Below are positions 1 through 64,000 of a stretch of 64,000 nt of DNA, one piece after another. Position 1 is the stretch's first letter; each line of letters opens with the position of its first letter. Source of the stretch: Candidatus Hydrogenedentota bacterium (lineage in GTDB: Bacteria; Hydrogenedentota; Hydrogenedentia; Hydrogenedentales; JAEUWI01); the NCBI GenBank assembly GCA_016791475.1, contig JAEUWI010000002.1:186001-250000 (forward strand). Reading direction: 5' to 3'. A model generated the notes under the pieces. That model was not told the DNA's origin, did not search any database, and was given only the letters and a program-made list of their open reading frames with translations. The position numbers were made by a program, and so were the translations under genes.

Positions 1-2
1 GC

Positions 3-1526
3 ACGCAGGCGGCCATGGAAGCGGCGGTAGATGACCTGGTCACATTTCTGCCCCTCGATCCCCACCTTTCGGGTCCCGCCGGCCCCGACGGCTTCGGGGG
101 TTCCATCGCGAGTCTGCCGAATGACGATTCCAACGAGGGCAAGACGCGCAGCCCGGTGGACGCTCGCTCCCTTTCGGCTCACCTGTTCTACCGCATGTTT
201 TTTACCAGCCAGCCGTTCCAGGAGCAGTTCAACCTCTTTCTCCACGACCACTTCGTGTCCACCTATGCCCGAGTGGATCAGGTCATCCACCAGTTTCAGG
301 CCACCGTGGATCGCGGCGAGGCGACGTCACGCGTTCTGCTGAAACAAAATCGGCTCCTTCGAGAGATCGGGGCCGACAGTTTTCGTGAAACGCTGATTCA
401 GATCTCCCGCGAGACGGCGATGCTGATTTTCCTGGACAACTGGGTCAACGGTCTGGGTGAAGGACGCGCTCAGGAGAACTACGCTCGGGAAATTATGGAA
501 TTGTTTTCCATGGGCGTGGACAATTACAGCGAAGAAGACGTCCGCGAGATCGCCAAGTGCTTTACGGGCGAGGGCCTTCCCAATTTTCGGGACGATGGCG
601 CTCCGGACGCCTTTGACTACGGATTTCGTGTGGGTAATCACGTACGTGGGACCAAGACGGTTTTTGGGATCCAGGTCAGCGAGGATCTCAACGGGGGCGA
701 GCTTGAACAGGTCGTGGACCTTATCCTGTCCCGCGTGAGCGTGAATCCCGACGTGAGCGGACTCGAGTCGCCCTACAACACGCTCCCCGCGGCGGCGGTC
801 TACATGTCGTGGAAGCTGCTCCGGTGGTTTTTGAACCAGAATGTGGTGCTTGATCCGCCCGACCCGATCGTGCTGGAGCTTGCGGACTACATGCGGGGCA
901 CGGACGATGGCGACTACCCCTTGCGGCGCTATCCTTATGATTTCCGGGCATGCATGCGAAAGCTCTTCCTGTCGAAGACGTTTCAGGATGTCGAGAATTA
1001 CTTTTCCATTGTGAAGACACCGGTCGATTTCTGTATCAGTGTCTTGAAATATACCCAGGCCGCCGTGGGCCGCGGGCCGGACACCTTCGACTATAATTCA
1101 CAATTCTTCGGGGGCCAGGCACCCGTCAGTCGTTTGCGCGAAATGGGGATGGAGCTCTTCAATCCTCTGGACGTATCAGGTTGGCGCCATGGACTTGCGT
1201 GGATCAACGCGGAGTATCTGCTCAACCGTTACGCCTTTGCCGAGAACAATCTCCTTCGCGCGCCGGTGGATGCGGAAGTCAACGCGCTGAACACCGCCAA
1301 CGGCGGGTTCCTGGATCCGACGGACCATGGGGGGATGATCGCCTATTTCACGGAGCTGTTTCTGCAAGACGACCTCGAGACCTGGGCGCCCGGCGCGACC
1401 GCCGAACTGACCGCGTTTCTGCAGGAGGCCGAAGCCACCATTTTCAGCACGGAAACCCGCTTCGAAGCCCAGGTGCGCGGCCTCATGTTTCTTCTCATGT
1501 CCCTGCCCGTGTGGCAGATGAAATGA
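3..1526 (+). CDS. DUF1800 family protein, 5' end cut by the window edge
   Basis: The reading frame is open from the first bases, and residues before the first ATG at 15 (T-Q-A-A) continue a DUF1800-like helix (EAAVDDLV), so the true start lies outside the window. The helical, WVNGLGEGRAQENYAREIMELFSMG-type core (about residues 140-165) and the following D-V-x-E-I-A-K-C-F-T-G segment are the hallmark of DUF1800. The biochemical role of the family is unknown. Members are usually encoded directly before a DUF1501 protein, as here (46 bp gap), and the pair is common in planctomycete-like bacteria. An export signal would be in the missing part. Family assignment is firm; function is open. Confidence 0.85.
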   Translation, partial: TQAAMEAAVDDLVTFLPLDPHLSGPAGPDGFGGSIASLPNDDSNEGKTRSPVDARSLSAHLFYRMFFTSQPFQEQFNLFLHDHFVSTYARVDQVIHQFQATVDRGEATSRVLLKQNRLLREIGADSFRETLIQISRETAMLIFLDNWVNGLGEGRAQENYAREIMELFSMGVDNYSEEDVREIAKCFTGEGLPNFRDDGAPDAFDYGFRVGNHVRGTKTVFGIQVSEDLNGGELEQVVDLILSRVSVNPDVSGLESPYNTLPAAAVYMSWKLLRWFLNQNVVLDPPDPIVLELADYMRGTDDGDYPLRRYPYDFRACMRKLFLSKTFQDVENYFSIVKTPVDFCISVLKYTQAAVGRGPDTFDYNSQFFGGQAPVSRLREMGMELFNPLDVSGWRHGLAWINAEYLLNRYAFAENNLLRAPVDAEVNALNTANGGFLDPTDHGGMIAYFTELFLQDDLETWAPGATAELTAFLQEAEATIFSTETRFEAQVRGLMFLLMSLPVWQMK

Positions 1527-1572
1527 CCGCCGGCCTCTGGCTCGGGAATAGAACCCCCGGAAGGATCACAAG

Positions 1573-3042
1573 ATGATATTGACGCGACGTGATTTTATAA
1601 AGGCGAGTCTGGGCAGTCTGGCCTACGTAAGCGCGGCCACCTCTGTGCCCGTCTGGGTGGCGAAGACGGCCCAGGCCCTCACGGGCACCGATCTCGGCGA
1701 CCGGATCCTCGTCTTTATTCAAATGGCGGGCGGTAACGACGGGTTGAACACCCTCATCCCCTTTCAAGACGACAACTATTTCAATGCGCGCCCCAACGTG
1801 GCCATCCAGTTGGACAATCAGATCGACATCGGGGACGGATTGAACGCGTTTCATCCGCGTCTGGTGGGGATTCGTAGCTGGTACGACGAAGGCAACGTGG
1901 CTTTCCTGCAGAATGTGGGCTATCCCAACCCGAACCTCTCCCATTTCCTCTCCACCGACTACTACGAATTTGGCGGATCCCCCGGGAGCCGCATTCCCCC
2001 CGACGGGCAGGGCTGGATATCCCGATTTTTCGACAATGCGTGTTCAGGGGTGCCAGCGGAGAATATTCCCGCGCTGGCCATGTTGTCACTCAATACCGCC
2101 GTGCTGCCCGATTCAATGAACGGCAGCGACTTCTACCTGGCGCCCAAAGTGAACAACCTGGGCCAGTTCAGCCTTCGCTCGCTTGAAGATATCCGGGGGC
2201 GCTATATTTCCGCCGTTAACCGGCTCAACGTGCCCAATTCCGATCTGGACTATATCCAACGCGTCGAAAACGTCGTAGAGGCGACGATTGCGGATTTCGC
2301 GGAGGCCAACGCCGTGCCGGATCTCCGGAATTACTCCACCGGCGTGCTCGGCACGGGGCTCAAGTCGACGTCCAAGCTGATTCGCTCCGGGGCGGACACG
2401 CGTATCTATTATTGTAATCAGGCGGGCTACGATACCCACGCCAACCAGTTTCGCGGAACCAGTGTGGGCGGCGATCACGCCGACCTGTTGGGCGAATTCG
2501 ACAATGCCGTGAACGCATTCCTGCAGGACATGAAAGACTCCGGCAATCTGCACCGGGTACTCGTTCTGACCTTCAGCGAATTCGGGCGGCGCGTCGCCGA
2601 GAATGGCAGCAACGGGACGGATCACGGCGGCGGCAATTGCCTCATGGCCTTTGGCGGCGGCGTGGTTGGCGGCGTCTATGGTGGCCAGCCCGATTTGAAT
2701 CCCGACAACCTCTTGCGCGGGAATCTGAACCACAAAGTCGATTTCCGTTCTATTTACGCCAATGTAATCAAGGACTGGTTTGGTCAGGACCCGTCGGTGA
2801 CCTTTGGCGCGGACTTCACCGATCCCATCTTCAAGATTGAAGCGGGTATGGCGCTCATGCCCTTTGTAAATGTAAGTGCCGGTCCTGGCGAAGGTGAGGG
2901 CGAGGGTGAAGGTGAGGGTGAGGGTGAGGGTGAAGGTGAAGGTGAAGGTGAAGGTGAGGGCGAGGGTGAAGGTGAAGGTGAAGGTGAAGGTGAAGGTGAA
3001 GGCGAGGGTGAAACACCCGTGGGTTGCAATTTGTCCCGATAA
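1573..3042 (+). CDS. DUF1501 family exported protein with Gly-Glu repeat tail
   Basis: 489 residues. The N-terminus (M-I-L-T-R-R-D-F-I-K followed by a hydrophobic stretch) is a twin-arginine signal, so the protein is probably exported folded. The body shows DUF1501 (sulfatase-like fold) motifs: QMAGGNDGLNTLIPF near residue 50, FSEFGRR near 335 and GTDHGGG near 350. About 21 Gly-Glu dipeptides (residues 439-480) then form an acidic linker, ending in T-P-V-G-C-N-L-S-R. The start at 1573 has GGAAGGA upstream. It follows the DUF1800 gene and is probably co-transcribed with it. The pair's function is unknown. The acidic tail may be a cell-surface stalk, but no sorting signal is visible after it. 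Confidence 0.88.
   Translation: MILTRRDFIKASLGSLAYVSAATSVPVWVAKTAQALTGTDLGDRILVFIQMAGGNDGLNTLIPFQDDNYFNARPNVAIQLDNQIDIGDGLNAFHPRLVGIRSWYDEGNVAFLQNVGYPNPNLSHFLSTDYYEFGGSPGSRIPPDGQGWISRFFDNACSGVPAENIPALAMLSLNTAVLPDSMNGSDFYLAPKVNNLGQFSLRSLEDIRGRYISAVNRLNVPNSDLDYIQRVENVVEATIADFAEANAVPDLRNYSTGVLGTGLKSTSKLIRSGADTRIYYCNQAGYDTHANQFRGTSVGGDHADLLGEFDNAVNAFLQDMKDSGNLHRVLVLTFSEFGRRVAENGSNGTDHGGGNCLMAFGGGVVGGVYGGQPDLNPDNLLRGNLNHKVDFRSIYANVIKDWFGQDPSVTFGADFTDPIFKIEAGMALMPFVNVSAGPGEGEGEGEGEGEGEGEGEGEGEGEGEGEGEGEGEGEGEGEGETPVGCNLSR
2887..3012 (+). repeat. Six-base tandem repeat encoding (Gly-Glu)21
   Basis: About 21 copies of a GGN-GAR hexamer (mostly GGTGAA and GGTGAG), in frame inside the DUF1501 gene. 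The synonymous variation between units shows selection for the Gly-Glu protein repeat. The array is a likely site of slippage length change in steps of two residues. The opposite strand reads as Ser-Pro or Thr-Phe repeats, which are shadows. Confidence 0.95.
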
Positions 3043-3062
3043 TACAGAGCAGTCACACCATT

Positions 3063-3092
3063 GGCCCGCGATGGAACCATCCATCGCGGGCC
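3063..3092 (+). terminator. Rho-independent terminator after DUF1501
   Basis: A perfect 13-bp stem (3063-3075 with 3080-3092, GGCCCGCGATGGA arms) closes a 4-nt loop and is followed by TTTCAAATTT. It lies 20 bp after the DUF1501 stop and separates that pair from the PerR block. Confidence 0.85.
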
Positions 3093-3146
3093 TTTCAAAT
3101 TTGGTCCGGTCGGTCGTTAGTTGATTCAGTGTTGGGCTTTATGCTA

Positions 3147-3163
3147 TTAATAATCATTATTAA
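3147..3163 (+). promoter_or_regulatory. Per-box operator in front of the PerR-like gene
   Basis: A perfect 8-1-8 palindrome, TTAATAATcATTATTAA, ends just before the ribosome binding site (TAGGAG, 3165-3170). Its central 15 bases match the known PerR box (TTATAATnATTATAA) at all but two symmetric positions. A possible promoter (TTGATT at 3121 with TATTAA at 3145, spacing 18) overlaps it, as expected for self-repression by a peroxide-sensing regulator. Confidence 0.75.
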
Positions 3164-3175
3164 TTAGGAGTTCCC

Positions 3176-3613
3176 GTGAATCCCCCGTTGCAACGCATGA
3201 CCCGCCAGCGCAGTGTCATTCTGGACACGCTGCTCAACATGAGGAGTCATCCCACCGCCGACGAACTCTATGCGGTGGTGCGACGCCAGTTGCCCAGCGT
3301 AAGCCTGGGCACCATCTACAGGAATCTGGATGTTCTCGCGCGTTCCGGACAGGTGAGAAAGCTGGAGGCGGGGGGTAGCCAGGCCCGTTTTGATGCGGAG
3401 CTCGAACCGCACCACCATGTGCGCTGCGGCGTTTGCGGTCGGGTCGATGATGTCGCCATCGGGCATGAAACAGCAATGGTCCGGCCCGAACAGAGCCTGC
3501 ACGGCTTCAGCATCACGGGCTATCGGATTGAATATGAGGGGCTCTGCCCCGACTGCCGCGCCGGAAGTCGGGGGAGTTTCCCAAAGCCAAAGGAAGGAAA
3601 CGAAACGCCATGA
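3176..3613 (+). CDS. perR: Fur-family regulator, PerR type
   Basis: 145 residues with a GTG start 5 bp after TAGGAG. The N-terminal winged helix (RMTRQRSVILDTLLN, then HPTADELYAVV and SLGTIYRNLDVL) is followed by the metal-binding half. Ligands expected of PerR are visible: the His of HPTADELY, the Asp of ARFD, the HHH cluster, and two CxxC pairs (CGVC and CPDC) for structural zinc. Family knowledge: PerR senses hydrogen peroxide by iron-dependent histidine oxidation and represses detoxification and iron-storage genes. The Per box just upstream, the ATGA overlap with ferritin and the nearby peroxiredoxin favour PerR over Fur or Zur. A Fur role cannot be fully excluded. Confidence 0.85.
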   Translation: MNPPLQRMTRQRSVILDTLLNMRSHPTADELYAVVRRQLPSVSLGTIYRNLDVLARSGQVRKLEAGGSQARFDAELEPHHHVRCGVCGRVDDVAIGHETAMVRPEQSLHGFSITGYRIEYEGLCPDCRAGSRGSFPKPKEGNETP

Positions 3614-4122
3614 TCAGCCAGGCCATGCAGGACGCACTGAACAAGCAAATCAACGAGGAGCTTTACAGCGCCTACGTCTATGCCTCGATGGCAAACTATT
3701 TTGAGTTTCGCAGTCTCAAAGGTTTTGCGAACTGGATGCGCAACCAGTCCGAAGAAGAACTCGGACACGCGCGCCGTTTCGTCACCTTTATGAATGATCG
3801 CGGCGGGCGCGTGATCCTCGACGCGGTGAAGGCTCCCCGGATAGACTGGGAATCTCCCCTGGACGTATTTGAAAACGCTTATGCCCATGAGTGTCACATC
3901 AGTGCCTGCATCAACGATCTCTCGACTATGGCCATCAACGAAAAGGACCACGCCAGCCACGCGTTTCTGGAGTGGTTCGTGACCGAGCAGGTGGAAGAGG
4001 AGTCTACGGCGGACGAGATCGTGCAGCAATTGAAGCTGATGGAGGGCGCGCCCGGAGGCCTCTTCCTGATGGATCGTGAGTTGGCCCAGCGATCGACCCC
4101 GAAGGAACCCACGCCCGCGTAG
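3610..4122 (+). CDS. ftnA: Ferritin, non-heme iron storage protein
   Basis: 170 residues, the usual bacterial ferritin length. It forms a four-helix bundle that oxidises Fe(II) and stores it as a mineral core in a 24-mer in the cytoplasm. All FtnA ferroxidase ligands are at the classical positions: Glu17, Glu50, His53, Glu94 and Gln127. Third-site residues Glu49, Glu126, Glu129 and Glu130 are also present. No heme-binding Met of bacterioferritin is evident. The start codon overlaps the stop of the PerR gene (ATGA), so the two are translationally coupled and probably under the same Per box. This couples iron sequestration to peroxide stress. Confidence 0.95.
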   Translation: MISQAMQDALNKQINEELYSAYVYASMANYFEFRSLKGFANWMRNQSEEELGHARRFVTFMNDRGGRVILDAVKAPRIDWESPLDVFENAYAHECHISACINDLSTMAINEKDHASHAFLEWFVTEQVEEESTADEIVQQLKLMEGAPGGLFLMDRELAQRSTPKEPTPA

Positions 4123-4196
4123 GTTTTCCCGTCGCGCGCGGCGACGATTCCGCGTAACCCCTTGCAATCGCGACATTGAGAGTGACGGCACGGCCC

Positions 4197-4224
4197 TTGC
4201 TCTTCGATGGTCGATTCCTATAAG
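4197..4224 (+). promoter_or_regulatory. Candidate promoter for the peroxiredoxin gene
   Basis: TTGCTC (4197-4202) and TATAAG (4219-4224) are spaced by 16 bp, about 70 bp before the peroxiredoxin start. No Per-box-like palindrome is visible here, so PerR control of this gene is not shown by the sequence. Confidence 0.4.
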
Positions 4225-4293
4225 CGCCACGCTCCCCAGCGGGAGCGGTGTACCCCCTTAACCCCCCATTAAACCATTCAGGAGTACGTAGTA

Positions 4294-4887
4294 ATGAGTG
4301 TATGTGTGACCAAGCCCGCGCCGGATTTCACCGCCACGGCCGTTATGCCCGACAACAGCTTCAACGACAGCTTCACCCTTTCCAGCCTGAAGGGCAAATA
4401 CGTCGTCCTGTTTTTTTATCCCCTGGACTTCACCTTCGTGTGTCCGTCGGAAATCATCGCATTCGACAAGAAGCTCGCCGAGTTCCAGAGCCGCAACTGC
4501 GAGGTGGTTGGCGTTTCGGTGGATTCCCACTTCTCCCACTGGGCCTGGAAGAACACCCCCGTGAACAAGGGCGGCATCGGCAACATCCAGTACCCCCTCG
4601 TGGCCGACCTCACCAAGAATATCGCCCGTGACTACGGCGTGCTTATCGACGACGCCATCGCGCTGCGCGGCCTCTTCCTTATCGACAAGGAAGGCGTTGT
4701 CCAACATGCGCTGGTGAACAACCTGCCCCTGGGCCGCAACGTGGATGAGGCCATCCGCCTCCTTGACGCGCTCCAGTTCACCGAAGAGCACGGTGAAGTC
4801 TGCCCCGCGAACTGGAACAAGGGCGACGAGGCCATGAAGCCCTCCGCCGACGGCGTGGCCGACTATCTGGCCAAGCACGCTTCCTGA
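4294..4887 (+). CDS. ahpC: Typical 2-Cys peroxiredoxin (AhpC/Prx1 type)
   Basis: 197 residues, full length for the family. It reduces hydrogen peroxide and organic peroxides in the cytoplasm. The peroxidatic Cys50 sits in the canonical FTFVCPSE context and the resolving Cys170 in GEVCPANW, followed by the C-terminal arm of a typical 2-Cys enzyme. The start follows CAGGAG at 4280. A hairpin terminator follows the stop. No AhpF or thioredoxin partner gene is visible in the window, so the electron donor is unknown. Its place after PerR and ferritin makes a peroxide and iron stress block, although it has its own promoter. Confidence 0.95.
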   Translation: MSVCVTKPAPDFTATAVMPDNSFNDSFTLSSLKGKYVVLFFYPLDFTFVCPSEIIAFDKKLAEFQSRNCEVVGVSVDSHFSHWAWKNTPVNKGGIGNIQYPLVADLTKNIARDYGVLIDDAIALRGLFLIDKEGVVQHALVNNLPLGRNVDEAIRLLDALQFTEEHGEVCPANWNKGDEAMKPSADGVADYLAKHAS

Positions 4888-4905
4888 TCGTACCGAGCCA
4901 TACGC

Positions 4906-4947
4906 AGCGGCGCCACGTGTCAACGCACATGGCGCCGCTTTCGTTTT
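4906..4947 (+). terminator. Rho-independent terminator after the peroxiredoxin gene
   Basis: AGCGGCGCCA (4906-4915) pairs perfectly with TGGCGCCGCT (4930-4939) across a 14-nt loop, followed by TTCGTTTT. It ends the peroxiredoxin transcript and argues against an upstream start at 4917 for the next gene. Confidence 0.8.
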
Positions 4948-5006
4948 ATACAGGGAAGGGTCCACTGGAGTTTTTCGCACGGAAGGCGGCCAAAGGGGAA
5001 TTGAAC

Positions 5007-5882
5007 ATGCCTCGTCTGTATCGCAGTACCCGAATCCCTCTACTGATTCTGGCGATGGCGGCGCTCGGCCTCGCGCGAATTGCGACGGCCGCCGCGGGGC
5101 ATGATGTGCAGGCGCGTATCGACGGCGATCTTGACGCGGGCAAACCGGTGGTTGTTCACGTGGTGGTGGCGCTCTGCGACAACGTGAATCAGGGAATCGT
5201 ACCCGTGCCCAAAGCTATCGGAAACGGGCAGGATCCCGACAACAATCTCTATTGGGGCGCCATGCACGGGGTCCGCCACTTTCTGCCGAAAAAAGCGGGC
5301 TGGACAAAGGTCGACTCGTCGGCGAAGCAGGATTCCAGGATACTGGAGCGCGCGGTCTTCCACACCGAGGTGCGGCGCGGCCCGAAGAGCTGTCCTGTTT
5401 ATCTCGTGGCCGACGCGTGGGACGGAGCACGCATTCGGGATGCGATGACGGCCTATTTCACCATGACGGCGGGCGCCCTCGAAGAGCGGGTCTCGATAAG
5501 AAACGATGATACCGACCTCACGATCGACGCGGGAGGAGCGGCTCACCTGTTGGTCTTCGTGGGGCACAATGGCTTGATGGACTTTGATCTCAATGCCCCC
5601 GCCGCGTCGTTTCCAGACCTTCCGCCCCGGTCCGCCGCCGCCCTGGCCTGCGCAAGCAAGCCCTACTTTGAGGAGCGCCTGACTGCGGTTGGCGCCCACG
5701 CGCTCCTGCTCACCACCGGGTTAATGGCCCCCGAGGCCTACACGCTTGACGGGGCGATTCGCGCCTGGGCCTCGGGCGGGGATGTGGCGGCCACGGTGGA
5801 GGCGGCGGCGACCAGCTATAACCAGTACCAGAAGTGCGGTATGAAGGGAGCCCGGCGACTCTTCTGGGGAGCGACCGAGTAG
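5007..5882 (+). CDS. Exported protein of unknown function, possibly caspase-like fold
   Basis: 291 residues from the ATG at 5007, chosen because AAAGGGGAA precedes it and a signal peptide (basic start, then LLILAMAALGLARIATAAA) follows at once. An in-frame ATG at 4917 falls inside the preceding terminator. I do not recognise a named family. About two thirds in, a hydrophobic strand ends in V-G-H-N-G, and roughly 40 residues later a second strand carries A-L-A-C-A-S, an order of His and Cys seen in caspase and gingipain folds. This is a weak structural guess. It is a single gene convergent with dnaJ, and nothing nearby indicates its role. Confidence 0.6.
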   Translation: MPRLYRSTRIPLLILAMAALGLARIATAAAGHDVQARIDGDLDAGKPVVVHVVVALCDNVNQGIVPVPKAIGNGQDPDNNLYWGAMHGVRHFLPKKAGWTKVDSSAKQDSRILERAVFHTEVRRGPKSCPVYLVADAWDGARIRDAMTAYFTMTAGALEERVSIRNDDTDLTIDAGGAAHLLVFVGHNGLMDFDLNAPAASFPDLPPRSAAALACASKPYFEERLTAVGAHALLLTTGLMAPEAYTLDGAIRAWASGGDVAATVEAAATSYNQYQKCGMKGARRLFWGATE

Positions 5883-6008
5883 CGCATTCGCTGGCGAAGA
5901 GCGAGCCGTTCAACGGACGGTCCGAAGCAAGACGCAAACGGGGAACAAGACCGATCACGACGAGATGGCAAAGCTGGGATACGCGCCTGTCACCGTTGCC
6001 GGGCGCTC

Positions 6009-7136
6009 TCAGGGCTTGGACTTCTCCGTGTCTTCCTTAAACTTCTCATGCAGCGGGTAGCTCTTGTTGTCCGCCAGGTCGTCGAACTCCTTGAGCAAGT
6101 CTCTTTGCTTGCGCGAGAGCTTCTGCGGGGTTTCCACCAGCACGCGAACAATCTGGTCGCCCTGGCGGTAGCCGCGAAGGTCGGGCATGCCCAGACCACG
6201 CAGGCGAAGCTGGGTGCCGGTCTGGGTGCCGGGCGGGATCTTGAGCTCGGCCTCGCCTTCCAGTGTGGGCACGCGGACGGAGTCGCCCAGAGCCGCCTGA
6301 CTGAAGGTGATGGGTACTTCGCAGAGGATGGTCGTGCCGTCGCGCTCGAAGAAGGCATGTTTGGCGACTTCGATGAATATGTAGAGGTCGCCCCGGCGTC
6401 CGCCGCCCAGGCCCGCTTCGCCCTCGCCCGTGACGCGAAGTCGTGACCCGGAATCAACGCCCGCGGGGACGTCTACCGACAGTTCGCGGACGGATTTGTT
6501 CTGGCCCTTGCCCGCGCACGTGGGGCAGGGCTTGGAAATGGTCTTGCCGGCGCCGTGGCACTGGGGGCAGGTGCGGGTAACACTGAAGAAGCCGTGGGCG
6601 ACGCGGACCTGCCCGGTACCCTGGCACTGGCCGCAATTCTCCGGTTTCGAGCCGGGCGCGGCGCCGGAGCCCTTGCAGTCGTTGCAGGATTCGCGGCGGT
6701 TATAGCGGATTTTCTTCTTGGTGCCAAAGGCGGCGTCTTCGAGGCTGATGGTGAGGCGGAGCTCCAGGTCGTTGCCGGGTTTCGCGCCACCGCCGCCCGC
6801 CTGGCCGCGTTTGCCGCCCTGGCCGAAGAGCATGTCGAAGAAGTCTTCGAAGGGGGCTTCGTAGCCGGCCCCCCCGCCGAAGCCGCCGCCGCCAAAACCG
6901 CTGAAGCCCTGCCCGTCGGTGGAGCCGAAGCGATCATACTGGGCGCGCTTCTCGGGATTCTTCAGGATGTCATAGGCCCCGTTGATCTTCTTGAGCTTTT
7001 CCTCGGCTTCCTTGTCCCCGCCGGTCTTGTCGGGGTGGTACTTATGGGCGAGCTTGAGGTAGGCCTTCCGGATTTGCTCCTGGGAGGCCGAGCGGTCCAC
7101 GCCCAGCAGTTCGTAAAGGTCAGTCGATTGTGCCAT
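6009..7136 (-). CDS. dnaJ: Chaperone DnaJ
   Basis: 375 residues with the full type I DnaJ layout: J domain (1-70, with the HPD motif in KYHPDKTGG that stimulates DnaK ATPase), a Gly/Phe-rich linker (about 75-100), four CxxCxGxG zinc-finger motifs (CNDCKGSG, CGQCQGTG, CPQCHGAG, CPTCAGKG, about 150-215) and the C-terminal substrate-binding domains. It delivers unfolded proteins to DnaK in the cytoplasm. It is the last gene of hrcA-grpE-dnaK-dnaJ, about 100 bp after dnaK with a strong hairpin between them that could set its expression level. Confidence 0.97.
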   Translation of the reverse strand: MAQSTDLYELLGVDRSASQEQIRKAYLKLAHKYHPDKTGGDKEAEEKLKKINGAYDILKNPEKRAQYDRFGSTDGQGFSGFGGGGFGGGAGYEAPFEDFFDMLFGQGGKRGQAGGGGAKPGNDLELRLTISLEDAAFGTKKKIRYNRRESCNDCKGSGAAPGSKPENCGQCQGTGQVRVAHGFFSVTRTCPQCHGAGKTISKPCPTCAGKGQNKSVRELSVDVPAGVDSGSRLRVTGEGEAGLGGGRRGDLYIFIEVAKHAFFERDGTTILCEVPITFSQAALGDSVRVPTLEGEAELKIPPGTQTGTQLRLRGLGMPDLRGYRQGDQIVRVLVETPQKLSRKQRDLLKEFDDLADNKSYPLHEKFKEDTEKSKP

Positions 7137-7171
7137 TGCGTATGATTCCAGAAGGGCAATTTACAAGGTAA

Positions 7172-7202
7172 ACCCATGACCCCGTGTCGCGGGGTCATGG
7201 GT
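7172..7202 (-). promoter_or_regulatory. Strong hairpin between dnaK and dnaJ
   Basis: Perfect 13-bp stem (7172-7184 with 7190-7202) and 5-nt loop. No clean U-tract follows on the minus strand, so it is more likely an mRNA stability or processing hairpin, or a leaky attenuator, than a full terminator. Confidence 0.5.
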
Positions 7203-7235
7203 AAGTCTACTACACAGGCGGTGTCCCGCGGTTAC

Positions 7236-9143
7236 TCACTTTTTGTCGTCGTCATCGACCACGGTGAAGTCGGCGTCCATCGCATCGCTGGGGCCGTCTT
7301 CGGGCGCAGCCGAGGCCTGCGGGCCGGGTGCGGCGCCTTCCGCGCCCGCCGACTTGTACATCGCCTCCGCGAGCTTGTGCGAGGCCTGCGTCAGGTTTTC
7401 CGCCGCGCGTTCGATAGCGCCGGTGTCGGTGCCTTCCAGGGCCTTCTTCACGTCCGCGATGGCGGCTTCCACATTCGTCTTGTCCGCGGCGTCTATCTTG
7501 TCCGGGTTTTCTTTCAGGGTCTTCTCGACCTGGTAGACCAGCGTATCGGCGTTGTTGCGGATCTCGATTTGCTTGCGGCGTTCCTTATCCTCGTCGGCGT
7601 GGGACTCCGCTTCGCGCACCATCTTGTTGATCTCGTCTTCCGAGAGACCGCTGGAGGTTTCGATCTTGATCTTCTGCTCCTTGCCCGTGGCCAGGTCCTT
7701 GGCGGAAGCGTGGAAAATGCCGTTCACGTCCAGGTCAAAGGACACTTCGATTTGCGGTACCCCGCGCGGCGCCGAGGGAATGCCCATGAGGTCGAAGTGG
7801 GCGAGGGTGCGGTTGTCCGCCGCCATTTCCCGCTCGCCCTGAAGCACGTGGATCGTCACCGCCGTCTGGTTGTCCGCCGCCGTGGAGAAGATCTGGCGCT
7901 TGGTCACGGGGATCGTGGTGTTGCGCTCGATGAGCTTGGTGCACACGCCGCCCAGGGTCTCGATGCCCAGGGAGAGAGGCGTCACGTCAAGCAGCAGCAC
8001 GTCCTTCACTTCGCCGGAGAGCACACCCGCCTGGATGGCGGCGCCGATGGCCACCACTTCGTCCGGGTTCACGCCGCGGTGGGGGACCTTGCCGAAAATC
8101 TGCTCGACGATCTTGCCGACGGCCGGCATGCGGGTCATGCCGCCCACGAGAATCACCTCGTTGATCTCGGAGGCGCTCAAGCCGGCATCTTCAATGGCGC
8201 GGTGGCAGGGGTTCTTGCTGCGCTGCAGCAGGTGATCCGCCAGTTGCTCGAACTTCGCCCGGGTCAGGGTGTAGTTCAGGTGCTTCGGCCCGGAGGCATC
8301 CGCCGTGATGAACGGCAGATTCACGTCGGTCGTCATGGCGCTGGAAAGTTCGCACTTCGCCTTTTCCGCGCCTTCCTTGAGTCGCTGAAGGGCCATGGCG
8401 TCTTTGCGCAGGTCAATGCCCTGTTCTTTCAGGAACTCTTCCGCGAGCCAGTCGATGATGACCTGATCGAAGTCGTCGCCGCCCAGGTGCGTGTCGCCGC
8501 TGGTGGAGAGCACTTCGAAGCTGTCGTCGCCGATGGCCAGGATGGAGATATCGAAGGTGCCGCCGCCCAAGTCGTAGACCGCGATCTTTTCGTCCTTCTT
8601 CTTCTCAAGACCATAGGCCAATGCGGCGGCCGTAGGCTCGTTGATGATGCGCAGCACTTCAAGGCCGGCAATCTTGCCCGCATCCTTGGTTGCCTGACGC
8701 TGGGCATCGTTGAAGTAGGCGGGTACGGTGATAACCGCCTGGTTCACCGAAGTACCCAGGTAGGCTTCCGCCGTCTCCTTCATTTTCTGAAGGATCATGG
8801 CGGAGATTTCCGGGGGCCGGTAGCTCGTGCCCATAATCTCCACCTGGCAGTCGCCGGAAGCGGTCTCACCCACCTTATAGGGGACAAGCTTCTCTTCCGC
8901 CTTCACTTCGCCGTGGGTGCGGCCCATGAAGCGCTTGATGGAAAAGATGGTGTTGGTCGGGTTGGTGACGGCCTGGCGCTTGGCCACGGCGCCCACGAGG
9001 CGCTCGCCGTCTTTATTGAAGGCGACAACGGACGGGGTGGTCCGGTTGCCTTCGGCATTTGCGATAACCACGGGCTCCCCACCTTCCATCACTGCCACGC
9101 AGGAGTTGGTGGTGCCCAGGTCGATTCCTATCACTTTGCCCAT
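7236..9143 (-). CDS. dnaK: Chaperone DnaK (Hsp70)
   Basis: 635 residues. The nucleotide-binding domain begins [17 protein letters not shown] and carries the conserved [15 protein letters not shown] and [10 protein letters not shown] motifs. The linker [19 protein letters not shown] leads to the substrate-binding domain, and the C-terminus ends in the typical acidic tail ([13 protein letters not shown]). It binds exposed hydrophobic segments in an ATP cycle regulated by DnaJ and GrpE. The ribosome site GGAGG lies 11 bp before the ATG. A small hairpin (9168-9184) lies in the gap to grpE. Expression should follow the CIRCE operator upstream of hrcA. Confidence 0.98.
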
Positions 9144-9238
9144 GGTGTGTTATACCTCCGCAAGTATCAGGCCCTCGGGGCCTGCTGGTTCGTTGAACGG
9201 TTGTCTATTCGCCGGGACAGTGGCCATTGCCGCGTCCG

Positions 9239-9910
9239 TCAGTCGTCTTCACTTGATCCGCCGCCGGCATCCGCGGTCACTTCTGCGGAAGCAGGGGGGC
9301 CGCTGCTCACCACCACCTGGGTGGGGCGCAGCACGAAATCGCCCAGGCGATAGCCGCGCTGGAACTCTTCCATTACCGTGTCCGCCGGATATTCCATCGA
9401 AGGCTGATGGGTCAGCGCTTCGTGCACGTTGGGGTCGAAGGGCTCGCCCTTTGCGGGGATTGGCTCCAGACCCTGCGTCGAAAGAACGCCGGCAAACTGC
9501 TTCAATATCATCTCAACGCCGAGGGCGAGGCTGCTGGTCTTGTCTTCCACATGGCTCAGCGCCCGCTCCATATTGTCCACGATGGGCAGGAGGTCGCGCA
9601 TGAGGCCCTGGGCTGCTGTTTTCCTGAGCTGCTCATTTTCCCGCGCCACGCGCCTGCGGAAGTTGTCGAACTCCGCACGGGCGCGCAGGAGCTGGTCCTG
9701 CAGGGTGTCGCGCTCCGAACGGAGCGTGGCCAGGGCCGGATCTTCCGGAGATGCCGCTGTTTCGTCCGCGTCGCTGATAACCGCATCGGGGATGTCGCTT
9801 TGATGGGCGGCATCCTCCTCGGAGACCACCGGGGTATCCTCAAGGGATTCCACAGGTGTCACCGTTTCTTCGTTCGCGTGTTGATCGTGCTTCTTCATCT
9901 TCTTTTTCAT
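9239..9910 (-). CDS. grpE: Nucleotide exchange factor GrpE
   Basis: 223 residues if translation starts at the ATG at 9910 (M-K-K-K-M-K-K-H-D-Q); a second ATG 12 bp on is possible. An open frame continues further upstream but is unlike GrpE and would run into hrcA, so it was left out. An acidic disordered N-terminus (about 1-75) precedes the long coiled coil (RSERDTLQDQLLRARAEFDNFRRR) and the C-terminal beta domain with the signature GVEMILKQF, P-x-x-G-E-P-F-D-P-N-V-H-E-A. It releases ADP from DnaK. It is the second gene of the heat-shock operon. Confidence 0.93.
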   Translation of the reverse strand: MKKKMKKHDQHANEETVTPVESLEDTPVVSEEDAAHQSDIPDAVISDADETAASPEDPALATLRSERDTLQDQLLRARAEFDNFRRRVARENEQLRKTAAQGLMRDLLPIVDNMERALSHVEDKTSSLALGVEMILKQFAGVLSTQGLEPIPAKGEPFDPNVHEALTHQPSMEYPADTVMEEFQRGYRLGDFVLRPTQVVVSSGPPASAEVTADAGGGSSEDD

Positions 9911-9983
9911 CAAGAACTGCTTCTGGTTGCTGGTTTCGGTCGAGGGCGCCAGGCCCCGTTGGCGCGGGCATGCTTCGATAGGG

Positions 9984-11036
9984 CTACTGGGCCAGCCGGG
10001 TGAGGATTCGCCCCACCATGCCCGCGGTATAGTCCACAATCGCGGTCAGCCGGGAGTAGGGCATACGCCTTGGACCCAGCACACCGATCATGCCCACCGC
10101 TTCGCCCTTGCAAAAATAGGGCGAGGCGATAACGCTGATATCGTTCAGCCCGGGCGTGCCATCGAGGCGCCCGATATGAATCGCGCTGTTGACACGATCA
10201 CGGTCGGCCAGCGACCGCCGCAACATGTCCATCAGCGCACTACGTTCTTCAATCAAACCAAATACTTCCCGCGCCTTGCCCGTATCCTGGAATTCGGGCT
10301 GCTCAAAAAGCTGCGAGGCCCCTTCGAGAAAAAGCTGTGCGGGCCGGTACTGGGGCGCGAGCCCGAGGACCATCAGGGCCAGCTCGGCGATCTTGCGCTG
10401 TTCATCGAGGAAATCCTTCAGACGAACTTCGATCGTCCGCGCCAGGCCGTCCAGCCGTGCCCCCCGAAGGTGCTCGTTCAGGAAGCGGCTCAGCACCTGG
10501 AGACGATCCGGGTGCACCGGCTCGTTCAGATTCACCGTCATGGTGCGCACACGGCTGTAGTTGTCCACAATCAGCATGGCGATGCGTTCCGGGCCCACCG
10601 GCATGATCTCGATACGATTCACGTAGGCGTGGTCATCGCTCGGCGCCTCGGCCAGACCCGCCTGGTTGGTAATCAGGGCCAGGAGCTGGCTGGTGTGATG
10701 GAGGACCTCGTCGGCGTCATTCAACTTTGCCGTGAATTCATCCTCGATCCGGCTTCGCTCGCGCAGGGTCAGCTCGTGGGCCTGCATCAGAAAGTTCACA
10801 TAGTAACGGTAGCCGGCATCCGTGGGGATCCGGCCCGAACTGGTATGGATCTGCTGCAGGTAGCCCATCTCCTCCAAATCCGCCATCACATTGCGGACGG
10901 TGGCCGGGCTTAACCCCAGGTCGAAGCGTTTCACAACGGAGCGCGACCCCACAGGATCGGCGGTTGTAATGTAGCTGTTCACAACCGCTTGCAGGATCAG
11001 TTGCTCGCGTTCATTAAGATCTCGGGCTTCACTCAT
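9984..11036 (-). CDS. hrcA: Heat-inducible transcription repressor HrcA
   Basis: 350 residues, full length. The N-terminal winged helix (LNEREQLILQAVVNSYI, GSRSVVKRF and LSPATVRNVMADLEEMGYL) is followed by a GAF-like dimerisation domain. HrcA binds CIRCE and represses its own operon; GroEL usually keeps it folded and active. A perfect CIRCE lies 16 bp before its start, which confirms the assignment. It leads the operon with grpE, dnaK and dnaJ. No groESL is seen in the window. Confidence 0.97.
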   Translation of the reverse strand: MSEARDLNEREQLILQAVVNSYITTADPVGSRSVVKRFDLGLSPATVRNVMADLEEMGYLQQIHTSSGRIPTDAGYRYYVNFLMQAHELTLRERSRIEDEFTAKLNDADEVLHHTSQLLALITNQAGLAEAPSDDHAYVNRIEIMPVGPERIAMLIVDNYSRVRTMTVNLNEPVHPDRLQVLSRFLNEHLRGARLDGLARTIEVRLKDFLDEQRKIAELALMVLGLAPQYRPAQLFLEGASQLFEQPEFQDTGKAREVFGLIEERSALMDMLRRSLADRDRVNSAIHIGRLDGTPGLNDISVIASPYFCKGEAVGMIGVLGPRRMPYSRLTAIVDYTAGMVGRILTRLAQ

Positions 11037-11051
11037 AGCGTGTATCCACCC

Positions 11052-11078
11052 TTAGCACTCAACCTGTGAGAGTGCTAA
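11052..11078 (-). promoter_or_regulatory. CIRCE operator
   Basis: TTAGCACTC-N9-GAGTGCTAA, a perfect match to the HrcA-binding consensus. It lies between the promoter at 11090-11118 and the hrcA start, just downstream of the -10 element. Confidence 0.97.
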
Positions 11079-11089
11079 CAGATGTCCAA

Positions 11090-11118
11090 AGTCTAACACA
11101 CCCACCCGCACGTGTCAA
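11090..11118 (-). promoter_or_regulatory. Sigma-70 promoter of the hrcA operon
   Basis: On the minus strand TTGACA (11118-11113) and TAGACT (11095-11090) are exactly 17 bp apart, directly upstream of CIRCE. This is a housekeeping promoter under HrcA repression. Confidence 0.85.
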
Positions 11119-11226
11119 GTCAGCGTCCCGTTGCAAGTACCCGCTGCGGCGGTATATAACCATGCAACGCAGGGCGTATTTCCATACGGGTCAGGGGTCG
11201 GAATTATTCGATTGAAGGACAGGTGC

Positions 11227-12381
11227 ATGGCACAGGATATCGGGCAACTTCAGAAGACGATGCGGGCGGCGGGATCGCCCCGGGAAACCATGCTGTCCCT
11301 GATGGCGATCGTGGATATTCAGGAAAACGGGAGCCGCCCCTGGGATATTCAGGTGAACGAACCCAAGGTATATCAACGCTTTATGAGCGAGGGGCGCCTG
11401 GGGCTCGGCGAGGCCTATATGGATGGCGACTGGGACTGCGAGGATCTCGCAGATTTCTTCTATCGGATTCTCGTCGCCAACTTCACGGATCGCGTGGACT
11501 GGTGGCGCATGATCATTCCCTATTGCCGGGCGCGTTTTCTGAACCTCCAGAGTGTATCTCGCTCGAAGCGCGTGGCCGAGACCCACTACGATCTTGGCAA
11601 CAGCCTCTACCAGAAGATGCTCGATCCCCGAATGGTCTACTCCTGTGCCTACTGGAAAAACGCCACGGATCTGGCCACGGCCCAGGAGCATAAATTGGAT
11701 CTCGTCTGCCGAAAGTTGGGCCTCCAACCGGGCATGCGCGTGCTGGATGTGGGCTGTGGTTGGGGATCTTTCGCGAAATTTGCGGTAGAGCGCTACGGCG
11801 TGGAGGTGGAGGGTATCACGATTTCCAGGGAGCAGCTCACCCTGGCCAACGAGATGTGCGCGGGCCTTCCGGTGAACCTTCACTTGAAGGACTATCGCGA
11901 ACTGACCGGCCAGTGGGACCGCGTGGTCTCTATTGGCATGCTGGAGCATGTGGGCCGGAAGAACTACGATGGATTCATGGGGCGCGTGCGGGACTGGCTT
12001 ACGCCGGAAGGAATGGCGCTGATTCACACCATCGTAGGCCGATACCCGGTTCGGCGCAGCGATCCCTGGATGACGAAATATATCTTCCCCGGTGGCATGG
12101 TGCCCACGCCGGGCCAGTTGGGGGCATCGGTGGAGGGGAAGCTGGTGATGGAGGATGTGCACAACATCGGTGCGGATTACGATAAGACCTTAATGGCCTG
12201 GTGGGCCAATTTTGAGCGACACTGGCCGGAATTACAGGACCAGTACGGCGATCGCTTCTACCGGATGTGGCGCTACTATCACCATTACTGCGCGGGTTCC
12301 TTTCGGGCTCGGTATAATCACGTGTGGCAGATGGTGCTTTCGCGCCATGGCGTGCCCGGGGGATATGAGGCCGTGCGTTAG
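11227..12381 (+). CDS. cfa: Cyclopropane-fatty-acyl-phospholipid synthase
   Basis: 384 residues from the ATG at 11227, chosen for the GGACAGG site just before it and the match to the usual family length. It transfers a methylene group from S-adenosylmethionine to double bonds of membrane phospholipid acyl chains. Visible are the N-terminal lipid-binding part (GEAYMDGDWDCEDL), the AdoMet site VLDVGCGWGSFAKFA near residue 175, the ETHYDLGN segment, and the C-terminal YHHYCAGSFRARYNHVWQ block with the active-site Cys and Arg. A glycosyltransferase gene begins at the next base, so the two are translationally linked and may both modify the envelope. Confidence 0.93.
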   Translation: MAQDIGQLQKTMRAAGSPRETMLSLMAIVDIQENGSRPWDIQVNEPKVYQRFMSEGRLGLGEAYMDGDWDCEDLADFFYRILVANFTDRVDWWRMIIPYCRARFLNLQSVSRSKRVAETHYDLGNSLYQKMLDPRMVYSCAYWKNATDLATAQEHKLDLVCRKLGLQPGMRVLDVGCGWGSFAKFAVERYGVEVEGITISREQLTLANEMCAGLPVNLHLKDYRELTGQWDRVVSIGMLEHVGRKNYDGFMGRVRDWLTPEGMALIHTIVGRYPVRRSDPWMTKYIFPGGMVPTPGQLGASVEGKLVMEDVHNIGADYDKTLMAWWANFERHWPELQDQYGDRFYRMWRYYHHYCAGSFRARYNHVWQMVLSRHGVPGGYEAVR

Positions 12382-13488
12382 ATGCGCGTCCTCATCAACG
12401 GAATGCAGGGGGGCAACCAGAGTGGCACGGGCCGCTACACGGAAGAGTTGATCCGTCATCTTACGGCGCTCGACCGCGATTTGGAATTGACGGTCTGGTG
12501 GCCTTCGTGGATCGAGCCCGGTGACTGGGCCGAATCCGTGACGCTGGAGCCCCAGCCCTCCGGGGTATGGGCGCGGCTCCGGCTTGAGCGGCAGATTCAA
12601 CGCGTAGCCCCCGCCTATGACGTGGTGCACTATCCAGCCAGTATCGGGCCGCTGGACGGCGGCGCCAATGTCGTCGTTACAGTTCATGATTGCATCTTCA
12701 TGCGCCATCCCGACTGGTTTCGGTGGGAGCGTGCGGAGTATTACCGCTGGGCCGGCAGCCGAAGCGCGCGCCGGGCCGGGCGGGTTATTGCCGACTCAGA
12801 AGCCACGGCCCACGATCTTCGCGAGCTGATCGGTGTGCCTAATTCACGTATCGATGTGGTCCCACTGGGGGTTGGGACTCAGTTTCGCCCCGCATCTGCG
12901 GGGGAAATTGACGCGGCGCGGGAACGCTACAAGCTTCCGGATCCCTGCTTTCTCTATGTGGGCACGCTGGAGCCGCGCAAGAATATTGCCGCATTGGTGC
13001 GCGCCTGGGACCGTATCGCCGGGGAGATTCCGGAGCACCTCGTGATCGCGGGACGCACGGGCTGGAAGCCGGAGGAGATGCTTGCCGCGATTAACGGGGC
13101 AAAACACAAAGAACGCATCCACTTGCCCGGCTACGTCGAAGATCAGGATCTCGCCGCCGCGCTGACGGCGGCGCGCGCTTTTGTCTGGCCAAGCCACTTT
13201 GAGGGATTCGGCTTGCCCGTGCTGGAGGCCATGGCCTGCGGCACGCCCGTGCTCACCTCGGATGTCTCCAGTCTGCCCGAAGTCGCCGGGGACGCCGCGC
13301 TGCTGGTGGATCCCGAGAGTGACGACGCCATCGCAGAGGGCTTGAAGCGCCTCTCTCGCGACGATGTGCTGCGGGCCCGCCTGTCGGTCGCCGGACTCCA
13401 GCGCGCGGCGGAGTTCACCTGGGCGAGGACGGCGGAAATGACGTTGGAGGTGTATGATCGCGTGGTAAACGGGCCGGCCGCGGGTTAG
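12382..13488 (+). CDS. GT4-family glycosyltransferase
   Basis: 368 residues with the two Rossmann-like halves of a GT-B retaining glycosyltransferase. The N-terminal half opens MRVLINGMQGGNQSGTGRYTEEL (acceptor-side glycine loop near 10-17). The C-terminal half has YVGTLEPRKNI (about 193) and the nucleotide-sugar E-x7-E motif in FEGFGLPVLEAMACGTPV (about 274). It probably transfers a hexose from a nucleotide sugar to a lipid or polysaccharide acceptor; the substrate cannot be read from sequence. The ATG directly follows the cfa stop codon, so it should be co-expressed with cfa. Confidence 0.88.
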   Translation: MRVLINGMQGGNQSGTGRYTEELIRHLTALDRDLELTVWWPSWIEPGDWAESVTLEPQPSGVWARLRLERQIQRVAPAYDVVHYPASIGPLDGGANVVVTVHDCIFMRHPDWFRWERAEYYRWAGSRSARRAGRVIADSEATAHDLRELIGVPNSRIDVVPLGVGTQFRPASAGEIDAARERYKLPDPCFLYVGTLEPRKNIAALVRAWDRIAGEIPEHLVIAGRTGWKPEEMLAAINGAKHKERIHLPGYVEDQDLAAALTAARAFVWPSHFEGFGLPVLEAMACGTPVLTSDVSSLPEVAGDAALLVDPESDDAIAEGLKRLSRDDVLRARLSVAGLQRAAEFTWARTAEMTLEVYDRVVNGPAAG

Positions 13489-13519
13489 GGTCACGCGACC
13501 GACTTTCTCTCCCCAAGGT

Positions 13520-13564
13520 CCTAACGAGGCTGTGTTATAATTCAGCTGTTAGGTGAGTCCTAAT
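13520..13564 (+). promoter_or_regulatory. Candidate promoter with palindromic operator for the PIN-toxin pair
   Basis: A TATAAT box (13536-13541) is flanked by CCTAAC (13520-13525) and its inverse GTTAGG (13548-13553), and the latter forms a second palindrome with CCTAAT (TTAGGtgagtCCTAA, 13549-13563). The -35 region is poor. The layout fits autorepression of a toxin-antitoxin operon, but no DNA-binding protein has been identified. Confidence 0.45.
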
Positions 13565-13635
13565 AGAAAACCAGCACTTCAAGGAGAAGCGGCACCCATC
13601 AACGCAGTCAGGTGGGGCGCTACCGGAAGGGTTTC

Positions 13636-14127
13636 GTGAGCGTACTACCAACTGTTTACATTGAGACGACAATCCCAAGTGTCCTCGCGGCGCGACCATC
13701 AATGGACCCGATAATCGCGGGACAGCAGGCCGTCACCCGCCAATGGTGGGACGACCGGAGATCGGCGTTTCGGCTGTTCGTATCCGATTTTGTTCTTCAG
13801 GAGGTTTCGAAAGGTAATCCTGAAGTTGCAGCCCGGCGGCTACAGTTGCTTGAGAGTCTTCCAGCGCTGGAAGTTGACGGCGAATCAATGGCGCTTGCAG
13901 CCCAAATTTTGGAGAGCGGTGTGATTCCACCCAAAGCGGGAACCGACGCGGCCCACGTGGCACTTGCATCTCGACACAACGTCGACTATTTGCTCACTTG
14001 GAATTGCAGACATATCGCCAATGCCGAAATAATAAAGTCGTTGGAATTGATTGTGGCCAAGCAGGGTTATGCGCTGCCAGTCTTGTGCACCCCATACGAA
14101 CTACTAGGAGGTCAGAACGATGTCTAA
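13636..14127 (+). CDS. PIN-domain toxin, VapC-like
   Basis: 163 residues from the GTG at 13636 (GGAAGG 6 bp before); an upstream in-frame GTG at 13612 is the alternative. The protein starts at the PIN domain, with the first acidic residue in VYIETTIPSVLAARPS. Later acidic residues are in FVLQEVSKGN and GTDAAHVALASRHNVDYLLTWNCRHIANAE, a pattern typical of one branch of the VapC family. PIN proteins are magnesium-dependent RNases. The small gene that overlaps its 3' end by 8 bp is the likely antitoxin. In this branch the toxin commonly comes first, the reverse of the classical vapBC order. Confidence 0.8.
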   Translation: MSVLPTVYIETTIPSVLAARPSMDPIIAGQQAVTRQWWDDRRSAFRLFVSDFVLQEVSKGNPEVAARRLQLLESLPALEVDGESMALAAQILESGVIPPKAGTDAAHVALASRHNVDYLLTWNCRHIANAEIIKSLELIVAKQGYALPVLCTPYELLGGQNDV

Positions 14128-14341
14128 CCATCCGATAATTGACGAAGTGCGTCGTGCTCGCAAGGATATACTGGATTCATACGGCGGCGATGTTCAAGCA
14201 ATGATGCGCGACAGCATGAAGCGCCAGTTCGAGCGAGGCCGCGAGGTTGTGAGCTTCGTTCCCAAGACGACCCACTACATCGGCCCGGACGGCGAACTCA
14301 GACCCTTCTTTCATCCCGAAAAAGCGGACGAATCCGAGTAA
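14120..14341 (+). CDS. Small partner of the PIN toxin, putative antitoxin
   Basis: 73 residues, with a clear site (CTAGGAGG) and a start overlapping the toxin gene by 8 bp. The sequence has a charged helix (IIDEVRRARKDILDSYGGDVQAMMRDSMKRQ) that resembles the short partner often found beside this PIN branch. It has no recognisable ribbon-helix-helix or AbrB domain. The role is inferred from position and size only. Confidence 0.6.
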   Translation: MSNHPIIDEVRRARKDILDSYGGDVQAMMRDSMKRQFERGREVVSFVPKTTHYIGPDGELRPFFHPEKADESE

Positions 14342-14365
14342 AGTCCCCAATCCGTCCGATCACCC

Positions 14366-15670
14366 TTACAGCGCGGCCACCCGCTTGATGTGTTCCCAGG
14401 GGAAAATGCCCGAACTGTGGCCGTCGCTCCAGACGATTCCGAGCGCATAGTTCCCCAGCGTGGCGAAGGACTCCACCTTGATGTCTTCGGGCACCGTATC
14501 GGGATTGAGCAGGGGCTGACCGGTGAATTCGTTCACGCAGAGGGCGCACTGGCAGGAGACGCGCAGGGTCTTGTTGGCCACGCGGATCTCTTTACCGTTG
14601 CCCAGCTTTACGATGATCTCGCCGAAACCCGCAACTACTTCCGGCGGGGCTTCTTCTTCCAGGCGGCGCTTGCCTACTTCACGGTGGAGTTGATCGGCCA
14701 TTTCGCGGAAGGCCGCGATGTCTTCACCGGCTTCTTTGGTGGACGCGTCGGTCACGCCCGCCATCAGCGGGAGCTGGGCCAGGGTGTCGAGGCCAAAGCG
14801 GGCCTTCAAGGTCGCCGTGCTGCTGCCGAAGATGAAGTGCTTCTTCTCGCAGTTGTCGCAGAGGAAGTACGCCATGTTTTCCACCATGCCAAGCACCGGC
14901 ACTTTCACCGACTCGAACATGAGGATGCCTCGGGCCACGTCGACCAGGGAGAGGGCCTGGGGCGTGGTGACGATGATCGCGCCGTCGAGCGACGCCTGCT
15001 GCACCAGGGTAAGCTGGATGTCGCCCGTGCCGGGGGGCATGTCGATGATAAGGTAGTCCAGCGTGCCCCAGTCGGTCTGCTGGAGGATCTGGGAGGTATA
15101 GTTCGAAACCATCGGCCCGCGCATGACCGCAGGGCGATCGCCCATGACATAGCCCAGTGACATGGTCTTCAACCCGTCGACCATCACCGGCTCGATAAGG
15201 TTGTTTTTCATGTAGACCTCGGGTTGGTGGACCCGGAACAGCGTCGGCACGGACGGGCCATAGATGTCCACGTCGAGCAGGCCCACGCTGTGGCCTTCCC
15301 GTTGGATGGCCCGGGCAAGATAAGCCGCCACGGTCGATTTGCCCACGCCGCCCTTGCACGAAGAGACGGCGATTACGGCGCCCACATTCTTCAGGGTGTC
15401 TACCCGCGGGCCACTCCGTTCCTTCGGTTTCATGGCGGTCATGTTAACCTGGACATTCTTCACGCCGGGCAATTGAGCCACGGAGGACTCGCAGGCTTTC
15501 TGGAACTGCTCCTTGACGGGGCAGGCGGGCGTGGTCAGTTCGACGGAGAAGGAAACGGCCCCATCGTCTATCTTGATGTTCTTGATGAACCCGAGGGAAA
15601 CGATGTCTTTCCCAAAGTCGGGATCGATTATGTGACGCATGGCGTCGAGCACCTGGCTTTCGGTGATCAT
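14366..15670 (-). CDS. Mrp/NBP35-type iron-sulfur carrier ATPase with N-terminal MIP18 and C-terminal DUF971 domains
   Basis: 434 residues from the ATG at 15670 (AGGAG 6 bp before). Three parts are visible. The MIP18/DUF59 domain (about 1-90) has TTPACPVKEQF. The P-loop ATPase (about 100-345) has the deviant Walker A CKGGVGKST, DVDIYGPSVP, IIDMPPGTGD and the C-D-N-C pair that bridges an iron-sulfur cluster in the dimer. The C-terminal DUF971 domain has LRVSCQCALCVNEFTG. Such proteins assemble or deliver iron-sulfur clusters in the cytoplasm. The three-domain fusion is known from other bacteria. Confidence 0.92.
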   Translation of the reverse strand: MITESQVLDAMRHIIDPDFGKDIVSLGFIKNIKIDDGAVSFSVELTTPACPVKEQFQKACESSVAQLPGVKNVQVNMTAMKPKERSGPRVDTLKNVGAVIAVSSCKGGVGKSTVAAYLARAIQREGHSVGLLDVDIYGPSVPTLFRVHQPEVYMKNNLIEPVMVDGLKTMSLGYVMGDRPAVMRGPMVSNYTSQILQQTDWGTLDYLIIDMPPGTGDIQLTLVQQASLDGAIIVTTPQALSLVDVARGILMFESVKVPVLGMVENMAYFLCDNCEKKHFIFGSSTATLKARFGLDTLAQLPLMAGVTDASTKEAGEDIAAFREMADQLHREVGKRRLEEEAPPEVVAGFGEIIVKLGNGKEIRVANKTLRVSCQCALCVNEFTGQPLLNPDTVPEDIKVESFATLGNYALGIVWSDGHSSGIFPWEHIKRVAAL

Positions 15671-15850
15671 GAAAAACTCCTGTGTGACGTGTTCTGGGGC
15701 CGAACGGGCAAAACCCATGATCTTACGCGCCAGAAGGCGCTAAAGTCTAGAAATCGGCACCCCGCTTGAACGCATGTATTCCAACCCCCGGTGAGATTAA
15801 ACAACCGAGAGTCCGAAATTATGCCTCAAACGTCAAAAGGAGACCCGGTC

Positions 15851-16222
15851 TCACCCGAAGAGGGGCTTCTCAAACAACTCGCCGCAGTACAGGCACTTGA
15901 AGTGCTTGGCGTTCGAGACCCGGTGGCATGTGGGGCAGGCAACAGCGCCACCGCCCATCTTGCCGTCGGCAACGCCGTCGCGGAGGTCGATCTCATTGGC
16001 CATGCGCTCCAGATCCGCGTCCGTAAGGCCGGCCTTGCCGCGAATCAGCTCCCAGAGGGCCTGATTCAGCAGCGACAGTCGCTCCACCTGGTGGCGGAGT
16101 TCCTTCACACTTTCCATCGATTCCAGAGCCAGGCTTTCGCTGTTGCGGGCCCGCGAGGCGGTCGTGCTGTCTGCGCGGCCCACCGGGAAGCCACCCAGGC
16201 CACCCATCCATAACTCGTTCAT
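15851..16222 (-). CDS. Small protein with coiled coil and C-terminal zinc ribbon
   Basis: 123 residues, ATG preceded by GGGAG. A Ser/Ala-rich start leads to a predicted coiled coil (ESVKELRHQVERLSLLNQALWELI, about 36-60), an acidic middle and a zinc ribbon with two CxxC knuckles (ACPTCHRV and KCLYCGEL, about 95-115). No family name is recognised. It may be a small regulatory or scaffold protein. It lies alone between mrp and the uracil-DNA glycosylase gene. Confidence 0.65.
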   Translation of the reverse strand: MNELWMGGLGGFPVGRADSTTASRARNSESLALESMESVKELRHQVERLSLLNQALWELIRGKAGLTDADLERMANEIDLRDGVADGKMGGGAVACPTCHRVSNAKHFKCLYCGELFEKPLFG

Positions 16223-16336
16223 GATGATTACTCCCAGATATGCGCCAAGCGCGCTCCCAATTCTGGTCCGAAGTGGACGTCTCTGTCATACCCCCTGGCA
16301 TCGAAATCTATTCGGCATCCAAGCTACTATGATTTC

Positions 16337-16942
16337 ATGACGGGACAGGATTTACAAGTGAAACTCGACGCCCTCCTCGCGGAAGTCCGGGCCTGCACCC
16401 ACTGCAGGGAAGTATTGCCCCTCGGCCCCCGGCCCGTGCTCCGCGCGAACAGCGCCGCCCGAATTCTGATCGTGGGCCAGGCGCCGGGCACCCGGGTTCA
16501 TGCAACCGGAATCCCCTGGAACGACCCCAGCGGCGTGCGGCTCCGCCAATGGCTGGGGGTGGCCCCGGAGACCTTCTACGACCCGACCCGATTTGCCATC
16601 ATTCCCATGGGCTTCTGTTATCCCGGTCGGGACACTCGCGGCGGCGACCTGCCCCCGCGTCTGGAGTGCGCGCCGCTCTGGCATGATCGCCTGCTGGCGA
16701 TGCTGCCGAATCTGAAACTGACGCTGCTGGTGGGCGCCTATGCCCAACGCTACTATCTTGGTAAGCGAACCGGCAAGACACTGGGCGAGACCGTATCTCG
16801 CTGGCGCGAATTCGGGCCCACCATGTTACCCCTGCCACATCCGTCGCCGCGGAATCGGCTCTGGCTGAGGCGCAATCCGTGGTTTGAGGAGGAAGTGGTG
16901 CCGGAATTGCAGGCAAGGGTAGATGCGCTTCTGAACACGTGA
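16337..16942 (+). CDS. Uracil-DNA glycosylase family protein
   Basis: 201 residues. A CTHC pair near residue 16 is followed by LIVGQAPGTRVHATGIPWNDPSG (about 47-70, the substrate-binding GQAPG loop of the UDG superfamily), PMGFCYPG, and LPLPHPSPRNRLWLRRNPWF (about 164), where HPSPRN matches the catalytic motif II. Single-domain members of this size are widespread and annotated as uracil-DNA glycosylase-like. The cluster cysteines of family 4 or 5 are not all present, so activity on uracil is likely but unproven. It converges on the GT87 gene with only 4 bp between stops. Confidence 0.85.
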   Translation: MTGQDLQVKLDALLAEVRACTHCREVLPLGPRPVLRANSAARILIVGQAPGTRVHATGIPWNDPSGVRLRQWLGVAPETFYDPTRFAIIPMGFCYPGRDTRGGDLPPRLECAPLWHDRLLAMLPNLKLTLLVGAYAQRYYLGKRTGKTLGETVSRWREFGPTMLPLPHPSPRNRLWLRRNPWFEEEVVPELQARVDALLNT

Positions 16943-16946
16943 CCGA

Positions 16947-18212
16947 TCAGGAGTGCCCTGGCTCACGCTTCGGGTTCAGGGTCTTTCGGGGACCGAAATC
17001 ACGCCAATACCATAAGATGAAAGCAATGAGCAGCATGGTCGCCATTACGGATGCGCCGTGAACTCTGGCCCAATCCGATAGTTCGGGAGGCAAGCCGATT
17101 TTGGATAGCCTCGGCGCAATTTGATACGACTTATCCCCGACAAGCATGCAGGCGAACACGGTCGCGCGCCGGGTCCAACCCGGCATCGCCCAGAGTGTGA
17201 TTACAATGAAGTACTGGCCGGTCAGGTCGTAAATGTGAACTGGCATGGCGGCCATCGCGATGATCCAAACCAGTTGCTGATGCCGCAGCCGGTTGGAAAG
17301 TGTATCGTTAAGTTTTGCGTTGGCGCGAGCGACCCAGGCGGTCCCGGCCCCACCCAGAGCAATGCCCAGCAACATGAAATATTTCCCCCAGGGAGTCGCC
17401 CCAAACAGTGCGGGTACGCCGCAGTACCACGACCAACTGTTGAAATACTGGTACTTCAGATGGTTTTCCATCGATCCATCGTAGGCAGCAAAGAGGTCGG
17501 GCGTTGGTACAGCGATGAGCATGAAGAGTGATACCGAAGCACACAACATGACGCCGTAAGTGAACCATCGGACATTCCCGGAGAAGAGGATGTAGAGGAG
17601 TGGAATCAGGCTGATTTGCGGCTTGATGCTCGCCAGCAAGAATCCAAGCAAGAACAGCCATAGAATCCTGCGTTGATGCCCATACCACGCAGCCAGGCAC
17701 CCGAACACGACGATTAACGAAAGTTGCCCCTGAAATATCGCCTGATGTGCCGAACCAAGTAAAGCGCATGCGCCGGCGTACCAACCCAATGGACCTAGCA
17801 GCGGCGATTTCTCTGTACTTTCCGATCCGAGCCTTGCTGCAAGCAGGCAGATGCCCGCGGTCGCCAGGAAGCTGGTAAATCGAAACGTCCAGGCAGCAAT
17901 TTTCCACGGTAACAGGGACATGGGCAGGCTTATGACGGCAATGGTCGGCGGGTAGACGAAAGTTGCCTTGTCCATGGGCGGAACTTCAAAGAAAGATACC
18001 CATGTACGAGTATGGACTTCCTGATCGTAGGGTGACTCCCCATTCCACCAGCAAACACCCCCCGTGTACCAGAATCGGGCATCATAGTCCCATATATTCT
18101 TACCCTTGTTTCGGATCGTGCTCATGTAGAACAGGATTGCGAAGGCCAATAGCAAAAAACAGCCGGTTGCCCACCGACTTCGAAAAAGCGCGCCCCACCG
18201 TGCTTCATCCAT
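16947..18212 (-). CDS. GT87/DUF2029-type integral membrane glycosyltransferase
   Basis: 421 residues with about nine to ten hydrophobic segments. ATG at 18212 is preceded by GGGGAGG. The first periplasmic loop carries W-D-Y-D-A-R-F-W-Y-T-G-G and YDQEVHTRTW, matching the acidic first loop of polyprenol-linked mannosyltransferase-like GT-C enzymes (DUF2029). It probably transfers a sugar from a polyprenyl-phosphate donor outside the inner membrane. It lies 106 bp after the second NRPS gene on the same strand and could be part of that transcript. A glycosylated peptide or envelope acceptor is possible, but this is inference. Confidence 0.8.
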   Translation of the reverse strand: MDEARWGALFRSRWATGCFLLLAFAILFYMSTIRNKGKNIWDYDARFWYTGGVCWWNGESPYDQEVHTRTWVSFFEVPPMDKATFVYPPTIAVISLPMSLLPWKIAAWTFRFTSFLATAGICLLAARLGSESTEKSPLLGPLGWYAGACALLGSAHQAIFQGQLSLIVVFGCLAAWYGHQRRILWLFLLGFLLASIKPQISLIPLLYILFSGNVRWFTYGVMLCASVSLFMLIAVPTPDLFAAYDGSMENHLKYQYFNSWSWYCGVPALFGATPWGKYFMLLGIALGGAGTAWVARANAKLNDTLSNRLRHQQLVWIIAMAAMPVHIYDLTGQYFIVITLWAMPGWTRRATVFACMLVGDKSYQIAPRLSKIGLPPELSDWARVHGASVMATMLLIAFILWYWRDFGPRKTLNPKREPGHS

Positions 18213-18318
18213 GCATTCATCCTCCCCGGCGGCGCTTTCGCACCGCCGCCACTATGAATTGCGCTCAAGCACACCAAGCCGTCTTGCGCAGCCTCGAAGC
18301 GGGTGCCCCGTCGCGGCG

Positions 18319-21300
18319 TCAGGGTGGCGTGTCTCTCGACTCCAACGCATCCATCATGCGTTGGAGGGCTTGCCCAAGTCCAGTGGCATAGGGCGGTCGA
18401 ATCATGGCCATGTGGTTCCCTGGGACTTCCACAATGCGCACACCCTTGAGCGCAATACGCCCCCAACCATACGTGGGGTCCCGCCGTTCAGACTTGTAGG
18501 GGTTGTGTTGTGCTCTAAAGAGCGTTATTTCGGCCTGGATGGGCACCATCCTGTAGTCGCCAATTGCCTGCCGGCTGGAACGCATGACTTTTGTCCTGGA
18601 GCGGACGAGCTGATCAAGAAAAAGTCCCACCCGGCGCTCGCTGATGGTTGGCTTTGAGAGGCCCGCCTGAATAAAGTAGTACTGGACAGAGGCATCGACC
18701 CAGATCCAACGAAGGAACTCCGACAAGCGCAAGGGAGGAAGATCTGAATCTCGATACCGGCTGGAACGCCGCGCAAATAGTCCGATGCCATCACGCAGGT
18801 AGCCCACATGCAGCTTCCAGGTTCGGGCAAGAACGTGGCATCGTGCCCGAATCCGCTCGACAAGGCATTTCAGGTACAATTTGGATAGCGATGCCTTGAT
18901 TCGATAGTGATCGGTAGTTGAGCCGTCGATAACTGCGATAAAGGGGACTTCTTCGCCCGCCTCGATGAGTTGCCGTGCCATTTCATAGGCCAAGGTGCCG
19001 CCGAACGAAAATCCTCCGAGGTAGTAGGGGCCGGCGGGGCGTACCATTTTCATTCCTTCGATGCACCGTCGCGCCACCTCCTCAATTCCGTTGGGACCGC
19101 CCAAGTCGGCGTCGAGGTTGGAAAATCCCCAAAAAGGCTGATCCGAAGAAAGTGCTTCGGCGTAGGCGTCATAGATTCCACCAGAATCACCTGCACCGGG
19201 AAGGCAGAAGAATGGGATCCGGATGCCTGACTTTACTTCTCGGAGTTGAATTCCGCGCAGGGGTTCATTCTCACCCGATCTGGCTCCAAGCTTTCCCGCG
19301 AGTCCGGCGACCGTTGGATTGTCAAAAAAGTCCGACAGGGTCAATGTGCTTCCCCAACGTCGATTTACTCGGTCGAGCACTTTGACTGCAAGTAGTGAAT
19401 GGCCACCGAGCGTGAAAAAATCCGAGTGAATACCGCCGCCATGGGTATCAAGACAGGAGTGCCAGATTTCAAGAAGTACGCGCTCACACTCGTTTCGTGG
19501 GCCTGATGCTTCAACGTTAACGCTCGGTGAACTGGGCTCCGGTAGGGCTTTTCGGTCGAGTTTTCCCTGCACGGTTCGGGGGAAGCGGGCGAGGGGCACG
19601 AACTGAGCCGGGCACATATGGGCGGGCAGTTGCCCCTTGAGGAAATCGGCGAGGTGATCGGTGTTCAGGGTGTCCGGGTTCTGTGTGGCCAGGTAGGCTA
19701 CGAGTCTTGGGCCTGCGCTACCTTTCTCATTCAACAGCAACACGGCATCGTCAACGCCCGGAAACTCGCGCAGCGCGCTTTCTATTTCTCCCGGCTCGAT
19801 GCGGTAGCCGCGCAGCTTGATATAGCGGTCCATGCGGCGGACGAACTGAATGTTCCCGTCACCCTTGAAGTAGACGAGATCGCCGGTGCGGTAGAGGCGT
19901 TTGCTGTCCAGTTCCGTAAAGGGGTCGGGCACGAACTGTCGCGCGGTCAGCTCCGGGGCATTATAGTAGCCTCGGGCGAGCCCCACGCCGCCGATGTAAA
20001 GTTCGCCGGGTACGCCCACAGGCACGGGATTCATGGCGGGGTCAAGCACGTAGATGCGGGTGTTGTGGATTGCCTTGCCTATCGGGGCGTTCCCCGTCGG
20101 CCGGGGATGGGTGTCGTGCGCCTGATATAGGGTGACGTAGATCGCCGCTTCGGTCGGTCCGTAGAGGTTGAGCAGTACGAGGCCGGGTGTAGCTTCCACG
20201 ATGTCGCTCAGCAAGGCCTCGGACAGGGGCTCCACGCCGACCAGCAGCCTGCGCCACGGCAGGGGCGCGCGCCGCTGGGTTTCCAGCAACGTGGGCAGCA
20301 TGAACCCGGGGATGTACCCCGTGACAACCTCTCGTGCCCGGAGCCATTCGAGGCATGCCTCCGGATTGGCCCGCACGCGCTCGGGAATGATGTGCAGGGT
20401 GGCCCCCGCCAGAAGGCTGGTCCACGATTCATAGACGGACACGTCGAAGCTGAAGGCGGTCCAGATGCTGCACGCGTCCCCCGGCCCGATGGGAAGTCGC
20501 GACTGCAAATCCTGGTAGAGGTTGATCACGCCCTGGTGGGTGCAGCATACGCCCTTGGGCTCGCCGGTCGAACCGGAGGTGAAGATGACATAGGCCAGGT
20601 TCTCGCCGCTTGCCCCGATGCCGGGAGAGTCAGTCGCCAAATCCTCCAGCAGCCCCGGCCCATCCAGACACACGCATTCCGCCGCGACGTCGTTCAACTG
20701 GGGGGCGAGCTCGCTTTCCGTCAGGAGCAGGCGGGGCGTCAGCACGGACAGAACCCGGCCGCGCCGCGCCGGGGGATCGAGCAGATCCAGCGGCACATAG
20801 GCGGCTCCGGCTTTGAGGATGCCGATAATCGCCACCATCACCCGCACAGTCCGCCCCAGGAAGAAGGGCACGGGCTCTTCGGGCGCCACGCCCCGCGCCA
20901 GCAGGTAGTGGGCGAGCTGATTGGCTCGGGCGTTGAGTTCACCATAGGTCAGGGAAGTCTCGTCGTCCGCCACCGCGACGCAATCGGGAAGCTCCGCCGC
21001 ACGTGCCTCAAAGAGGCGGTGCAGGGACAGTGTACGGTCCAGCGGGTAGGCCGTGTCCGTCCACGTCTCCAGCAGCAGCGTCCGCTCGGGGCCGTCCACG
21101 ATCTGGAAGTCACCAAGCCGACCGCCTGGGTTCTCAAGAATGGACTTGAGCAGCGTCTCATAGCTGCGCAGCATCCGCGCCGCCGTTTCCGGCAGGAAAA
21201 GCGACGTGTTGTATTCAAGATTCAACAATAGTTCGCCATGCCGTGGCTGGACAGTAAGACTAAGGTCGAATTTTGCGCATCCATTGCTCAACTCCTCGCC

Positions 21301-24249
21301 AGAGATTTGCAGGTCGCAAAACGAAGCCTCGTAGCTTGGGGTGTTGTGCAAGACGAACATGACTTGAAAAATGGGAGCACGGCTCGGGTCCTGCTCTTCA
21401 CGCACTTCCGCGACGACTCTATCGAAGGGAAGGTCCTGATGCTCCAGCGCATCGAGTACAACAGTGTTGAGCCCTCCCAGGAGCTCGGTAAGCGTCGAGT
21501 AGTCAGCCAGCTGCGTCCGCAGCGCGACGGTGTTCACGAAAAAGCCGATCATCTCCTCCATTGCGGGATGATTACGCCCCGCGGATGCGCAACCGATGAC
21601 AATCTCCTGTTGACCGGAATAGCGATGAAGCAGCAACTGCCACGCGGCGATCAGTACCGTGAAGGTCGTCGTATGGTGGTCGAGTGCCAATTGCTCCAGC
21701 TTGGTGGTGCCGGTATCGTCCACGCGACCGCGCGCAACCGCACCTTTCCAAGTCTGACGGGGCGGACGGGGAAAATCGGTGGGTATTTCCAGTACGGGTA
21801 AGGGGGCGGCGAGCTGTTGTTTCCAATACGAAAGTTGATGCTGCAGCGCACCGGATGTGTACTGGCTGCGCTGCCAATGGCTATAGTCCGCATACTGGTA
21901 CTGCAGCGGCGCCAGAGGATGGGGAGCGTCAGAATCATATGATGTGTATGCATCTGCCAAATCTTTGAGCAGGACGCTGATGGACCACCCGTCGAACAGG
22001 GTATGATGAACAATGAGTCCAAGAAAACTATGCTTGGTTCGATGGGTGTAGTAGAAGAACTTTGCGAGGGGACCCTTTTCCAGATTCATCGGATTTCTGG
22101 CCGTCTTGCTCAGGTCTGCCCGAATCTGATTCGCAACGTCTTCATCTTCCGTTGTCGAGTTCAATTCCAAAACGTGAAAAGTCACATCGGACTCAGGCTT
22201 GACAAGCTGAAACAGCCCTTCTTCAGTTCTTTGAAAAGTGGTACGCAGAACTTCGTGCCTGGAAACGACCGCTTCCACGGACTTTCTCAGCTTTGGCAGG
22301 TCGACTGCCCCATTGATTTCGAAGAGTATTGGTATTATATAAGCTGAATTCCCCGGATCGAGATGCTCGATGAACCACAGTCTTTCTTGTGCGAAAGAAG
22401 AGGGCAGGGGCAGCGAGCGGGCGGCCAGCGGAAACTCGGTCCCGACAACAGCCTTGTCATCATGACTAATCCTGCCCAGGGATTCGGCGATACCGACGAG
22501 CGACGGGGCTTCATAGAGATTGCGCAGTGATAATCGAACACCAAACGCTTCTTGAATCCGGAGGAGAAGTCGAGTCGCCAACAGGGAGTGCCCACCCAGC
22601 GCGAAAAAATTGTCGTCAGCTCCGACTACAGGAACCTGGAGCAACTCTTGCCAAAGCGAAGCGAGCTTGCGTTCGACCTCGCTGTCTGGCGCGACGTATT
22701 CCACATTCCCGCGTTCGAACACGGGCTCGGGCAGGGCACGATAGTCGGTCTTGCCATTGCCCGTGAGGGGCATGGTGTCGATACGGATAAATGCCGAAGG
22801 AACCATGTAGTCCGGGAGCGATCGGGTCATATGCTCGCGAAGGGAGGCTACAGGTAATGCCAAGGTCGAAACGTAGTAGGCCACGAGACGGAGGTCGCCC
22901 TGGTCTGTTGTGTGTGGAAGCGCGGCGGCTCCCTGAACACCTTCAAAAGTGACCAACGCGTTCTCTATTTCGCCCAATTCCACACGAAAGCCTCTGAGCT
23001 GAACCTGCCGGTCAATGCGCCCCAAATAGACCATGTCCCCGTCAAGACGTCGAACGAGGTCACCTGACTTGTATAGTATGGCCCCATTATCCTGGGGAAA
23101 CGGACTTGAAATAAATCGCTCAGCGGTCAAGTCCGGGCGATTCATGTACCCTCTGGCGTTGCCAGCTCCGCCGACATAGAGCTCGCCTTCTTCCCCAATT
23201 TCGGCGATCAGTCCGTCGCGGGTTACGACGTGGCATGGCTGGTCCGGAATTGGCACACCAATGTAACTGGGTGTCCCAGGAACGGCCTCATGCTGACGCA
23301 CTCGACGATATGTGACATGGATGGTAGTTTCCGTGATCCCATACATGTTGATCATCTGTGGATTCTCATCGCCATGGCGCTCGAACCATGGCGCGAGGCT
23401 CTGATAGGAAAGGTTCTCTCCTCCAAAGATTACGTAGCGTAATTCCAGCGGCCTGGGCAATTCCTCGGGTTGGGCGAGAACGACGGCCTGAAGCTGTGCA
23501 AAAGCTGAGGGAGTCTGGTTCAACACAGTGACTCCCTCTTCAACAAGTAGACGGTGGAAATCGTCTGGAGAACGACTTAGCCAGTAGGGCACCACGACCA
23601 ACCGTCCGCCATGGAGGAGCGCGCCCCAGATTTCCCAGACAGAGAAATCAAAGGCAAACGAGTGGAAGAGAGTCCAGGTGTCGCGCGCTGAAAAGTCAAA
23701 CCACGCCGCCGTGGATGTGAACAGTCGCGTCACATTTCGATGCGCAATGGGAACACCCTTCGGTCTGCCCGTGGATCCGGATGTATAGATGACGTACGCG
23801 AGCTCATCGCACAGCGCCACCGGCTCGGGGTTCGTCTCCGGGTAGTCTTCCCAGGGTTGCCCCGTGTCGTCCAGCGCGATAAGGGTACTGCTATCGGTGA
23901 AGCGATGCCGCTGCGCCTCAAGGATGATGACCACCGGGCATTGCGCGTCTTCAACGATCATGCGCACGCGTTCTGGCGGATTCGAGGGATCCATGGGCAC
24001 GTAGGCTGCGCCCGCCTTGTGTACGGCCAGGATAGCTGTGACCGTATCGAAGCTTCGCTCGAGGCAGAGGCCCACCAGGGTTTCCCGTCCCACACCCCGC
24101 GCTCTCAGCAGGTGGGCGAGTTGATTCGCACGCCGGTTCAGCGCGTCGTATGTGAGTGTCTCTCCTTCGAACGTAACCGCGGGGCGATCGGGCCCTTCCA
24201 CCACCCGTTGCTCAAAGATCTCGTGTAGACACAGCATCCCTTCACGCAT
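18319..24249 (-). CDS. Bimodular nonribosomal peptide synthetase, A-PCP-C-A-PCP-TE (downstream copy)
   Basis: 1976 residues. First adenylation domain about 8-505 (YTSGSTGRPKGV near 155, catalytic Lys500 in NGK). First carrier has Ser555 in LGGHSL. Condensation domain about 612-1050 has HHTLFDGW at 748 and RHEVLRTTF, an LCL-like pattern. Second adenylation domain about 1075-1575 (FTSGSTGEPKGV, Lys1563). Second carrier Ser1618. Thioesterase about 1670-1970 with nucleophile Ser1748 in GGFSFGG, Asp1775 and a late His in VPGNH. All catalytic residues look intact, so it should make and release a dipeptide. There is no starter condensation domain, so module 1 loads a free amino acid. Specificity residues read by eye are DFWNVFMIHK (threonine-like) and DVYYLGLIYK (no match known to me). 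Confidence 0.93.
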   Translation of the reverse strand: MREGMLCLHEIFEQRVVEGPDRPAVTFEGETLTYDALNRRANQLAHLLRARGVGRETLVGLCLERSFDTVTAILAVHKAGAAYVPMDPSNPPERVRMIVEDAQCPVVIILEAQRHRFTDSSTLIALDDTGQPWEDYPETNPEPVALCDELAYVIYTSGSTGRPKGVPIAHRNVTRLFTSTAAWFDFSARDTWTLFHSFAFDFSVWEIWGALLHGGRLVVVPYWLSRSPDDFHRLLVEEGVTVLNQTPSAFAQLQAVVLAQPEELPRPLELRYVIFGGENLSYQSLAPWFERHGDENPQMINMYGITETTIHVTYRRVRQHEAVPGTPSYIGVPIPDQPCHVVTRDGLIAEIGEEGELYVGGAGNARGYMNRPDLTAERFISSPFPQDNGAILYKSGDLVRRLDGDMVYLGRIDRQVQLRGFRVELGEIENALVTFEGVQGAAALPHTTDQGDLRLVAYYVSTLALPVASLREHMTRSLPDYMVPSAFIRIDTMPLTGNGKTDYRALPEPVFERGNVEYVAPDSEVERKLASLWQELLQVPVVGADDNFFALGGHSLLATRLLLRIQEAFGVRLSLRNLYEAPSLVGIAESLGRISHDDKAVVGTEFPLAARSLPLPSSFAQERLWFIEHLDPGNSAYIIPILFEINGAVDLPKLRKSVEAVVSRHEVLRTTFQRTEEGLFQLVKPESDVTFHVLELNSTTEDEDVANQIRADLSKTARNPMNLEKGPLAKFFYYTHRTKHSFLGLIVHHTLFDGWSISVLLKDLADAYTSYDSDAPHPLAPLQYQYADYSHWQRSQYTSGALQHQLSYWKQQLAAPLPVLEIPTDFPRPPRQTWKGAVARGRVDDTGTTKLEQLALDHHTTTFTVLIAAWQLLLHRYSGQQEIVIGCASAGRNHPAMEEMIGFFVNTVALRTQLADYSTLTELLGGLNTVVLDALEHQDLPFDRVVAEVREEQDPSRAPIFQVMFVLHNTPSYEASFCDLQISGEELSNGCAKFDLSLTVQPRHGELLLNLEYNTSLFLPETAARMLRSYETLLKSILENPGGRLGDFQIVDGPERTLLLETWTDTAYPLDRTLSLHRLFEARAAELPDCVAVADDETSLTYGELNARANQLAHYLLARGVAPEEPVPFFLGRTVRVMVAIIGILKAGAAYVPLDLLDPPARRGRVLSVLTPRLLLTESELAPQLNDVAAECVCLDGPGLLEDLATDSPGIGASGENLAYVIFTSGSTGEPKGVCCTHQGVINLYQDLQSRLPIGPGDACSIWTAFSFDVSVYESWTSLLAGATLHIIPERVRANPEACLEWLRAREVVTGYIPGFMLPTLLETQRRAPLPWRRLLVGVEPLSEALLSDIVEATPGLVLLNLYGPTEAAIYVTLYQAHDTHPRPTGNAPIGKAIHNTRIYVLDPAMNPVPVGVPGELYIGGVGLARGYYNAPELTARQFVPDPFTELDSKRLYRTGDLVYFKGDGNIQFVRRMDRYIKLRGYRIEPGEIESALREFPGVDDAVLLLNEKGSAGPRLVAYLATQNPDTLNTDHLADFLKGQLPAHMCPAQFVPLARFPRTVQGKLDRKALPEPSSPSVNVEASGPRNECERVLLEIWHSCLDTHGGGIHSDFFTLGGHSLLAVKVLDRVNRRWGSTLTLSDFFDNPTVAGLAGKLGARSGENEPLRGIQLREVKSGIRIPFFCLPGAGDSGGIYDAYAEALSSDQPFWGFSNLDADLGGPNGIEEVARRCIEGMKMVRPAGPYYLGGFSFGGTLAYEMARQLIEAGEEVPFIAVIDGSTTDHYRIKASLSKLYLKCLVERIRARCHVLARTWKLHVGYLRDGIGLFARRSSRYRDSDLPPLRLSEFLRWIWVDASVQYYFIQAGLSKPTISERRVGLFLDQLVRSRTKVMRSSRQAIGDYRMVPIQAEITLFRAQHNPYKSERRDPTYGWGRIALKGVRIVEVPGNHMAMIRPPYATGLGQALQRMMDALESRDTPP

Positions 24250-24339
24250 GCTCTCCCGCTCCCAATACTTGATACAGATCTATGACACCCTGGCGGCCCC
24301 GTAATCTCCCGCGCTGCTCCCAGGATTGCCTTCATTTAT

Positions 24340-27300
24340 TCAGATGGTCTTGGATTCCAATTCATCGATGACGCGTTGCAGCGCCCTGCCCAGCCCGACC
24401 GCGTAAGGATGGCGAATGATTACCATGTGATTTCCCGGCACTTCCACCACGCGTACACCCTTGCGGGCGTAGCGGCTCCAGCCGTAGGTCGGGTCCCTGC
24501 GCTCGGATCGCCACGGGTTGTGCTCCGCGCGAAACAGGGTGATCTGCCCCTCAATGGGCTCCATCACATATTCCGCCACGGCGTTCTGGCTTGAGGCCAT
24601 GCTTCGCGCGCTGTAACGCACCAACTGGTCTTCCACCATTTTCAGGCGGCGCTCCGCAATGCTCGGCGAGGCAAGTCCCGCCTGGATCAGGTAATACTGC
24701 ACGGAGGTGTCGAAATGTATCCAGCGAAGATAGTCGCGCAGTTGCACCCGGTTTGCATGGGGAGGCTTCGCGCCGAAGGCGCGTCGGGCCAGTAGCGCCA
24801 TGCCGTCCCGGGCGTACCCAACGTGCATTTTCCAGGTGAAGGCCAGGGTGCGAAGTCGTGCCCGGACGCGCTGCACAAAGTGCCGCAAGTACTCCAGCGT
24901 CATGGCCCGTCGCACATGGTGGTGGTCGGGCGTGGCGCTGTCCAGCATGGCGATGAGGGGCACATCGTCGCCGCTTTCCAGAAGCTGGCGGGCCATCTCG
25001 TAGGCCACGATACCCCCGAAGGAATAACCGCCGATGTAGTAGGGTCCCTCGGGGCGCACCCTTTTCATTTCCTGGATACAGCGCGATGCCAGATACTCGA
25101 TCCTGGCGGGCCCTTCGTCGTCAAAATCTAGATTGGGGAATCCGTAAAAGGGTTGTGAATCCGCGAGGGCGCCGGCAAAGGTTTCATAGGATCCGCCCAC
25201 ATCACCGGCTCCCTTGAGGCAAAAGAAGGGCGTGCGCGTGCCCGATTTGATCTCCAGGAGCTCGTTCCCCCGCCGGGAAGGCGCTTTTGCCCCCTGGGCA
25301 ACACGCACCGCCAGCGCGGCGACGGTGGGGCTGTCAAAAAAGTCCGCCAGAGTTAATTCGGAAGAGAAGTACTCATTGATACGGCCGATAACCTGAATGG
25401 CGAGGAGCGAATGGCCGCCCACGGCGAAGAAGTTTACGTGCCGGCCCGAGCAATCGCTTTGCAAGCAGGCCCGCCAGATGGCCAGGATGGCGGTCTCCGT
25501 ATCGTCGAGCTCGTCGTTCGATTCGTCGTCCACGCGCGGCGCGGGTGGCGCCGGAAGCGCCCGGCGGTCCAATTTTCCCTGGACCGTGCGCGGGAAGGCG
25601 GCGAGGCGGATGTACTGGGCGGGGCGCATGTGGGCCGGCAACTGATCCTTGAGAAAAAAGTCGAGTTCCGAATCGGAGGGCGCGGTCTCCACTCCGATTG
25701 CGAGATAGGCCACGAGGCGTTGTTCCTCCGGTGAATCGTCGGGGACCAGCACCACGGCATCCCGAACCGCGGGATGGGTGCGAAGCAGGCTTTCGATCTC
25801 GCCCGGATCGATCCGGAGGCCGCGCAGCTTGATGTATCGCCCCATCCTGCGCACGAAAACGAGCTGGAGGTCCTCCCGGAGATAAACCTGATCACCGGTG
25901 CGATAGAGCCTGTCCGCGCGGCTATCGCCGAAGGGACTGGAAACGAATTGCGCCTCTGTCAGCTCGGGGTCGCGATAGTAGCCCCGTGCGAGGCCGGCTC
26001 CGCCGGCGTAGAGCTCGCCGGGAACGCCGATGGGCACCGGGTTCATGGCGGGGTCCAGCACATAAAGGTGGGTGTTCCGTATGGCCGTGCCGATGGGCGT
26101 GTTGCCCTGCGGCCGTGGCGCGCCCTGCAGCACGGGGTACAGGGTGACGTATACGGTGGCTTCGGTGGGGCCATAGGCGTTGACCATCATGAGGCCGGGC
26201 GTCGCATCGACAATGGCACCCAGCATCGATTCAGGCAGCGGTTCCACGCCCACCATCAGGCGACGCAGGGGAATGGGATCCCGCATTTGCCGGTCCCGCA
26301 GCGCGGGCAGCATGTAACCCGGAAGGTACGCCGATGCGATCGCATGCTCTTTCATCCAGGCGAGGCATTGATCGCCGTCAAGGCGAACGCGCTCCGGAAT
26401 GATGTGGAGGGCCGCGCCGCCGAGAAGTCCCGTCCAGATCTCATAGACCGTCGCGTCAAAACTGAAGGCGGCCCAGATCGAGCAGGCTTCGCCGGGTCCC
26501 ACAGGCTGGCGGTCGTGGAGATCTTCGAATAAATTCAGGACGCCGCCGTGGTTGCAGCACACGCCTTTCGGCTCACCCGTGGAGCCGGAGGTAAAGATGA
26601 TATAGGCCGCGTCGCTTCCCGCATGGGTCAGTCCGGGCGCGCCGACATCAAGAGACTCCAGTAGTTCCGCATCGTCCAGGCAAACGATTTCGACGCCCGC
26701 CGAAGCCAGACCGGCGCCCATGGACCGTTCTGAGAGTATCAGCCGGGGATTGAGCGCGCCCAGTATGCGATTGCGCCTTCCCGCGGGGTCCTGAAGATCC
26801 AGCGGGACGTAGGCCGCGCCCGCCTTGAGGATCCCGAGTACGGCCACAATTGTGTGTATGCTCCGGGAGAGAAAAAATGGAACCGGCTCGTCGCGGGCGA
26901 CACCCCGGTCGAGGAGCAGCCGGGCGAGCTGGTTGGCCCGTACTTCCAGCGCGCCGTAGGAGAGTGATGTGGTGTCATCGGTGACCGCGAGCGCTTCGGG
27001 GTGACGGTGTACGATCGATTCAAAAGCGCTGACAAGTGAGGCTGAGGGGTCCAGGTCCACGTGTGGCCCCACAAGCCCAAGGACCTGGGCCGTTTCGTCG
27101 GGGCTCAAGAGTTGAAGACGGGCCACCGCGGTCTCGGGGGCGTCAAGCAGCGCGCCAAGGAGCGTTGCATAATTGTCCAGGATTCGATTGGCGGTGGATT
27201 CACGGAAGAGCGCGGTGCAGTATTCGAGGTTCAAGACGAGCTCACCATCTCTGGGCTGGACAGACAAGGTCAAGTCGAACTTCGCCCCTTCATTGCTCAG

Positions 27301-30258
27301 TTCTTCTCCGGTCATGCGCAGACCGGAAAATTCCACCTCGTAGCGCGGCGTATTGTGGAGAACGAACATGACCTGAAAGATCGGGGAGCGGCCGGGATCC
27401 CGTTCATGTTGCACTTCGGCCACGATTTGCTCGAAGGGCACCGCCTGGTTTTCCTGGGCGGCGACCACCGCGGTCTCGACCACGTCAAGATAGTCTACAA
27501 AACGTTGGGCGGGGTCGATTGGGGTGCGGATGACCACGGTGTTTACGAAGAAGCCAATCAGCGCTTCCAGTTCCTGCTGGTTTCGGCCGGCGATGGCCGT
27601 GCCGACCACGATATCCTCCTGACCCGAATAGCGGTAAAGGAGTACATTCCAGGCGGCCGCGAGTACCGAGAAGAGCGTCTTGCCGTGACGGCGAGAAAAC
27701 CGGGCCAGCGCCTCCGACGGCGCCGCCCCCAGTGTGCGACGGGCCACCCTGCCGTGCCAGGCTTGACGCGGTGGACGCGTGAAATCCGTGGGAAACTCCA
27801 GCACCGGAAGGGGCCCCGCCAAGTGCGCCTTCCAGTAGTCCAGTTGGCGCGTGTAGTCGGCTGTTCCCACGCTTTCCCGCTGCCACGCGCTGTAGTCCGC
27901 ATACTGGATGGACGGTACCGACGGGGGGGCTTCGCCGTCAAGCGCGTAGCTGGCCGCCAGATCGTTTAAGAGCACGCTGATGGACCATCCGTCAAAGATC
28001 GCGTGGTGTATGACGAGGCCTAGACAGCCGTGACCCTCCCGGTGGGGGAAATAAACAAACCGCAGAAGCGGGCCGTTCTCCAGGGAAAAGTGCGTGGTGG
28101 ATTCCGCGCTCAACCGGTCCCGGACCTGGGCCAGAAATACTCCGTCGTCGCCGGCCTCCCCAATATCCACGGTCGAGAAAGGGAGTTCCAGTTTCGATAG
28201 AATCTTCTGGCAGGGCACCGGCCCCACAGCCGGAAAGACGGTCCGCAGAATCTCGTGTCGGTCCACTACCAAACCGATGGCCTGGTGTAGACGCGCCGCG
28301 TCCACGCGTCCATGGATCTCAAACAAGATCGGTATATTGTAGGTGGTATTTCCCGGGTCGAGTTGCTCGATGATCCACAGGCGTTCCTGCGCGAAGGACA
28401 GGGGAAGGGGCGCGCCCCGGTCGGCGGGGGCGATGGGGGGCGCGGCATCGGTCGTACCCGCGCCGAGCTTCTCCGCGATCAACGCGGCGTGGGCTCCAAT
28501 GGTGGGCGATTCCATCGCCGCACGCAGCGAAATTTCCACGCCGAATTGCTTCCGTATCCGTACCAGGAGTTGTGTAAAGAGCAGGGAGTGACCGCCCAGG
28601 TGGATGAAATTGTCCCTCGTGCCCACCCGCGGCACGCCGAGCAATTCACGCCACAGGGTGGCGAGGCGCCCTTCATTGTCATTCGCCGGGGCGACATATT
28701 CCGCATCCGACTGGATGAAGTCGGCCGGCGCGGGCAGGGCATCGTTCTCGATCTTGCCGTTGTTGTTCAATGGGAAGGCGTCGAGGTGCACGAAGGCCGA
28801 GGGGACCATATAGGGCGGAAGGGTCCGCAAGAGGTGATCCCGGAGCGTGCTCAAGGCGACGGATTCCCGAGCCAGATAGTAGGCCACCAGGCGCGGATCG
28901 CCGGGGATGTCCTCGCGTAGGCGCACAATCGCGCTGCGGATGCCGGGAGCCTCGCTGAGTTCAGCCTCGATCTCGCCGAGTTCCACGCGGAAACCCCGCA
29001 ATTGCACCTGATTGTCGTTGCGCCCAATGAATTCGAGATCGTTTTCAAACAGGCGGACCAGATCGCCCGACTTGTAGAGCGTTGGGGGGTAGGCCGAAGT
29101 ATCAAAGGGGTCGGGAAGGAAACGCTCCGCCGTCAGGTCGGGACGATTCAGATAGCCCAGACATACCCCCGGGCCGCCAATATAGAGCTCGCCCACTTCG
29201 CCTACTGCGACAGGTCGCCGATCTTCGTCGAGGATACGGAGGTACAGGTCCTTGATCGCCAATCCGATGAAGCTGGGCGTGCCGGGGGCGGCATCGGCTT
29301 TGGTTAAGAAGCGATACGTCACGAAGACGGTCGTCTCCGTAATCCCATAAACATGGACTATCCGAGGCTGTTCATCCCCGTGACGTTCGAACCAGGGCGC
29401 CAGGCTGGAGAGGGACATGTATTCCCCGCCCACCAGCACATAACGTAGCGCCAGACGGCGGGACTGTTCCAGCGGAAGGGTCTCATCGTGGTGCTGGATC
29501 TGCTTGAAGGCGGAAGGCGTCTGGTTGAGCACCGTGACCCCTTCGTCCACCAGCAACTGATAGAATTCGTCCGGGCTGCGGCTGAGCAGATAGGGGACCA
29601 TGACAATACGCCCGCCGAAGAAGAGGGCCCCCCACATTTCCGAGACCGAGAAATCGAAGGCATAGGAATGGAAAAAAGTCCAGACGTCGTCGGAGCGAAA
29701 TCCGAAATCCGGTTGCATCGCGTCAAACAGGCGGTACACATTCCAGTGGGTTACGAGCGCGCCCTTGGGCTTGCCCGTGGAGCCGGAGGTATAAATGACA
29801 TAAGCCAGATCGGAAGGGGAGACCGCCACGTCGAGATCGTCCGGCGATTCCCGTTCCCAGGGGCGCTCCGCGCCATCCAGCACCACCACCGCCGCCTCGC
29901 CATCCGAAAAACGGTCCCGATGTTCGGCGTGGGCCACCACGATGGGGCACTGGGCATCTTCGACGATCATGCGCACCCGTTCCGCGGGATAAACCGGGTC
30001 CATGGGTACATAAGCGGCGCCGGTTTTGAGCACGGCGAGAATCGCGATGACCGGATCAAAGTTGCGATCAAGGCACAGGCCCACCCGCTGGCCCGGTTTC
30101 GCCCCGCATTGGCGCAGATGGCGGGCGAGCTGGTTCGCGCGGGCGTTCAATTCGCCGTACGAAAGCGTATCCCCCGCGAAAGTCAACGCGGGCGCCCCGG
30201 GGGACGCCGCGACTTGTGCTTCAAACCGCACGTGAAGGCAATTATTCTCACGAATCAT
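24340..30258 (-). CDS. Bimodular nonribosomal peptide synthetase, A-PCP-C-A-PCP-TE (upstream copy)
   Basis: 1972 residues from the ATG at 30258; a TTG 24 bp upstream is possible. The domain order matches its neighbour throughout: adenylation (YTSGSTGKPKGA, NGK lysine), carrier (LGGHSL), condensation (HHAIFDGW), adenylation (FTSGSTGEPKGV), carrier (VGGHSL) and thioesterase (GGYSFGG). The two proteins align end to end, including the long lid of the thioesterase, so they are paralogues from a tandem duplication. Specificity residues by eye are DFSNVVVVFK and DAYYMGAVYK; both differ from the other copy, so the products should differ. The gene is 90 bp upstream of the second copy on the same strand. 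No MbtH, phosphopantetheinyl transferase, tailoring or export gene is adjacent. Confidence 0.93.
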   Translation of the reverse strand: MIRENNCLHVRFEAQVAASPGAPALTFAGDTLSYGELNARANQLARHLRQCGAKPGQRVGLCLDRNFDPVIAILAVLKTGAAYVPMDPVYPAERVRMIVEDAQCPIVVAHAEHRDRFSDGEAAVVVLDGAERPWERESPDDLDVAVSPSDLAYVIYTSGSTGKPKGALVTHWNVYRLFDAMQPDFGFRSDDVWTFFHSYAFDFSVSEMWGALFFGGRIVMVPYLLSRSPDEFYQLLVDEGVTVLNQTPSAFKQIQHHDETLPLEQSRRLALRYVLVGGEYMSLSSLAPWFERHGDEQPRIVHVYGITETTVFVTYRFLTKADAAPGTPSFIGLAIKDLYLRILDEDRRPVAVGEVGELYIGGPGVCLGYLNRPDLTAERFLPDPFDTSAYPPTLYKSGDLVRLFENDLEFIGRNDNQVQLRGFRVELGEIEAELSEAPGIRSAIVRLREDIPGDPRLVAYYLARESVALSTLRDHLLRTLPPYMVPSAFVHLDAFPLNNNGKIENDALPAPADFIQSDAEYVAPANDNEGRLATLWRELLGVPRVGTRDNFIHLGGHSLLFTQLLVRIRKQFGVEISLRAAMESPTIGAHAALIAEKLGAGTTDAAPPIAPADRGAPLPLSFAQERLWIIEQLDPGNTTYNIPILFEIHGRVDAARLHQAIGLVVDRHEILRTVFPAVGPVPCQKILSKLELPFSTVDIGEAGDDGVFLAQVRDRLSAESTTHFSLENGPLLRFVYFPHREGHGCLGLVIHHAIFDGWSISVLLNDLAASYALDGEAPPSVPSIQYADYSAWQRESVGTADYTRQLDYWKAHLAGPLPVLEFPTDFTRPPRQAWHGRVARRTLGAAPSEALARFSRRHGKTLFSVLAAAWNVLLYRYSGQEDIVVGTAIAGRNQQELEALIGFFVNTVVIRTPIDPAQRFVDYLDVVETAVVAAQENQAVPFEQIVAEVQHERDPGRSPIFQVMFVLHNTPRYEVEFSGLRMTGEELSNEGAKFDLTLSVQPRDGELVLNLEYCTALFRESTANRILDNYATLLGALLDAPETAVARLQLLSPDETAQVLGLVGPHVDLDPSASLVSAFESIVHRHPEALAVTDDTTSLSYGALEVRANQLARLLLDRGVARDEPVPFFLSRSIHTIVAVLGILKAGAAYVPLDLQDPAGRRNRILGALNPRLILSERSMGAGLASAGVEIVCLDDAELLESLDVGAPGLTHAGSDAAYIIFTSGSTGEPKGVCCNHGGVLNLFEDLHDRQPVGPGEACSIWAAFSFDATVYEIWTGLLGGAALHIIPERVRLDGDQCLAWMKEHAIASAYLPGYMLPALRDRQMRDPIPLRRLMVGVEPLPESMLGAIVDATPGLMMVNAYGPTEATVYVTLYPVLQGAPRPQGNTPIGTAIRNTHLYVLDPAMNPVPIGVPGELYAGGAGLARGYYRDPELTEAQFVSSPFGDSRADRLYRTGDQVYLREDLQLVFVRRMGRYIKLRGLRIDPGEIESLLRTHPAVRDAVVLVPDDSPEEQRLVAYLAIGVETAPSDSELDFFLKDQLPAHMRPAQYIRLAAFPRTVQGKLDRRALPAPPAPRVDDESNDELDDTETAILAIWRACLQSDCSGRHVNFFAVGGHSLLAIQVIGRINEYFSSELTLADFFDSPTVAALAVRVAQGAKAPSRRGNELLEIKSGTRTPFFCLKGAGDVGGSYETFAGALADSQPFYGFPNLDFDDEGPARIEYLASRCIQEMKRVRPEGPYYIGGYSFGGIVAYEMARQLLESGDDVPLIAMLDSATPDHHHVRRAMTLEYLRHFVQRVRARLRTLAFTWKMHVGYARDGMALLARRAFGAKPPHANRVQLRDYLRWIHFDTSVQYYLIQAGLASPSIAERRLKMVEDQLVRYSARSMASSQNAVAEYVMEPIEGQITLFRAEHNPWRSERRDPTYGWSRYARKGVRVVEVPGNHMVIIRHPYAVGLGRALQRVIDELESKTI

Positions 30259-30544
30259 AGATCGGGTTTCAGATTCTCTCAAGCCGAGGCAGTCTCTCAG
30301 CGCCTCATGCCCCCGGTTACTTCCTGCATATAGATAATATCAGGCCCGTAAGGGTTGCCGCCACTACCACGTGAAACCCGTTGCGCGAAACGGTGGACAC
30401 ACGGCACCGGCGCGGGATCTTCGGCCCATTTGACACGATTTTGCCCGCGACAACGTGCCGCGAACCTACCGGCGAGTCTAATGCAACCCAAACAATGGAG
30501 CTGAGCGGGAAGGAGAGGCCATGTGCTCGGGGCGGGGAAAGGCG
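30259..30544 (-). other. Leader region between the histidine kinase and the first NRPS
   Basis: About 290 bp without a gene. A weak AT-rich stretch (TATTAT and TATATG on the minus strand near 30330) could be a promoter for the NRPS genes, but no good -35 element pairs with it. No terminator was seen after the kinase gene, so read-through into the NRPS genes is possible. Confidence 0.3.
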
Positions 30545-31744
30545 CTATCGCCCGTTGGCGGACGGGTTCAGCGTTCGGGGGATCCGGATAGAGAATTCCG
30601 TCCCTTCCGCCTCGGAGGTGGTGAAGTAGACATGCCCACCAAGGTACTGGTTGCCCAGCAGCCGCATGCTGTAGGTGCCGATCCCCCGTCCCTGCTCACC
30701 TTTGGTGGTAAAGGAGCGCTGGAATATCTGCGCCGCCACGGACTCCGGGATATAACCTGGATTCCACACGGAGAAGATCGACGTCCCGTCCATCTGTTCA
30801 AAGCGGAGCTTCACCGTCTCGCCCTTCGCCACCGCCTCGAACGCGTTCTTCGTCATGTTGATCAGTACCCGGCGCAGAAGGCGGGCATCGCTCTCCAGCC
30901 GCGTCTCGCTGGATAGGCACAGCACGCGAAGGAACTTGCCCCGGGATGAGGGGTGATGCTCGAATACTTCGCGGACCTGCTCCAGAATCGCACCCGCGTC
31001 CACGGAGGCATAGTTCACATCCAGCTCGCCCCGTTCCGCTTTCATGAGGCATTCCTGGCCTTCCACTTCCTCGTTCAACTGGTTGGAAAGCGCCAGGATC
31101 ATGTGCGAAGCGAAGGAGGCGTCTCCCGTATCCATCAGCTCGCTGAAACCCATCAGTCCCTGGAGCACATTCCGCAGATCATGCATGAACACCTTTTCCA
31201 GCACATCCCGCCGCTTTTCCGAGCTGATGTCCTGGAGCACAAACGCCATAACCGGCTCGCCCGCGAGGGTAATTGGCGTGCAGCGCACGTGAAAATCGGC
31301 GGCCTTCAGCTCACCATCGTTTTCCATGGTCAGGGAACATTCACCTTCGGCAGGTTCGCCGCTGTTCTGGCATGAGAGAATCGTAAGTACCGCGCCGCAC
31401 TTGCCGCACTTGCGGGATGTGCCGCATCCACCGGGCCCAAGGTGGGCGTTTTCGCAATGGAGCAATTCGCCGGGCCGGAGCCCAAGCATCTCCTCCGGAC
31501 TGCGGAGGCCGAGGGCGTGGAGCAGCGTATCATTCGCGGCGATGATCTGCCGGTGCTGATCCAGGATGAGAAGGTACCCGTTCACCGCTTCCAGGACCAC
31601 CTGAACTATGGGATCGGCCAGTGCCGCGCTGGCCAGTGCCCTTAACGCTTCGGGGTCCGCTCGCCCGGCCGGCGCGTGGAGGGTGTCCATCCTGTTTCGG
31701 ACAGGCTCGGAAAGCGCGTCGGGTTGTGGCACTTTGTCGGACAT
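30545..31744 (-). CDS. PAS-domain sensor histidine kinase with cysteine cluster
   Basis: 399 residues with no membrane segments, so a cytoplasmic sensor; ATG has GGAG 6 bp before. The PAS domain (about 45-175) contains an insert with Cys97, Cys107, Cys113, Cys116 and Cys125 (CGTSRKCGKCG), a pattern that could hold zinc or an iron-sulfur cluster. The phosphorylated residue is His188 in FMHDLRN, and the ATPase part has N-box NMTKNAFEAV and G-box GRGIGTYS. No response regulator lies next to it. It is transcribed towards the NRPS genes and may control them, which is only positional inference. Confidence 0.85.
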   Translation of the reverse strand: MSDKVPQPDALSEPVRNRMDTLHAPAGRADPEALRALASAALADPIVQVVLEAVNGYLLILDQHRQIIAANDTLLHALGLRSPEEMLGLRPGELLHCENAHLGPGGCGTSRKCGKCGAVLTILSCQNSGEPAEGECSLTMENDGELKAADFHVRCTPITLAGEPVMAFVLQDISSEKRRDVLEKVFMHDLRNVLQGLMGFSELMDTGDASFASHMILALSNQLNEEVEGQECLMKAERGELDVNYASVDAGAILEQVREVFEHHPSSRGKFLRVLCLSSETRLESDARLLRRVLINMTKNAFEAVAKGETVKLRFEQMDGTSIFSVWNPGYIPESVAAQIFQRSFTTKGEQGRGIGTYSMRLLGNQYLGGHVYFTTSEAEGTEFSIRIPRTLNPSANGR

Positions 31745-32178
31745 GAGAACTCCAGCAAAAGGGCGTGACCAAAGAGATAAAATTGTAGCGTTCTACAAAA
31801 TATCTGCTCGTCGGATTATGACACACTACCGCCATACCGTCAACGGCCTTGCGTTCGCCGGGCAATCACCCCAAGCTTTTCGGGGGCCGCCCCGGTGCAG
31901 CATCCCTTTTTCCTGGGGGGCAACGGCGCGTTCTGGCCCGCCATGACCGCACTGTGGGCCCAAATGAGGTGTCGCAATTGCCCGGACATCCCCGCAGCGC
32001 CCTCTTGCTCGGTAGCCCGCCTGAACACCTTGCCGGAAAGGCGCGCGAAGGCACGGGGCCGGCACAAAAACGAAGTGGCCGCCAAGCGGAAGGTGGCGCC
32101 ATCGGAATGACGATTTTTTCCCAGTCGCCATGCTAGTATAACCGGCACAAGGCCGTAGCGTTCGACCAGAGGACTCCG
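31745..32178. other. Divergent intergenic region between histidine kinase and mutL
   Basis: 434 bp. Near the kinase end a small inverted repeat (TTGTAG-cgtt-CTACAA, 31785-31800) overlaps a possible minus-strand -10 (TACAAT). On the mutL side, TAGTATAAC near 32137 is a possible -10. The GC-rich middle contains short open frames on both strands without recognisable products; I call none of them. Confidence 0.35.
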
Positions 32179-34197
32179 ATGACCACCACCACCCAGATAG
32201 CGCCCGTGCGCGTGCTTGCCGAAGATGTGGCGAACAAGATCGCCGCGGGTGAGGTCGTGGAGCGTCCCGCATCGGTGGTGAAGGAACTGCTGGAGAACGC
32301 GCTGGACGCCGGATCAACCCGGATTACCGTGCGGGTTGTAGCGGCCGGGCGTCGCCTTATCGAAGTGACCGACAACGGCCACGGGATGTCGGAGCAAAAC
32401 GCCCTCCTCTCCATCGAGCGCCATGCCACGAGCAAGATCCGCTCGGCGGAAGACCTGGAGGACATCCGCACCATGGGTTTCCGGGGCGAGGCCCTGGCAA
32501 GTATCGCCTCGGTATCCCGCTTCGAAATGGTAACGCGGCGGGAACAGGACGACAACGGTACCCGGATCCGCATCGACGGTGGCATCCTGCGGGAGGTAGA
32601 GCAGGCGGGGGCGCGGCCCGGCACTCGGGTGACGGTGAACCGGCTCTATTTTAATACGCCCGTCCGGGCGAAGTTCCTCAAGGGGCTTACCACCGAGCTG
32701 GGCCACTGCATTGACGTCGTCCAGCGACACGCGCTCGCTCGTCCGGGCGTCGGTTTCCAGTTCCTGCACAACGACAAGATGCTGCTGGATATCCCGCCCC
32801 ATGCCACCCTCCGCGAGCGTGTGGCCATCATCTGGGGCCTTTCGACGTCCAAAGACATGATCGAGGTTCAGGGCGAGCAGGCGGGTTATCGCCTGCAGGG
32901 CATCATTGGCCTGCCGGGACTGACCCGCTCGGCCCGCTCCCACCAGTTTTTCTTCATGAACCACCGCCCGGTTATCAATCGGTCGCTCCAGTACGGCTTC
33001 GAAGACGGTTACCGAGGGCTGGTCACCATCGGCCGCCACCCGGTTGGCGTGCTCATGCTGGAAACGAATCCCCGCTTCGTGGACGTAAACATCCATCCGG
33101 CCAAGCGCGAGATCCGATTTCGCGATGAACGGGTCGCCCGGGACGCCGTGCGCGATATCGTGCGGAATTGCCTGGCGGAGGCCCATGCGCCCGCCCAGCG
33201 GCCCTCTGCGATACCGGAGCCGCCCCAGCCCCGCTTCGAAGTTTTGCACCTTGCCGAAGTGGAAGCCGAGACCCACATGCCGGTCGACGAACCGGAATCC
33301 GTGCCCGAATTGCATGCCCCCGATCCCGTGGTTCCCGCCCCGCCGATCCGGCGTTATGAGCCCGCGTCGGCGGCGCGGCCAGAGCCCATCGCTCGGCCCT
33401 TTACTACGCCTCAGCCCCTGGAGATGCGTGCTGAACCTTCGTTCGCCCAGAAGAACGACGTGGAACAGCCCGTTGCCCCGCGCCGCGCCGAGTTCACGCT
33501 TGCCTCGCCACCGCCGCCCACACCCCGGAGCGCCGCCCGGCAGGGCGAGTTTCCCGAAATGGCGTCGCCCGCCACCGAGAATGTTGTGCCCGAGGCGGTC
33601 TACCGGCCCGTGGACAGTATCGGCGACGCGCCCATGCAGCTCTTCGATACGTATCTGCTGGTGCCGGGCGACGAGCGTCTGCTCATCATCGACCAGCATG
33701 CCCTCCACGAGCGCCTGAACTACGACAGCCTCATGGCCGAATTGGCGGACCACCACTATGAATCCCAGCAGTTGCTGGTGCCCATTGTCATCGAAGTGGC
33801 TCCGGCCCAGGTGCGCCTGCTGGAGAGCAACCTGAGCATCTTCCGGCGGATTGGCATCGAGCTGGAGCCCTTCGGCGGTAATACCTTCCAGGTGACCGCC
33901 ATCTGCCACCTCTATGAAGAAGCCAAAGTGCGCGATCTGGTCTATCACGTGCTCGACGAAATTGGCCAGGGGGATCTCTTCGACAGCGAGAATGTCATGG
34001 CGGATGCGCTGCGCATGGCGACCCGGGCCTGCAAGGCCTCCGTCCGCGCCGGCGATCCATTGACACCCCAGGAGCGCCGGGGACTGCTGGAAGGATTCCA
34101 GCGCCTGCGTCCGCCCTACACCTGCCCCCATGGCCGCCCCATTATCGTGGAGCTTACCCAGAACCAGATGGAAAAAAGCTTCCGGAGAATCCAGTGA
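32179..34197 (+). CDS. mutL: DNA mismatch repair protein MutL
   Basis: 672 residues. The GHKL ATPase domain (1-330) shows IAAGEVVERPASVVKELLENALDAG, DNGHGM, HATSKI and GFRGEAL. A proline-rich linker (about 330-480) follows. The C-terminal dimerisation and endonuclease domain starts near 480, with DQHALHERLNYD at 505, ACKASVRAGD and TCPHGRP near 649, the metal-site motifs of MutL proteins that nick DNA themselves in organisms without MutH. The last acidic residue of the DQHA(x)2E(x)4E motif is Asp516 rather than Glu. miaA overlaps its stop (GTGA), a frequent mutL-miaA arrangement. Confidence 0.97.
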   Translation: MTTTTQIAPVRVLAEDVANKIAAGEVVERPASVVKELLENALDAGSTRITVRVVAAGRRLIEVTDNGHGMSEQNALLSIERHATSKIRSAEDLEDIRTMGFRGEALASIASVSRFEMVTRREQDDNGTRIRIDGGILREVEQAGARPGTRVTVNRLYFNTPVRAKFLKGLTTELGHCIDVVQRHALARPGVGFQFLHNDKMLLDIPPHATLRERVAIIWGLSTSKDMIEVQGEQAGYRLQGIIGLPGLTRSARSHQFFFMNHRPVINRSLQYGFEDGYRGLVTIGRHPVGVLMLETNPRFVDVNIHPAKREIRFRDERVARDAVRDIVRNCLAEAHAPAQRPSAIPEPPQPRFEVLHLAEVEAETHMPVDEPESVPELHAPDPVVPAPPIRRYEPASAARPEPIARPFTTPQPLEMRAEPSFAQKNDVEQPVAPRRAEFTLASPPPPTPRSAARQGEFPEMASPATENVVPEAVYRPVDSIGDAPMQLFDTYLLVPGDERLLIIDQHALHERLNYDSLMAELADHHYESQQLLVPIVIEVAPAQVRLLESNLSIFRRIGIELEPFGGNTFQVTAICHLYEEAKVRDLVYHVLDEIGQGDLFDSENVMADALRMATRACKASVRAGDPLTPQERRGLLEGFQRLRPPYTCPHGRPIIVELTQNQMEKSFRRIQ

Positions 34198-35201
34198 GCC
34201 ATACCTCGGGCGGCCCGCCGCCCCTGATTGCCGTCGTTGGGCCCACGGGTTCGGGCAAGTCCGCCCTGGCCTTCGCGCTGGCGGAGCACCTGGCCACGGA
34301 GATTATCTCCGTCGACGCCATGCAGTTCTATCGCGGCATGGAAATCGGCACGGCCGCCCCGAGTCTCGCGGATCGCGCCCGGATACCCCATCATTTCGTG
34401 TCTTTTCTCCAGCCAGGCGAAGAAATGGCCGCGGGGATCTACCAGCAGATGGCCCGGACCGAGATCGCCCGCATCCACGCCACGGGGCGCTCCGCCGTGG
34501 CGGCTGGAGGTTCGGGGATGTACGTCAGCGCCTTGCTCGATGAAATCTTCGATGGCCCCGGCCGCGATCCCGTGGTGCGCGCGCGCCTGGAGGAGGAAGC
34601 CCAGTCCCTCGGCAACGACGTGCTCCTGGCGCGGCTCCGCGCCGTCGATCCCGACTACGCCGCCAACCTCACCAGCGTCAACGACCGGGTGCGCATCGTC
34701 CGCGCGCTGGAAGTGTATGAACTCGCCGGCCGTCCCTACAGTGAATTGCACCGGGAACACCGACAACACGCAGCCTCGCTCCCGGCGATTCAGTTTGCCC
34801 TGCGCTATGAAGACCGTCAGGATCTTTACGATCGGATCAACCGGCGCGTGCTCCAGATGATCGAGGAAGGCTGGGTCGACGAAGTCCAGGCCCTGCTCGA
34901 CAGCGGGCAGCGGCCCCACGTGGAGCGACTGAAGGCCCTGGGCTACCGCGAGATCATAGCCCACCTCGAAGGAAAGCAAAGCCTCGACGCGGCCATCGCG
35001 GCAAGCCAGATGCATCACCGGCGCTATGCGAAACGACAACTCACCTGGTTCAACGCCGACCCCCGTATTCACTGGCTGCCCGCCGGACCGGGAGTCGGTC
35101 TGGACCAGCAACTGGAAGCCCTGCTGGAGGTCGTGCACAATCAAGAGGCGCCGGAAACCGGGATGCACCGCTACCTCCAGGCGAACGCCGGTCGCGTGTG
35201 A
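34194..35201 (+). CDS. miaA: tRNA dimethylallyltransferase MiaA
   Basis: 335 residues with a GTG start overlapping the mutL stop by 4 bp. The P-loop GPTGSGKSALA (about 16-26), SVDAMQFYRGMEIGTA with the catalytic Asp, PHHFVSFLQPGE, AAGGSGMYVSALLDEI and ALGYREII with the C-terminal HHRRYAKRQLTWF are all conserved. The enzyme prenylates A37 of tRNAs that read codons starting with U, the first step of ms2i6A. The last about 40 residues are variable. Confidence 0.97.
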   Translation: MSHTSGGPPPLIAVVGPTGSGKSALAFALAEHLATEIISVDAMQFYRGMEIGTAAPSLADRARIPHHFVSFLQPGEEMAAGIYQQMARTEIARIHATGRSAVAAGGSGMYVSALLDEIFDGPGRDPVVRARLEEEAQSLGNDVLLARLRAVDPDYAANLTSVNDRVRIVRALEVYELAGRPYSELHREHRQHAASLPAIQFALRYEDRQDLYDRINRRVLQMIEEGWVDEVQALLDSGQRPHVERLKALGYREIIAHLEGKQSLDAAIAASQMHHRRYAKRQLTWFNADPRIHWLPAGPGVGLDQQLEALLEVVHNQEAPETGMHRYLQANAGRV

Positions 35202-35214
35202 GCGTACAGCAGCG

Positions 35215-35520
35215 TTGAACCACGAATGGACACGAATCAACACGAATAAGAAAGGCGGAACATATCTTTCAATGGCCTGTCATCCTGGAGTGCTTGTTTC
35301 CATACGAACCCATCCGTGTAATCCGTGGTCAAGAAAGAAAGAATTTTCGACCACGGATTACACGGATATCCACGCATAGGTAACAAACAGAGGAGGATTG
35401 ACCACGAAAGGTCACGGAAATTCACGGAGACGAATATGTTCAATTCGTGCAGGAAGACCAATTTGCAAATGTAAAGGGTAACTGAATATTCGCGTCCATT
35501 CGCGTTCATTCGCGGTTCAA
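35215..35520. repeat. Degenerate phased-repeat element bounded by inverted arms
   Basis: The left arm (35215-35248) contains CACGAAT three times at 10-bp spacing. The right arm (35488-35520) is its inverted counterpart, matching 27 of 33 positions; most changes turn CACGAAT into CGCGAAT. Between them are further variants (ACCACGAAAGGTCACGG at 35400 and the 19-bp hairpin at 35312). Nothing codes for protein. The rest of the gap to 35717 holds another variant built on ATTTGCG (about 35550-35575). Confidence 0.8.
35312..35367. repeat. Perfect 19-bp inverted repeat
   Basis: ATCCGTGTAATCCGTGGTC (35312-35330) and its exact reverse complement (35349-35367) flank an 18-nt purine-rich loop. Each arm is a near-direct repeat of ATCCGTG. 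It is nested in the larger repeat element and could act as a terminator for mutL-miaA, but no U-tract follows. Confidence 0.85.
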
Positions 35521-35717
35521 ATCGCTTTCGTTTTTTATACTCAATTTGCGAGAATTTGCGTAAATTTGCAGTTCAACACTTTTGGTTGCGGCCATCGGCT
35601 GCTCTTAGTCGATTCGTGGTTAAGACCTTCGGTGGAGTTGCGGTACTGGAAAATGTATGACGATGGTAACAACGAGCACGTTGGCGAGGATGCCCGAGCG
35701 CGCGCGAGGCCGGTATA

Positions 35718-36680
35718 ATGACTAAGGGCCTGCCACGACTCGTCTGGCGCTGTGTGCTCTTTGCGCTACTGAACGCGGTGCTCGCTGTCGTCGTGTTGAA
35801 AATTCACGAGTCCACCCTCGACCTTGCCCGCTGGGAGACGGACTCCATCCTGCTGGTCATGCCCCGGAACGAGCACCGGGACGTGGTCATGCTTGGCACC
35901 TCACACGCCTACGTCTGTGCCCGCTTCAAGGAACATCAGGAGGCCACGGAGCGGGAACTGGGCCGCACCGTGTTCAACATGGCCATCGCCCAGGGGGGCG
36001 GCATCGTCCCGGCGCGCTTCTATCTGGAGACCTATTTCGATCAGGGCAACACGACCGACCGCGTCGTCTATCTGCTCGACCCCTTCGTGTTTTTCAACAT
36101 CGGCTCCAACGAGCAGCACAGCTTCGTGGAAATGGAGCCCTTCCGTTTCCACTTCCTGGCGAAGATGCTCCGAAACCTCTACAACTACCAGCAGCTTGTC
36201 TCCTATATCCGCTCAAAGTTCAGCGGCCGATGGCTCCTTCAGAAACCCGAGTTGCTCATCCACCATGTAAAGGGTTACCCGCCTGAACTGGTCACACCGG
36301 AGCGGATCACGAAGCGCATGGGCACTTTGTATCCCGATGGATTGCGTGACGACGTCTTCAAACGATATCAGTCCGAATTTCTCAATATCGTGGCACTGTG
36401 CAAGGCGCGCGGCGCTCATTTGAATGTCGCCGTGCCGCCCACCATGCTCGGCCCGGAAACCGGTCACGCCGCCATGATGGCCTGGCTGGAGACGCTGCGC
36501 GATCGGGGAGACATCACGCTGAGCGACTGGTCGAACGTCATTAAGTCCCCCGAGCGGTACTACAATCTCGATCATCTCAACCTCAGCGGCATCCAGGAAT
36601 TCATGGGCCAGTACCTGCGGCCCATGCTGGACGCGGAAGACGAAAAAGTCAGCGGCGCGGATGGAGTGCGGTCACGATGA
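35718..36680 (+). CDS. Membrane-anchored SGNH-hydrolase-like protein
   Basis: 320 residues. A hydrophobic anchor (about 10-27) precedes a probably periplasmic domain. V-V-M-L-G-T-S-H-A-Y (Ser62) resembles the nucleophile block of SGNH/GDSL esterases and of DltD/AlgJ-type acyltransferases. YYNLDHLNLSG (His286) resembles the final D-x-x-H block, but the usual Asp position is Asn283 and an Asp sits next to the His. It may modify an exopolysaccharide or envelope glycan, or be inactive. No membrane O-acyltransferase partner is next to it. The ATGA overlap with the YjbR gene shows co-translation. Confidence 0.6.
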   Translation: MTKGLPRLVWRCVLFALLNAVLAVVVLKIHESTLDLARWETDSILLVMPRNEHRDVVMLGTSHAYVCARFKEHQEATERELGRTVFNMAIAQGGGIVPARFYLETYFDQGNTTDRVVYLLDPFVFFNIGSNEQHSFVEMEPFRFHFLAKMLRNLYNYQQLVSYIRSKFSGRWLLQKPELLIHHVKGYPPELVTPERITKRMGTLYPDGLRDDVFKRYQSEFLNIVALCKARGAHLNVAVPPTMLGPETGHAAMMAWLETLRDRGDITLSDWSNVIKSPERYYNLDHLNLSGIQEFMGQYLRPMLDAEDEKVSGADGVRSR

Positions 36681-37009
36681 CGCTTGAACAATTCCGCAAG
36701 CGCGCCCTGGCCTTTCCGGAAGCCTCAGAGGAACCCCACTTTGAGAAGACCTCCTTCCGCGTGCGGAAGAAAATCTTCGCCACCATGTCGCCGGAAAAGG
36801 CGGAAGTAGTGTTGAAGTTGCCTCCCCTGGAGCAGGCGGTTTTCTCCGATGCGAGCGGCGGCGCCATCTACCCGGTGGCGAATAAGTGGGGACAACAGGG
36901 CTGGACCGTGGTGTTGTTGAAAAATGTGAAGACGGGCCTGCTCCAGGATGCGCTCACGTGTTCGTATCGATGCGTCGCGCCGAAAAAGCTGGGGGAGCTG
37001 GTGGGGTGA
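36677..37009 (+). CDS. MmcQ/YjbR family protein
   Basis: 110 residues, start overlapping the previous stop by 4 bp. The sequence (ALAFPEASEEPHFEKTSFRV near 10, then FATMSPEKAEVVLKLPP, ending in a short helix with APKKLGELVG) matches the YjbR/CyaY-like fold. These small proteins are often annotated as DNA-binding, but their role is unknown. It converges on the GT9 gene with a 41-bp gap and no clear terminator. Confidence 0.85.
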   Translation: MTLEQFRKRALAFPEASEEPHFEKTSFRVRKKIFATMSPEKAEVVLKLPPLEQAVFSDASGGAIYPVANKWGQQGWTVVLLKNVKTGLLQDALTCSYRCVAPKKLGELVG

Positions 37010-37050
37010 GCGGGAGGCATGTCTACGGACGTCACTCGGCGGAGAAAGGA

Positions 37051-38733
37051 CTACGTTCTTTCGGCCCACCGCGCGGCCGTCAGCCGCAGTTTCTCCACCA
37101 TGAGGGTGGCCCGATCCCGGCAGGCACGATAGATCTCCAGGGTGGTCTTCGCCAGCAGTTTGGGGTCAGCGCCGTCGAGGTTGTCGCGTTCGAATCGGGC
37201 CATCAGGATTAGGGGACGACACGGCGGATTCACCTCGCTGAAGACCCGCGCCTCTTCGTCCAGCGCCATCAACTGGGCCACCAGCGTCCGGGCCTCATCG
37301 AAGCGGTCCCGCTTGAGCGCCTCCAGCAATCGCGAAGTGACAGACTCGCCCCGGACCGAGATGGCCGCGAGTCCCTCGAAATGCTTCGCGGTCTCTTCCG
37401 CCCAGGTCGACACGATCTCCGGATCCGGACCGCCGTAGTGGCGGAGCATCTGGTCGAGACTTTCCAATTCGCCCTCGGGCGTGCCCGTGCGGGAAAGATG
37501 GGCAACCCACATGGCGCGGTAGGCAATCCGCATGAAATCCCGCTCGTCCATGGCGCGCTGAATAACCGGGTAATACTCTAGAAATCCGTCGGGTGCGAAG
37601 CGCGTAATGTAAAGGTCGACATTGTCCAGCGCTCCCTCGTCCGCAATCGGGGGCAGAGGGCGATCCTGCCCGTGATGGCGCGCGTAGTCGATGGCGGCGA
37701 GGACCTGATTCGCCTTGATCAACTCGCGCTCCTCTTTGCCTGAGGGCACATAGTCCGAGCGGCCGAGATTGGTGCGGCGCGCCTCGATGGCGCAATGGCC
37801 CTCGCCATAGGGGCCGGTTTCACGGTAATGGACGTTGCCGACGGAGACCAGGGTAATCGGGCAGCCCACCGACGCGGCGATGTGCATTGTGCCCGTGTCG
37901 TTGGTAACCAGAATCGTGGCGCGCTTGAGCAGGGCGGCCACCTGCGCCACGGAGGTCTTCCCGAAGAGGTGGGTGGCCAGGCCGGGGGCGAAGGACTCAA
38001 AGCGATCGCCCAGGGGCTGCTCGGACTGCACGCCGAGAAGAAATACCTTCGCCTGGTGCCGCTCGACAAGCAGACGCCCTAGAGAAGCGAAATTCTCGAT
38101 GGCCCAGCGCTTGCCCTCTTCGCTGGCGCCAAGCTGGAAACAGGCCACGTAGTCGTCGCCCTTCACGCCGTGCTCTGCGAGCAGCGCCTCGGCAAATTGG
38201 TGGTCCTCGTCGTGGAGATTAAAGTGAAGTTCTCGCGAGGGAGGCGCATCTTCCACGATGTTGCGCGTGATATCGCAGAGATTCAGATCGTTGTATTCGC
38301 GGCTGAATACGCTGGTGAAGAAATAGGTCGTCCACCGGCCCCGGAGGATAAACTGCCAGTCGTCGCCCAGGTGCGCGCCGTAGACTTCGGGAATCTCGGC
38401 GATCTTGATCAGCATGGCGGAACTGACGCTGTGGGTCACATTGTAGGCGATGTCAAAGTTGCACGCCTTGATGGCCTGAATGCGCTTGTCGGTAAGCTGG
38501 TAGGCCTCCAGCAACTTGTTCGAATCATCCGCTACGAGCCTCCGGTACAGCTCGTCCTCATCGTAGATCATCACGTCGTTGATGTCGTGATTGCGATCCG
38601 CAATCGCCCGGCCCATCTGACGCACCAGCAGCGTGATGTGGGCGTCGGGATGCTTCCGGCGCACCATGTGTATCAGGGGCGTCGTTTGAAGCACATCGCC
38701 CAGTCGTGTGGTCTGTACAATAAGGATCCGCAT
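37051..38733 (-). CDS. GT9 (heptosyltransferase-like) glycosyltransferase with C-terminal extension
   Basis: 560 residues. The first about 350 are GT9: MRILIVQTTRLGDVLQTTPLI at the N-terminus, then FQLGASEEGKRWAIENFASL and TILVTNDTGTMHIAASVGCP, the ADP-heptose binding region of WaaC/WaaF relatives. The remaining about 200 residues are helical, not part of GT9 and unrecognised. The start overlaps the stop of the upstream CgeB-type gene by one base (TGATG). Being in the fliW-csrA gene run, it probably glycosylates flagellin or a surface glycan rather than core LPS. Confidence 0.85.
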   Translation of the reverse strand: MRILIVQTTRLGDVLQTTPLIHMVRRKHPDAHITLLVRQMGRAIADRNHDINDVMIYDEDELYRRLVADDSNKLLEAYQLTDKRIQAIKACNFDIAYNVTHSVSSAMLIKIAEIPEVYGAHLGDDWQFILRGRWTTYFFTSVFSREYNDLNLCDITRNIVEDAPPSRELHFNLHDEDHQFAEALLAEHGVKGDDYVACFQLGASEEGKRWAIENFASLGRLLVERHQAKVFLLGVQSEQPLGDRFESFAPGLATHLFGKTSVAQVAALLKRATILVTNDTGTMHIAASVGCPITLVSVGNVHYRETGPYGEGHCAIEARRTNLGRSDYVPSGKEERELIKANQVLAAIDYARHHGQDRPLPPIADEGALDNVDLYITRFAPDGFLEYYPVIQRAMDERDFMRIAYRAMWVAHLSRTGTPEGELESLDQMLRHYGGPDPEIVSTWAEETAKHFEGLAAISVRGESVTSRLLEALKRDRFDEARTLVAQLMALDEEARVFSEVNPPCRPLILMARFERDNLDGADPKLLAKTTLEIYRACRDRATLMVEKLRLTAARWAERT

Positions 38734-40523
38734 CAGCGCACCAGCTTCAGGACCGCATCCGCGTCCTGCTTCACCTGCCGCATGTAGGCGATGACCTGCT
38801 CGGGATAGAGGTGGCCCTGGCCTTTTTGCAGCGAGAGCTGCGTGAGAGCGTCATAGGTGAACGGTGTCTCTTCCGGGAAGTGCTCCAGCCAGCGGCGCAG
38901 CGCGTCGGACTTGTCCAGCCGTGTCTTGATCTCGCCGATAGTGTGGCGCGCCCGGATGCCCCGCTCCAGCATGGCGGCGCCGTGGGCCCGGTAGATGTGG
39001 CGCAGCATGGCCGCCGCGCGATGCTCGTAGGTATGTTCGGCAAGAACCCGGCGTTGCGCCGCCTCAGCACAGGCTTTTCGCTGGTCGGGATGGGCGAGGA
39101 AATAACTGATGCGCTCCCGCAACTCTTTCAGGTCGCGGTAGACCGGCAACTCCGTCTCGAAGTCAAAGAGCGTTTCCAGGCCGATGCAGGGGTCGCAGAG
39201 CTGGAATCCCCCGGCGGCCGCAATCTCAAAGACCCGCGGATTGATGGCATCGCAATCGGGATCCACGCCCGGTTTGCTGCTGCTCGAGTGGAGGTTGAGA
39301 TTGATGGCGCTCGCCGCCACGATCTTCATGAAGGTCTCTGAATCGAAGCGGCTTTCTCCGTCCACCAGGCGCTGGGCCACATAGCGATCCGTCCAGTTCA
39401 CGCCCCAGATCTTGAAGTTATAATCGCTCAGGCCTTTGAACAGCTCCACGCGGTTGTAATAGCCCGCACCCGCAAAACTCAGGTCGCAGCCGTAATGTTT
39501 ACGGTCCTCATCGCTCAGCGTCACCCCCCGGTGCAACGCCGGATCGCAGGCCGTCTGCACATAGGCGTGATGGCGGCAGCCGGCCTCGTCGAGCTTTGCC
39601 TCAAATTCGCCCGGCTGAATGTGGAAGAAGAAATCATAGTGGCGGGCGATGTCCCGCCAGTAGGGCAGGTGACGCCAGTTCTCCACATACCAGTAGGCGG
39701 TTACGATTCCGTTCTTTCGGAGCCGCTCGGCGAAGTTCGGGGCCACGGGCGCCTGGGCAAGCACGATACAGATTTCAGGATTGAACTCGGCCACCTGGGC
39801 ATAGGTCCATTCCGAAAGGAAATTGGTGTACATCCCTGTAAGCTGGCCCTGGGGTGTGGCGCCGGTCACCGTGGCCTGAAGTTTCTCATACAACGGCCAG
39901 GCGGACTCGTGATCGATCAGGCGCACGTGATGGCCCAGCCCTTCGAAGGCCCGGGTCAGGTAGCCCGCGATGGGGAGAGACCCGCCATACATGGGGCCGA
40001 CCACGGCAATATTCAGATGCTTGTCCGCGAGTGCCCCGACGTAAAGACTCCCCAGCGCCGCGTCGACTTCTTCGCGGTGCAGTTGGGCCGTGGGCGGATG
40101 TACCATCACGTGGGGCTTGCCCGCCATGAAGTCCGCCAGCGCCGATGGAAAATCCGCCTCGTGTGGGGACCCCGCGCCGATGAGGCAGGATGCCTGCGCC
40201 AGGGGGCCATCCACGGCGAGTTTCACAATGTCCCGCTCGGGCTCGATGACGATTACCTCGTGGCCCCGGGCCACGAGTTCCAGCACGTGGTAGCCCAGGC
40301 CGCAGCCGAGTACAAGCACCGGGCTGCCCGCCGGGATATCCGCCGACTCCACCAGGCGCCGCGCCTCCTCTTCGGGATTGTAGCGGCTGTGCATCTGGAT
40401 GCCGCCCGCGCGCAGGGTGGGCGAACCAGTGCGCCCGGCCTCCACCACGCGATCGGGGGAAACCGCGTGGTCGGCGAGGGCCGCGCGCCATGCTTCGGGC
40501 GATCTGAGATAGGGTTCAGTCAT
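38733..40523 (-). CDS. CgeB-type glycosyltransferase with N-terminal Rossmann-like domain
   Basis: 596 residues from the ATG at 40523; sequence upstream of it is the intergenic repeat, so longer starts were rejected although no strong ribosome site is seen. Residues about 55-90 (PVLVLGCGLGYHVLELVARGHEVIVIEPE) are a Rossmann nucleotide or AdoMet-binding motif like that of Maf flagellin-modifying proteins. The rest (IAVVGPMYGGSLPIAG onward, CDLSFAGAGYYNR, NPRVFEIAAAGGFQLCD, HTYEHRAAAML) is the DUF3880/Glyco_trans_1_2 architecture of CgeB. Probably a GT-B enzyme acting on flagellin or a surface acceptor together with its neighbours. Confidence 0.82.
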   Translation of the reverse strand: MTEPYLRSPEAWRAALADHAVSPDRVVEAGRTGSPTLRAGGIQMHSRYNPEEEARRLVESADIPAGSPVLVLGCGLGYHVLELVARGHEVIVIEPERDIVKLAVDGPLAQASCLIGAGSPHEADFPSALADFMAGKPHVMVHPPTAQLHREEVDAALGSLYVGALADKHLNIAVVGPMYGGSLPIAGYLTRAFEGLGHHVRLIDHESAWPLYEKLQATVTGATPQGQLTGMYTNFLSEWTYAQVAEFNPEICIVLAQAPVAPNFAERLRKNGIVTAYWYVENWRHLPYWRDIARHYDFFFHIQPGEFEAKLDEAGCRHHAYVQTACDPALHRGVTLSDEDRKHYGCDLSFAGAGYYNRVELFKGLSDYNFKIWGVNWTDRYVAQRLVDGESRFDSETFMKIVAASAINLNLHSSSSKPGVDPDCDAINPRVFEIAAAGGFQLCDPCIGLETLFDFETELPVYRDLKELRERISYFLAHPDQRKACAEAAQRRVLAEHTYEHRAAAMLRHIYRAHGAAMLERGIRARHTIGEIKTRLDKSDALRRWLEHFPEETPFTYDALTQLSLQKGQGHLYPEQVIAYMRQVKQDADAVLKLVR

Positions 40524-40550
40524 GGGGTCTACAACGTTGAAGAAAAGAGT

Positions 40551-40773
40551 TTCACCACGAAGGACACGAAGTTCACGAAGGGAAATCGTTCTCGGTATGC
40601 GGGCACTTGGGTAGTTCAAAAATCATTTTGCATTGGGGTGCGCCTTTGCTCAGCGGTGCGCGAATACTTCAGATCTATTGGGCAATGGCGAAAAGTGTGA
40701 GGCGTTCAGGAAAAGCTCGCCGCGCCCTTTCTTTATAATCACTTCGTGCGCTTCGTGTTCTTCGTGGTTCAAT
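40551..40773. repeat. Inverted-arm element of the CACGAA family
   Basis: Left arm 40551-40580 (ACCACGAAGGACACGAAG core) and right arm 40742-40773 are imperfect inverted copies around about 160 bp of AT-richer, non-coding DNA, in the gap between two glycosyltransferase genes. Each arm is itself three CACGAA units at 9- to 10-bp spacing. Same design as the element at 35215. Confidence 0.75.
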
Positions 40774-40803
40774 TTTCTCGCAATTTGCTTTTCTTGCCGG
40801 TGT

Positions 40804-43800
40804 CTATTCGTCTGGTTCGCCTTCTTCCCGCATTGCCATTGCCTCCGCCAGCAGTTTCGCGCCCGCGTGTTCCGGGTCAAAGAGCAACACCAGCTCCACC
40901 AGTTCACGGGCACCGTCGAAATCGTTCAGCTCGCACAGGACCCGGGCATGGGTCACTTTGAGGTCCAGATTGCCGGGATAAAACTCCAGGTAGGCCGTCA
41001 TCGTGGGCAGCGCATCTTCCAGGCGATTCACCCGCTTGGCCACGTCTACAAACGATTCCAACAGGGCGCGGTTGGCGAAATTCGCGTCGAGCGCCCGTTG
41101 AAGCCGCGGGAATGCGGCCTCGTGATTGCCGGCCTGGTACTCGATAAGGCCCAGGGCCCCATCGGCCCGATCAAAATCGGGCTGATGCGACAGGGCGTGC
41201 TCCAGCAGGGGCCGCGCCTCGGCGGCTTTGTTCATGGCCAGCAGGAGAATCCCGTATTCGCCTTCCAGGGTGGGGGAAAGGTTCGTCTCCAGGAGCTTGC
41301 GATAGGTTTCGGCGGCTTTTTGCAAGTGACCCAGCCGCGCCATGCCCTTGGCCACGATCCCGTAGCGGTCCACGTCGGACACACCCACGGCATCCAGCGC
41401 GTGGGCCACCGCCGCTTCGTACTCGCCCGACTCGAGAGCCTTGCGCGCAAACTCCAGCCGATCAATCCCCGGCTTGCAGGCGATACCCAGCCACTGATAG
41501 GTCAGGAACTCGCCATAAGCCTCGTCATCCACCGCCTCCATCGTAACCAGCCCCAGCGTGATGGAGCCGTCTTCGTTTTTCGGAAGAAAGGAGGGTGGGC
41601 GCTGGTTCAGCGGGATAATCTCCACCGCCTCCATACCGCCGTTCTCGACCATCGTGCGCAGGCCGCTCCGCGTGAAGAAGCGCAAGTGCGTGGCGTCCAT
41701 GATGCCCTGCTCGTAATAGGTCCAGGCCCCGTGGGAAAGCATATGGATGACTTCGTGAAAGCGAATGTTGGGCACGGAAATCACGATGACGCCCCGGGGC
41801 GCCAGGACGCGGCTCAGCTTCGCCATCACCGCCGATGGATCGACCAGATGCTCCAGTACGTCGGCGCAGACGATGCAGTCGAAATAGTCATCTTCCCAGG
41901 GCAGCGCCATTTCCTCGATATTGCCGTGGAGCACGCGATCCAGCACCGTCCGCGCGCGCTGGTAGGCTTCTTCGATGAACTCGATCCCGCAGACCTCCTC
42001 CACGTTGCGCTCTTCCTTGAGCACGCGGCCCAGGGCGCCCGCGCCGCAGCCCACATCCAGCACGCGTTTCGCCGACAACGGAATGGCGGGCAGCAGTTCC
42101 CGGCGGGGATGTTCGTAGTAGGCTTCGGCGGTTTTCGGGTCGTGGTGCAGCAGCGGTTTCGGGCGAGACGCCGCGATCTGGCGGGCTTCTGCCAGGATTT
42201 TCTCGGCGCGGACCTCATAGCTGTGGTACTTCAACGCCGTGGCCTGTCCCGTCGCGGCGATCCGCTCCCGCGCCGCGTCATCGGCGAGATACTTTCGTAT
42301 CAGCGCCAGGGCCTCGTCCACGGTCCTGTAAATGACAAGTTCCCTGCCATCCGTGAACAAATCTTCCAACCCGATGGCGGGGTCCGTGATCAGGAGCGCG
42401 CCGGAGGCCAGGGCTTCGAAGACCCGCATGTTCACGTCCTCGTTGAGGCACATGTTCACCACAATCTTCGCGTTCGCGTAGTGTTCCGCCATTTCATGGG
42501 GCCAGGCGTGGCCGATGAAGTGGTTGGGAAAGGCGGCACGCACCGCTTCGATGAAGTGCTGGCGCTTCTCGCCGCTCGCACTGGTCAGGCTGCCAACAAA
42601 GGCAATGTCCAGATTCCGCGGGCGCGGGGGCACATCGTGCAGCGACGGCGAACAGCCCAGGGGAAGCCAGGCCACCCGGGGAATACCCGCAGCGCGGAAT
42701 TCCTCGATCTGGGCTTTCTGCGCGAGGTATACCAGGTCGAAGTGCCGCGCGATTTCAATTCGGTGCGCGGTCGAAATGTGCGTGTCGATGAACCACGCCG
42801 CCTTCACCGCGTCGAGGTCGCGATACGCCGACGGCAGCATCGGCTGGCCGGAATCCACCCACACCAGAAGCTCCGGCGAGAATCCAGCCGGCAGGGCCCG
42901 CATCAGTTCGGGCAGCGCAGGTTCGGGGGACGTCACCACATCGTGTCGCGCATAATCGGGTACGGGCGGGTCAAAGCCCCAGCCGAGTACCACGCTGTCC
43001 GGTACTTGAGCGCCCGCCGTCACCACCGTATTCGATTTTCGGAGCGCATCGCGCACATAGCGTCCCGTGGTGTGGGGGGTGGAGGCGAAGGTAACCAGTG
43101 TCGAAAGGCCCTGCCGCGTCGTGGCGCTCCGGCCCGCGCGCCGCGTGGACGCATGGCGATCGGCGGCCTCAAAAATCGCCTCGCGCCAGCGCTCGCGGAA
43201 GGCTTCCAGCGGAAAGGTCCGCGCGATGCACTCGCGCCCTTTCGCGCCGATTTTCCGCGCCAGATCCCGGTCTGCCAGCAGGGCTTCGATACGCCCATGA
43301 AGTTCCGCGCTGTCGTAGGCGGTGAAGCCGTCCACGCCGTTGGTGAGGGGGGAGGTCGGGTTGGCCAGAGATACTACGGGCATCCCGCAGGCCATGGCTT
43401 CCAGCATGGCGAGGTTGTAGCCGTCCTCGTAGGCCTCGCGTGATACATGGAGGAGGCAACGATTGGTCCGGTAAATTCGGAGGAGGTCCTCAAACGAGCT
43501 GCTCGGTTCGCTGCCGGGGATCAGGGGGTTCATGCCCACGACGCGGTTCGGGAGACCGGCACAGCAGGCCTCCTGGAAATCCACATCGAACATGAGATCG
43601 CGCTGGCGCATGGTGTTGCCCACGCGGATCGCGCAGGGGGTCTCGCCCGTATAACCGCCCCAGGCCTCCACATCGAAGCCGGGCGGGATCACGCGGCCCG
43701 GCAGGCCGTAGTCCGCCTTCTTGGATTCGGAGATGAAAACAAACTCGAAGCGCTCCGCCAGCGTGTCTACCACCTCCGCATAGGCCGCCTGGGCCTCTTC

Positions 43801-44121
43801 GCCGCCCGTGATCGTGGTCTTCAGGAAGGTGCGGCGGTTGTGGCAGATCAGGAGACGGGCGGCTTCGGCCCGGGCCACCTCCATGGCATTGCTTTCGTTC
43901 TGGGCAATGACCACATCGTAGTAGCCCGATTCCAGCCGCTCGCGCCAGGCCGCCTCCCGGATAAAGGTGAGATTGGTGGGGGCCGGTCGAAACTGGGCGT
44001 GCCAGGCGCGTGCCAGGGGGCCGTGTTCATAGACGCCCAAGTCGATGGGCAGGCCCGTCTCCGCCATGAGGCACAGGTAGGGCTCGTGAAAGTTAAAGGT
44101 CAGGATGCGCGGCGTGGCCAT
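40804..44121 (-). CDS. Large multidomain protein: two glycosyltransferase domains, AdoMet methyltransferase and TPR repeats
   Basis: 1105 residues, about 123 kDa. About 1-330: GT4-like, with SREAYEDGYNLAMLEAMACGMPVVS as the sugar-nucleotide motif. About 345-640: CgeB-like, with NLDIAFVGSLTSASGEKR and NMRVFEALASGALLITDP. About 680-850: class I methyltransferase, with RVLDVGCGAGALGRVL and CADVLEHLVDPSAV. About 880-1100: TPR-like helices ending in an acidic tail. It probably builds and methylates a glycan on flagellin or another surface protein, with the TPR part holding the acceptor. It starts 2 bp after the preceding gene and lies in the fliW-csrA run, which supports a flagellar role. Confidence 0.87.
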   Translation of the reverse strand: MATPRILTFNFHEPYLCLMAETGLPIDLGVYEHGPLARAWHAQFRPAPTNLTFIREAAWRERLESGYYDVVIAQNESNAMEVARAEAARLLICHNRRTFLKTTITGGEEAQAAYAEVVDTLAERFEFVFISESKKADYGLPGRVIPPGFDVEAWGGYTGETPCAIRVGNTMRQRDLMFDVDFQEACCAGLPNRVVGMNPLIPGSEPSSSFEDLLRIYRTNRCLLHVSREAYEDGYNLAMLEAMACGMPVVSLANPTSPLTNGVDGFTAYDSAELHGRIEALLADRDLARKIGAKGRECIARTFPLEAFRERWREAIFEAADRHASTRRAGRSATTRQGLSTLVTFASTPHTTGRYVRDALRKSNTVVTAGAQVPDSVVLGWGFDPPVPDYARHDVVTSPEPALPELMRALPAGFSPELLVWVDSGQPMLPSAYRDLDAVKAAWFIDTHISTAHRIEIARHFDLVYLAQKAQIEEFRAAGIPRVAWLPLGCSPSLHDVPPRPRNLDIAFVGSLTSASGEKRQHFIEAVRAAFPNHFIGHAWPHEMAEHYANAKIVVNMCLNEDVNMRVFEALASGALLITDPAIGLEDLFTDGRELVIYRTVDEALALIRKYLADDAARERIAATGQATALKYHSYEVRAEKILAEARQIAASRPKPLLHHDPKTAEAYYEHPRRELLPAIPLSAKRVLDVGCGAGALGRVLKEERNVEEVCGIEFIEEAYQRARTVLDRVLHGNIEEMALPWEDDYFDCIVCADVLEHLVDPSAVMAKLSRVLAPRGVIVISVPNIRFHEVIHMLSHGAWTYYEQGIMDATHLRFFTRSGLRTMVENGGMEAVEIIPLNQRPPSFLPKNEDGSITLGLVTMEAVDDEAYGEFLTYQWLGIACKPGIDRLEFARKALESGEYEAAVAHALDAVGVSDVDRYGIVAKGMARLGHLQKAAETYRKLLETNLSPTLEGEYGILLLAMNKAAEARPLLEHALSHQPDFDRADGALGLIEYQAGNHEAAFPRLQRALDANFANRALLESFVDVAKRVNRLEDALPTMTAYLEFYPGNLDLKVTHARVLCELNDFDGARELVELVLLFDPEHAGAKLLAEAMAMREEGEPDE

Positions 44122-44123
44122 TG

Positions 44124-44750
44124 CTACTCGGCGCTGGCGGGGATATGTGCCTGCAACAGGGAGACGATGGAAACTTCCAGCTCGGCGCGGGGCGCCAGCT
44201 CATACTCCAGGAGGTCGGCCAGCAGAATAATATCGCCGTCTTTCAGGGCCTGCTCGGCTTCTTCGAGGAACTGGTTCAATTCGGCGTGGATGGACTGCAC
44301 CGTTTTGCCGTCCACTTCAAGCCCGCCCAATTCCAGCTCCAGCGCATTGGCCACAAGGGATTCGCGCGACTTGATGTGGCCCCAGATCTCCGCCAGTTCC
44401 ACGAAGGGGTCAAAACCTTCCTCGGGCTTTTCCCCCTGAAAGACTTCCGCGAGATTACGGCATACCTGGGGAAGTTCCGGCAGAAACTCCTGAAGTCCCG
44501 AGAGGCACGCTTCCACCAGGGAAGAGGTCAACTCCGATCCGATCTCCAGCCGGCCCACGTCCGCCAGGGCCTTGCCCTTCAGCCGCTCGGCCATGTTGTC
44601 GGGGGATATCTCCGCCCCGTCCACTCGGACGGAAAGGACCGAGCGCCCCTGGCCGCGCAGGAAATCGGCGACGGCGCCCACCGCGCCGAATACATCCTCC
44701 GGCGTGCCCTGCAGGTTGTAGTTGCTGGCTCCGTCTACGATCACGTCCAT
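44124..44750 (-). CDS. Conserved-looking protein of unknown function between csrA and the glycosyltransferases
   Basis: 208 residues, acidic and mostly helical, with no signal peptide or membrane segment. An alpha/beta N-terminal part (about 1-55, MDVIVDGASNYNLQGTPEDVF) precedes a long helical part (about 60-205) rich in Leu and Glu. I recognise no family. Location directly after csrA and 2 bp before a glycosyltransferase suggests a cytoplasmic flagellar function, for example a chaperone of flagellin or its glycosylation. That is inference from context only. Confidence 0.6.
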   Translation of the reverse strand: MDVIVDGASNYNLQGTPEDVFGAVGAVADFLRGQGRSVLSVRVDGAEISPDNMAERLKGKALADVGRLEIGSELTSSLVEACLSGLQEFLPELPQVCRNLAEVFQGEKPEEGFDPFVELAEIWGHIKSRESLVANALELELGGLEVDGKTVQSIHAELNQFLEEAEQALKDGDIILLADLLEYELAPRAELEVSIVSLLQAHIPASAE

Positions 44751-44764
44751 GTGTCGAACCCTTC

Positions 44765-44986
44765 CTAGCGGGGGATGAGGTTGGAAATACCGTCCAGCGG
44801 GGCGGCCGTCGCCGCCTGGGCGTTTTCCGCCTGAATGGCAAGGTAGACTTCGCGCCGGTGCACGGTTACGCTGCGCGGGGCCACGATGCCGATCTTGACC
44901 TGATTGTCCTTGAGATCGAGGACTTTCACCTCAATCTCGTTCCCAATCATAATGCTCTCGTTTTCCTTACGCGTCAGCACGAGCAT
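44765..44986 (-). CDS. csrA: Translational regulator CsrA
   Basis: 73 residues. The start [23 protein letters not shown], the core [23 protein letters not shown] and a short variable tail are canonical. CsrA dimers bind GGA motifs in mRNA leaders and block ribosome access; in flagellated bacteria outside the gamma group it represses flagellin translation and is held by FliW. The gene overlaps the 3' end of fliW by 20 bp, the common fliW-csrA order, so the antagonist and regulator are made together. Confidence 0.97.
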
Positions 44987-45443
44987 GGCGAACCTCCTCC
45001 GGCCGGGCCGCCGCTTCCCGCGCTTTGGCCAGGAAGAACTGTATGGGATAGTCGCTTTTTTCCAGGACGGTCTGCTTGCCCAGACGCTGCCGGGGGTTGA
45101 CCAGAATGGGCGCCTTCAGGTTGGTGCGGACTTTGGACACATCTTCGGAGACGACGAGGATGGTGTAGATTTCGAGATCGGCCACGGCGGCCACCGCCAA
45201 CTCGGAGAGCTCGTGCTGCCCCAGTTGGACCTTGTAATCGGGCACGACATCTCTGGGATTCATCAGGAGAAAGGCGAGCTCTCCGGATTCCGTGGACTGA
45301 AGCCACGTTACGGCGCTTTCGGCCGGTCCCGGCAACAGCACGAAGCGGCGGTACTCCTGAAATCCGATGATGGGCTGGGTAAACGTGATGACGGATCCGT
45401 CCGGCACGTCAATATCCCCAAACCGTGATGTTCTCAACTGCAT
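44967..45443 (-). CDS. fliW: Flagellar assembly factor FliW
   Basis: 158 residues from the ATG at 45443 (GGAG 7 bp before); a TTG 15 bp upstream was rejected. Conserved features are the RFGDIDVP start, [29 protein letters not shown] and the end [18 protein letters not shown]. FliW binds flagellin and, when free, captures CsrA, giving a three-partner switch that couples flagellin synthesis to export. The gene implies that the organism has flagella, although no flagellin gene is in the window. Its leader holds two GGA motifs close to the ribosome site. Confidence 0.95.
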
Positions 45444-45602
45444 CTCTTCACTCCGCAATCCCTGCTTTGAGTACGGATTACAGTATGCACCAAGGTGCGA
45501 CGGGGGCGCAAGCGGAAAGAGCTAAAAATGCAATAGCCCGTAAAGGGTGTAGCGACGTGCCCCGGACGTGAGCAATTGGCCCGATGTGCGGCCCCCTACC
45601 CT

Positions 45603-45983
45603 TCAGGGGCAACCCCCGCAACGGTTCCGCAGCCACTGGGCGCCATGGTAGGTCGCCTGGGCCACGGCCCCCATCAGTCCGAGGCGCTCCACGATCCAGC
45701 CAAACTTCTCGAAGGGTGGATAGGTAGCCAGAATGGCCGCCCAGGCTTCCTGATCCTCACGAAGCTCCCCCTCGTGAAAGGTGCGCAGCCGCGCCGGGGG
45801 CCCATGGCGCTCTTCCTCGGAGAAGAACAGGGCGGCCTCCTCCGTCGCCGCGTAGTCCGTCCACGGGATGAATTCCAGCCTGCCCTCGGACCGCGTGCGG
45901 CCATATTCGGCGAGGCGGCGGCAGAGACCACAGTTGTCATCATAGAGCACCCGGAGGGGAGCCGCCGAGGGGGATTCGCTCAC
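45603..45983 (-). CDS. DCC-family thiol-disulfide oxidoreductase-like protein (DUF393)
   Basis: 126 residues. The N-terminal YDDNCGLCRRLAEYGR has the D-x-x-C-x-x-C signature of the DCC family (a thioredoxin-like fold), followed by LEFIPWTDY and a C-terminal helix. The C-terminal RNRCGGCP adds another CxxC pair. The biochemical role of the family is not established. The start overlaps the stop of the upstream lipoprotein gene (ATGA), so the two are co-translated. Confidence 0.88.
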   Translation of the reverse strand: MSESPSAAPLRVLYDDNCGLCRRLAEYGRTRSEGRLEFIPWTDYAATEEAALFFSEEERHGPPARLRTFHEGELREDQEAWAAILATYPPFEKFGWIVERLGLMGAVAQATYHGAQWLRNRCGGCP

Positions 45984-46825
45984 GGCTTGGGAGCCGCATT
46001 GGCCTTAAACGTGGCCACGGAAGGCGGATCGGCGAGGGGGGGATCGGCTTCAGACAAGGTCTCCTGCGCGCCGTTGGTGGACAGCCACACTTGGAGCTTG
46101 TCGTTCGCGGGATCCGCCAGAAAGACCGCCATGTCCACGCCGCCCTGATGGGGTTTGTTCCCCGTGATATAGAGCAGGCCGTTTTCCTCGGTCAAGGGCC
46201 CCTGTACCCGCATGTTCTCTTTGAAAGTCTGGAGTTTGTCCCCCAGCAATACATGGAGGCGCTGCGCCAGAAGGGGATGGTTCCATAGGCCGGTATCCCG
46301 GGGGTACTGGCCCAGGTGCAGGCGAAGCTGGGCGAGGGATGGGGCATCCTTATCTTCCGGCGCCCGCTTCGAGAAACGCAAGGCCTCATCCTTGCCGTAG
46401 CGCAGGATCAAGTCGCCGTTTTCAAACCCATAGGTGCGGGCGCCGGCGAGGGCCTGCGCCACCGCATTCTCCTGAGCCGCGAGTCCCTCTGGAGAGGTGC
46501 ACAGGCGCTTCGTCATCGCGATCCGGCCGAGGGTAATCTTCTCTTCGGAAAGGGCATAGCTGCCGCTGAAGCGGTTGCAGCCCGCAAGCCCGGAGAACTG
46601 GAGGGTGCTGGGATCCAGCAGGAGATCGGCCTCCGTTCCCGGAATCAGTGCGGTGGGCGCCGCCACCGGACCGTACGACAGGAGGTACCACGTTACACCG
46701 GTCAACGTATCCACCGGTTGCTGCGACGGGCGCGCCAGCGGGATTGGGATGGGCTCCGTGGCGCATCCGGCGATTAGTGGGGCCACCGCCGTAATGCAGG
46801 TCCATGCCACTTGATGCTTAAACAC
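45980..46825 (-). CDS. META-domain lipoprotein
   Basis: 281 residues from a GTG at 46825 (GGAG 7 bp before). A short signal peptide ends in a lipobox, L-I-A-G-C, so it is a lipoprotein. About 35-130 is a META/HslJ-like domain (TGVTWYLLSYGP, LQFSGLAGCNRFSGSY, GRIAMTKRLC, ENAVAQAL). The second half (about 145-280) is not recognised but is also beta-rich. META proteins sit in the envelope and are linked to heat or drug stress in other bacteria; a specific job here cannot be read. Confidence 0.85.
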   Translation of the reverse strand: MFKHQVAWTCITAVAPLIAGCATEPIPIPLARPSQQPVDTLTGVTWYLLSYGPVAAPTALIPGTEADLLLDPSTLQFSGLAGCNRFSGSYALSEEKITLGRIAMTKRLCTSPEGLAAQENAVAQALAGARTYGFENGDLILRYGKDEALRFSKRAPEDKDAPSLAQLRLHLGQYPRDTGLWNHPLLAQRLHVLLGDKLQTFKENMRVQGPLTEENGLLYITGNKPHQGGVDMAVFLADPANDKLQVWLSTNGAQETLSEADPPLADPPSVATFKANAAPKP

Positions 46826-46858
46826 GTTAAATCTCCGAGAAACGGATAAACCGTTCCG

Positions 46859-46902
46859 GCAAATAAAAACGGGCAGCAGGCGCGGCGCCAACACTGCCCG
46901 TT
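46859..46902 (-). terminator. Rho-independent terminator of the prepilin-like gene
   Basis: On the minus strand AACGGGCAG and CTGCCCGTT (46902-46894 and 46876-46868) form a 9-bp stem followed by TTTTTATTT. It ends the 46951-47301 gene about 50 bp after its stop codon. Confidence 0.75.
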
Positions 46903-46950
46903 GAACCGACAACAATACAAACACAACTTGCCCGGAGCCCCTAGGGGCAA

Positions 46951-47301
46951 CTAATAGCCGATATCGGTGGTCTTAATCTTCTGTGCGCCCTCAAGTTCAA
47001 GCGTTTGCGCGGCCTGCGCTGCCGCCGCGGGAACCTCCGGGGCTTCCTGCTCGGCGCTGTCGTCCACCGCCGGCACATCGCGATCACGCCGCATGGGGCG
47101 TTCCCGCCGGATCCCGGCTTCAATGTTCATCGGGTCATCCGCCGCAATGACGTAGGGCGCCAAGCTGCCGTCGGTCTTTTCCCGCCCATGATTGGGCGTG
47201 TTTATGGCCGGCAACAAAATGGCCGCCAGGACCACCGTGATGGCCAGGACCACCAGTAACTCCGCCAGGCTTAAGCCCGACTCTCTTGCTTGTTTCCACA
47301 T
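46951..47301 (-). CDS. Prepilin-like protein with type IV N-terminal methylation signal
   Basis: 116 residues from the ATG at 47301, preceded by GAGG. An in-frame longer version was rejected because it lacks a ribosome site and puts the signal in the interior. The leader peptide ending in Gly (ARESG, then LSLAELLVVLAITVVLAAILLPA) is a class III prepilin signal cleaved by PilD and methylated; Glu5 of the mature protein is present. The rest is short, acidic and Ala-rich with no pilin beta sheet, so it is a minor pseudopilin or a reduced relative. It has its own terminator. Confidence 0.7.
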   Translation of the reverse strand: MWKQARESGLSLAELLVVLAITVVLAAILLPAINTPNHGREKTDGSLAPYVIAADDPMNIEAGIRRERPMRRDRDVPAVDDSAEQEAPEVPAAAAQAAQTLELEGAQKIKTTDIGY

Positions 47302-47691
47302 GTTTCTTTCCTCGCTCCTGCCGCGAACAGGATTATCAGCCGCGCCGTTCTGTTTTGGGCGGGTACCCGATTCCTCTCCCCCAGCGGCGAGGACTTCGAG
47401 CACCGGCACACAACGCCTGCAGCTTCATAGACGCGTTTCGGCTTCTCTTATTCAATTAAACTTTGAAGACCCCGACCGAACTGCGACCCAGGTCGAATCA
47501 CCCAAGCCGCACCAAGAGAAGTATACACGATCTATACATTTTTCAACAGAAAAGTTTCATTTGGCGGGCGTAATAATTGTTTTTCGTAGTTTGGAGGCAG
47601 GAAAATCGACGCATTAGCACCGGGATCGGTCGAACTGCCCGTATTCCCGCAAAATAATAGAGCCCTCACCCCGTCATTCCGGGCCACAGAC
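47302..47691. other. 390-bp intergenic region
   Basis: AT-richer than its surroundings, with no gene recognised. GTATAC and TATAC motifs near 47521-47537 could be part of a minus-strand promoter for the prepilin gene, but no convincing -35/-10 pair or long palindrome was seen. Confidence 0.3.
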
Positions 47692-49365
47692 CTAACGATA
47701 TTGCTGCATCCGAAGCGCCAGCGGCACCCAGACCAAAGGCGCGAAGCAGGCCGCGATCCACCAGAATACTTCCGGTGTGCCGCCCTCCACACTAAGGCCA
47801 GCGGCCACGAGCACACAGGTCAGGAAATGGGTCAGCGCTACACCCGCTACACGTCGCCCAGTCACCACGCCAATGCGCCACGCAAAGATCAGGCCCGCCC
47901 AGAGGAGCAGGAGCGGCACGAGAAAGGCAATCTGAAGCTGGAAAGAAATGTACTCGCCCACGAACCGCAGTTCATCGCCGTTGATCCACCAGGCGAGCGA
48001 GCTGGGCAGAAAGACCAGGATGACCAGTCCAAACTCCCAGGGAACGGGCACGCCATGACGTTGCAGACGGCGGAGGCCGACGACCCCGACTGCGGCGGCC
48101 AGCAGGCCATAGGCCCAGGCCAGCGGAAGAGAGAGGGAGGCAAGCCCCGCGATTGGCGCGATGACTAGAATTCCGAAACCAAACCAGAGGCCCATCCCGG
48201 CGACGAACACGGGCGCACAGGTCAGGGCTATCCAAAGGGCTACCGCCGCTATGGGGTACAGAACCCAGAAATCCGTGTGCCAGTTGATTGCGACGCTGCC
48301 GCCGTGGCCCCGGAGGCCGATCGCCGCGACTTCCAATACCACCACGGCCAGCGCGACGGTTGCGGCGGCTCCGGACAGCGCTGCCAACAACTTGCCATCC
48401 ACCAGGGCCTGGAACGCGCTAGGCCGTGCGAGAAGGAAGCGGGATTCGGCCGGCGTCAGGCGGAAAAGGAAGTAGCTGCACATAACCGCCGGAACCGCCA
48501 CAAGGGAGACAAGTACCATCAACGAGAACTCGCCTTCGCCGCTTAAGAGCATTACGACACTCAAGATGGACGCCGGCGCCGCGACACGGGGCACCCAGCA
48601 GACCACGCGGCGCCATTCGTGCCAGGCGTGGGCCCAGGATGGGCTGCGAAACTCCCACACGATCGATACGGGCATCCACGAATCGGCGCGCGCCTTCGCC
48701 GTGGCCCTGTCGCGCCCCTGCCCGCGGGAAAAGCCCGCTCCGCGCCGCGCCAGCGGAGCGAGCGTTAGCGAGGCCGCCCAACCCAGCGCGAACATGCCGC
48801 CTGAGGTCCATCGCACCGCTTCCGGGTCAGTCATCGGCCCGGTATTTTCAACCGCGAAATAGAATGCGAAGGCGGAAAGCCCCGCGAAGGCCCCCGCGCC
48901 CAACGCCATCCAGGGGCCCGCGAAGGCGGCCAGGATACCCAGGGCCTGCGCCACAGCGACCAGCGCCGCAAACAGGTAGACCGGGAGGAACGAGAAGTGT
49001 TCCTCCAGCAACACCCGGTGGTACAGGCCGATCAGCAGGCCCAGCGCCGCCGCCGCCAGCGTCTTGAAGATCAGGTGGCTCAGCACGATGGGCATCGTGC
49101 GACAGGGCAGCGTAAACTGGCGGCGGGGAAAATAAAGATTCACCTCGCGCACGCGGTAATTTACAAACATCAACCCCACCGCCGTGAAACCCACGACCCA
49201 CGCGAACTTGTCCAGCTCGAAGGGGTCATTGCGGAACTCCCGCATGATCCAGTCGTGGTTCAGCCACACGCTCAACGTCATCAGCAACAGAAACGATGCC
49301 GCACCGATAATCCAGAGGCGGCTCTGATTCCAGTGTTCCCAGAATAGGCCCTGATAAGTGTGCAT
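47692..49365 (-). CDS. ABC-2-like multi-pass membrane protein (permease 2)
   Basis: 557 residues from the ATG at 49365 (AAGGAG 7 bp before). About twelve hydrophobic segments are arranged as two halves joined by a charged cytoplasmic loop (about 220-270, ARRGAGFSRGQGRDR). It resembles the permease at 50769 in size, in layout and in the loop segment ending in a W-x-E-W/F-R-R pattern (AHAWHEWRRVV against AQVWFEWRRTA). It is probably the membrane part of an ABC exporter served by the ATPase at 53038. A prepilin gene separates it from the rest. The substrate is unknown. Confidence 0.7.
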   Translation of the reverse strand: MHTYQGLFWEHWNQSRLWIIGAASFLLLMTLSVWLNHDWIMREFRNDPFELDKFAWVVGFTAVGLMFVNYRVREVNLYFPRRQFTLPCRTMPIVLSHLIFKTLAAAALGLLIGLYHRVLLEEHFSFLPVYLFAALVAVAQALGILAAFAGPWMALGAGAFAGLSAFAFYFAVENTGPMTDPEAVRWTSGGMFALGWAASLTLAPLARRGAGFSRGQGRDRATAKARADSWMPVSIVWEFRSPSWAHAWHEWRRVVCWVPRVAAPASILSVVMLLSGEGEFSLMVLVSLVAVPAVMCSYFLFRLTPAESRFLLARPSAFQALVDGKLLAALSGAAATVALAVVVLEVAAIGLRGHGGSVAINWHTDFWVLYPIAAVALWIALTCAPVFVAGMGLWFGFGILVIAPIAGLASLSLPLAWAYGLLAAAVGVVGLRRLQRHGVPVPWEFGLVILVFLPSSLAWWINGDELRFVGEYISFQLQIAFLVPLLLLWAGLIFAWRIGVVTGRRVAGVALTHFLTCVLVAAGLSVEGGTPEVFWWIAACFAPLVWVPLALRMQQYR

Positions 49366-49504
49366 GGGGGGACTCCTTGGTTGCGACTGCTGTTTCAGGT
49401 CAGGAGAAATGGGACGTATGGGTCTTGTGGGTCGTATGGGATGTTGCAGGTCTGTTGGTCCCTTTGGTCCCTTTGGTCCATCGGGCATCTTTCAAATTTT
49501 CATC

Positions 49505-50407
49505 TCATGGCCAGTTCTCCATCCCGTCGTTTGCGGCGCTTTCCGACACCATCCAGAACTTGCTGCTGGCGGGCTGGGGGTACTGGGCAAATTCCACGTG
49601 ACCGTCGAGAAAGAGCACATTGGCCCCGGGGATGTGGTTCAAGTTGCCCGGCATGGGTCGGCCCTGGTCTGTGCGCCAGGTGTCCCATAGGATGGGAAGC
49701 GTGGACGCCGCCGTCGTGGCCGCCGCCGGGTCGTTGATATCGGTGATGAGAAAGCGCTCCGCCCCTTCCCGCGTGCGGATCAGCGTGATCGTCTGTCCGG
49801 AGGTCGGCAGCGTCGCCCGGAGATCGCCCATGCGCGACTCCACGTTCAGCGTCGGTGGCGTGCCGTCCAGACTGTCGAGGACCTCGCCGAGGTGGTAAGA
49901 GTCCACCGGATCGGCCACCCACGCCGGGTCGATCAGGTAACCCCAATAAACATAACCAAAATCAGGCGTGTGGGTGTAGGTGGCCTCATAGATGCAAGGG
50001 ATGTCCAGCCCCGACGCGGGCCACGTGGAGTGGACCGGCTGCTGGAAGGATTCATTCGACACATAAGCGTCGGCGGCGCTATCGCCCGTGTCCGAAGGGC
50101 ACTTCGTCAGCAGGAGGTCATTCAGATACTCGGGATAAAGATAGCTCCCGTCAAAACTGCTCCAACAGCCCCGCAGCGGGATGTAGGGCTTGAAATAGGG
50201 CACGCCCCGAGGCGGCAGCAGCCCGCTCGACTCAGCGGCAAACATCTGAAAGCTCAACCCAAGCTGGCGCAGATTGTTCACGCACGTAGCCCGGCGCGCG
50301 CTCTCCCGCGCCCGACTCAACGCGGGCAAAATCAGGGCCGCCAGCACGGCGATGATGCCCACGACCACCAAAAGCTCGACCAGGGTAAATCCATTCGGAC
50401 GTTTCAT
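49505..50407 (-). CDS. DUF1559-like prepilin-type protein with C-terminal DGH motif
   Basis: 300 residues with a strong ribosome site (AGGAGG). The class III prepilin leader (MKRPNG) is followed by [29 protein letters not shown], then [19 protein letters not shown], and ends with [11 protein letters not shown], the H-x9-DG-type C-terminal signature. These pseudopilin-like proteins exist in many copies in Planctomycetota and relatives and are thought to enter type IV pilus or type II secretion-like envelope structures. It sits inside the ABC cluster on the same strand, between the two permease genes. Confidence 0.9.
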
Positions 50408-50554
50408 GGCGAAGTCCTCCTGACGGAGTAATGGCGGAATTGCGGCTCGGGGATCAGTGGATTGCAGTCTCGCGACACGACCCTTCGATTGAGGCGGTGA
50501 TTGAAGGGCGAGGAGGGATAACGTTCAGCCTCCATCCCTGCGGCAGCCGTCAAG

Positions 50555-50710
50555 TTCACGGACGTGCCACACGATTCGGTACTCCGATTCGTGTGCCCGT
50601 TGGGAGGGGGGCCGGTCGCCTGCAAGGGCTGACTGACCGAGCGGGATGTCTGCATTCCGTGTCCCATGGCCCCTACTCCCCGCCCAAGCTTACCGGCGCG
50701 CCGGCGTGGG
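50555..50710. repeat. 156-bp repeat, copy 1
   Basis: Strongly similar to 52920-53075 (direct orientation, offset 2365 bp). It includes a near-perfect 12-bp hairpin (50568-50595, CACACGATTCGG arm, loop TACT). The rest of the gap 50408-50768 shows weaker similarity to DNA before copy 2. Confidence 0.85.
50673..50710 (-). pseudogene. Vestige of an ABC ATPase gene 3' end
   Basis: Inside repeat copy 1, the minus strand reads H-A-G-A-P-V-S-L-G-G-E-stop, the exact last residues of the ATPase encoded at 53038-53934. No ATPase coding lies upstream of it. It is a leftover of a duplicated or deleted ATPase copy directly after the permease 1 gene. Confidence 0.6.
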
Positions 50711-50768
50711 GTCCAAGCTATTCCAAGGATGCGTTGAATAACACCTTTTCGTTGATGTTGCCACGGGC

Positions 50769-52712
50769 TCATTGCCGTCCCTCCCTCTTTGACAAATCCT
50801 CTCCCAGCAGTTGAAGGGCCAGCCAGACCAAGGGCGCGAGTACAAAGACGACCCAATTGGGCAGTGCGCTATGAGAGCCCAATTCGGGTTCAAGTCGCTG
50901 GCTTCCGATAGCAATGGGATAGATCACAAAAGGACTGATTGCGACGGCAATGAAGTATCCGGTGACCATCTCTATGCGCTCAAGTGATTCAAGGGAGTAA
51001 TCCTCCGCGGAGTGCATGCCGACAGTGAACGACAACACGAAGACCGCCAATAGGCCAAGTTGTGGGCCAACGCCGAAGAGGCCGGCCCTGCGTCCATATT
51101 GGGTCATGCCGATCGCGAGGATGGTTGGCCCGACATATACAAATAAGAACTTTCCGGGGCCGCTCGCTCCGGAGAATTGCTCGTACCAAGCGAAAGCGAG
51201 CAGGCCCGGGAATATCATCAGGGCGACGAGGAGTTCCCAGGGTACGGGATAACAGCGAAAGTCCAGCCGCCGTTTCAGGAGTATCCCAGTGAGTATGAAA
51301 GGGACTGCTCCCGAAGCTAACGCCGATGCAGCGACGATCACTGTGCCTATGATTTCAATATTGGAGTCAGTTGTCCCCCCAAAGTCTCCGAACGCCAGAT
51401 GGACTATGATATAAAGGTAGGTGAAACCAGCAATGACAAAAGGACCATACACGAGGAGCAGGAAGAAGAAGACCGCCGTAGACATGGCTGCAATCGAAAC
51501 GCTCCAGAGGCCCGAGCCCTCCGCCGACGGGAGTTCTGCTTCGGTGGATGGGAGCATGACACTATAGATTTCGCGTGACATCGCGCTGACGGTCAAGAAG
51601 ACCGCCGCCGCAAGGCATACCGTGAGCAGTTTGGCCCAGCTTACCCGACCAACGGAGGTCGGGCGGCTGAACACGAAGCGCCGGTATGGTCCGGAAAGAG
51701 CGATATGGGTGAACCAGAACAGGAGAATCGCCACAAGGATGATGCTGCCCGAGATCGCCGGGGTCGTATCGCCATTTTCGCTTTGCACTTGTTCGAAAAG
51801 AGACTCTCCCCACGTGAGAATATAGGGGATATCGACCAGCAGCTTCACGGTCGCCACCGCAACGACAACAGCGGCAAACCACCAGGCGGTTCTCCGCCAC
51901 TCGAACCAGACCTGGGCCCAGAATGGTGAGGTAAAGCGGGTCTTTCGCGCCGCACGGGCCAGGTGCCAGTCGTGAATACGACGCACACCAGGCAGGCGCA
52001 ACGGATCCATCTCAGGAATGGTGCCCCCGCGGATTGCGCGCGCCGCAAGGAGTGTACTAATCCAACCGCTAATTACGAGGACGGCAGCCTGGTTCGTCGC
52101 GGGGGAGAATGGCCCGATGTGTGTAGCCAGTGTCCCGGCACAGTACGCCACAGCCAGCCCTAAGCCAAAAACCGGAAGGCCCCGCGCCGCACCGGCTGCT
52201 GCGCACCAGAGCGCGACCGCCTGAATCTGGGTCGCCAGCACCGTTGTCCATTGGAAAGGTTGACTGAAAGGGGCTTCGATGCCCCCAAAATAGCGATGCA
52301 ATCCCCAGAGCGAAGCCAGCAGCAGCGCTATGCCGAACTGAAATGCAATGCCCGGAAAGACCAACCAGTGGACCCGGACCGGTAGCACCAAAGCCTGCCA
52401 CGCAGGACGCGCCGCCATACCCCGCAGGCCCTCATGGAGCGCGCAGTATAGGACGCCCGAGAGGGCCAGCAGCCTTGAAAACAAGTCCACTTCGAGCGCT
52501 GACGAAGGATCGCCCTCCGGCATGCGGTCACTAGTCAGCCAGAAAGGAAATTCCATGAGCCACAATAGAACGAGAAGTGTAACGATTACACGCAGGACCG
52601 AGAAGCGCGGCGCAAACTCCGCCCACAGCAGGGTTTTGAATACCGTGAAAGGTGTGGCGCGGTAGAGAATGGTTGCGGGTGGACGCTTTTGCTCGGTGGC
52701 GGGTATGGTCAT
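50769..52712 (-). CDS. ABC-2-like multi-pass membrane protein (permease 1)
   Basis: 647 residues from the ATG at 52712 (GAGG 8 bp before). The open frame extends 75 codons further upstream but that part is translated repeat DNA without any domain. About twelve hydrophobic segments in two halves are joined by a charged loop around 245-290 (AARKTRFTSPFWAQVWFEWRR). It is probably the transmembrane partner of the ATPase gene that ends about 325 bp upstream, in a GntR-ATPase-permease order like the ytr operon. Paralogue of the protein at 47692. The substrate is unknown; peptide or lipid export is typical for such systems. Confidence 0.75.
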   Translation of the reverse strand: MTIPATEQKRPPATILYRATPFTVFKTLLWAEFAPRFSVLRVIVTLLVLLWLMEFPFWLTSDRMPEGDPSSALEVDLFSRLLALSGVLYCALHEGLRGMAARPAWQALVLPVRVHWLVFPGIAFQFGIALLLASLWGLHRYFGGIEAPFSQPFQWTTVLATQIQAVALWCAAAGAARGLPVFGLGLAVAYCAGTLATHIGPFSPATNQAAVLVISGWISTLLAARAIRGGTIPEMDPLRLPGVRRIHDWHLARAARKTRFTSPFWAQVWFEWRRTAWWFAAVVVAVATVKLLVDIPYILTWGESLFEQVQSENGDTTPAISGSIILVAILLFWFTHIALSGPYRRFVFSRPTSVGRVSWAKLLTVCLAAAVFLTVSAMSREIYSVMLPSTEAELPSAEGSGLWSVSIAAMSTAVFFFLLLVYGPFVIAGFTYLYIIVHLAFGDFGGTTDSNIEIIGTVIVAASALASGAVPFILTGILLKRRLDFRCYPVPWELLVALMIFPGLLAFAWYEQFSGASGPGKFLFVYVGPTILAIGMTQYGRRAGLFGVGPQLGLLAVFVLSFTVGMHSAEDYSLESLERIEMVTGYFIAVAISPFVIYPIAIGSQRLEPELGSHSALPNWVVFVLAPLVWLALQLLGEDLSKREGRQ

Positions 52713-52919
52713 GAGTAAGGCCTCATCAATTGCGCTGTGTGACAACCCATTGCGACAAAACGCTCGCCCGAGCCGCTGTTGATGACGCTGGGCGGTCTGT
52801 CGTCCAGGCACACGAACGCTCGTTCCTCGCGATCGCGTGGCACGACCGTTGGGTTGAGTCTTCGGTGTGAGGGCTTGGAGTACCAGTGTCCCATCCACAG
52901 GGTTACAGGAGAATTCGAA

Positions 52920-53075
52920 TTCACGGACGTGCCACACGATTCGGTACTCCGATTCGTGTGCCTGTGGGGAAGAGTTCTGGTCGCCGGCAAGGGTTGCCTC
53001 GGTGAGCGGTATGTCTGCATTCCGTGATGCACCGCCCCTACTCCCCGCCCAGGCTGACCGGTGCGCCGGCGTGGG
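52920..53075. repeat. 156-bp repeat, copy 2
   Basis: Direct copy of 50555-50710. The 12-bp hairpin lies at 52933-52960 (CACACGATTCGG arm). The last about 38 bp are the 3' end of the ABC ATPase gene. It fills much of the 325-bp gap between ATPase and permease 1, and the rest (52713-52919) holds nothing recognisable. Confidence 0.85.
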
Positions 53076-53934
53076 CGATGAAGATTTCTTCCAGGCCCGC
53101 TTCGTTTTCTTCGAGGATGGTGCCGCCCTGCTCGGCGATGGCCTGTTTGCAGGCGTCGATCTGGCCGTTGCAGACGATGGTCCATTCCCCGTTGAAATTG
53201 TTGCAGGTGAGTGCGCCGGGGAGGGAATTGTCCTTCGGCGGCGTGGTGAACTTCACCACGAGTCGGAGGTGCCGCGTCTTGATTTCCTCCATGGGCGCAT
53301 TGAGGAGCAATTTGCCGTTGTAGATCATGGCCATGTGATCCGCGACGCGCTCCACCTCGTCCAGCAGGTGCGACGAGAACAGCACGGTGCGGCCTTCGTC
53401 GGCCACGGTGCGGATGATGGCCGAGAGGATGTCGCGTCGCACGATGGGATCGAGGCCGGAGGAGGGCTCGTCGAGTACGAGGAAATCGGGCCGGTGTGCG
53501 AGCGCGCCGAGGAGGCCCGCCTGTGCGAGCTGCCCGCGCGAGAGGGTCTTCAGCTTCGCCTGGGGGTCGAGCTTGAACTGTTCGCGGAGCTGCTCGGCGA
53601 AGTCTGGATCCCAATTTGGGTAAAAAGCGCGGAGGTAGCGCATGAGCTCATGCACCCGCATCCAGCCGGGGAGATCGCGGTCTTCGCTGAGGAAGCCGAT
53701 GCGCACCAGCACGGCCTCGGGCTGGGCGATGGGGTCCATACCGAAGACCCGCACGGTGCCGGACTGCGCGCGCAGCATGCCCATGATGTGCTTGATGAGC
53801 GTCGTCTTGCCCGCGCCGTTGCTGCCCACGAGACCGAATACTGAACCCTTGGGGATGTCCAGCGACACGTTGTCGAGGGCGGTCACGCGCTTGTAGGTAC
53901 GCGTGAGATTTTGAATGCTTGCTACCGTTTCCAT
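53038..53934 (-). CDS. ABC transporter ATP-binding protein
   Basis: 298 residues from the ATG at 53934 (AAAGGAGA 7 bp before). Walker A is GSNGAGKTT (about 36-44), the signature is LSRGQLAQAG (Arg in place of the second Gly of LSGGQ), Walker B is FLVLDEPSSGLDP and the switch His is in VLFSSHLLDEVERVAD. A C-terminal about 80-residue part follows the ATPase, as in YtrB/CcmA-like exporters. Following a GntR repressor gene and preceding a permease gene, it forms a YtrA-type regulated exporter. Confidence 0.93.
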   Translation of the reverse strand: METVASIQNLTRTYKRVTALDNVSLDIPKGSVFGLVGSNGAGKTTLIKHIMGMLRAQSGTVRVFGMDPIAQPEAVLVRIGFLSEDRDLPGWMRVHELMRYLRAFYPNWDPDFAEQLREQFKLDPQAKLKTLSRGQLAQAGLLGALAHRPDFLVLDEPSSGLDPIVRRDILSAIIRTVADEGRTVLFSSHLLDEVERVADHMAMIYNGKLLLNAPMEEIKTRHLRLVVKFTTPPKDNSLPGALTCNNFNGEWTIVCNGQIDACKQAIAEQGGTILEENEAGLEEIFIAHAGAPVSLGGE

Positions 53935-54036
53935 GCTGCCGTCTCCTTTGGGGTGCAATTCGCTTCCTTTGCATCGGCGGATTGACGTGTTGGCGCTTTC
54001 GCGAAGTAATCATTAAATTTTAAGGGAAATGCGCAG

Positions 54037-54179
54037 GGCTGGGAGCGCAGGCGGCCCGCCTGCCGGTGGGGCGGAGGTGGCGGGGCTGCCGCAGCGCGCA
54101 CTTTACAGAGGATGAATCTTTCCCAGTCGGTCAATCGTGCCTTCGGCACGATGCAGGCGGGCCGCCTGCGCTCCCAGCC
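54037..54179. repeat. 27-bp perfect inverted repeat with nested palindromes
   Basis: The arms 54037-54063 and 54153-54179 are exact reverse complements (GGCTGGGAGCGCAGGCGG start). Each arm contains a smaller palindrome, GCAGGCGG-c-CCGCCTGC, and another small hairpin (CGTGC/GCACG near 54137-54150) lies next to the right arm. It fills the gap 53935-54261 between the GntR gene and the ATPase gene, so it would be transcribed in the operon mRNA. Confidence 0.85.
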
Positions 54180-54261
54180 TTGCAGGTGCTTTTTCAGAAG
54201 CGTGATTGGCCGCGTCAATTCGTAGAGCATGCCTCGCTCCCATTCGCTCTGCAACCCGCTT

Positions 54262-54651
54262 CTATTCATTTTCCCGCCCTCGTTGTTTGTGCCGCTTCTC
54301 TATCAGCTCTATTACCGTATCCCTGTCGAAGCCAAGTTGCCGCGCTTCGGTCAACAACTTGTCCACCTGCGCCGTGAGGAGGCGCATCCGCTCGCCCCGC
54401 GCCAGGGGCGAGCCCCCGTCGGCCACCACCGTGCCGGAGCCCTGCCGCGACACCAGCACCCCTTGCGCTTCCAGCTCCCGGTAGGCTCGCGCGACGGTAT
54501 TGGGGTTAATGAGCAATTGCTGGGCCAGGGCGCGGATGGGCGGCATCTCGTCTCCTGGCGTAAGGCGCCCCGCCGCCACCAGGTTCTTCACCTGGTCGAT
54601 GATCTGGCGGTAAATGGGCGCGCCGTCGCCCGGTGTGATGTGCAGTTGCAT
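54262..54651 (-). CDS. GntR-family repressor, YtrA subfamily
   Basis: 129 residues, the short form without a large ligand-binding domain. The winged helix spans about 8-75 (PIYRQIIDQVKNLVAAGRLTPGDEMPPIRALAQQLLINPNTVARAYRELE), and a C-terminal helical dimerisation tail follows. YtrA-type regulators repress a linked ABC operon and respond to envelope-active drugs. Its start is about 20 bp from a palindromic operator overlapping a good promoter, which suggests self-repression of GntR-ATPase-permease. Confidence 0.92.
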   Translation of the reverse strand: MQLHITPGDGAPIYRQIIDQVKNLVAAGRLTPGDEMPPIRALAQQLLINPNTVARAYRELEAQGVLVSRQGSGTVVADGGSPLARGERMRLLTAQVDKLLTEARQLGFDRDTVIELIEKRHKQRGRENE

Positions 54652-54671
54652 GGTGGCCTCGAAAGACTTAA

Positions 54672-54691
54672 TGTATTAAGAGATTAATACA
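54672..54691 (-). promoter_or_regulatory. Palindromic operator of the GntR/ABC operon
   Basis: TGTATTAA-gaga-TTAATACA, a perfect 8-bp inverted repeat. It overlaps the -10 element of the promoter at 54681-54709 and is the likely binding site of the GntR protein encoded next to it. Confidence 0.75.
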
Positions 54692-54709
54692 ATTTGCGAA
54701 GTGTGTCAA
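54681..54709 (-). promoter_or_regulatory. Promoter of the GntR/ABC operon
   Basis: On the minus strand TTGACA (54709-54704) and TAATCT (54686-54681) are 17 bp apart, about 30 bp before the GntR start. Confidence 0.75.
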
Positions 54710-54729
54710 GGGGAATTTTATGAAGCGGG

Positions 54730-54820
54730 GAATGGGTCTTATGGATTGTGTGGGTCGTGTGGAGACGGTCGCCTTTTCTCATAGGACTCATTGGTCCCAT
54801 ACGACCCATAAGACCCATTC
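54730..54820. repeat. Imperfect inverted-arm element built on GGGTCTTATGG
   Basis: GAATGGGTCTTATGG at 54730 reappears inverted at the end of the element (ending 54820). Between and beside them are further GGGTCGTATGG-like units. Related units occur at about 49410-49440. No gene lies between the GntR gene and the beta-helix gene (54652-54891) other than this element and the promoter. Confidence 0.65.
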
Positions 54821-54891
54821 TTCATTTCGTCCATTGAAGAGGCCGTCGGCCCCGCGCCATACTACCGACCAAACCCCGAAGGAGCTTCCCC

Positions 54892-56136
54892 ATGACCCTC
54901 AAGTCCCTCGCGCTGGCGCTGCTGCTGTGCGTGCCCGCTTTTGCCCAGACCCCCGAGTTTTCCAAGCTCAGTGCCATGAACTATGTCATCGTGAGCCCGG
55001 AGGGACCGAAGGACGGCGGCGACTTCGGCCCGAACACGCCGGACACGAAAACTTCCGGTATTCAAGAGGCCTTCGACTTTGCCAAGGCCAACCGGAAGGA
55101 TGTGTACATCGCGGGTGGCACCATGCCGGACAAATTCAAGAACGGCGTGGTCTACCACATCCAGGAGACCATCCGGATTCCCTGGTTCCAGGATTTCCGC
55201 CTCGACGGCGGGGAGTACGTCATCAACCTCGACAAGAACACGGGCGACGCCATCGTCATCGACAGTCAGATGAGCTGCCGCTTCAAGTTCGGGCTGATCG
55301 TCGCGCCGACGGATGGCGCGGTGGTGCGGATCAAGCCGGAGACGAAGGGGCCGGACGACTTCATCGTGACGACAGCGAGCACCTTCGAGTTCAACGCCAT
55401 CGTGGGCGGCGGCAGCGTCTTCGACGACGGGAAGAAGGCTCCATTGGGCACGGGGCTGGTGCTCGATGCGACCCACGGGCCCATCGTGTACAACAAGTTC
55501 TACGCCACAGAAATGATCGCGTGCGATGTAGGTCTTCAGTTGACCTGCGGCCCCGAGGGCAAGGGCGCGGTGGCCATGAACCGCTTCGAAATTCCCTTCC
55601 TGCACCTCTGCAAGACCCACATGCAGATCGGCGACGAAAAGGCCCACGTGGCGGGGAACATCTTCGACGTTGTGGTCGATGGCGGCGGCGTGCCCGAGGC
55701 CATCGGCATGCGGCTCTTCGGCAAGGACAACGTCTTCACGCTGCGCCTCGTGAACATCCCGGAGGGCAACGGTATCATCTTCGAAGGCCCCGCCGAACGG
55801 AACAAGATCAACATGGTCTATCCCGCCTCGGGCTATACTAACAACGCGACGAAGCCGACGAACGTGATCATCCCGCAGGTGTCGGCCGGCTTTGGCATCG
55901 AGACGCCCGCCATGCCCGCCTCGGGCGAGCCGTTGGTCAACCGGACGCCGTTTAGTGTGGAGGTGATGGTGACGTCCGCTGGTGTGGTCTCAAGTTGGAC
56001 GCTGACCGATGTGAACGGCACGGCCCAGATTTTCGAAGGTGCGTGGACCACGGGGCAGAGCATTGGCCTCGCGCCGGGGGAGGCGATTTCGGTAAGTTAC
56101 AGCGAAGCCCCGGCGTGGCGTTGGCGGACGAAATAA
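54892..56136 (+). CDS. Exported protein, probable right-handed beta-helix (pectate-lyase-like)
   Basis: 414 residues. The start follows GAAGGAG, and a signal peptide (MTLKSLALALLLCVPAFAQ) follows. The mature part alternates short strands and Asn/Gly turns over about 300 residues (for example TSGIQEAFDFAKANRKDVYIAGG, then DFRLDGGEYVINLD and FNAIVGGGSVFDDGKK), like the pectate-lyase fold of polysaccharide lyases and GH28. The last about 70 residues are a separate beta domain. A carbohydrate-binding or -cleaving role outside the cell is plausible, but no catalytic residues are assigned. No linked gene explains it. Confidence 0.65.
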   Translation: MTLKSLALALLLCVPAFAQTPEFSKLSAMNYVIVSPEGPKDGGDFGPNTPDTKTSGIQEAFDFAKANRKDVYIAGGTMPDKFKNGVVYHIQETIRIPWFQDFRLDGGEYVINLDKNTGDAIVIDSQMSCRFKFGLIVAPTDGAVVRIKPETKGPDDFIVTTASTFEFNAIVGGGSVFDDGKKAPLGTGLVLDATHGPIVYNKFYATEMIACDVGLQLTCGPEGKGAVAMNRFEIPFLHLCKTHMQIGDEKAHVAGNIFDVVVDGGGVPEAIGMRLFGKDNVFTLRLVNIPEGNGIIFEGPAERNKINMVYPASGYTNNATKPTNVIIPQVSAGFGIETPAMPASGEPLVNRTPFSVEVMVTSAGVVSSWTLTDVNGTAQIFEGAWTTGQSIGLAPGEAISVSYSEAPAWRWRTK

Positions 56137-56655
56137 TTGACAATTGACAATTGACAATTGACAATTGACAACGAGGAAGAGGGGCTTAGCTATTAGCAAG
56201 GCGTGGACTTGCGCCAGAGGCCTAACGCGACGTCTTTGCCTTCTTTATGATGGCGGTTAGTAGTTTCAGCAGTTGCTTCAAATCACTCGAGATTGACTTG
56301 AAGCCCTTTTCGTCGATGTAGTCCGACTGGTGGAGAAGCTCAAGCCAATATTCAGTTTCGTTAGCCTCCTTGAGAGCGATGGCGAGCTTGTGAATGAAGT
56401 CGGGCTTGCTCTCCGCTTGCTCCGCCTCCCGTATAAGCGCGCCAACCGCCGTGCCCGAGCGCAACAATTGCTTACTCAGCACGTACTCGCGTTTCTCGTC
56501 GCACAAGTGCTTGTAGAGCTTCACAATACGAAGCGCAAACGCGAATGATTTCTCTTGAACTGCCCCTTTGTTCTCCACGAGCCATTCTCCCTTTCTTGCT
56601 CTCAGTGTTGCCGACCAGTTTCTTCCGTTGTCAATTGTCAACTGTCAATTGTCAA
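56137..56655. mobile_element. TTGACAA-bounded cassette carrying a four-helix-bundle gene
   Basis: Left boundary: five exact head-to-tail copies of TTGACAA (56137-56171). Right boundary: four units of the inverse TTGTCAA, one with a T-to-C change (56628-56655). The 519-bp unit between and including them holds only the S23-like gene. It lies 1 bp after the beta-helix gene stop and overlaps the end of the next gene. The structure suggests insertion as a unit, but no target-site duplication was identified. Confidence 0.55.
56222..56578 (-). CDS. Four-helix-bundle protein, S23/IVS family
   Basis: 118 residues from a GTG at 56578, with AAGGGAG before it. A longer frame starting at a TTG in the flanking repeat was rejected because family members begin at this M/V-E-N-K-G position. 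Conserved features are VQEKSFAFALRIVKLYKHL, FVLSKQLLRSGTAVG-type VLSKQLLRSGTAVGALIREA, and ALKEANETEYWLELL. Relatives are encoded in intervening sequences of 23S rRNA genes and, as Avd, in diversity-generating retroelements; free-standing copies of unknown function are common. No reverse transcriptase or rRNA gene is nearby. The gene is enclosed by inverted TTGACAA arrays. Confidence 0.88.
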   Translation of the reverse strand: MENKGAVQEKSFAFALRIVKLYKHLCDEKREYVLSKQLLRSGTAVGALIREAEQAESKPDFIHKLAIALKEANETEYWLELLHQSDYIDEKGFKSISSDLKQLLKLLTAIIKKAKTSR

Positions 56656-57643
56656 TTAATCCTTCCATCTTCACCACTTCAAAATCATCGCCCTCCAGTC
56701 CCTTCAACTCGCCCAACTCCTCGTCATCCCACCGTGCGTCGGGCGCGCCGGAGAAATACCAGTCGCTGCCGTTGTCGGCCACGATCATGCCGTACTCCTT
56801 CATCGCCCGGAGGATCACCTGGTTGCGCGGGGAAAAGCCGCTGATGTCGAAGTCGGCTTTCAGGCGCACGCGCATCCCCATGGGCGGCAGGTCGGGGTCG
56901 GTGTTGCTGCTGGCGTAGTGGGTGGCGGGGGGGACGTAGGCGCGGCGCGACTGGCTCACCGTGAAGCGGAGGGCGTGGTTGATTTCGCCCTGCTCCACCA
57001 CTTCGTCATAGCGCACGAGGCCGGGGAAAATGGGCAGGCCCGCCGCATCGGCCGAGGTCCAGCCCGCGGGCCGCAATTCGTTCGAGTCGAGGTCGAAAAT
57101 CGCCCCCGAGCCCGCCGTCCACGGTTGTCCGTTCTCTGAAGGCGGGAAGGCGTAGAACAGCTCGTAGAGCGTCCAGTTGTCCCGGTCGATCATGATCATG
57201 TGGCGATCGCCGTCCGCATCCGCGCCGCCCTCGATGGGCGTATCCTCCGTGATGGGGTAGGGGCCGGGATCGCTCTCGTTCGCATAATCGAATTCCACGG
57301 GCACCTTGGGCGTGTCGCCGTCCACTACGATATAGGGGATGCCGAAGGGGCCGCCGTCCCAGTTCGCGCCAAAGTCCGGGTGGAGGTTGTCCGTGCGGCC
57401 GATGCTGTCGATGATCGCGTCCGAATTCGGGGCCACGGGAAGGCTGTCCACCCGGGTGTTCCAGGGGTTGTTCGCGGGGAGGACCTGCGCGCCGTTCAGG
57501 CTCGCGTTCGGCCCCAAATCCGGCACGCCCTCCACCGGATCGGGATCAGGGTCCGGGTCGGGATCGGGATCAGGAGCTGGCGGACACGCCGCCAGGCACA
57601 GCGAAAACAGGCCAACAACGAAAAACGCGAACAGCCGATTCAT
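56645..57643 (-). CDS. Lipoprotein with Asp-Pro repeat linker, function unknown
   Basis: 332 residues. A signal peptide ends in the lipobox L-A-A-C (Cys20). A linker of seven Pro-Asp pairs (about 24-37) follows, then a domain rich in Asp, Trp and Pro (ANNPWNTRVDSLPVAPNSDAI, GPYPITEDTPIEGG, HMIMIDRDNWTLYELFYA, WTSADAAGLPIFPGLVRYDEV, HALRFTVSQSRRAYVPPATHYAS). The pattern resembles an exported family seen in planctomycetes and actinobacteria whose function I do not know. Its last codons (G-L-I-D-N-stop) are made of the TTGACAA repeat of the adjacent cassette, so the natural C-terminus may have been altered. Confidence 0.75.
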   Translation of the reverse strand: MNRLFAFFVVGLFSLCLAACPPAPDPDPDPDPDPDPVEGVPDLGPNASLNGAQVLPANNPWNTRVDSLPVAPNSDAIIDSIGRTDNLHPDFGANWDGGPFGIPYIVVDGDTPKVPVEFDYANESDPGPYPITEDTPIEGGADADGDRHMIMIDRDNWTLYELFYAFPPSENGQPWTAGSGAIFDLDSNELRPAGWTSADAAGLPIFPGLVRYDEVVEQGEINHALRFTVSQSRRAYVPPATHYASSNTDPDLPPMGMRVRLKADFDISGFSPRNQVILRAMKEYGMIVADNGSDWYFSGAPDARWDDEELGELKGLEGDDFEVVKMEGLIDN

Positions 57644-57750
57644 GGCAAGACCCTCCGGTGAACTCCCGATCCAACACGCCGATCAACAGGGACTGTACCA
57701 TAGATGAGGGAAATGCGCGTTGGCCACCCGAAGCAGGAAGAAAAAATTCC

Positions 57751-57913
57751 TCCCACAGATGAACTCAGATGGACACAGATAAGAGGATGAAAATCCGAAA
57801 TAATTGAATGGGCGCGCACGCGATAGGATGGGGATTCAATCTGAAAGGACGCCAGAAGAAAGGTGAACATGCCTTTATGTTTTATCTGTGTCCATCTGAG
57901 TTCATTTGTGGGA
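57751..57913. repeat. Inverted-arm element of the CACAGAT family
   Basis: Arms 57751-57782 and 57882-57913 are reverse complements at 31 of 32 positions. Each arm contains CAGAT three times at 10- to 11-bp spacing. The about 100-bp centre has no gene. The element fills the gap 57644-57983 between two minus-strand genes. Confidence 0.85.
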
Positions 57914-57983
57914 AAATATTCTCCTGATCTTCATGGAAGGCGCGCAAGTTCGCGGAAAGCCCGTCCAGCCGCATTCCGTGACG

Positions 57984-58394
57984 CTATTCCCCGCCACCCA
58001 GCGAGATATCCCGCCGCGAGGTCGAGATCGTAATCGTGAAGCCCGCGATGACGTCGAAGAGCGACATGAGCGTCAGGATCATGAAGGTCGCCGTGCCCGC
58101 GCCCGCCACGACGATGTACTCCACCAGGAATACCACGAAGGTCAGCATGGACAGGGCGTGGTCGATAATCGTGGCCTTCGACGAGCGCGTGGACTTTAGA
58201 ATCTCGAAATAAAGCAGCACAATACCCAGCATCACCAGGATATCGCCAAGTTTCAGGTACATGGCCTCGTCGTTCGCCATAAGCGGGATGCGGATCACGT
58301 CTGGATTCGCCGCAACGGAGTTGCCCGTCAGCATCAGCGCGTTGTAGGCGATCAGGATAATGGCGAGGAGGGGAAAGTGACGCAGATAGTTCAT
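57984..58394 (-). CDS. Small multi-pass membrane protein, unknown function
   Basis: 136 residues from the ATG at 58394; a longer frame upstream adds an unlikely polar segment. Four hydrophobic segments (about 7-24, 50-67, 78-97, 102-122) are visible, with conserved-looking polar residues E and D in the loops. It ends in a short basic tail with RRDISLGGGE. No family is recognised. It lies between the DP-repeat lipoprotein and the sigma fusion gene on the same strand. Confidence 0.6.
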   Translation of the reverse strand: MNYLRHFPLLAIILIAYNALMLTGNSVAANPDVIRIPLMANDEAMYLKLGDILVMLGIVLLYFEILKSTRSSKATIIDHALSMLTFVVFLVEYIVVAGAGTATFMILTLMSLFDVIAGFTITISTSRRDISLGGGE

Positions 58395-58527
58395 GGAAGC
58401 ACCGGCCTTTGACGTTGGGGAACCAAGCAGGCCCACAACGCGTGCAGGGGCCAGCCGCCATTAAAGCAAACCGGCGGAGCGGGTGCAAGATTCAAGATGG
58501 CTCGAGGTAAACCCGATTGTCGAAACC

Positions 58528-58559
58528 AGGGAGCTTGGACAGGACTGTCCAAGCTCCCT
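58528..58559 (-). terminator. Terminator-like hairpin after the sigma fusion gene
   Basis: Perfect 14-bp stem (AGGGAGCTTGGACA arms, 58528-58541 with 58546-58559) with a 4-nt loop. It lies 26 bp after the sigma fusion stop. The tract after it on the minus strand is weak (GGTTTCG); on the plus strand it is followed by TTTC, so it may act in both directions. Confidence 0.6.
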
Positions 58560-58584
58560 TTCTGACGTTACTGAAAAATGCTCG

Positions 58585-61419
58585 TCAGGGGCTCGTGTAC
58601 AAGAGGTCGTGCTTTATTGTTTCGCCGTCTTGCAGCGACAGTGTCTCCAAGTCAGGCGAACGGTACGATCCATCCTGCAGTTGGAGCCACTCCGCTCCGA
58701 AATCGTAGTCGCCCGCTGGGATGGGGCCAAGGAGAAAGGTGCCATCGCCCCGGGCCGACGTCTGGAACAGGAGCGTGTCTCCGTTTCCCGAGACCAATGT
58801 GGCGCGAATCAGCGATTCGGGCTGGGGCTGCCCATCGAGCTGCAACACCCCCTCGATATAGGAACTGCCCGTGCCATCGAAATTGAGATCCTGTTGAATC
58901 GTCTGGCCCCGTTCGACGATGACTGCCCGTCTGATACACCGCCGCAACCCGCCTTCGTGAAAGCCGGCGCTCAATACGAAGGAACCCGCTGGCACCCTAT
59001 CCATCTTGTAGGCTCCGCCTTCACCGCCAAAGGTGATTTTAATGCCCGCCCCCTCGGTCTCAAGGTTGATATGGGCGCGCTTGTTTTCCAGCGGCGCTCC
59101 GTCGAAGGTAACCGTTCCCTCAATCACCGTGCCTTTTTCCAGGACAATACGTAGCGGCGAAGTACCCTTGGCTGTGGTCCAGCCCAGGGCAAAGTCATCG
59201 TGAAAGGCCGACACGGCGGAAAGTGTGGGAGGGTACTCGGTCAAGGTGAATTCACCCTCATCGTTCGTTTGCGAAATGCCCTCCCAGTTCGACGTGAAGT
59301 GGGTGTCTCTGCCGGGGTACATGGGATAGCCGAAAAATATCTGGGCACCCGAAATGGGGAGACCCGCTTCGTCCACGACGATCCCGTTTAGCGGGCGGGC
59401 TGGCTCAAGAGCTACCTCCACATCTTCAACTTCGGCACCCGGCAAAGTGTCCGAAAGCGACTTCACGGCTGTGATGTATCCGGGTGCGGCCACGGCCACC
59501 CGCACATTGCCATAGCCGCGCGCTTGAATGGTGAAAGCGCCGTCGGGGCTCTCCTGCTTGTCCCAATTGTTTGACAGCTCAAAGGCGTCTTCATCTGTAA
59601 AGCCCGGGGCCCGACTCTGGCCGATCAGCGTTGTGATGCGGAAGGAGGTCACGGGTTCCCGCGTGACGGTGTTGATCACGCGGCCCTTAATCGAAGGGAG
59701 ATTCATAACCGTGAAATTCTCTTCGTGCCCATCTACCCGAACGCCATAGCGGATCGCTTGCATATGGGAATGATGACTGAACTGTACATCGACCTCCAGG
59801 CCTTCAGTTGCGGGGAAACCCGCGAGGACGTAACGTCCCGTATCATCCGTCCGCGCGACAAGTTGAACCAGCCTCTCACCCGTCACCGTGCTCTGTTGGT
59901 AGTTGGCGGAGAGTTTTGCTCCAGATACAGGCCGACCGTTCTCGTCGGTCACGTAGCCCGCGAGCGAAATGGCCGTTTGTGGCCAGGTCAGAATAATGCC
60001 TGTATAGGTCATGCGGCCTTCCAGCGGCATAGACTTTCCGCCGTTATAGTGGGTCAGCCGTCCTTCCTTGTCTTCTGCATAGATTGTGAAGTTGCCGGGG
60101 CGTATGCCCGAGAGGGTGAACTCGCCTTTTTCCGTGGAAATAGTGTTTCCCCAGAAGGTGTCTCCCTCGGCTATTACGCGCCACCCGACCATCGGATTAC
60201 CATCGGTGTCAACTACACTCCCTGAAATCGTGCTCGACGGCTCCAGATGTAGTCTAATTCCCGCCAGCCCGGTTGGGGGGACTTCGTATTTCTCAGTAAA
60301 ATTAAACGTGAGTTCGATACCCTTCTCGGCACGCAGGCTCACTTTTGCCGCATTGGACTGGTCGTCTGGAACAAATCCGTCGGGAAGCGAAAGGGCAAAC
60401 TCTCCACCCTTATCACTTCGCACGGACCATGAATCATTGCTCCAGTACATCGTCACTTCGGCGTCCACCGCCGGAGAGCCGTCAGACCCCAGCACGGTCC
60501 CGGTGATCTGGGGGGACGAATCGACTATGGCGGCCTCCGATGGCGGCACGGGAGTGATTGCGAGCGTAGTTTCGGCAGCGGCGGCGGTTGCGGCAGAGGA
60601 TTCGATAGTTGACGCCGCTTCCTCGGCTGTGATTGCATTGCGCGCCTGCCGGTCCTTCGGCGCGACTTCGCGGGACAGTACATAGGCCGCCGGAGCCAAT
60701 GTGGCTATCACCAGTATCGCCGCCGCAATGGCCTTCAGACCAATCCAACCGCCCAGAAGTCCGGTAGCGGCAACGGTCGTTGTCGAGATACCCGCAAGCG
60801 CCATCGCACCGATTTGCGCCGCAACCGCCGCGGGCAACGCTTGGCTCGGTGCTGCGGCGAGCATTGCACCCAGCGCCGCCGCACTGATGGGCAGGCCGCG
60901 CTCCGCCAGATGCTTTCGAACACCCTCAATGCCCTGCTGCAACTGGTATTGTATGGTCGACGCGGGCAGGCCAGTGTCCGAGGCGATCTCCGCGTAGGAA
61001 CGGCCCTGCAGAAAGCGCAGGACCACGGGCCGCTGCAGTTTATCCGGCAGTGCCGCGATGGCCTCGTCCACGTAGGTGCTCACATCGTCCCACGTCGCCT
61101 CGATGGTGATGGCTTGACCGGCCGCGAAGCGCGCCTCGCGATCCGCGCGACTCCGCTCCGAGCGCAATCGATCCACGGCCCGCCGGGTGGCCGTCGTGTG
61201 GAGGAAGCCCGGCAGGGAGTGAACCCGCGCGCGGGATTGGAGCAACTCCAAGAAGCAATCCTGCGCGGCATCCTCCGCGGCGGCGGTGGAGCGCAGCACC
61301 CGCAGGCATGCGGAGTAGACCAGCGGCCCGTAGCGCGCCACCAGTTCCGCAAAGGCATCCGCATCGCGCCGGGTGCGCCAGTGATCCAGCAACAGGGTAT
61401 CGGGGGTATTCGCGTGCAT
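58585..61419 (-). CDS. ECF sigma factor fused to a transmembrane segment and carboxypeptidase-regulatory-like repeats
   Basis: 944 residues. Sigma region 2 (about 10-85) has FAELVARYGPLVYSACLRVLR and AEDAAQDCFLELLQ; region 4 (about 115-170) has LPDKLQRPVVLRFLQGRSYAEIASDTGLPASTIQYQLQ. After a hydrophobic stretch (about 185-215) comes a clear membrane helix (about 226-248), then an Ala/Thr-rich linker and about 640 residues of repeated beta domains with ITGTVLGSDGSPAVDAEVTM and IRGRVINTVTREPV-like starts, the carboxypeptidase regulatory-like/Ig fold. The extension should be outside the cytoplasm. ECF sigma factors with long C-terminal extensions are known in planctomycete-like bacteria. No anti-sigma gene is adjacent, so control may be built in. 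Confidence 0.88.
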   Translation of the reverse strand: MHANTPDTLLLDHWRTRRDADAFAELVARYGPLVYSACLRVLRSTAAAEDAAQDCFLELLQSRARVHSLPGFLHTTATRRAVDRLRSERSRADREARFAAGQAITIEATWDDVSTYVDEAIAALPDKLQRPVVLRFLQGRSYAEIASDTGLPASTIQYQLQQGIEGVRKHLAERGLPISAAALGAMLAAAPSQALPAAVAAQIGAMALAGISTTTVAATGLLGGWIGLKAIAAAILVIATLAPAAYVLSREVAPKDRQARNAITAEEAASTIESSAATAAAAETTLAITPVPPSEAAIVDSSPQITGTVLGSDGSPAVDAEVTMYWSNDSWSVRSDKGGEFALSLPDGFVPDDQSNAAKVSLRAEKGIELTFNFTEKYEVPPTGLAGIRLHLEPSSTISGSVVDTDGNPMVGWRVIAEGDTFWGNTISTEKGEFTLSGIRPGNFTIYAEDKEGRLTHYNGGKSMPLEGRMTYTGIILTWPQTAISLAGYVTDENGRPVSGAKLSANYQQSTVTGERLVQLVARTDDTGRYVLAGFPATEGLEVDVQFSHHSHMQAIRYGVRVDGHEENFTVMNLPSIKGRVINTVTREPVTSFRITTLIGQSRAPGFTDEDAFELSNNWDKQESPDGAFTIQARGYGNVRVAVAAPGYITAVKSLSDTLPGAEVEDVEVALEPARPLNGIVVDEAGLPISGAQIFFGYPMYPGRDTHFTSNWEGISQTNDEGEFTLTEYPPTLSAVSAFHDDFALGWTTAKGTSPLRIVLEKGTVIEGTVTFDGAPLENKRAHINLETEGAGIKITFGGEGGAYKMDRVPAGSFVLSAGFHEGGLRRCIRRAVIVERGQTIQQDLNFDGTGSSYIEGVLQLDGQPQPESLIRATLVSGNGDTLLFQTSARGDGTFLLGPIPAGDYDFGAEWLQLQDGSYRSPDLETLSLQDGETIKHDLLYTSP

Positions 61420-61509
61420 CGTCGTTCCTTTCCTCAGTTACGCATTCTATAGAAGATGTCGAAGTCGAGGGCGGGAATTTACGAAAGGAATTCCGAATTT
61501 GCGCGGCGC

Positions 61510-61695
61510 AAAGGATCTTGGACATTCATGTCCGAGGGAGAGCACACCGCAACCCCGACTGGCACTCGAGGTTTGTGCAGAGGTTCTGGCGATGCCAGAG
61601 TCTCGATTCCGGCGCACCCGGCCCGCCCGCAAACGGCGAGCGGGTTACGATATCCGAGAGCATTTTGCCTCGGACATGAATGTCCAAGATCCTTT
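61510..61695. repeat. 28-bp perfect inverted repeat with nested palindrome
   Basis: Arms 61510-61537 and 61668-61695 are exact reverse complements. Each contains GGACAT-tc-ATGTCC or its inverse. The 130-bp interior codes for nothing recognised. The element fills most of the 367-bp gap between the sigma fusion gene and mtlD and may carry or disturb their promoters. Confidence 0.85.
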
Positions 61696-61786
61696 TTGTC
61701 CCCCTTTCGCGCCGGGGCGGCGTTACCTGCTATACTTCTTCCACCTTTCTCCGGGCGACAACCCACAACCAGCGAGGTTTCCTCTA

Positions 61787-62947
61787 TTGAACGGACAGGC
61801 GGTGCATTTTGGCGCGGGCAACATTGGCCGCGGGTTCATCGGACAGCTCTATTGGGAATCCGGCTTCCGCACCACTTTTGTGGATGTGAACGAGGCCGTG
61901 GTGTCGCTGCTGAAATCCCGGAACAGCTACCCCCTTCATCTGGTCTCCGAGACGACGGAGAAGATGGTTATTGATAATGTGACGGCCATCCACGGGGCCG
62001 ATCTGGAGGCCATCGCCGACGCCCTGGCGGACGCGACCATCGCCTCCACGGCCGTAGGGTCGCCCATCCTCCCGCGGATAGCCCCGGCCATTGCCCGGGG
62101 CATCGAAAAGCGCTTTTCCCGGCCCGATGCGGCCCCGCTCAATATTATTATCTGCGAAAACGTCCTCCGGGGCGACGCCATCCTCCGGGAGGCGGTCCGC
62201 AACTTCCTCTCGCCCGAGTGGTATGAGACCCTGGAGAAGAAGGTGGGCTTCGTAGAGGCGTCCATCGGCCGTATGGTGCCGCGCATGACGGAGGAGCAGA
62301 TGGCGGAGGACCCCCTGCTGGTCTGCGTGGAACCCTATTGCGAGCTGCCCCTCGCAGCCGATGGATTCGTGGGTGAAATGCCCAAAATCGCCCACGCCAA
62401 GGCCTACCCGAACTTCGCGGCCTACGTGGAACGGAAGCTCTTTGTCCACAATATGAGTCATGCCGCCACGGCCTACCTCGGCCACATTCAGGGCCACAAA
62501 TACATTTACGAGGCCATCCAGGACCCGCTCGTGCGCCCCATCGTGGAGGCGGCGCTCCAGGAAAGCTGCCTGGGCTTGTCCCGCAAGCATGGCCTCGACA
62601 AAGCCGCCCTGGACGCCTTTTCCGCCGACCTGATTCAGCGTTATCAAAACAAGGCCCTGGCCGATCAGGTGGCCCGGGTGGGCGCGGACCCCAAGCGCAA
62701 GCTGGGCCCGGAAGACCGCCTCATCGCCCCCGCGCGGATGTGCGTGCAGCAGGGGGTAAAGCCCATCGCGCTGGTTCAGGTCATCATTGCGGCGCTGGAT
62801 TTCGAGGAGCCGAACGACCCGGCGGCGGTGGAGATGCAGACGCTCCTGCGCCTCAAGGGCGTGGACGGTGTGCTGGACACCATCTGCCAATTGGCGCCCA
62901 ATGAGCCGCTGCGCGAATTGATTGAGGACGTCGTAGCGCCGACGTGA
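61787..62947 (+). CDS. mtlD: Mannitol-1-phosphate 5-dehydrogenase
   Basis: 386 residues from a TTG at 61787, with GCGAGG 9 bp before. This start makes the protein begin M-N-G-Q-A-V-H-F-G-A-G-N-I-G-R-G-F-I-G, matching MtlD; the open frame further upstream is repeat DNA. The NAD-binding glycine motif is GAGNIGRG, and the catalytic part has KLFVHNMSHAATAYLGHIQG (about residues 218-237). It interconverts mannitol 1-phosphate and fructose 6-phosphate. No mannitol PTS is near, so uptake or osmolyte synthesis cannot be judged from context. Confidence 0.93.
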   Translation: MNGQAVHFGAGNIGRGFIGQLYWESGFRTTFVDVNEAVVSLLKSRNSYPLHLVSETTEKMVIDNVTAIHGADLEAIADALADATIASTAVGSPILPRIAPAIARGIEKRFSRPDAAPLNIIICENVLRGDAILREAVRNFLSPEWYETLEKKVGFVEASIGRMVPRMTEEQMAEDPLLVCVEPYCELPLAADGFVGEMPKIAHAKAYPNFAAYVERKLFVHNMSHAATAYLGHIQGHKYIYEAIQDPLVRPIVEAALQESCLGLSRKHGLDKAALDAFSADLIQRYQNKALADQVARVGADPKRKLGPEDRLIAPARMCVQQGVKPIALVQVIIAALDFEEPNDPAAVEMQTLLRLKGVDGVLDTICQLAPNEPLRELIEDVVAPT

Positions 62948-63102
62948 GCTTTCGAAAATACGTTTTTAACCCATGGAGCAGGGGCATTCCTGCCCACGTA
63001 GGGTGCAACGCAGTCGCACAAAAAGAAGAAAATCGGGGGCTGGAAAGTCCCACCTCAAAAGACTAAAATTTCCACAAACCAACACAAACAAGAAAGATTC
63101 CG

Positions 63103-64000
63103 ATGATTAAATACGATGTTGCCGTAGTGGGAACGGGGCCCGGGGGATATGTGGCGGCCATTCGCGCGGCCCAGCGCGGGGCGAAGGTGGCGGTGATCGA
63201 AAAGAACGCCCTTGGTGGTGTTTGTCTTAACGTGGGCTGTATTCCGACGAAAACCCTCATCTACAGTGCCGAGCTGTATCGGAAGATGCTGCACGCAGCC
63301 GATTACGGGTTGAAGGTTGATGGGGCAAGCTTTGATATGAAGGCCATGGTCGCCCGGAAGAATAAAGTCGTCGCCACCAACACCGGTGGCATCGACGCCC
63401 TCTTCAAGGCCCACGGCATCGACGTGATCCATGGCGAAGGCACGATTACCGCTCCGGGCGAGATCAAAGTGGGGGACACCCTCGTTCACGCCACGTCCAT
63501 CATCATCGCCACCGGCGGTCGGCCCGCCCAGTTGCCCGGTCTCGGGTTCAACGGTAAGACCGTCATTGGCAGCACCGACGCCCTGGAGCTCACCGAGCTG
63601 CCGAAGCGCATCGGCGTCATCGGTGCCGGGGCCATCGGCGCGGAGTTTGCCTGCATCTGGAATGCGCTGGGCGCCGAGGTGACCCTGATAGAAGCGATGC
63701 CCCACGTGTTGCCCCGCGAAGACGAAGATCTGAGCAAGCGTCTGGCCGCCGGACTCAAGCGCAAGGGCATCGACATCCGGACGAGTACCAAGGTCCAGGA
63801 ACTCAAACATACAAACAGCGGCGTGACCCTGACCCTGGAAGGGGCCAAGGCCGGCGACGTGGATGTGGATCTTGTGCTGGTGGGTATCGGTCTGGAGTGC
63901 AACTCCGAAGTGGTGACCCGCACCCCCGGACTGGGCGTTCAGACCGGACCCCGGGGCGGCATTCTGGTGGATGAGCGCATGGAAACCACCGTGCCCGGCA
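63103..64000 (+). CDS. lpdA: Dihydrolipoyl dehydrogenase, 3' end cut by the window edge
   Basis: 299 residues are visible from the ATG at 63103. The FAD motif M-I-K-Y-D-V-A-V-V-G-T-G-P-G-G-Y is followed by the redox disulfide GGVCLNVGCIPTK (Cys43 and Cys48), the second dinucleotide motif IGVIGAGAIGAEFACIW (about 168-184) and VLVGIGLECNSE. This is the E3 subunit of 2-oxoacid dehydrogenase or glycine cleavage complexes, reoxidising lipoamide with NAD. The interface domain lies outside the window. It follows mtlD by 155 bp; partner genes are not visible. The ribosome site is weak (AGAAAGA). Confidence 0.95.
   Translation, partial: MIKYDVAVVGTGPGGYVAAIRAAQRGAKVAVIEKNALGGVCLNVGCIPTKTLIYSAELYRKMLHAADYGLKVDGASFDMKAMVARKNKVVATNTGGIDALFKAHGIDVIHGEGTITAPGEIKVGDTLVHATSIIIATGGRPAQLPGLGFNGKTVIGSTDALELTELPKRIGVIGAGAIGAEFACIWNALGAEVTLIEAMPHVLPREDEDLSKRLAAGLKRKGIDIRTSTKVQELKHTNSGVTLTLEGAKAGDVDVDLVLVGIGLECNSEVVTRTPGLGVQTGPRGGILVDERMETTVPG

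Follow-up and report, generated by a model that had tools for sequence, protein, structure and literature searches.

About 13 kb in the genome of a Candidatus Hydrogenedentota bacterium carries three genes, two for nonribosomal peptide synthetases (NRPSs) and one for a GT87 membrane glycosyltransferase, which we tentatively read as a compact biosynthetic cluster with two independent dipeptide lines and one dedicated glycosyltransferase acting on the peptide. The host genome is a metagenome-assembled genome (7.7 Mb, 529 contigs, 96% complete, 3.7% contamination), and the DNA analyzed, here called the window, is a stretch of 64,000 nucleotides from it. All three genes lie on the minus strand in the transcription order P0002 (30258 or 30282 to 24340), P0001 (24249 to 18319), and P0003 (18212 to 16947). 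The features of the locus are as follows, with the basis for each in parentheses.

24340 to 30258, minus strand: NRPS P0002, A-PCP-C-A-PCP-TE, upstream synthetase gene, which might instead start at the TTG at 30282 (Pfam)
28725 to 30225, minus strand: P0002 A1, code DFSNLGVVFK, in a clade of Thr-type A domains, Trp239 replaced by Ser; borders approximate (code, tree)
27082 to 28407, minus strand: P0002 C domain, HHAIFDG, sister to C2 of the third NRPS of the genome (Pfam, motif, tree)
25567 to 27054, minus strand: P0002 A2, code DAYYMGAVYK (code, tree)
24343 to 25251, minus strand: P0002 TE, alpha/beta-hydrolase with a long helical lid (motif, model, structure search)
18319 to 24249, minus strand: NRPS P0001, A-PCP-C-A-PCP-TE, downstream gene (Pfam)
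22732 to 24216, minus strand: P0001 A1, code DFWNIGMIHK, Thr-like (code extraction)
21073 to 22404, minus strand: P0001 C domain, HHTLFDG (Pfam, motif)
19555 to 21042, minus strand: P0001 A2, code DVYYLGLIYK, specificity not assignable (code extraction)
18322 to 19236, minus strand: P0001 TE, Ser-Asp-His triad kept (motif alignment)
16947 to 18212, minus strand: P0003, GT87 membrane glycosyltransferase (GT-C fold in a low-confidence model) of an NRPS-linked clade (Pfam, homologue search, model with PimE 9dm5 as best PDB match)
30545 to 31744, minus strand: PAS/HATPase sensor kinase between the NRPS genes and mutL (Pfam)

Both synthetases are modular type I NRPSs with a terminal thioesterase. 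In line with the initial annotation, Pfam places AMP-binding and PP-binding domains twice, and Condensation and Thioesterase domains once, in each of the two synthetases and a GT87 domain in P0003; all three reading frames are uninterrupted. The further claims of that annotation, that the synthetases align end to end, keep their core catalytic residues, and differ in specificity in all four A domains, were likewise borne out: P0001 and P0002 are 55% identical over their whole length, both contain HHxxxDG, GGHSL (twice), GxSxGG, and the TE Asp and His, Lys517 is present in all A domains, and the four ten-residue codes are distinct. Neither protein contains a starter C domain and the whole host assembly contains no MbtH gene, again in agreement with the annotation. 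No exporter gene was found at the locus. An Sfp-type phosphopantetheinyl transferase, predicted from a single ACPS-family gene elsewhere in the host genome (254 amino acids, with Sfp-like length and motifs), is available to activate the PCPs.

Each synthetase is best read as a self-contained dipeptide line. Both begin with an A domain, such that nothing upstream can feed them, and both end in an intact TE. For the same reasons, neither should be able to take the chain of the other through a C domain. Thus, the earlier proposal of two release points and two related dipeptides stands as the best reading of the domain order, although its description of the genes as tandem paralogs needs qualification (see below). 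Initiation resembles that of the tyrocidine and gramicidin systems, in which an A-PCP start lacks a starter C domain, as in tyrocidine synthetase 1, and the best full-length sequence match in the PDB is linear gramicidin synthetase LgrA. Those systems, however, feed long multiprotein lines with one terminal release domain, whereas P0001 and P0002 each have their own TE. Another parallel is CorA of Corallococcus, the coralinone synthetase, a single-gene, A-first, dipeptide-forming line with TE release (PMC10979478). CorA, however, is A-T-C-A-T-KS-AT-ACP-TE and thus includes a polyketide module (PMC10979478), whereas the locus here is purely NRPS, in two copies, and accompanied by a glycosyltransferase.

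Alternatively, both synthetases might contribute to one product if their TEs ligated or oligomerized the two dipeptides, yielding a macrocyclic tetrapeptide or a depsipeptide closed through the Thr hydroxyl. The TE lid is long, and the TE model (pLDDT 82) matches Pks13, NRPS4, NocB, Vlm2, and others about equally, a set that mixes hydrolytic with cyclizing or acyl-transferring enzymes. Moreover, a related genome would make a longer chain with a single enzyme at the same site (see below). The start of P0001, however, has no C domain that could accept the P0002 dipeptide, the structural matches do not distinguish the type of TE, and we know of no heteroligating TE pair. We consider a joint product rather unlikely. 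As matches of both kinds were found, we abandoned any choice between hydrolysis and cyclization from the TE fold.

The locus appears to be a complete version of an NRPS site that varies in content within the genus. An operon of P0002, P0001, and the GT87 gene is plausible because the gaps are short (90 bases between P0002 and P0001, 106 between P0001 and the GT87 gene) and neither shows a terminator-like site. The ATG at 30258 suits the N terminus common to both synthetases better than does the TTG at 30282. Comparison was made with three genomes of the same genus (G001, G002, and G003) and one of another genus (G005). In G001, both flanks are syntenic with the window, with ApbC (83%) and UDG (74%) on one side and MutL (74%) and MiaA (65 to 70%) on the other, and between them lies a single trimodular synthetase of 3,056 amino acids (A-PCP-C-A-PCP-C-A-PCP-TE) without a GT87 gene or sensor kinase. 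The kinase is a possible regulator. The G002 synthetase is truncated by the contig end and likewise begins beside mutL. In G003, an A-PCP-C-A-PCP-TE gene with its 5' end missing is followed by a GT87 gene (51% to P0003), and G005 encodes a complete 2,000-amino-acid A-PCP-C-A-PCP-TE synthetase followed by a GT87 protein (33% to P0003) at a different place. Retention of the flanks in G001, together with the other NRPS content in G001 and G002, is what leads us to regard the site as variable and the window version as complete, and the housekeeping neighbors on both sides rule out a larger cluster of which the two genes would be only a part.

Could the locus be an assembly chimera of unrelated NRPS contigs? 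The number of contigs and level of contamination of the host assembly give the idea some footing, but both flanks are orthologous to and syntenic with those of G001, base composition is even across the joint, and the domains of P0001 and P0002 group with those of congeners. We consider a chimera barely credible.

How the pair arose seems to be more complex than duplication. The initial annotation treated the two synthetases as tandem paralogs, and their TE domains are indeed sisters (98/96), but TE is the only domain for which P0001 and P0002 are mutual closest relatives. In the A1 tree, P0001 groups with G003 and P0002 with G001 and G002, and sisterhood is rejected (p-AU, 2e-8). In the A2 tree, P0002 groups with A2 of the synthetase on host contig C1, with sisterhood again rejected (p-AU, 0.0013), and in the C tree it groups with C2 of that synthetase, with sisterhood weakly rejected (p-AU, 0.029). 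Consistent with the trees, A2 of P0002 shares 76% identity with the contig C1 synthetase but 60% with P0001, whereas its TE shares 32% with the former and 58% with the latter, and the change of closest partner falls near the PCP1/C and PCP2/TE borders. A plain recent tandem duplication, with A domains drifting and one copy redundant, could account for the sister TEs and the identity from end to end, but the per-domain trees and AU tests, together with the closeness of the P0002 C-A2 part to the contig C1 enzyme, rule it out as a plain account and leave it highly improbable. Instead, the two genes form a domain mosaic. Only the TEs are sisters and the C-A part of P0002 is closest to the third synthetase of the genome, which is most simply explained by an exchange of that part between synthetases of this genome lineage. 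In this, the pair offers a case from nature in which a C-A part passed between synthetases of the same genome while the thioesterase was retained.

The third synthetase (L045:7427-14851, host contig C1) is C-A-PCP-C-A-PCP-TE, and its A1 code, DVENIGAITK, is also that of a G005 synthetase. A frame of 612 amino acids that follows it was considered as a second glycosyltransferase and dropped, as it lacks predicted membrane segments and matches no family.

The first modules likely select hydroxy amino acids. The code of P0001 A1 is the textbook Thr code save one conservative change, and more generally the Ser and Thr assignments of first-module codes follow the generally known Stachelhaus codes. 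Among GT87-linked synthetases with a readable first-module code, the codes are Thr in P0001, Ser in G048 (DVWHVSLVDK) and in G052 (DVWHISLVDK, on contigs C257 and C694, which are assumed to be neighbors), and Thr clade by tree in G005 (DMWNTGKVHK). Because these are Ser, Thr, or Thr clade, a hydroxyl acceptor is likely in each GT87-linked line, but the association is only a hint since Thr-type codes also occur in lines lacking GT87 (G001 and G021). For the second modules, the code of P0002 A2 is identical to those of A2 of the contig C1 synthetase and A3 of G001. To our knowledge, neither DVYYLGLIYK nor DAYYMGAVYK matches a known code, and a literature search for the two found no paper; substrate assignment was dropped for both. 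We note that in G003 (L040:117-3546, contig C623), the start of a Thr-clade NRPS (DLWCVAMIHK) is immediately preceded by genes for a class III aminotransferase and a Gfo/Idh/MocA oxidoreductase, possibly precursor genes.

The glycosyltransferase is probably part of the NRPS pathway. P0003 matches PF09594 at 41.7 bits against a curated cutoff of 25, and that family occurs at 35 places in 21 of the 68 genomes of the Hydrogenedentota phylum set, all 68 of which belong to one order. P0003-like proteins occur in five of these genomes (the host genome G000, G003, G005, G048, and G052), and all five adjoin an NRPS gene, downstream of it in G000, G003, and G005 and upstream in G048 and G052, where C-A-PCP-initiated synthetases follow. 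By comparison with all Condensation-domain places, none of the other 30 GT87 places neighbors an NRPS. The exact count gives a p value of 1/C(35,5), or 3e-6, which is optimistic because G000/G003 and G048/G052 are congener pairs, leaving about three independent lineages. Beyond the phylum, three weak further P0003-like matches came from a survey of 386 genomes, of which about 320 belong to other phyla, and none of the three lies near NRPS domains. No further P0003-like proteins emerged when 84,980 species were scanned with sequence patterns, all those found being from Candidatus Hydrogenedentota genomes, but the scan would miss distant homologs because its patterns were derived from the five clade sequences.

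We consider the phylum-wide link of this GT87 clade to NRPS genes to be the main new lead. The initial annotation was correct that a GT87 gene is present but missed that the gene is probably part of the pathway rather than an oddity, as its clade occurs only beside NRPS genes in this phylum. Of the pair plus GT87, whose conservation the annotation had suggested checking, only the GT87-NRPS linkage was found in relatives. The tandem pair was not seen, G001 having one trimodular enzyme and the G002 and G003 contigs ending inside genes, and P0001 as a query against named genomes gave no match. A second kind of NRPS-glycosyltransferase pairing occurs in the genus: in G002 (L038:9919-17230, contig C312), a gap of about 10 bases separates a Thr-Val-type A-PCP-C-A-PCP-TE synthetase from a family 2 glycosyltransferase frame downstream of it.

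What the glycosyltransferase might do can be approached by comparison with the mycobacterial enzyme PimE, which is classed in GT87. The low-confidence P0003 model (pLDDT 60) suggests a GT-C fold, and its top PDB match in Foldseek is PimE (9dm5; TM, 0.61 to 0.66; E value, 1.6e-3), although the two proteins are too dissimilar in sequence for a profile match, a P0003 profile having found none among PDB sequences. Asp42, Asp44, Gln163, Lys197, and His326 are invariant in the clade. By position only, Asp42/Asp44, Gln163, Lys197, and His326 are candidates for the roles of PimE D58, Q163, K195, and H321/H322, respectively, where D58 is the catalytic base and K195 and H322 lie at the donor phosphate (PMC12041525). 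The two systems differ in that PimE acts on a phosphatidylinositol glycolipid.

GT-C polyprenyl-phosphomannose enzymes are known from NRPS clusters (PMC4635501). Ram29 of the ramoplanin cluster is a GT-C enzyme that acts on a nonribosomal peptide at a proposed extracytoplasmic site, and it and its relatives MppH/I, Tcp15, and Dbv20 are, like P0003, membrane glycosyltransferases encoded with NRPS genes, for which polyprenyl phosphomannose is the proposed donor to an exported peptide (PMC4635501). Ram29-type clusters, however, make large lipo- or glycopeptides and contain many tailoring genes, whereas the locus here has two bimodular lines, and P0003 is a GT87-type enzyme that lacks an extracytoplasmic domain like the large one described at the C terminus of Ram29.

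Together, these comparisons suggest a pathway. The first A domain would load PCP1 with a hydroxy amino acid, Thr in P0001 and, less certainly, a residue related to Thr in P0002. The C domain would join this residue to the one on PCP2, and the TE of each synthetase would release its own dipeptide, free or cyclized. After export, the GT87 enzyme would use a polyprenyl-phosphate donor to attach a sugar, with the Thr hydroxyl as the most likely acceptor, in the manner of Ram29 in ramoplanin biosynthesis. By this analogy, a PimE-like enzyme probably O-glycosylates the exported product of the Thr-first synthetase P0001.

Alternatively, the two dipeptides might be released as diketopiperazines or free while the glycosyltransferase acts elsewhere, for example on an envelope glycan, its position reflecting operon history. 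The usual targets of GT87 enzymes such as PimE are envelope lipids (PMC12041525), the locus lacks a dedicated exporter, and congener G001 keeps the NRPS without GT87. An unrelated role fits less well, however, with a clade found only beside NRPS genes, at different loci and on either side of them, in a phylum whose other 30 GT87 matches are not NRPS linked, and we regard it as somewhat unlikely. Glycosylation of the peptide is the reading that we retain.

Perhaps the locus is one instance of something broader. We speculate, with some doubt, that the phylum makes its own class of very short Ser/Thr-initiated peptides that are O-glycosylated extracellularly by a dedicated clade of PimE-like GT87 enzymes, and that here a single glycosyltransferase serves two dipeptide lines that arose through module exchange. 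A literature search found no natural product of the uncultured phylum Hydrogenedentota. If the GT87 enzyme does glycosylate a dipeptide, tailoring of a nonribosomal product by a polyprenyl-phosphate-dependent transferase would here be found in a very small system, one that would also provide a handle for peptide glycosylation. Because it is small and bounded by housekeeping genes, it could be expressed whole.

Three observations elsewhere in the window deserve mention. A 725-amino-acid frame at 7176 to 9353 on the plus strand matches PF10712, "NAD-specific glutamate dehydrogenase," at 4e-166 in Pfam, but is the antisense of an intact dnaK gene beside dnaJ (7236 to 9143, minus strand; HSP70, 1e-265), and PF10712 looks like a spurious antisense-of-dnaK family. 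At 37051 to 44121 on the minus strand lies a row of glycosyltransferase genes, probably for cell-surface glycan synthesis, that encode a GT9-like protein and two Glyco_trans_1_2/DUF3880 proteins, one fused to a methyltransferase and TPRs. Finally, a 944-amino-acid protein encoded at 58585 to 61419 on the minus strand combines ECF-like sigma-70 regions 2 and 4 with carboxypeptidase-regulatory-like repeats, an unusual fusion.
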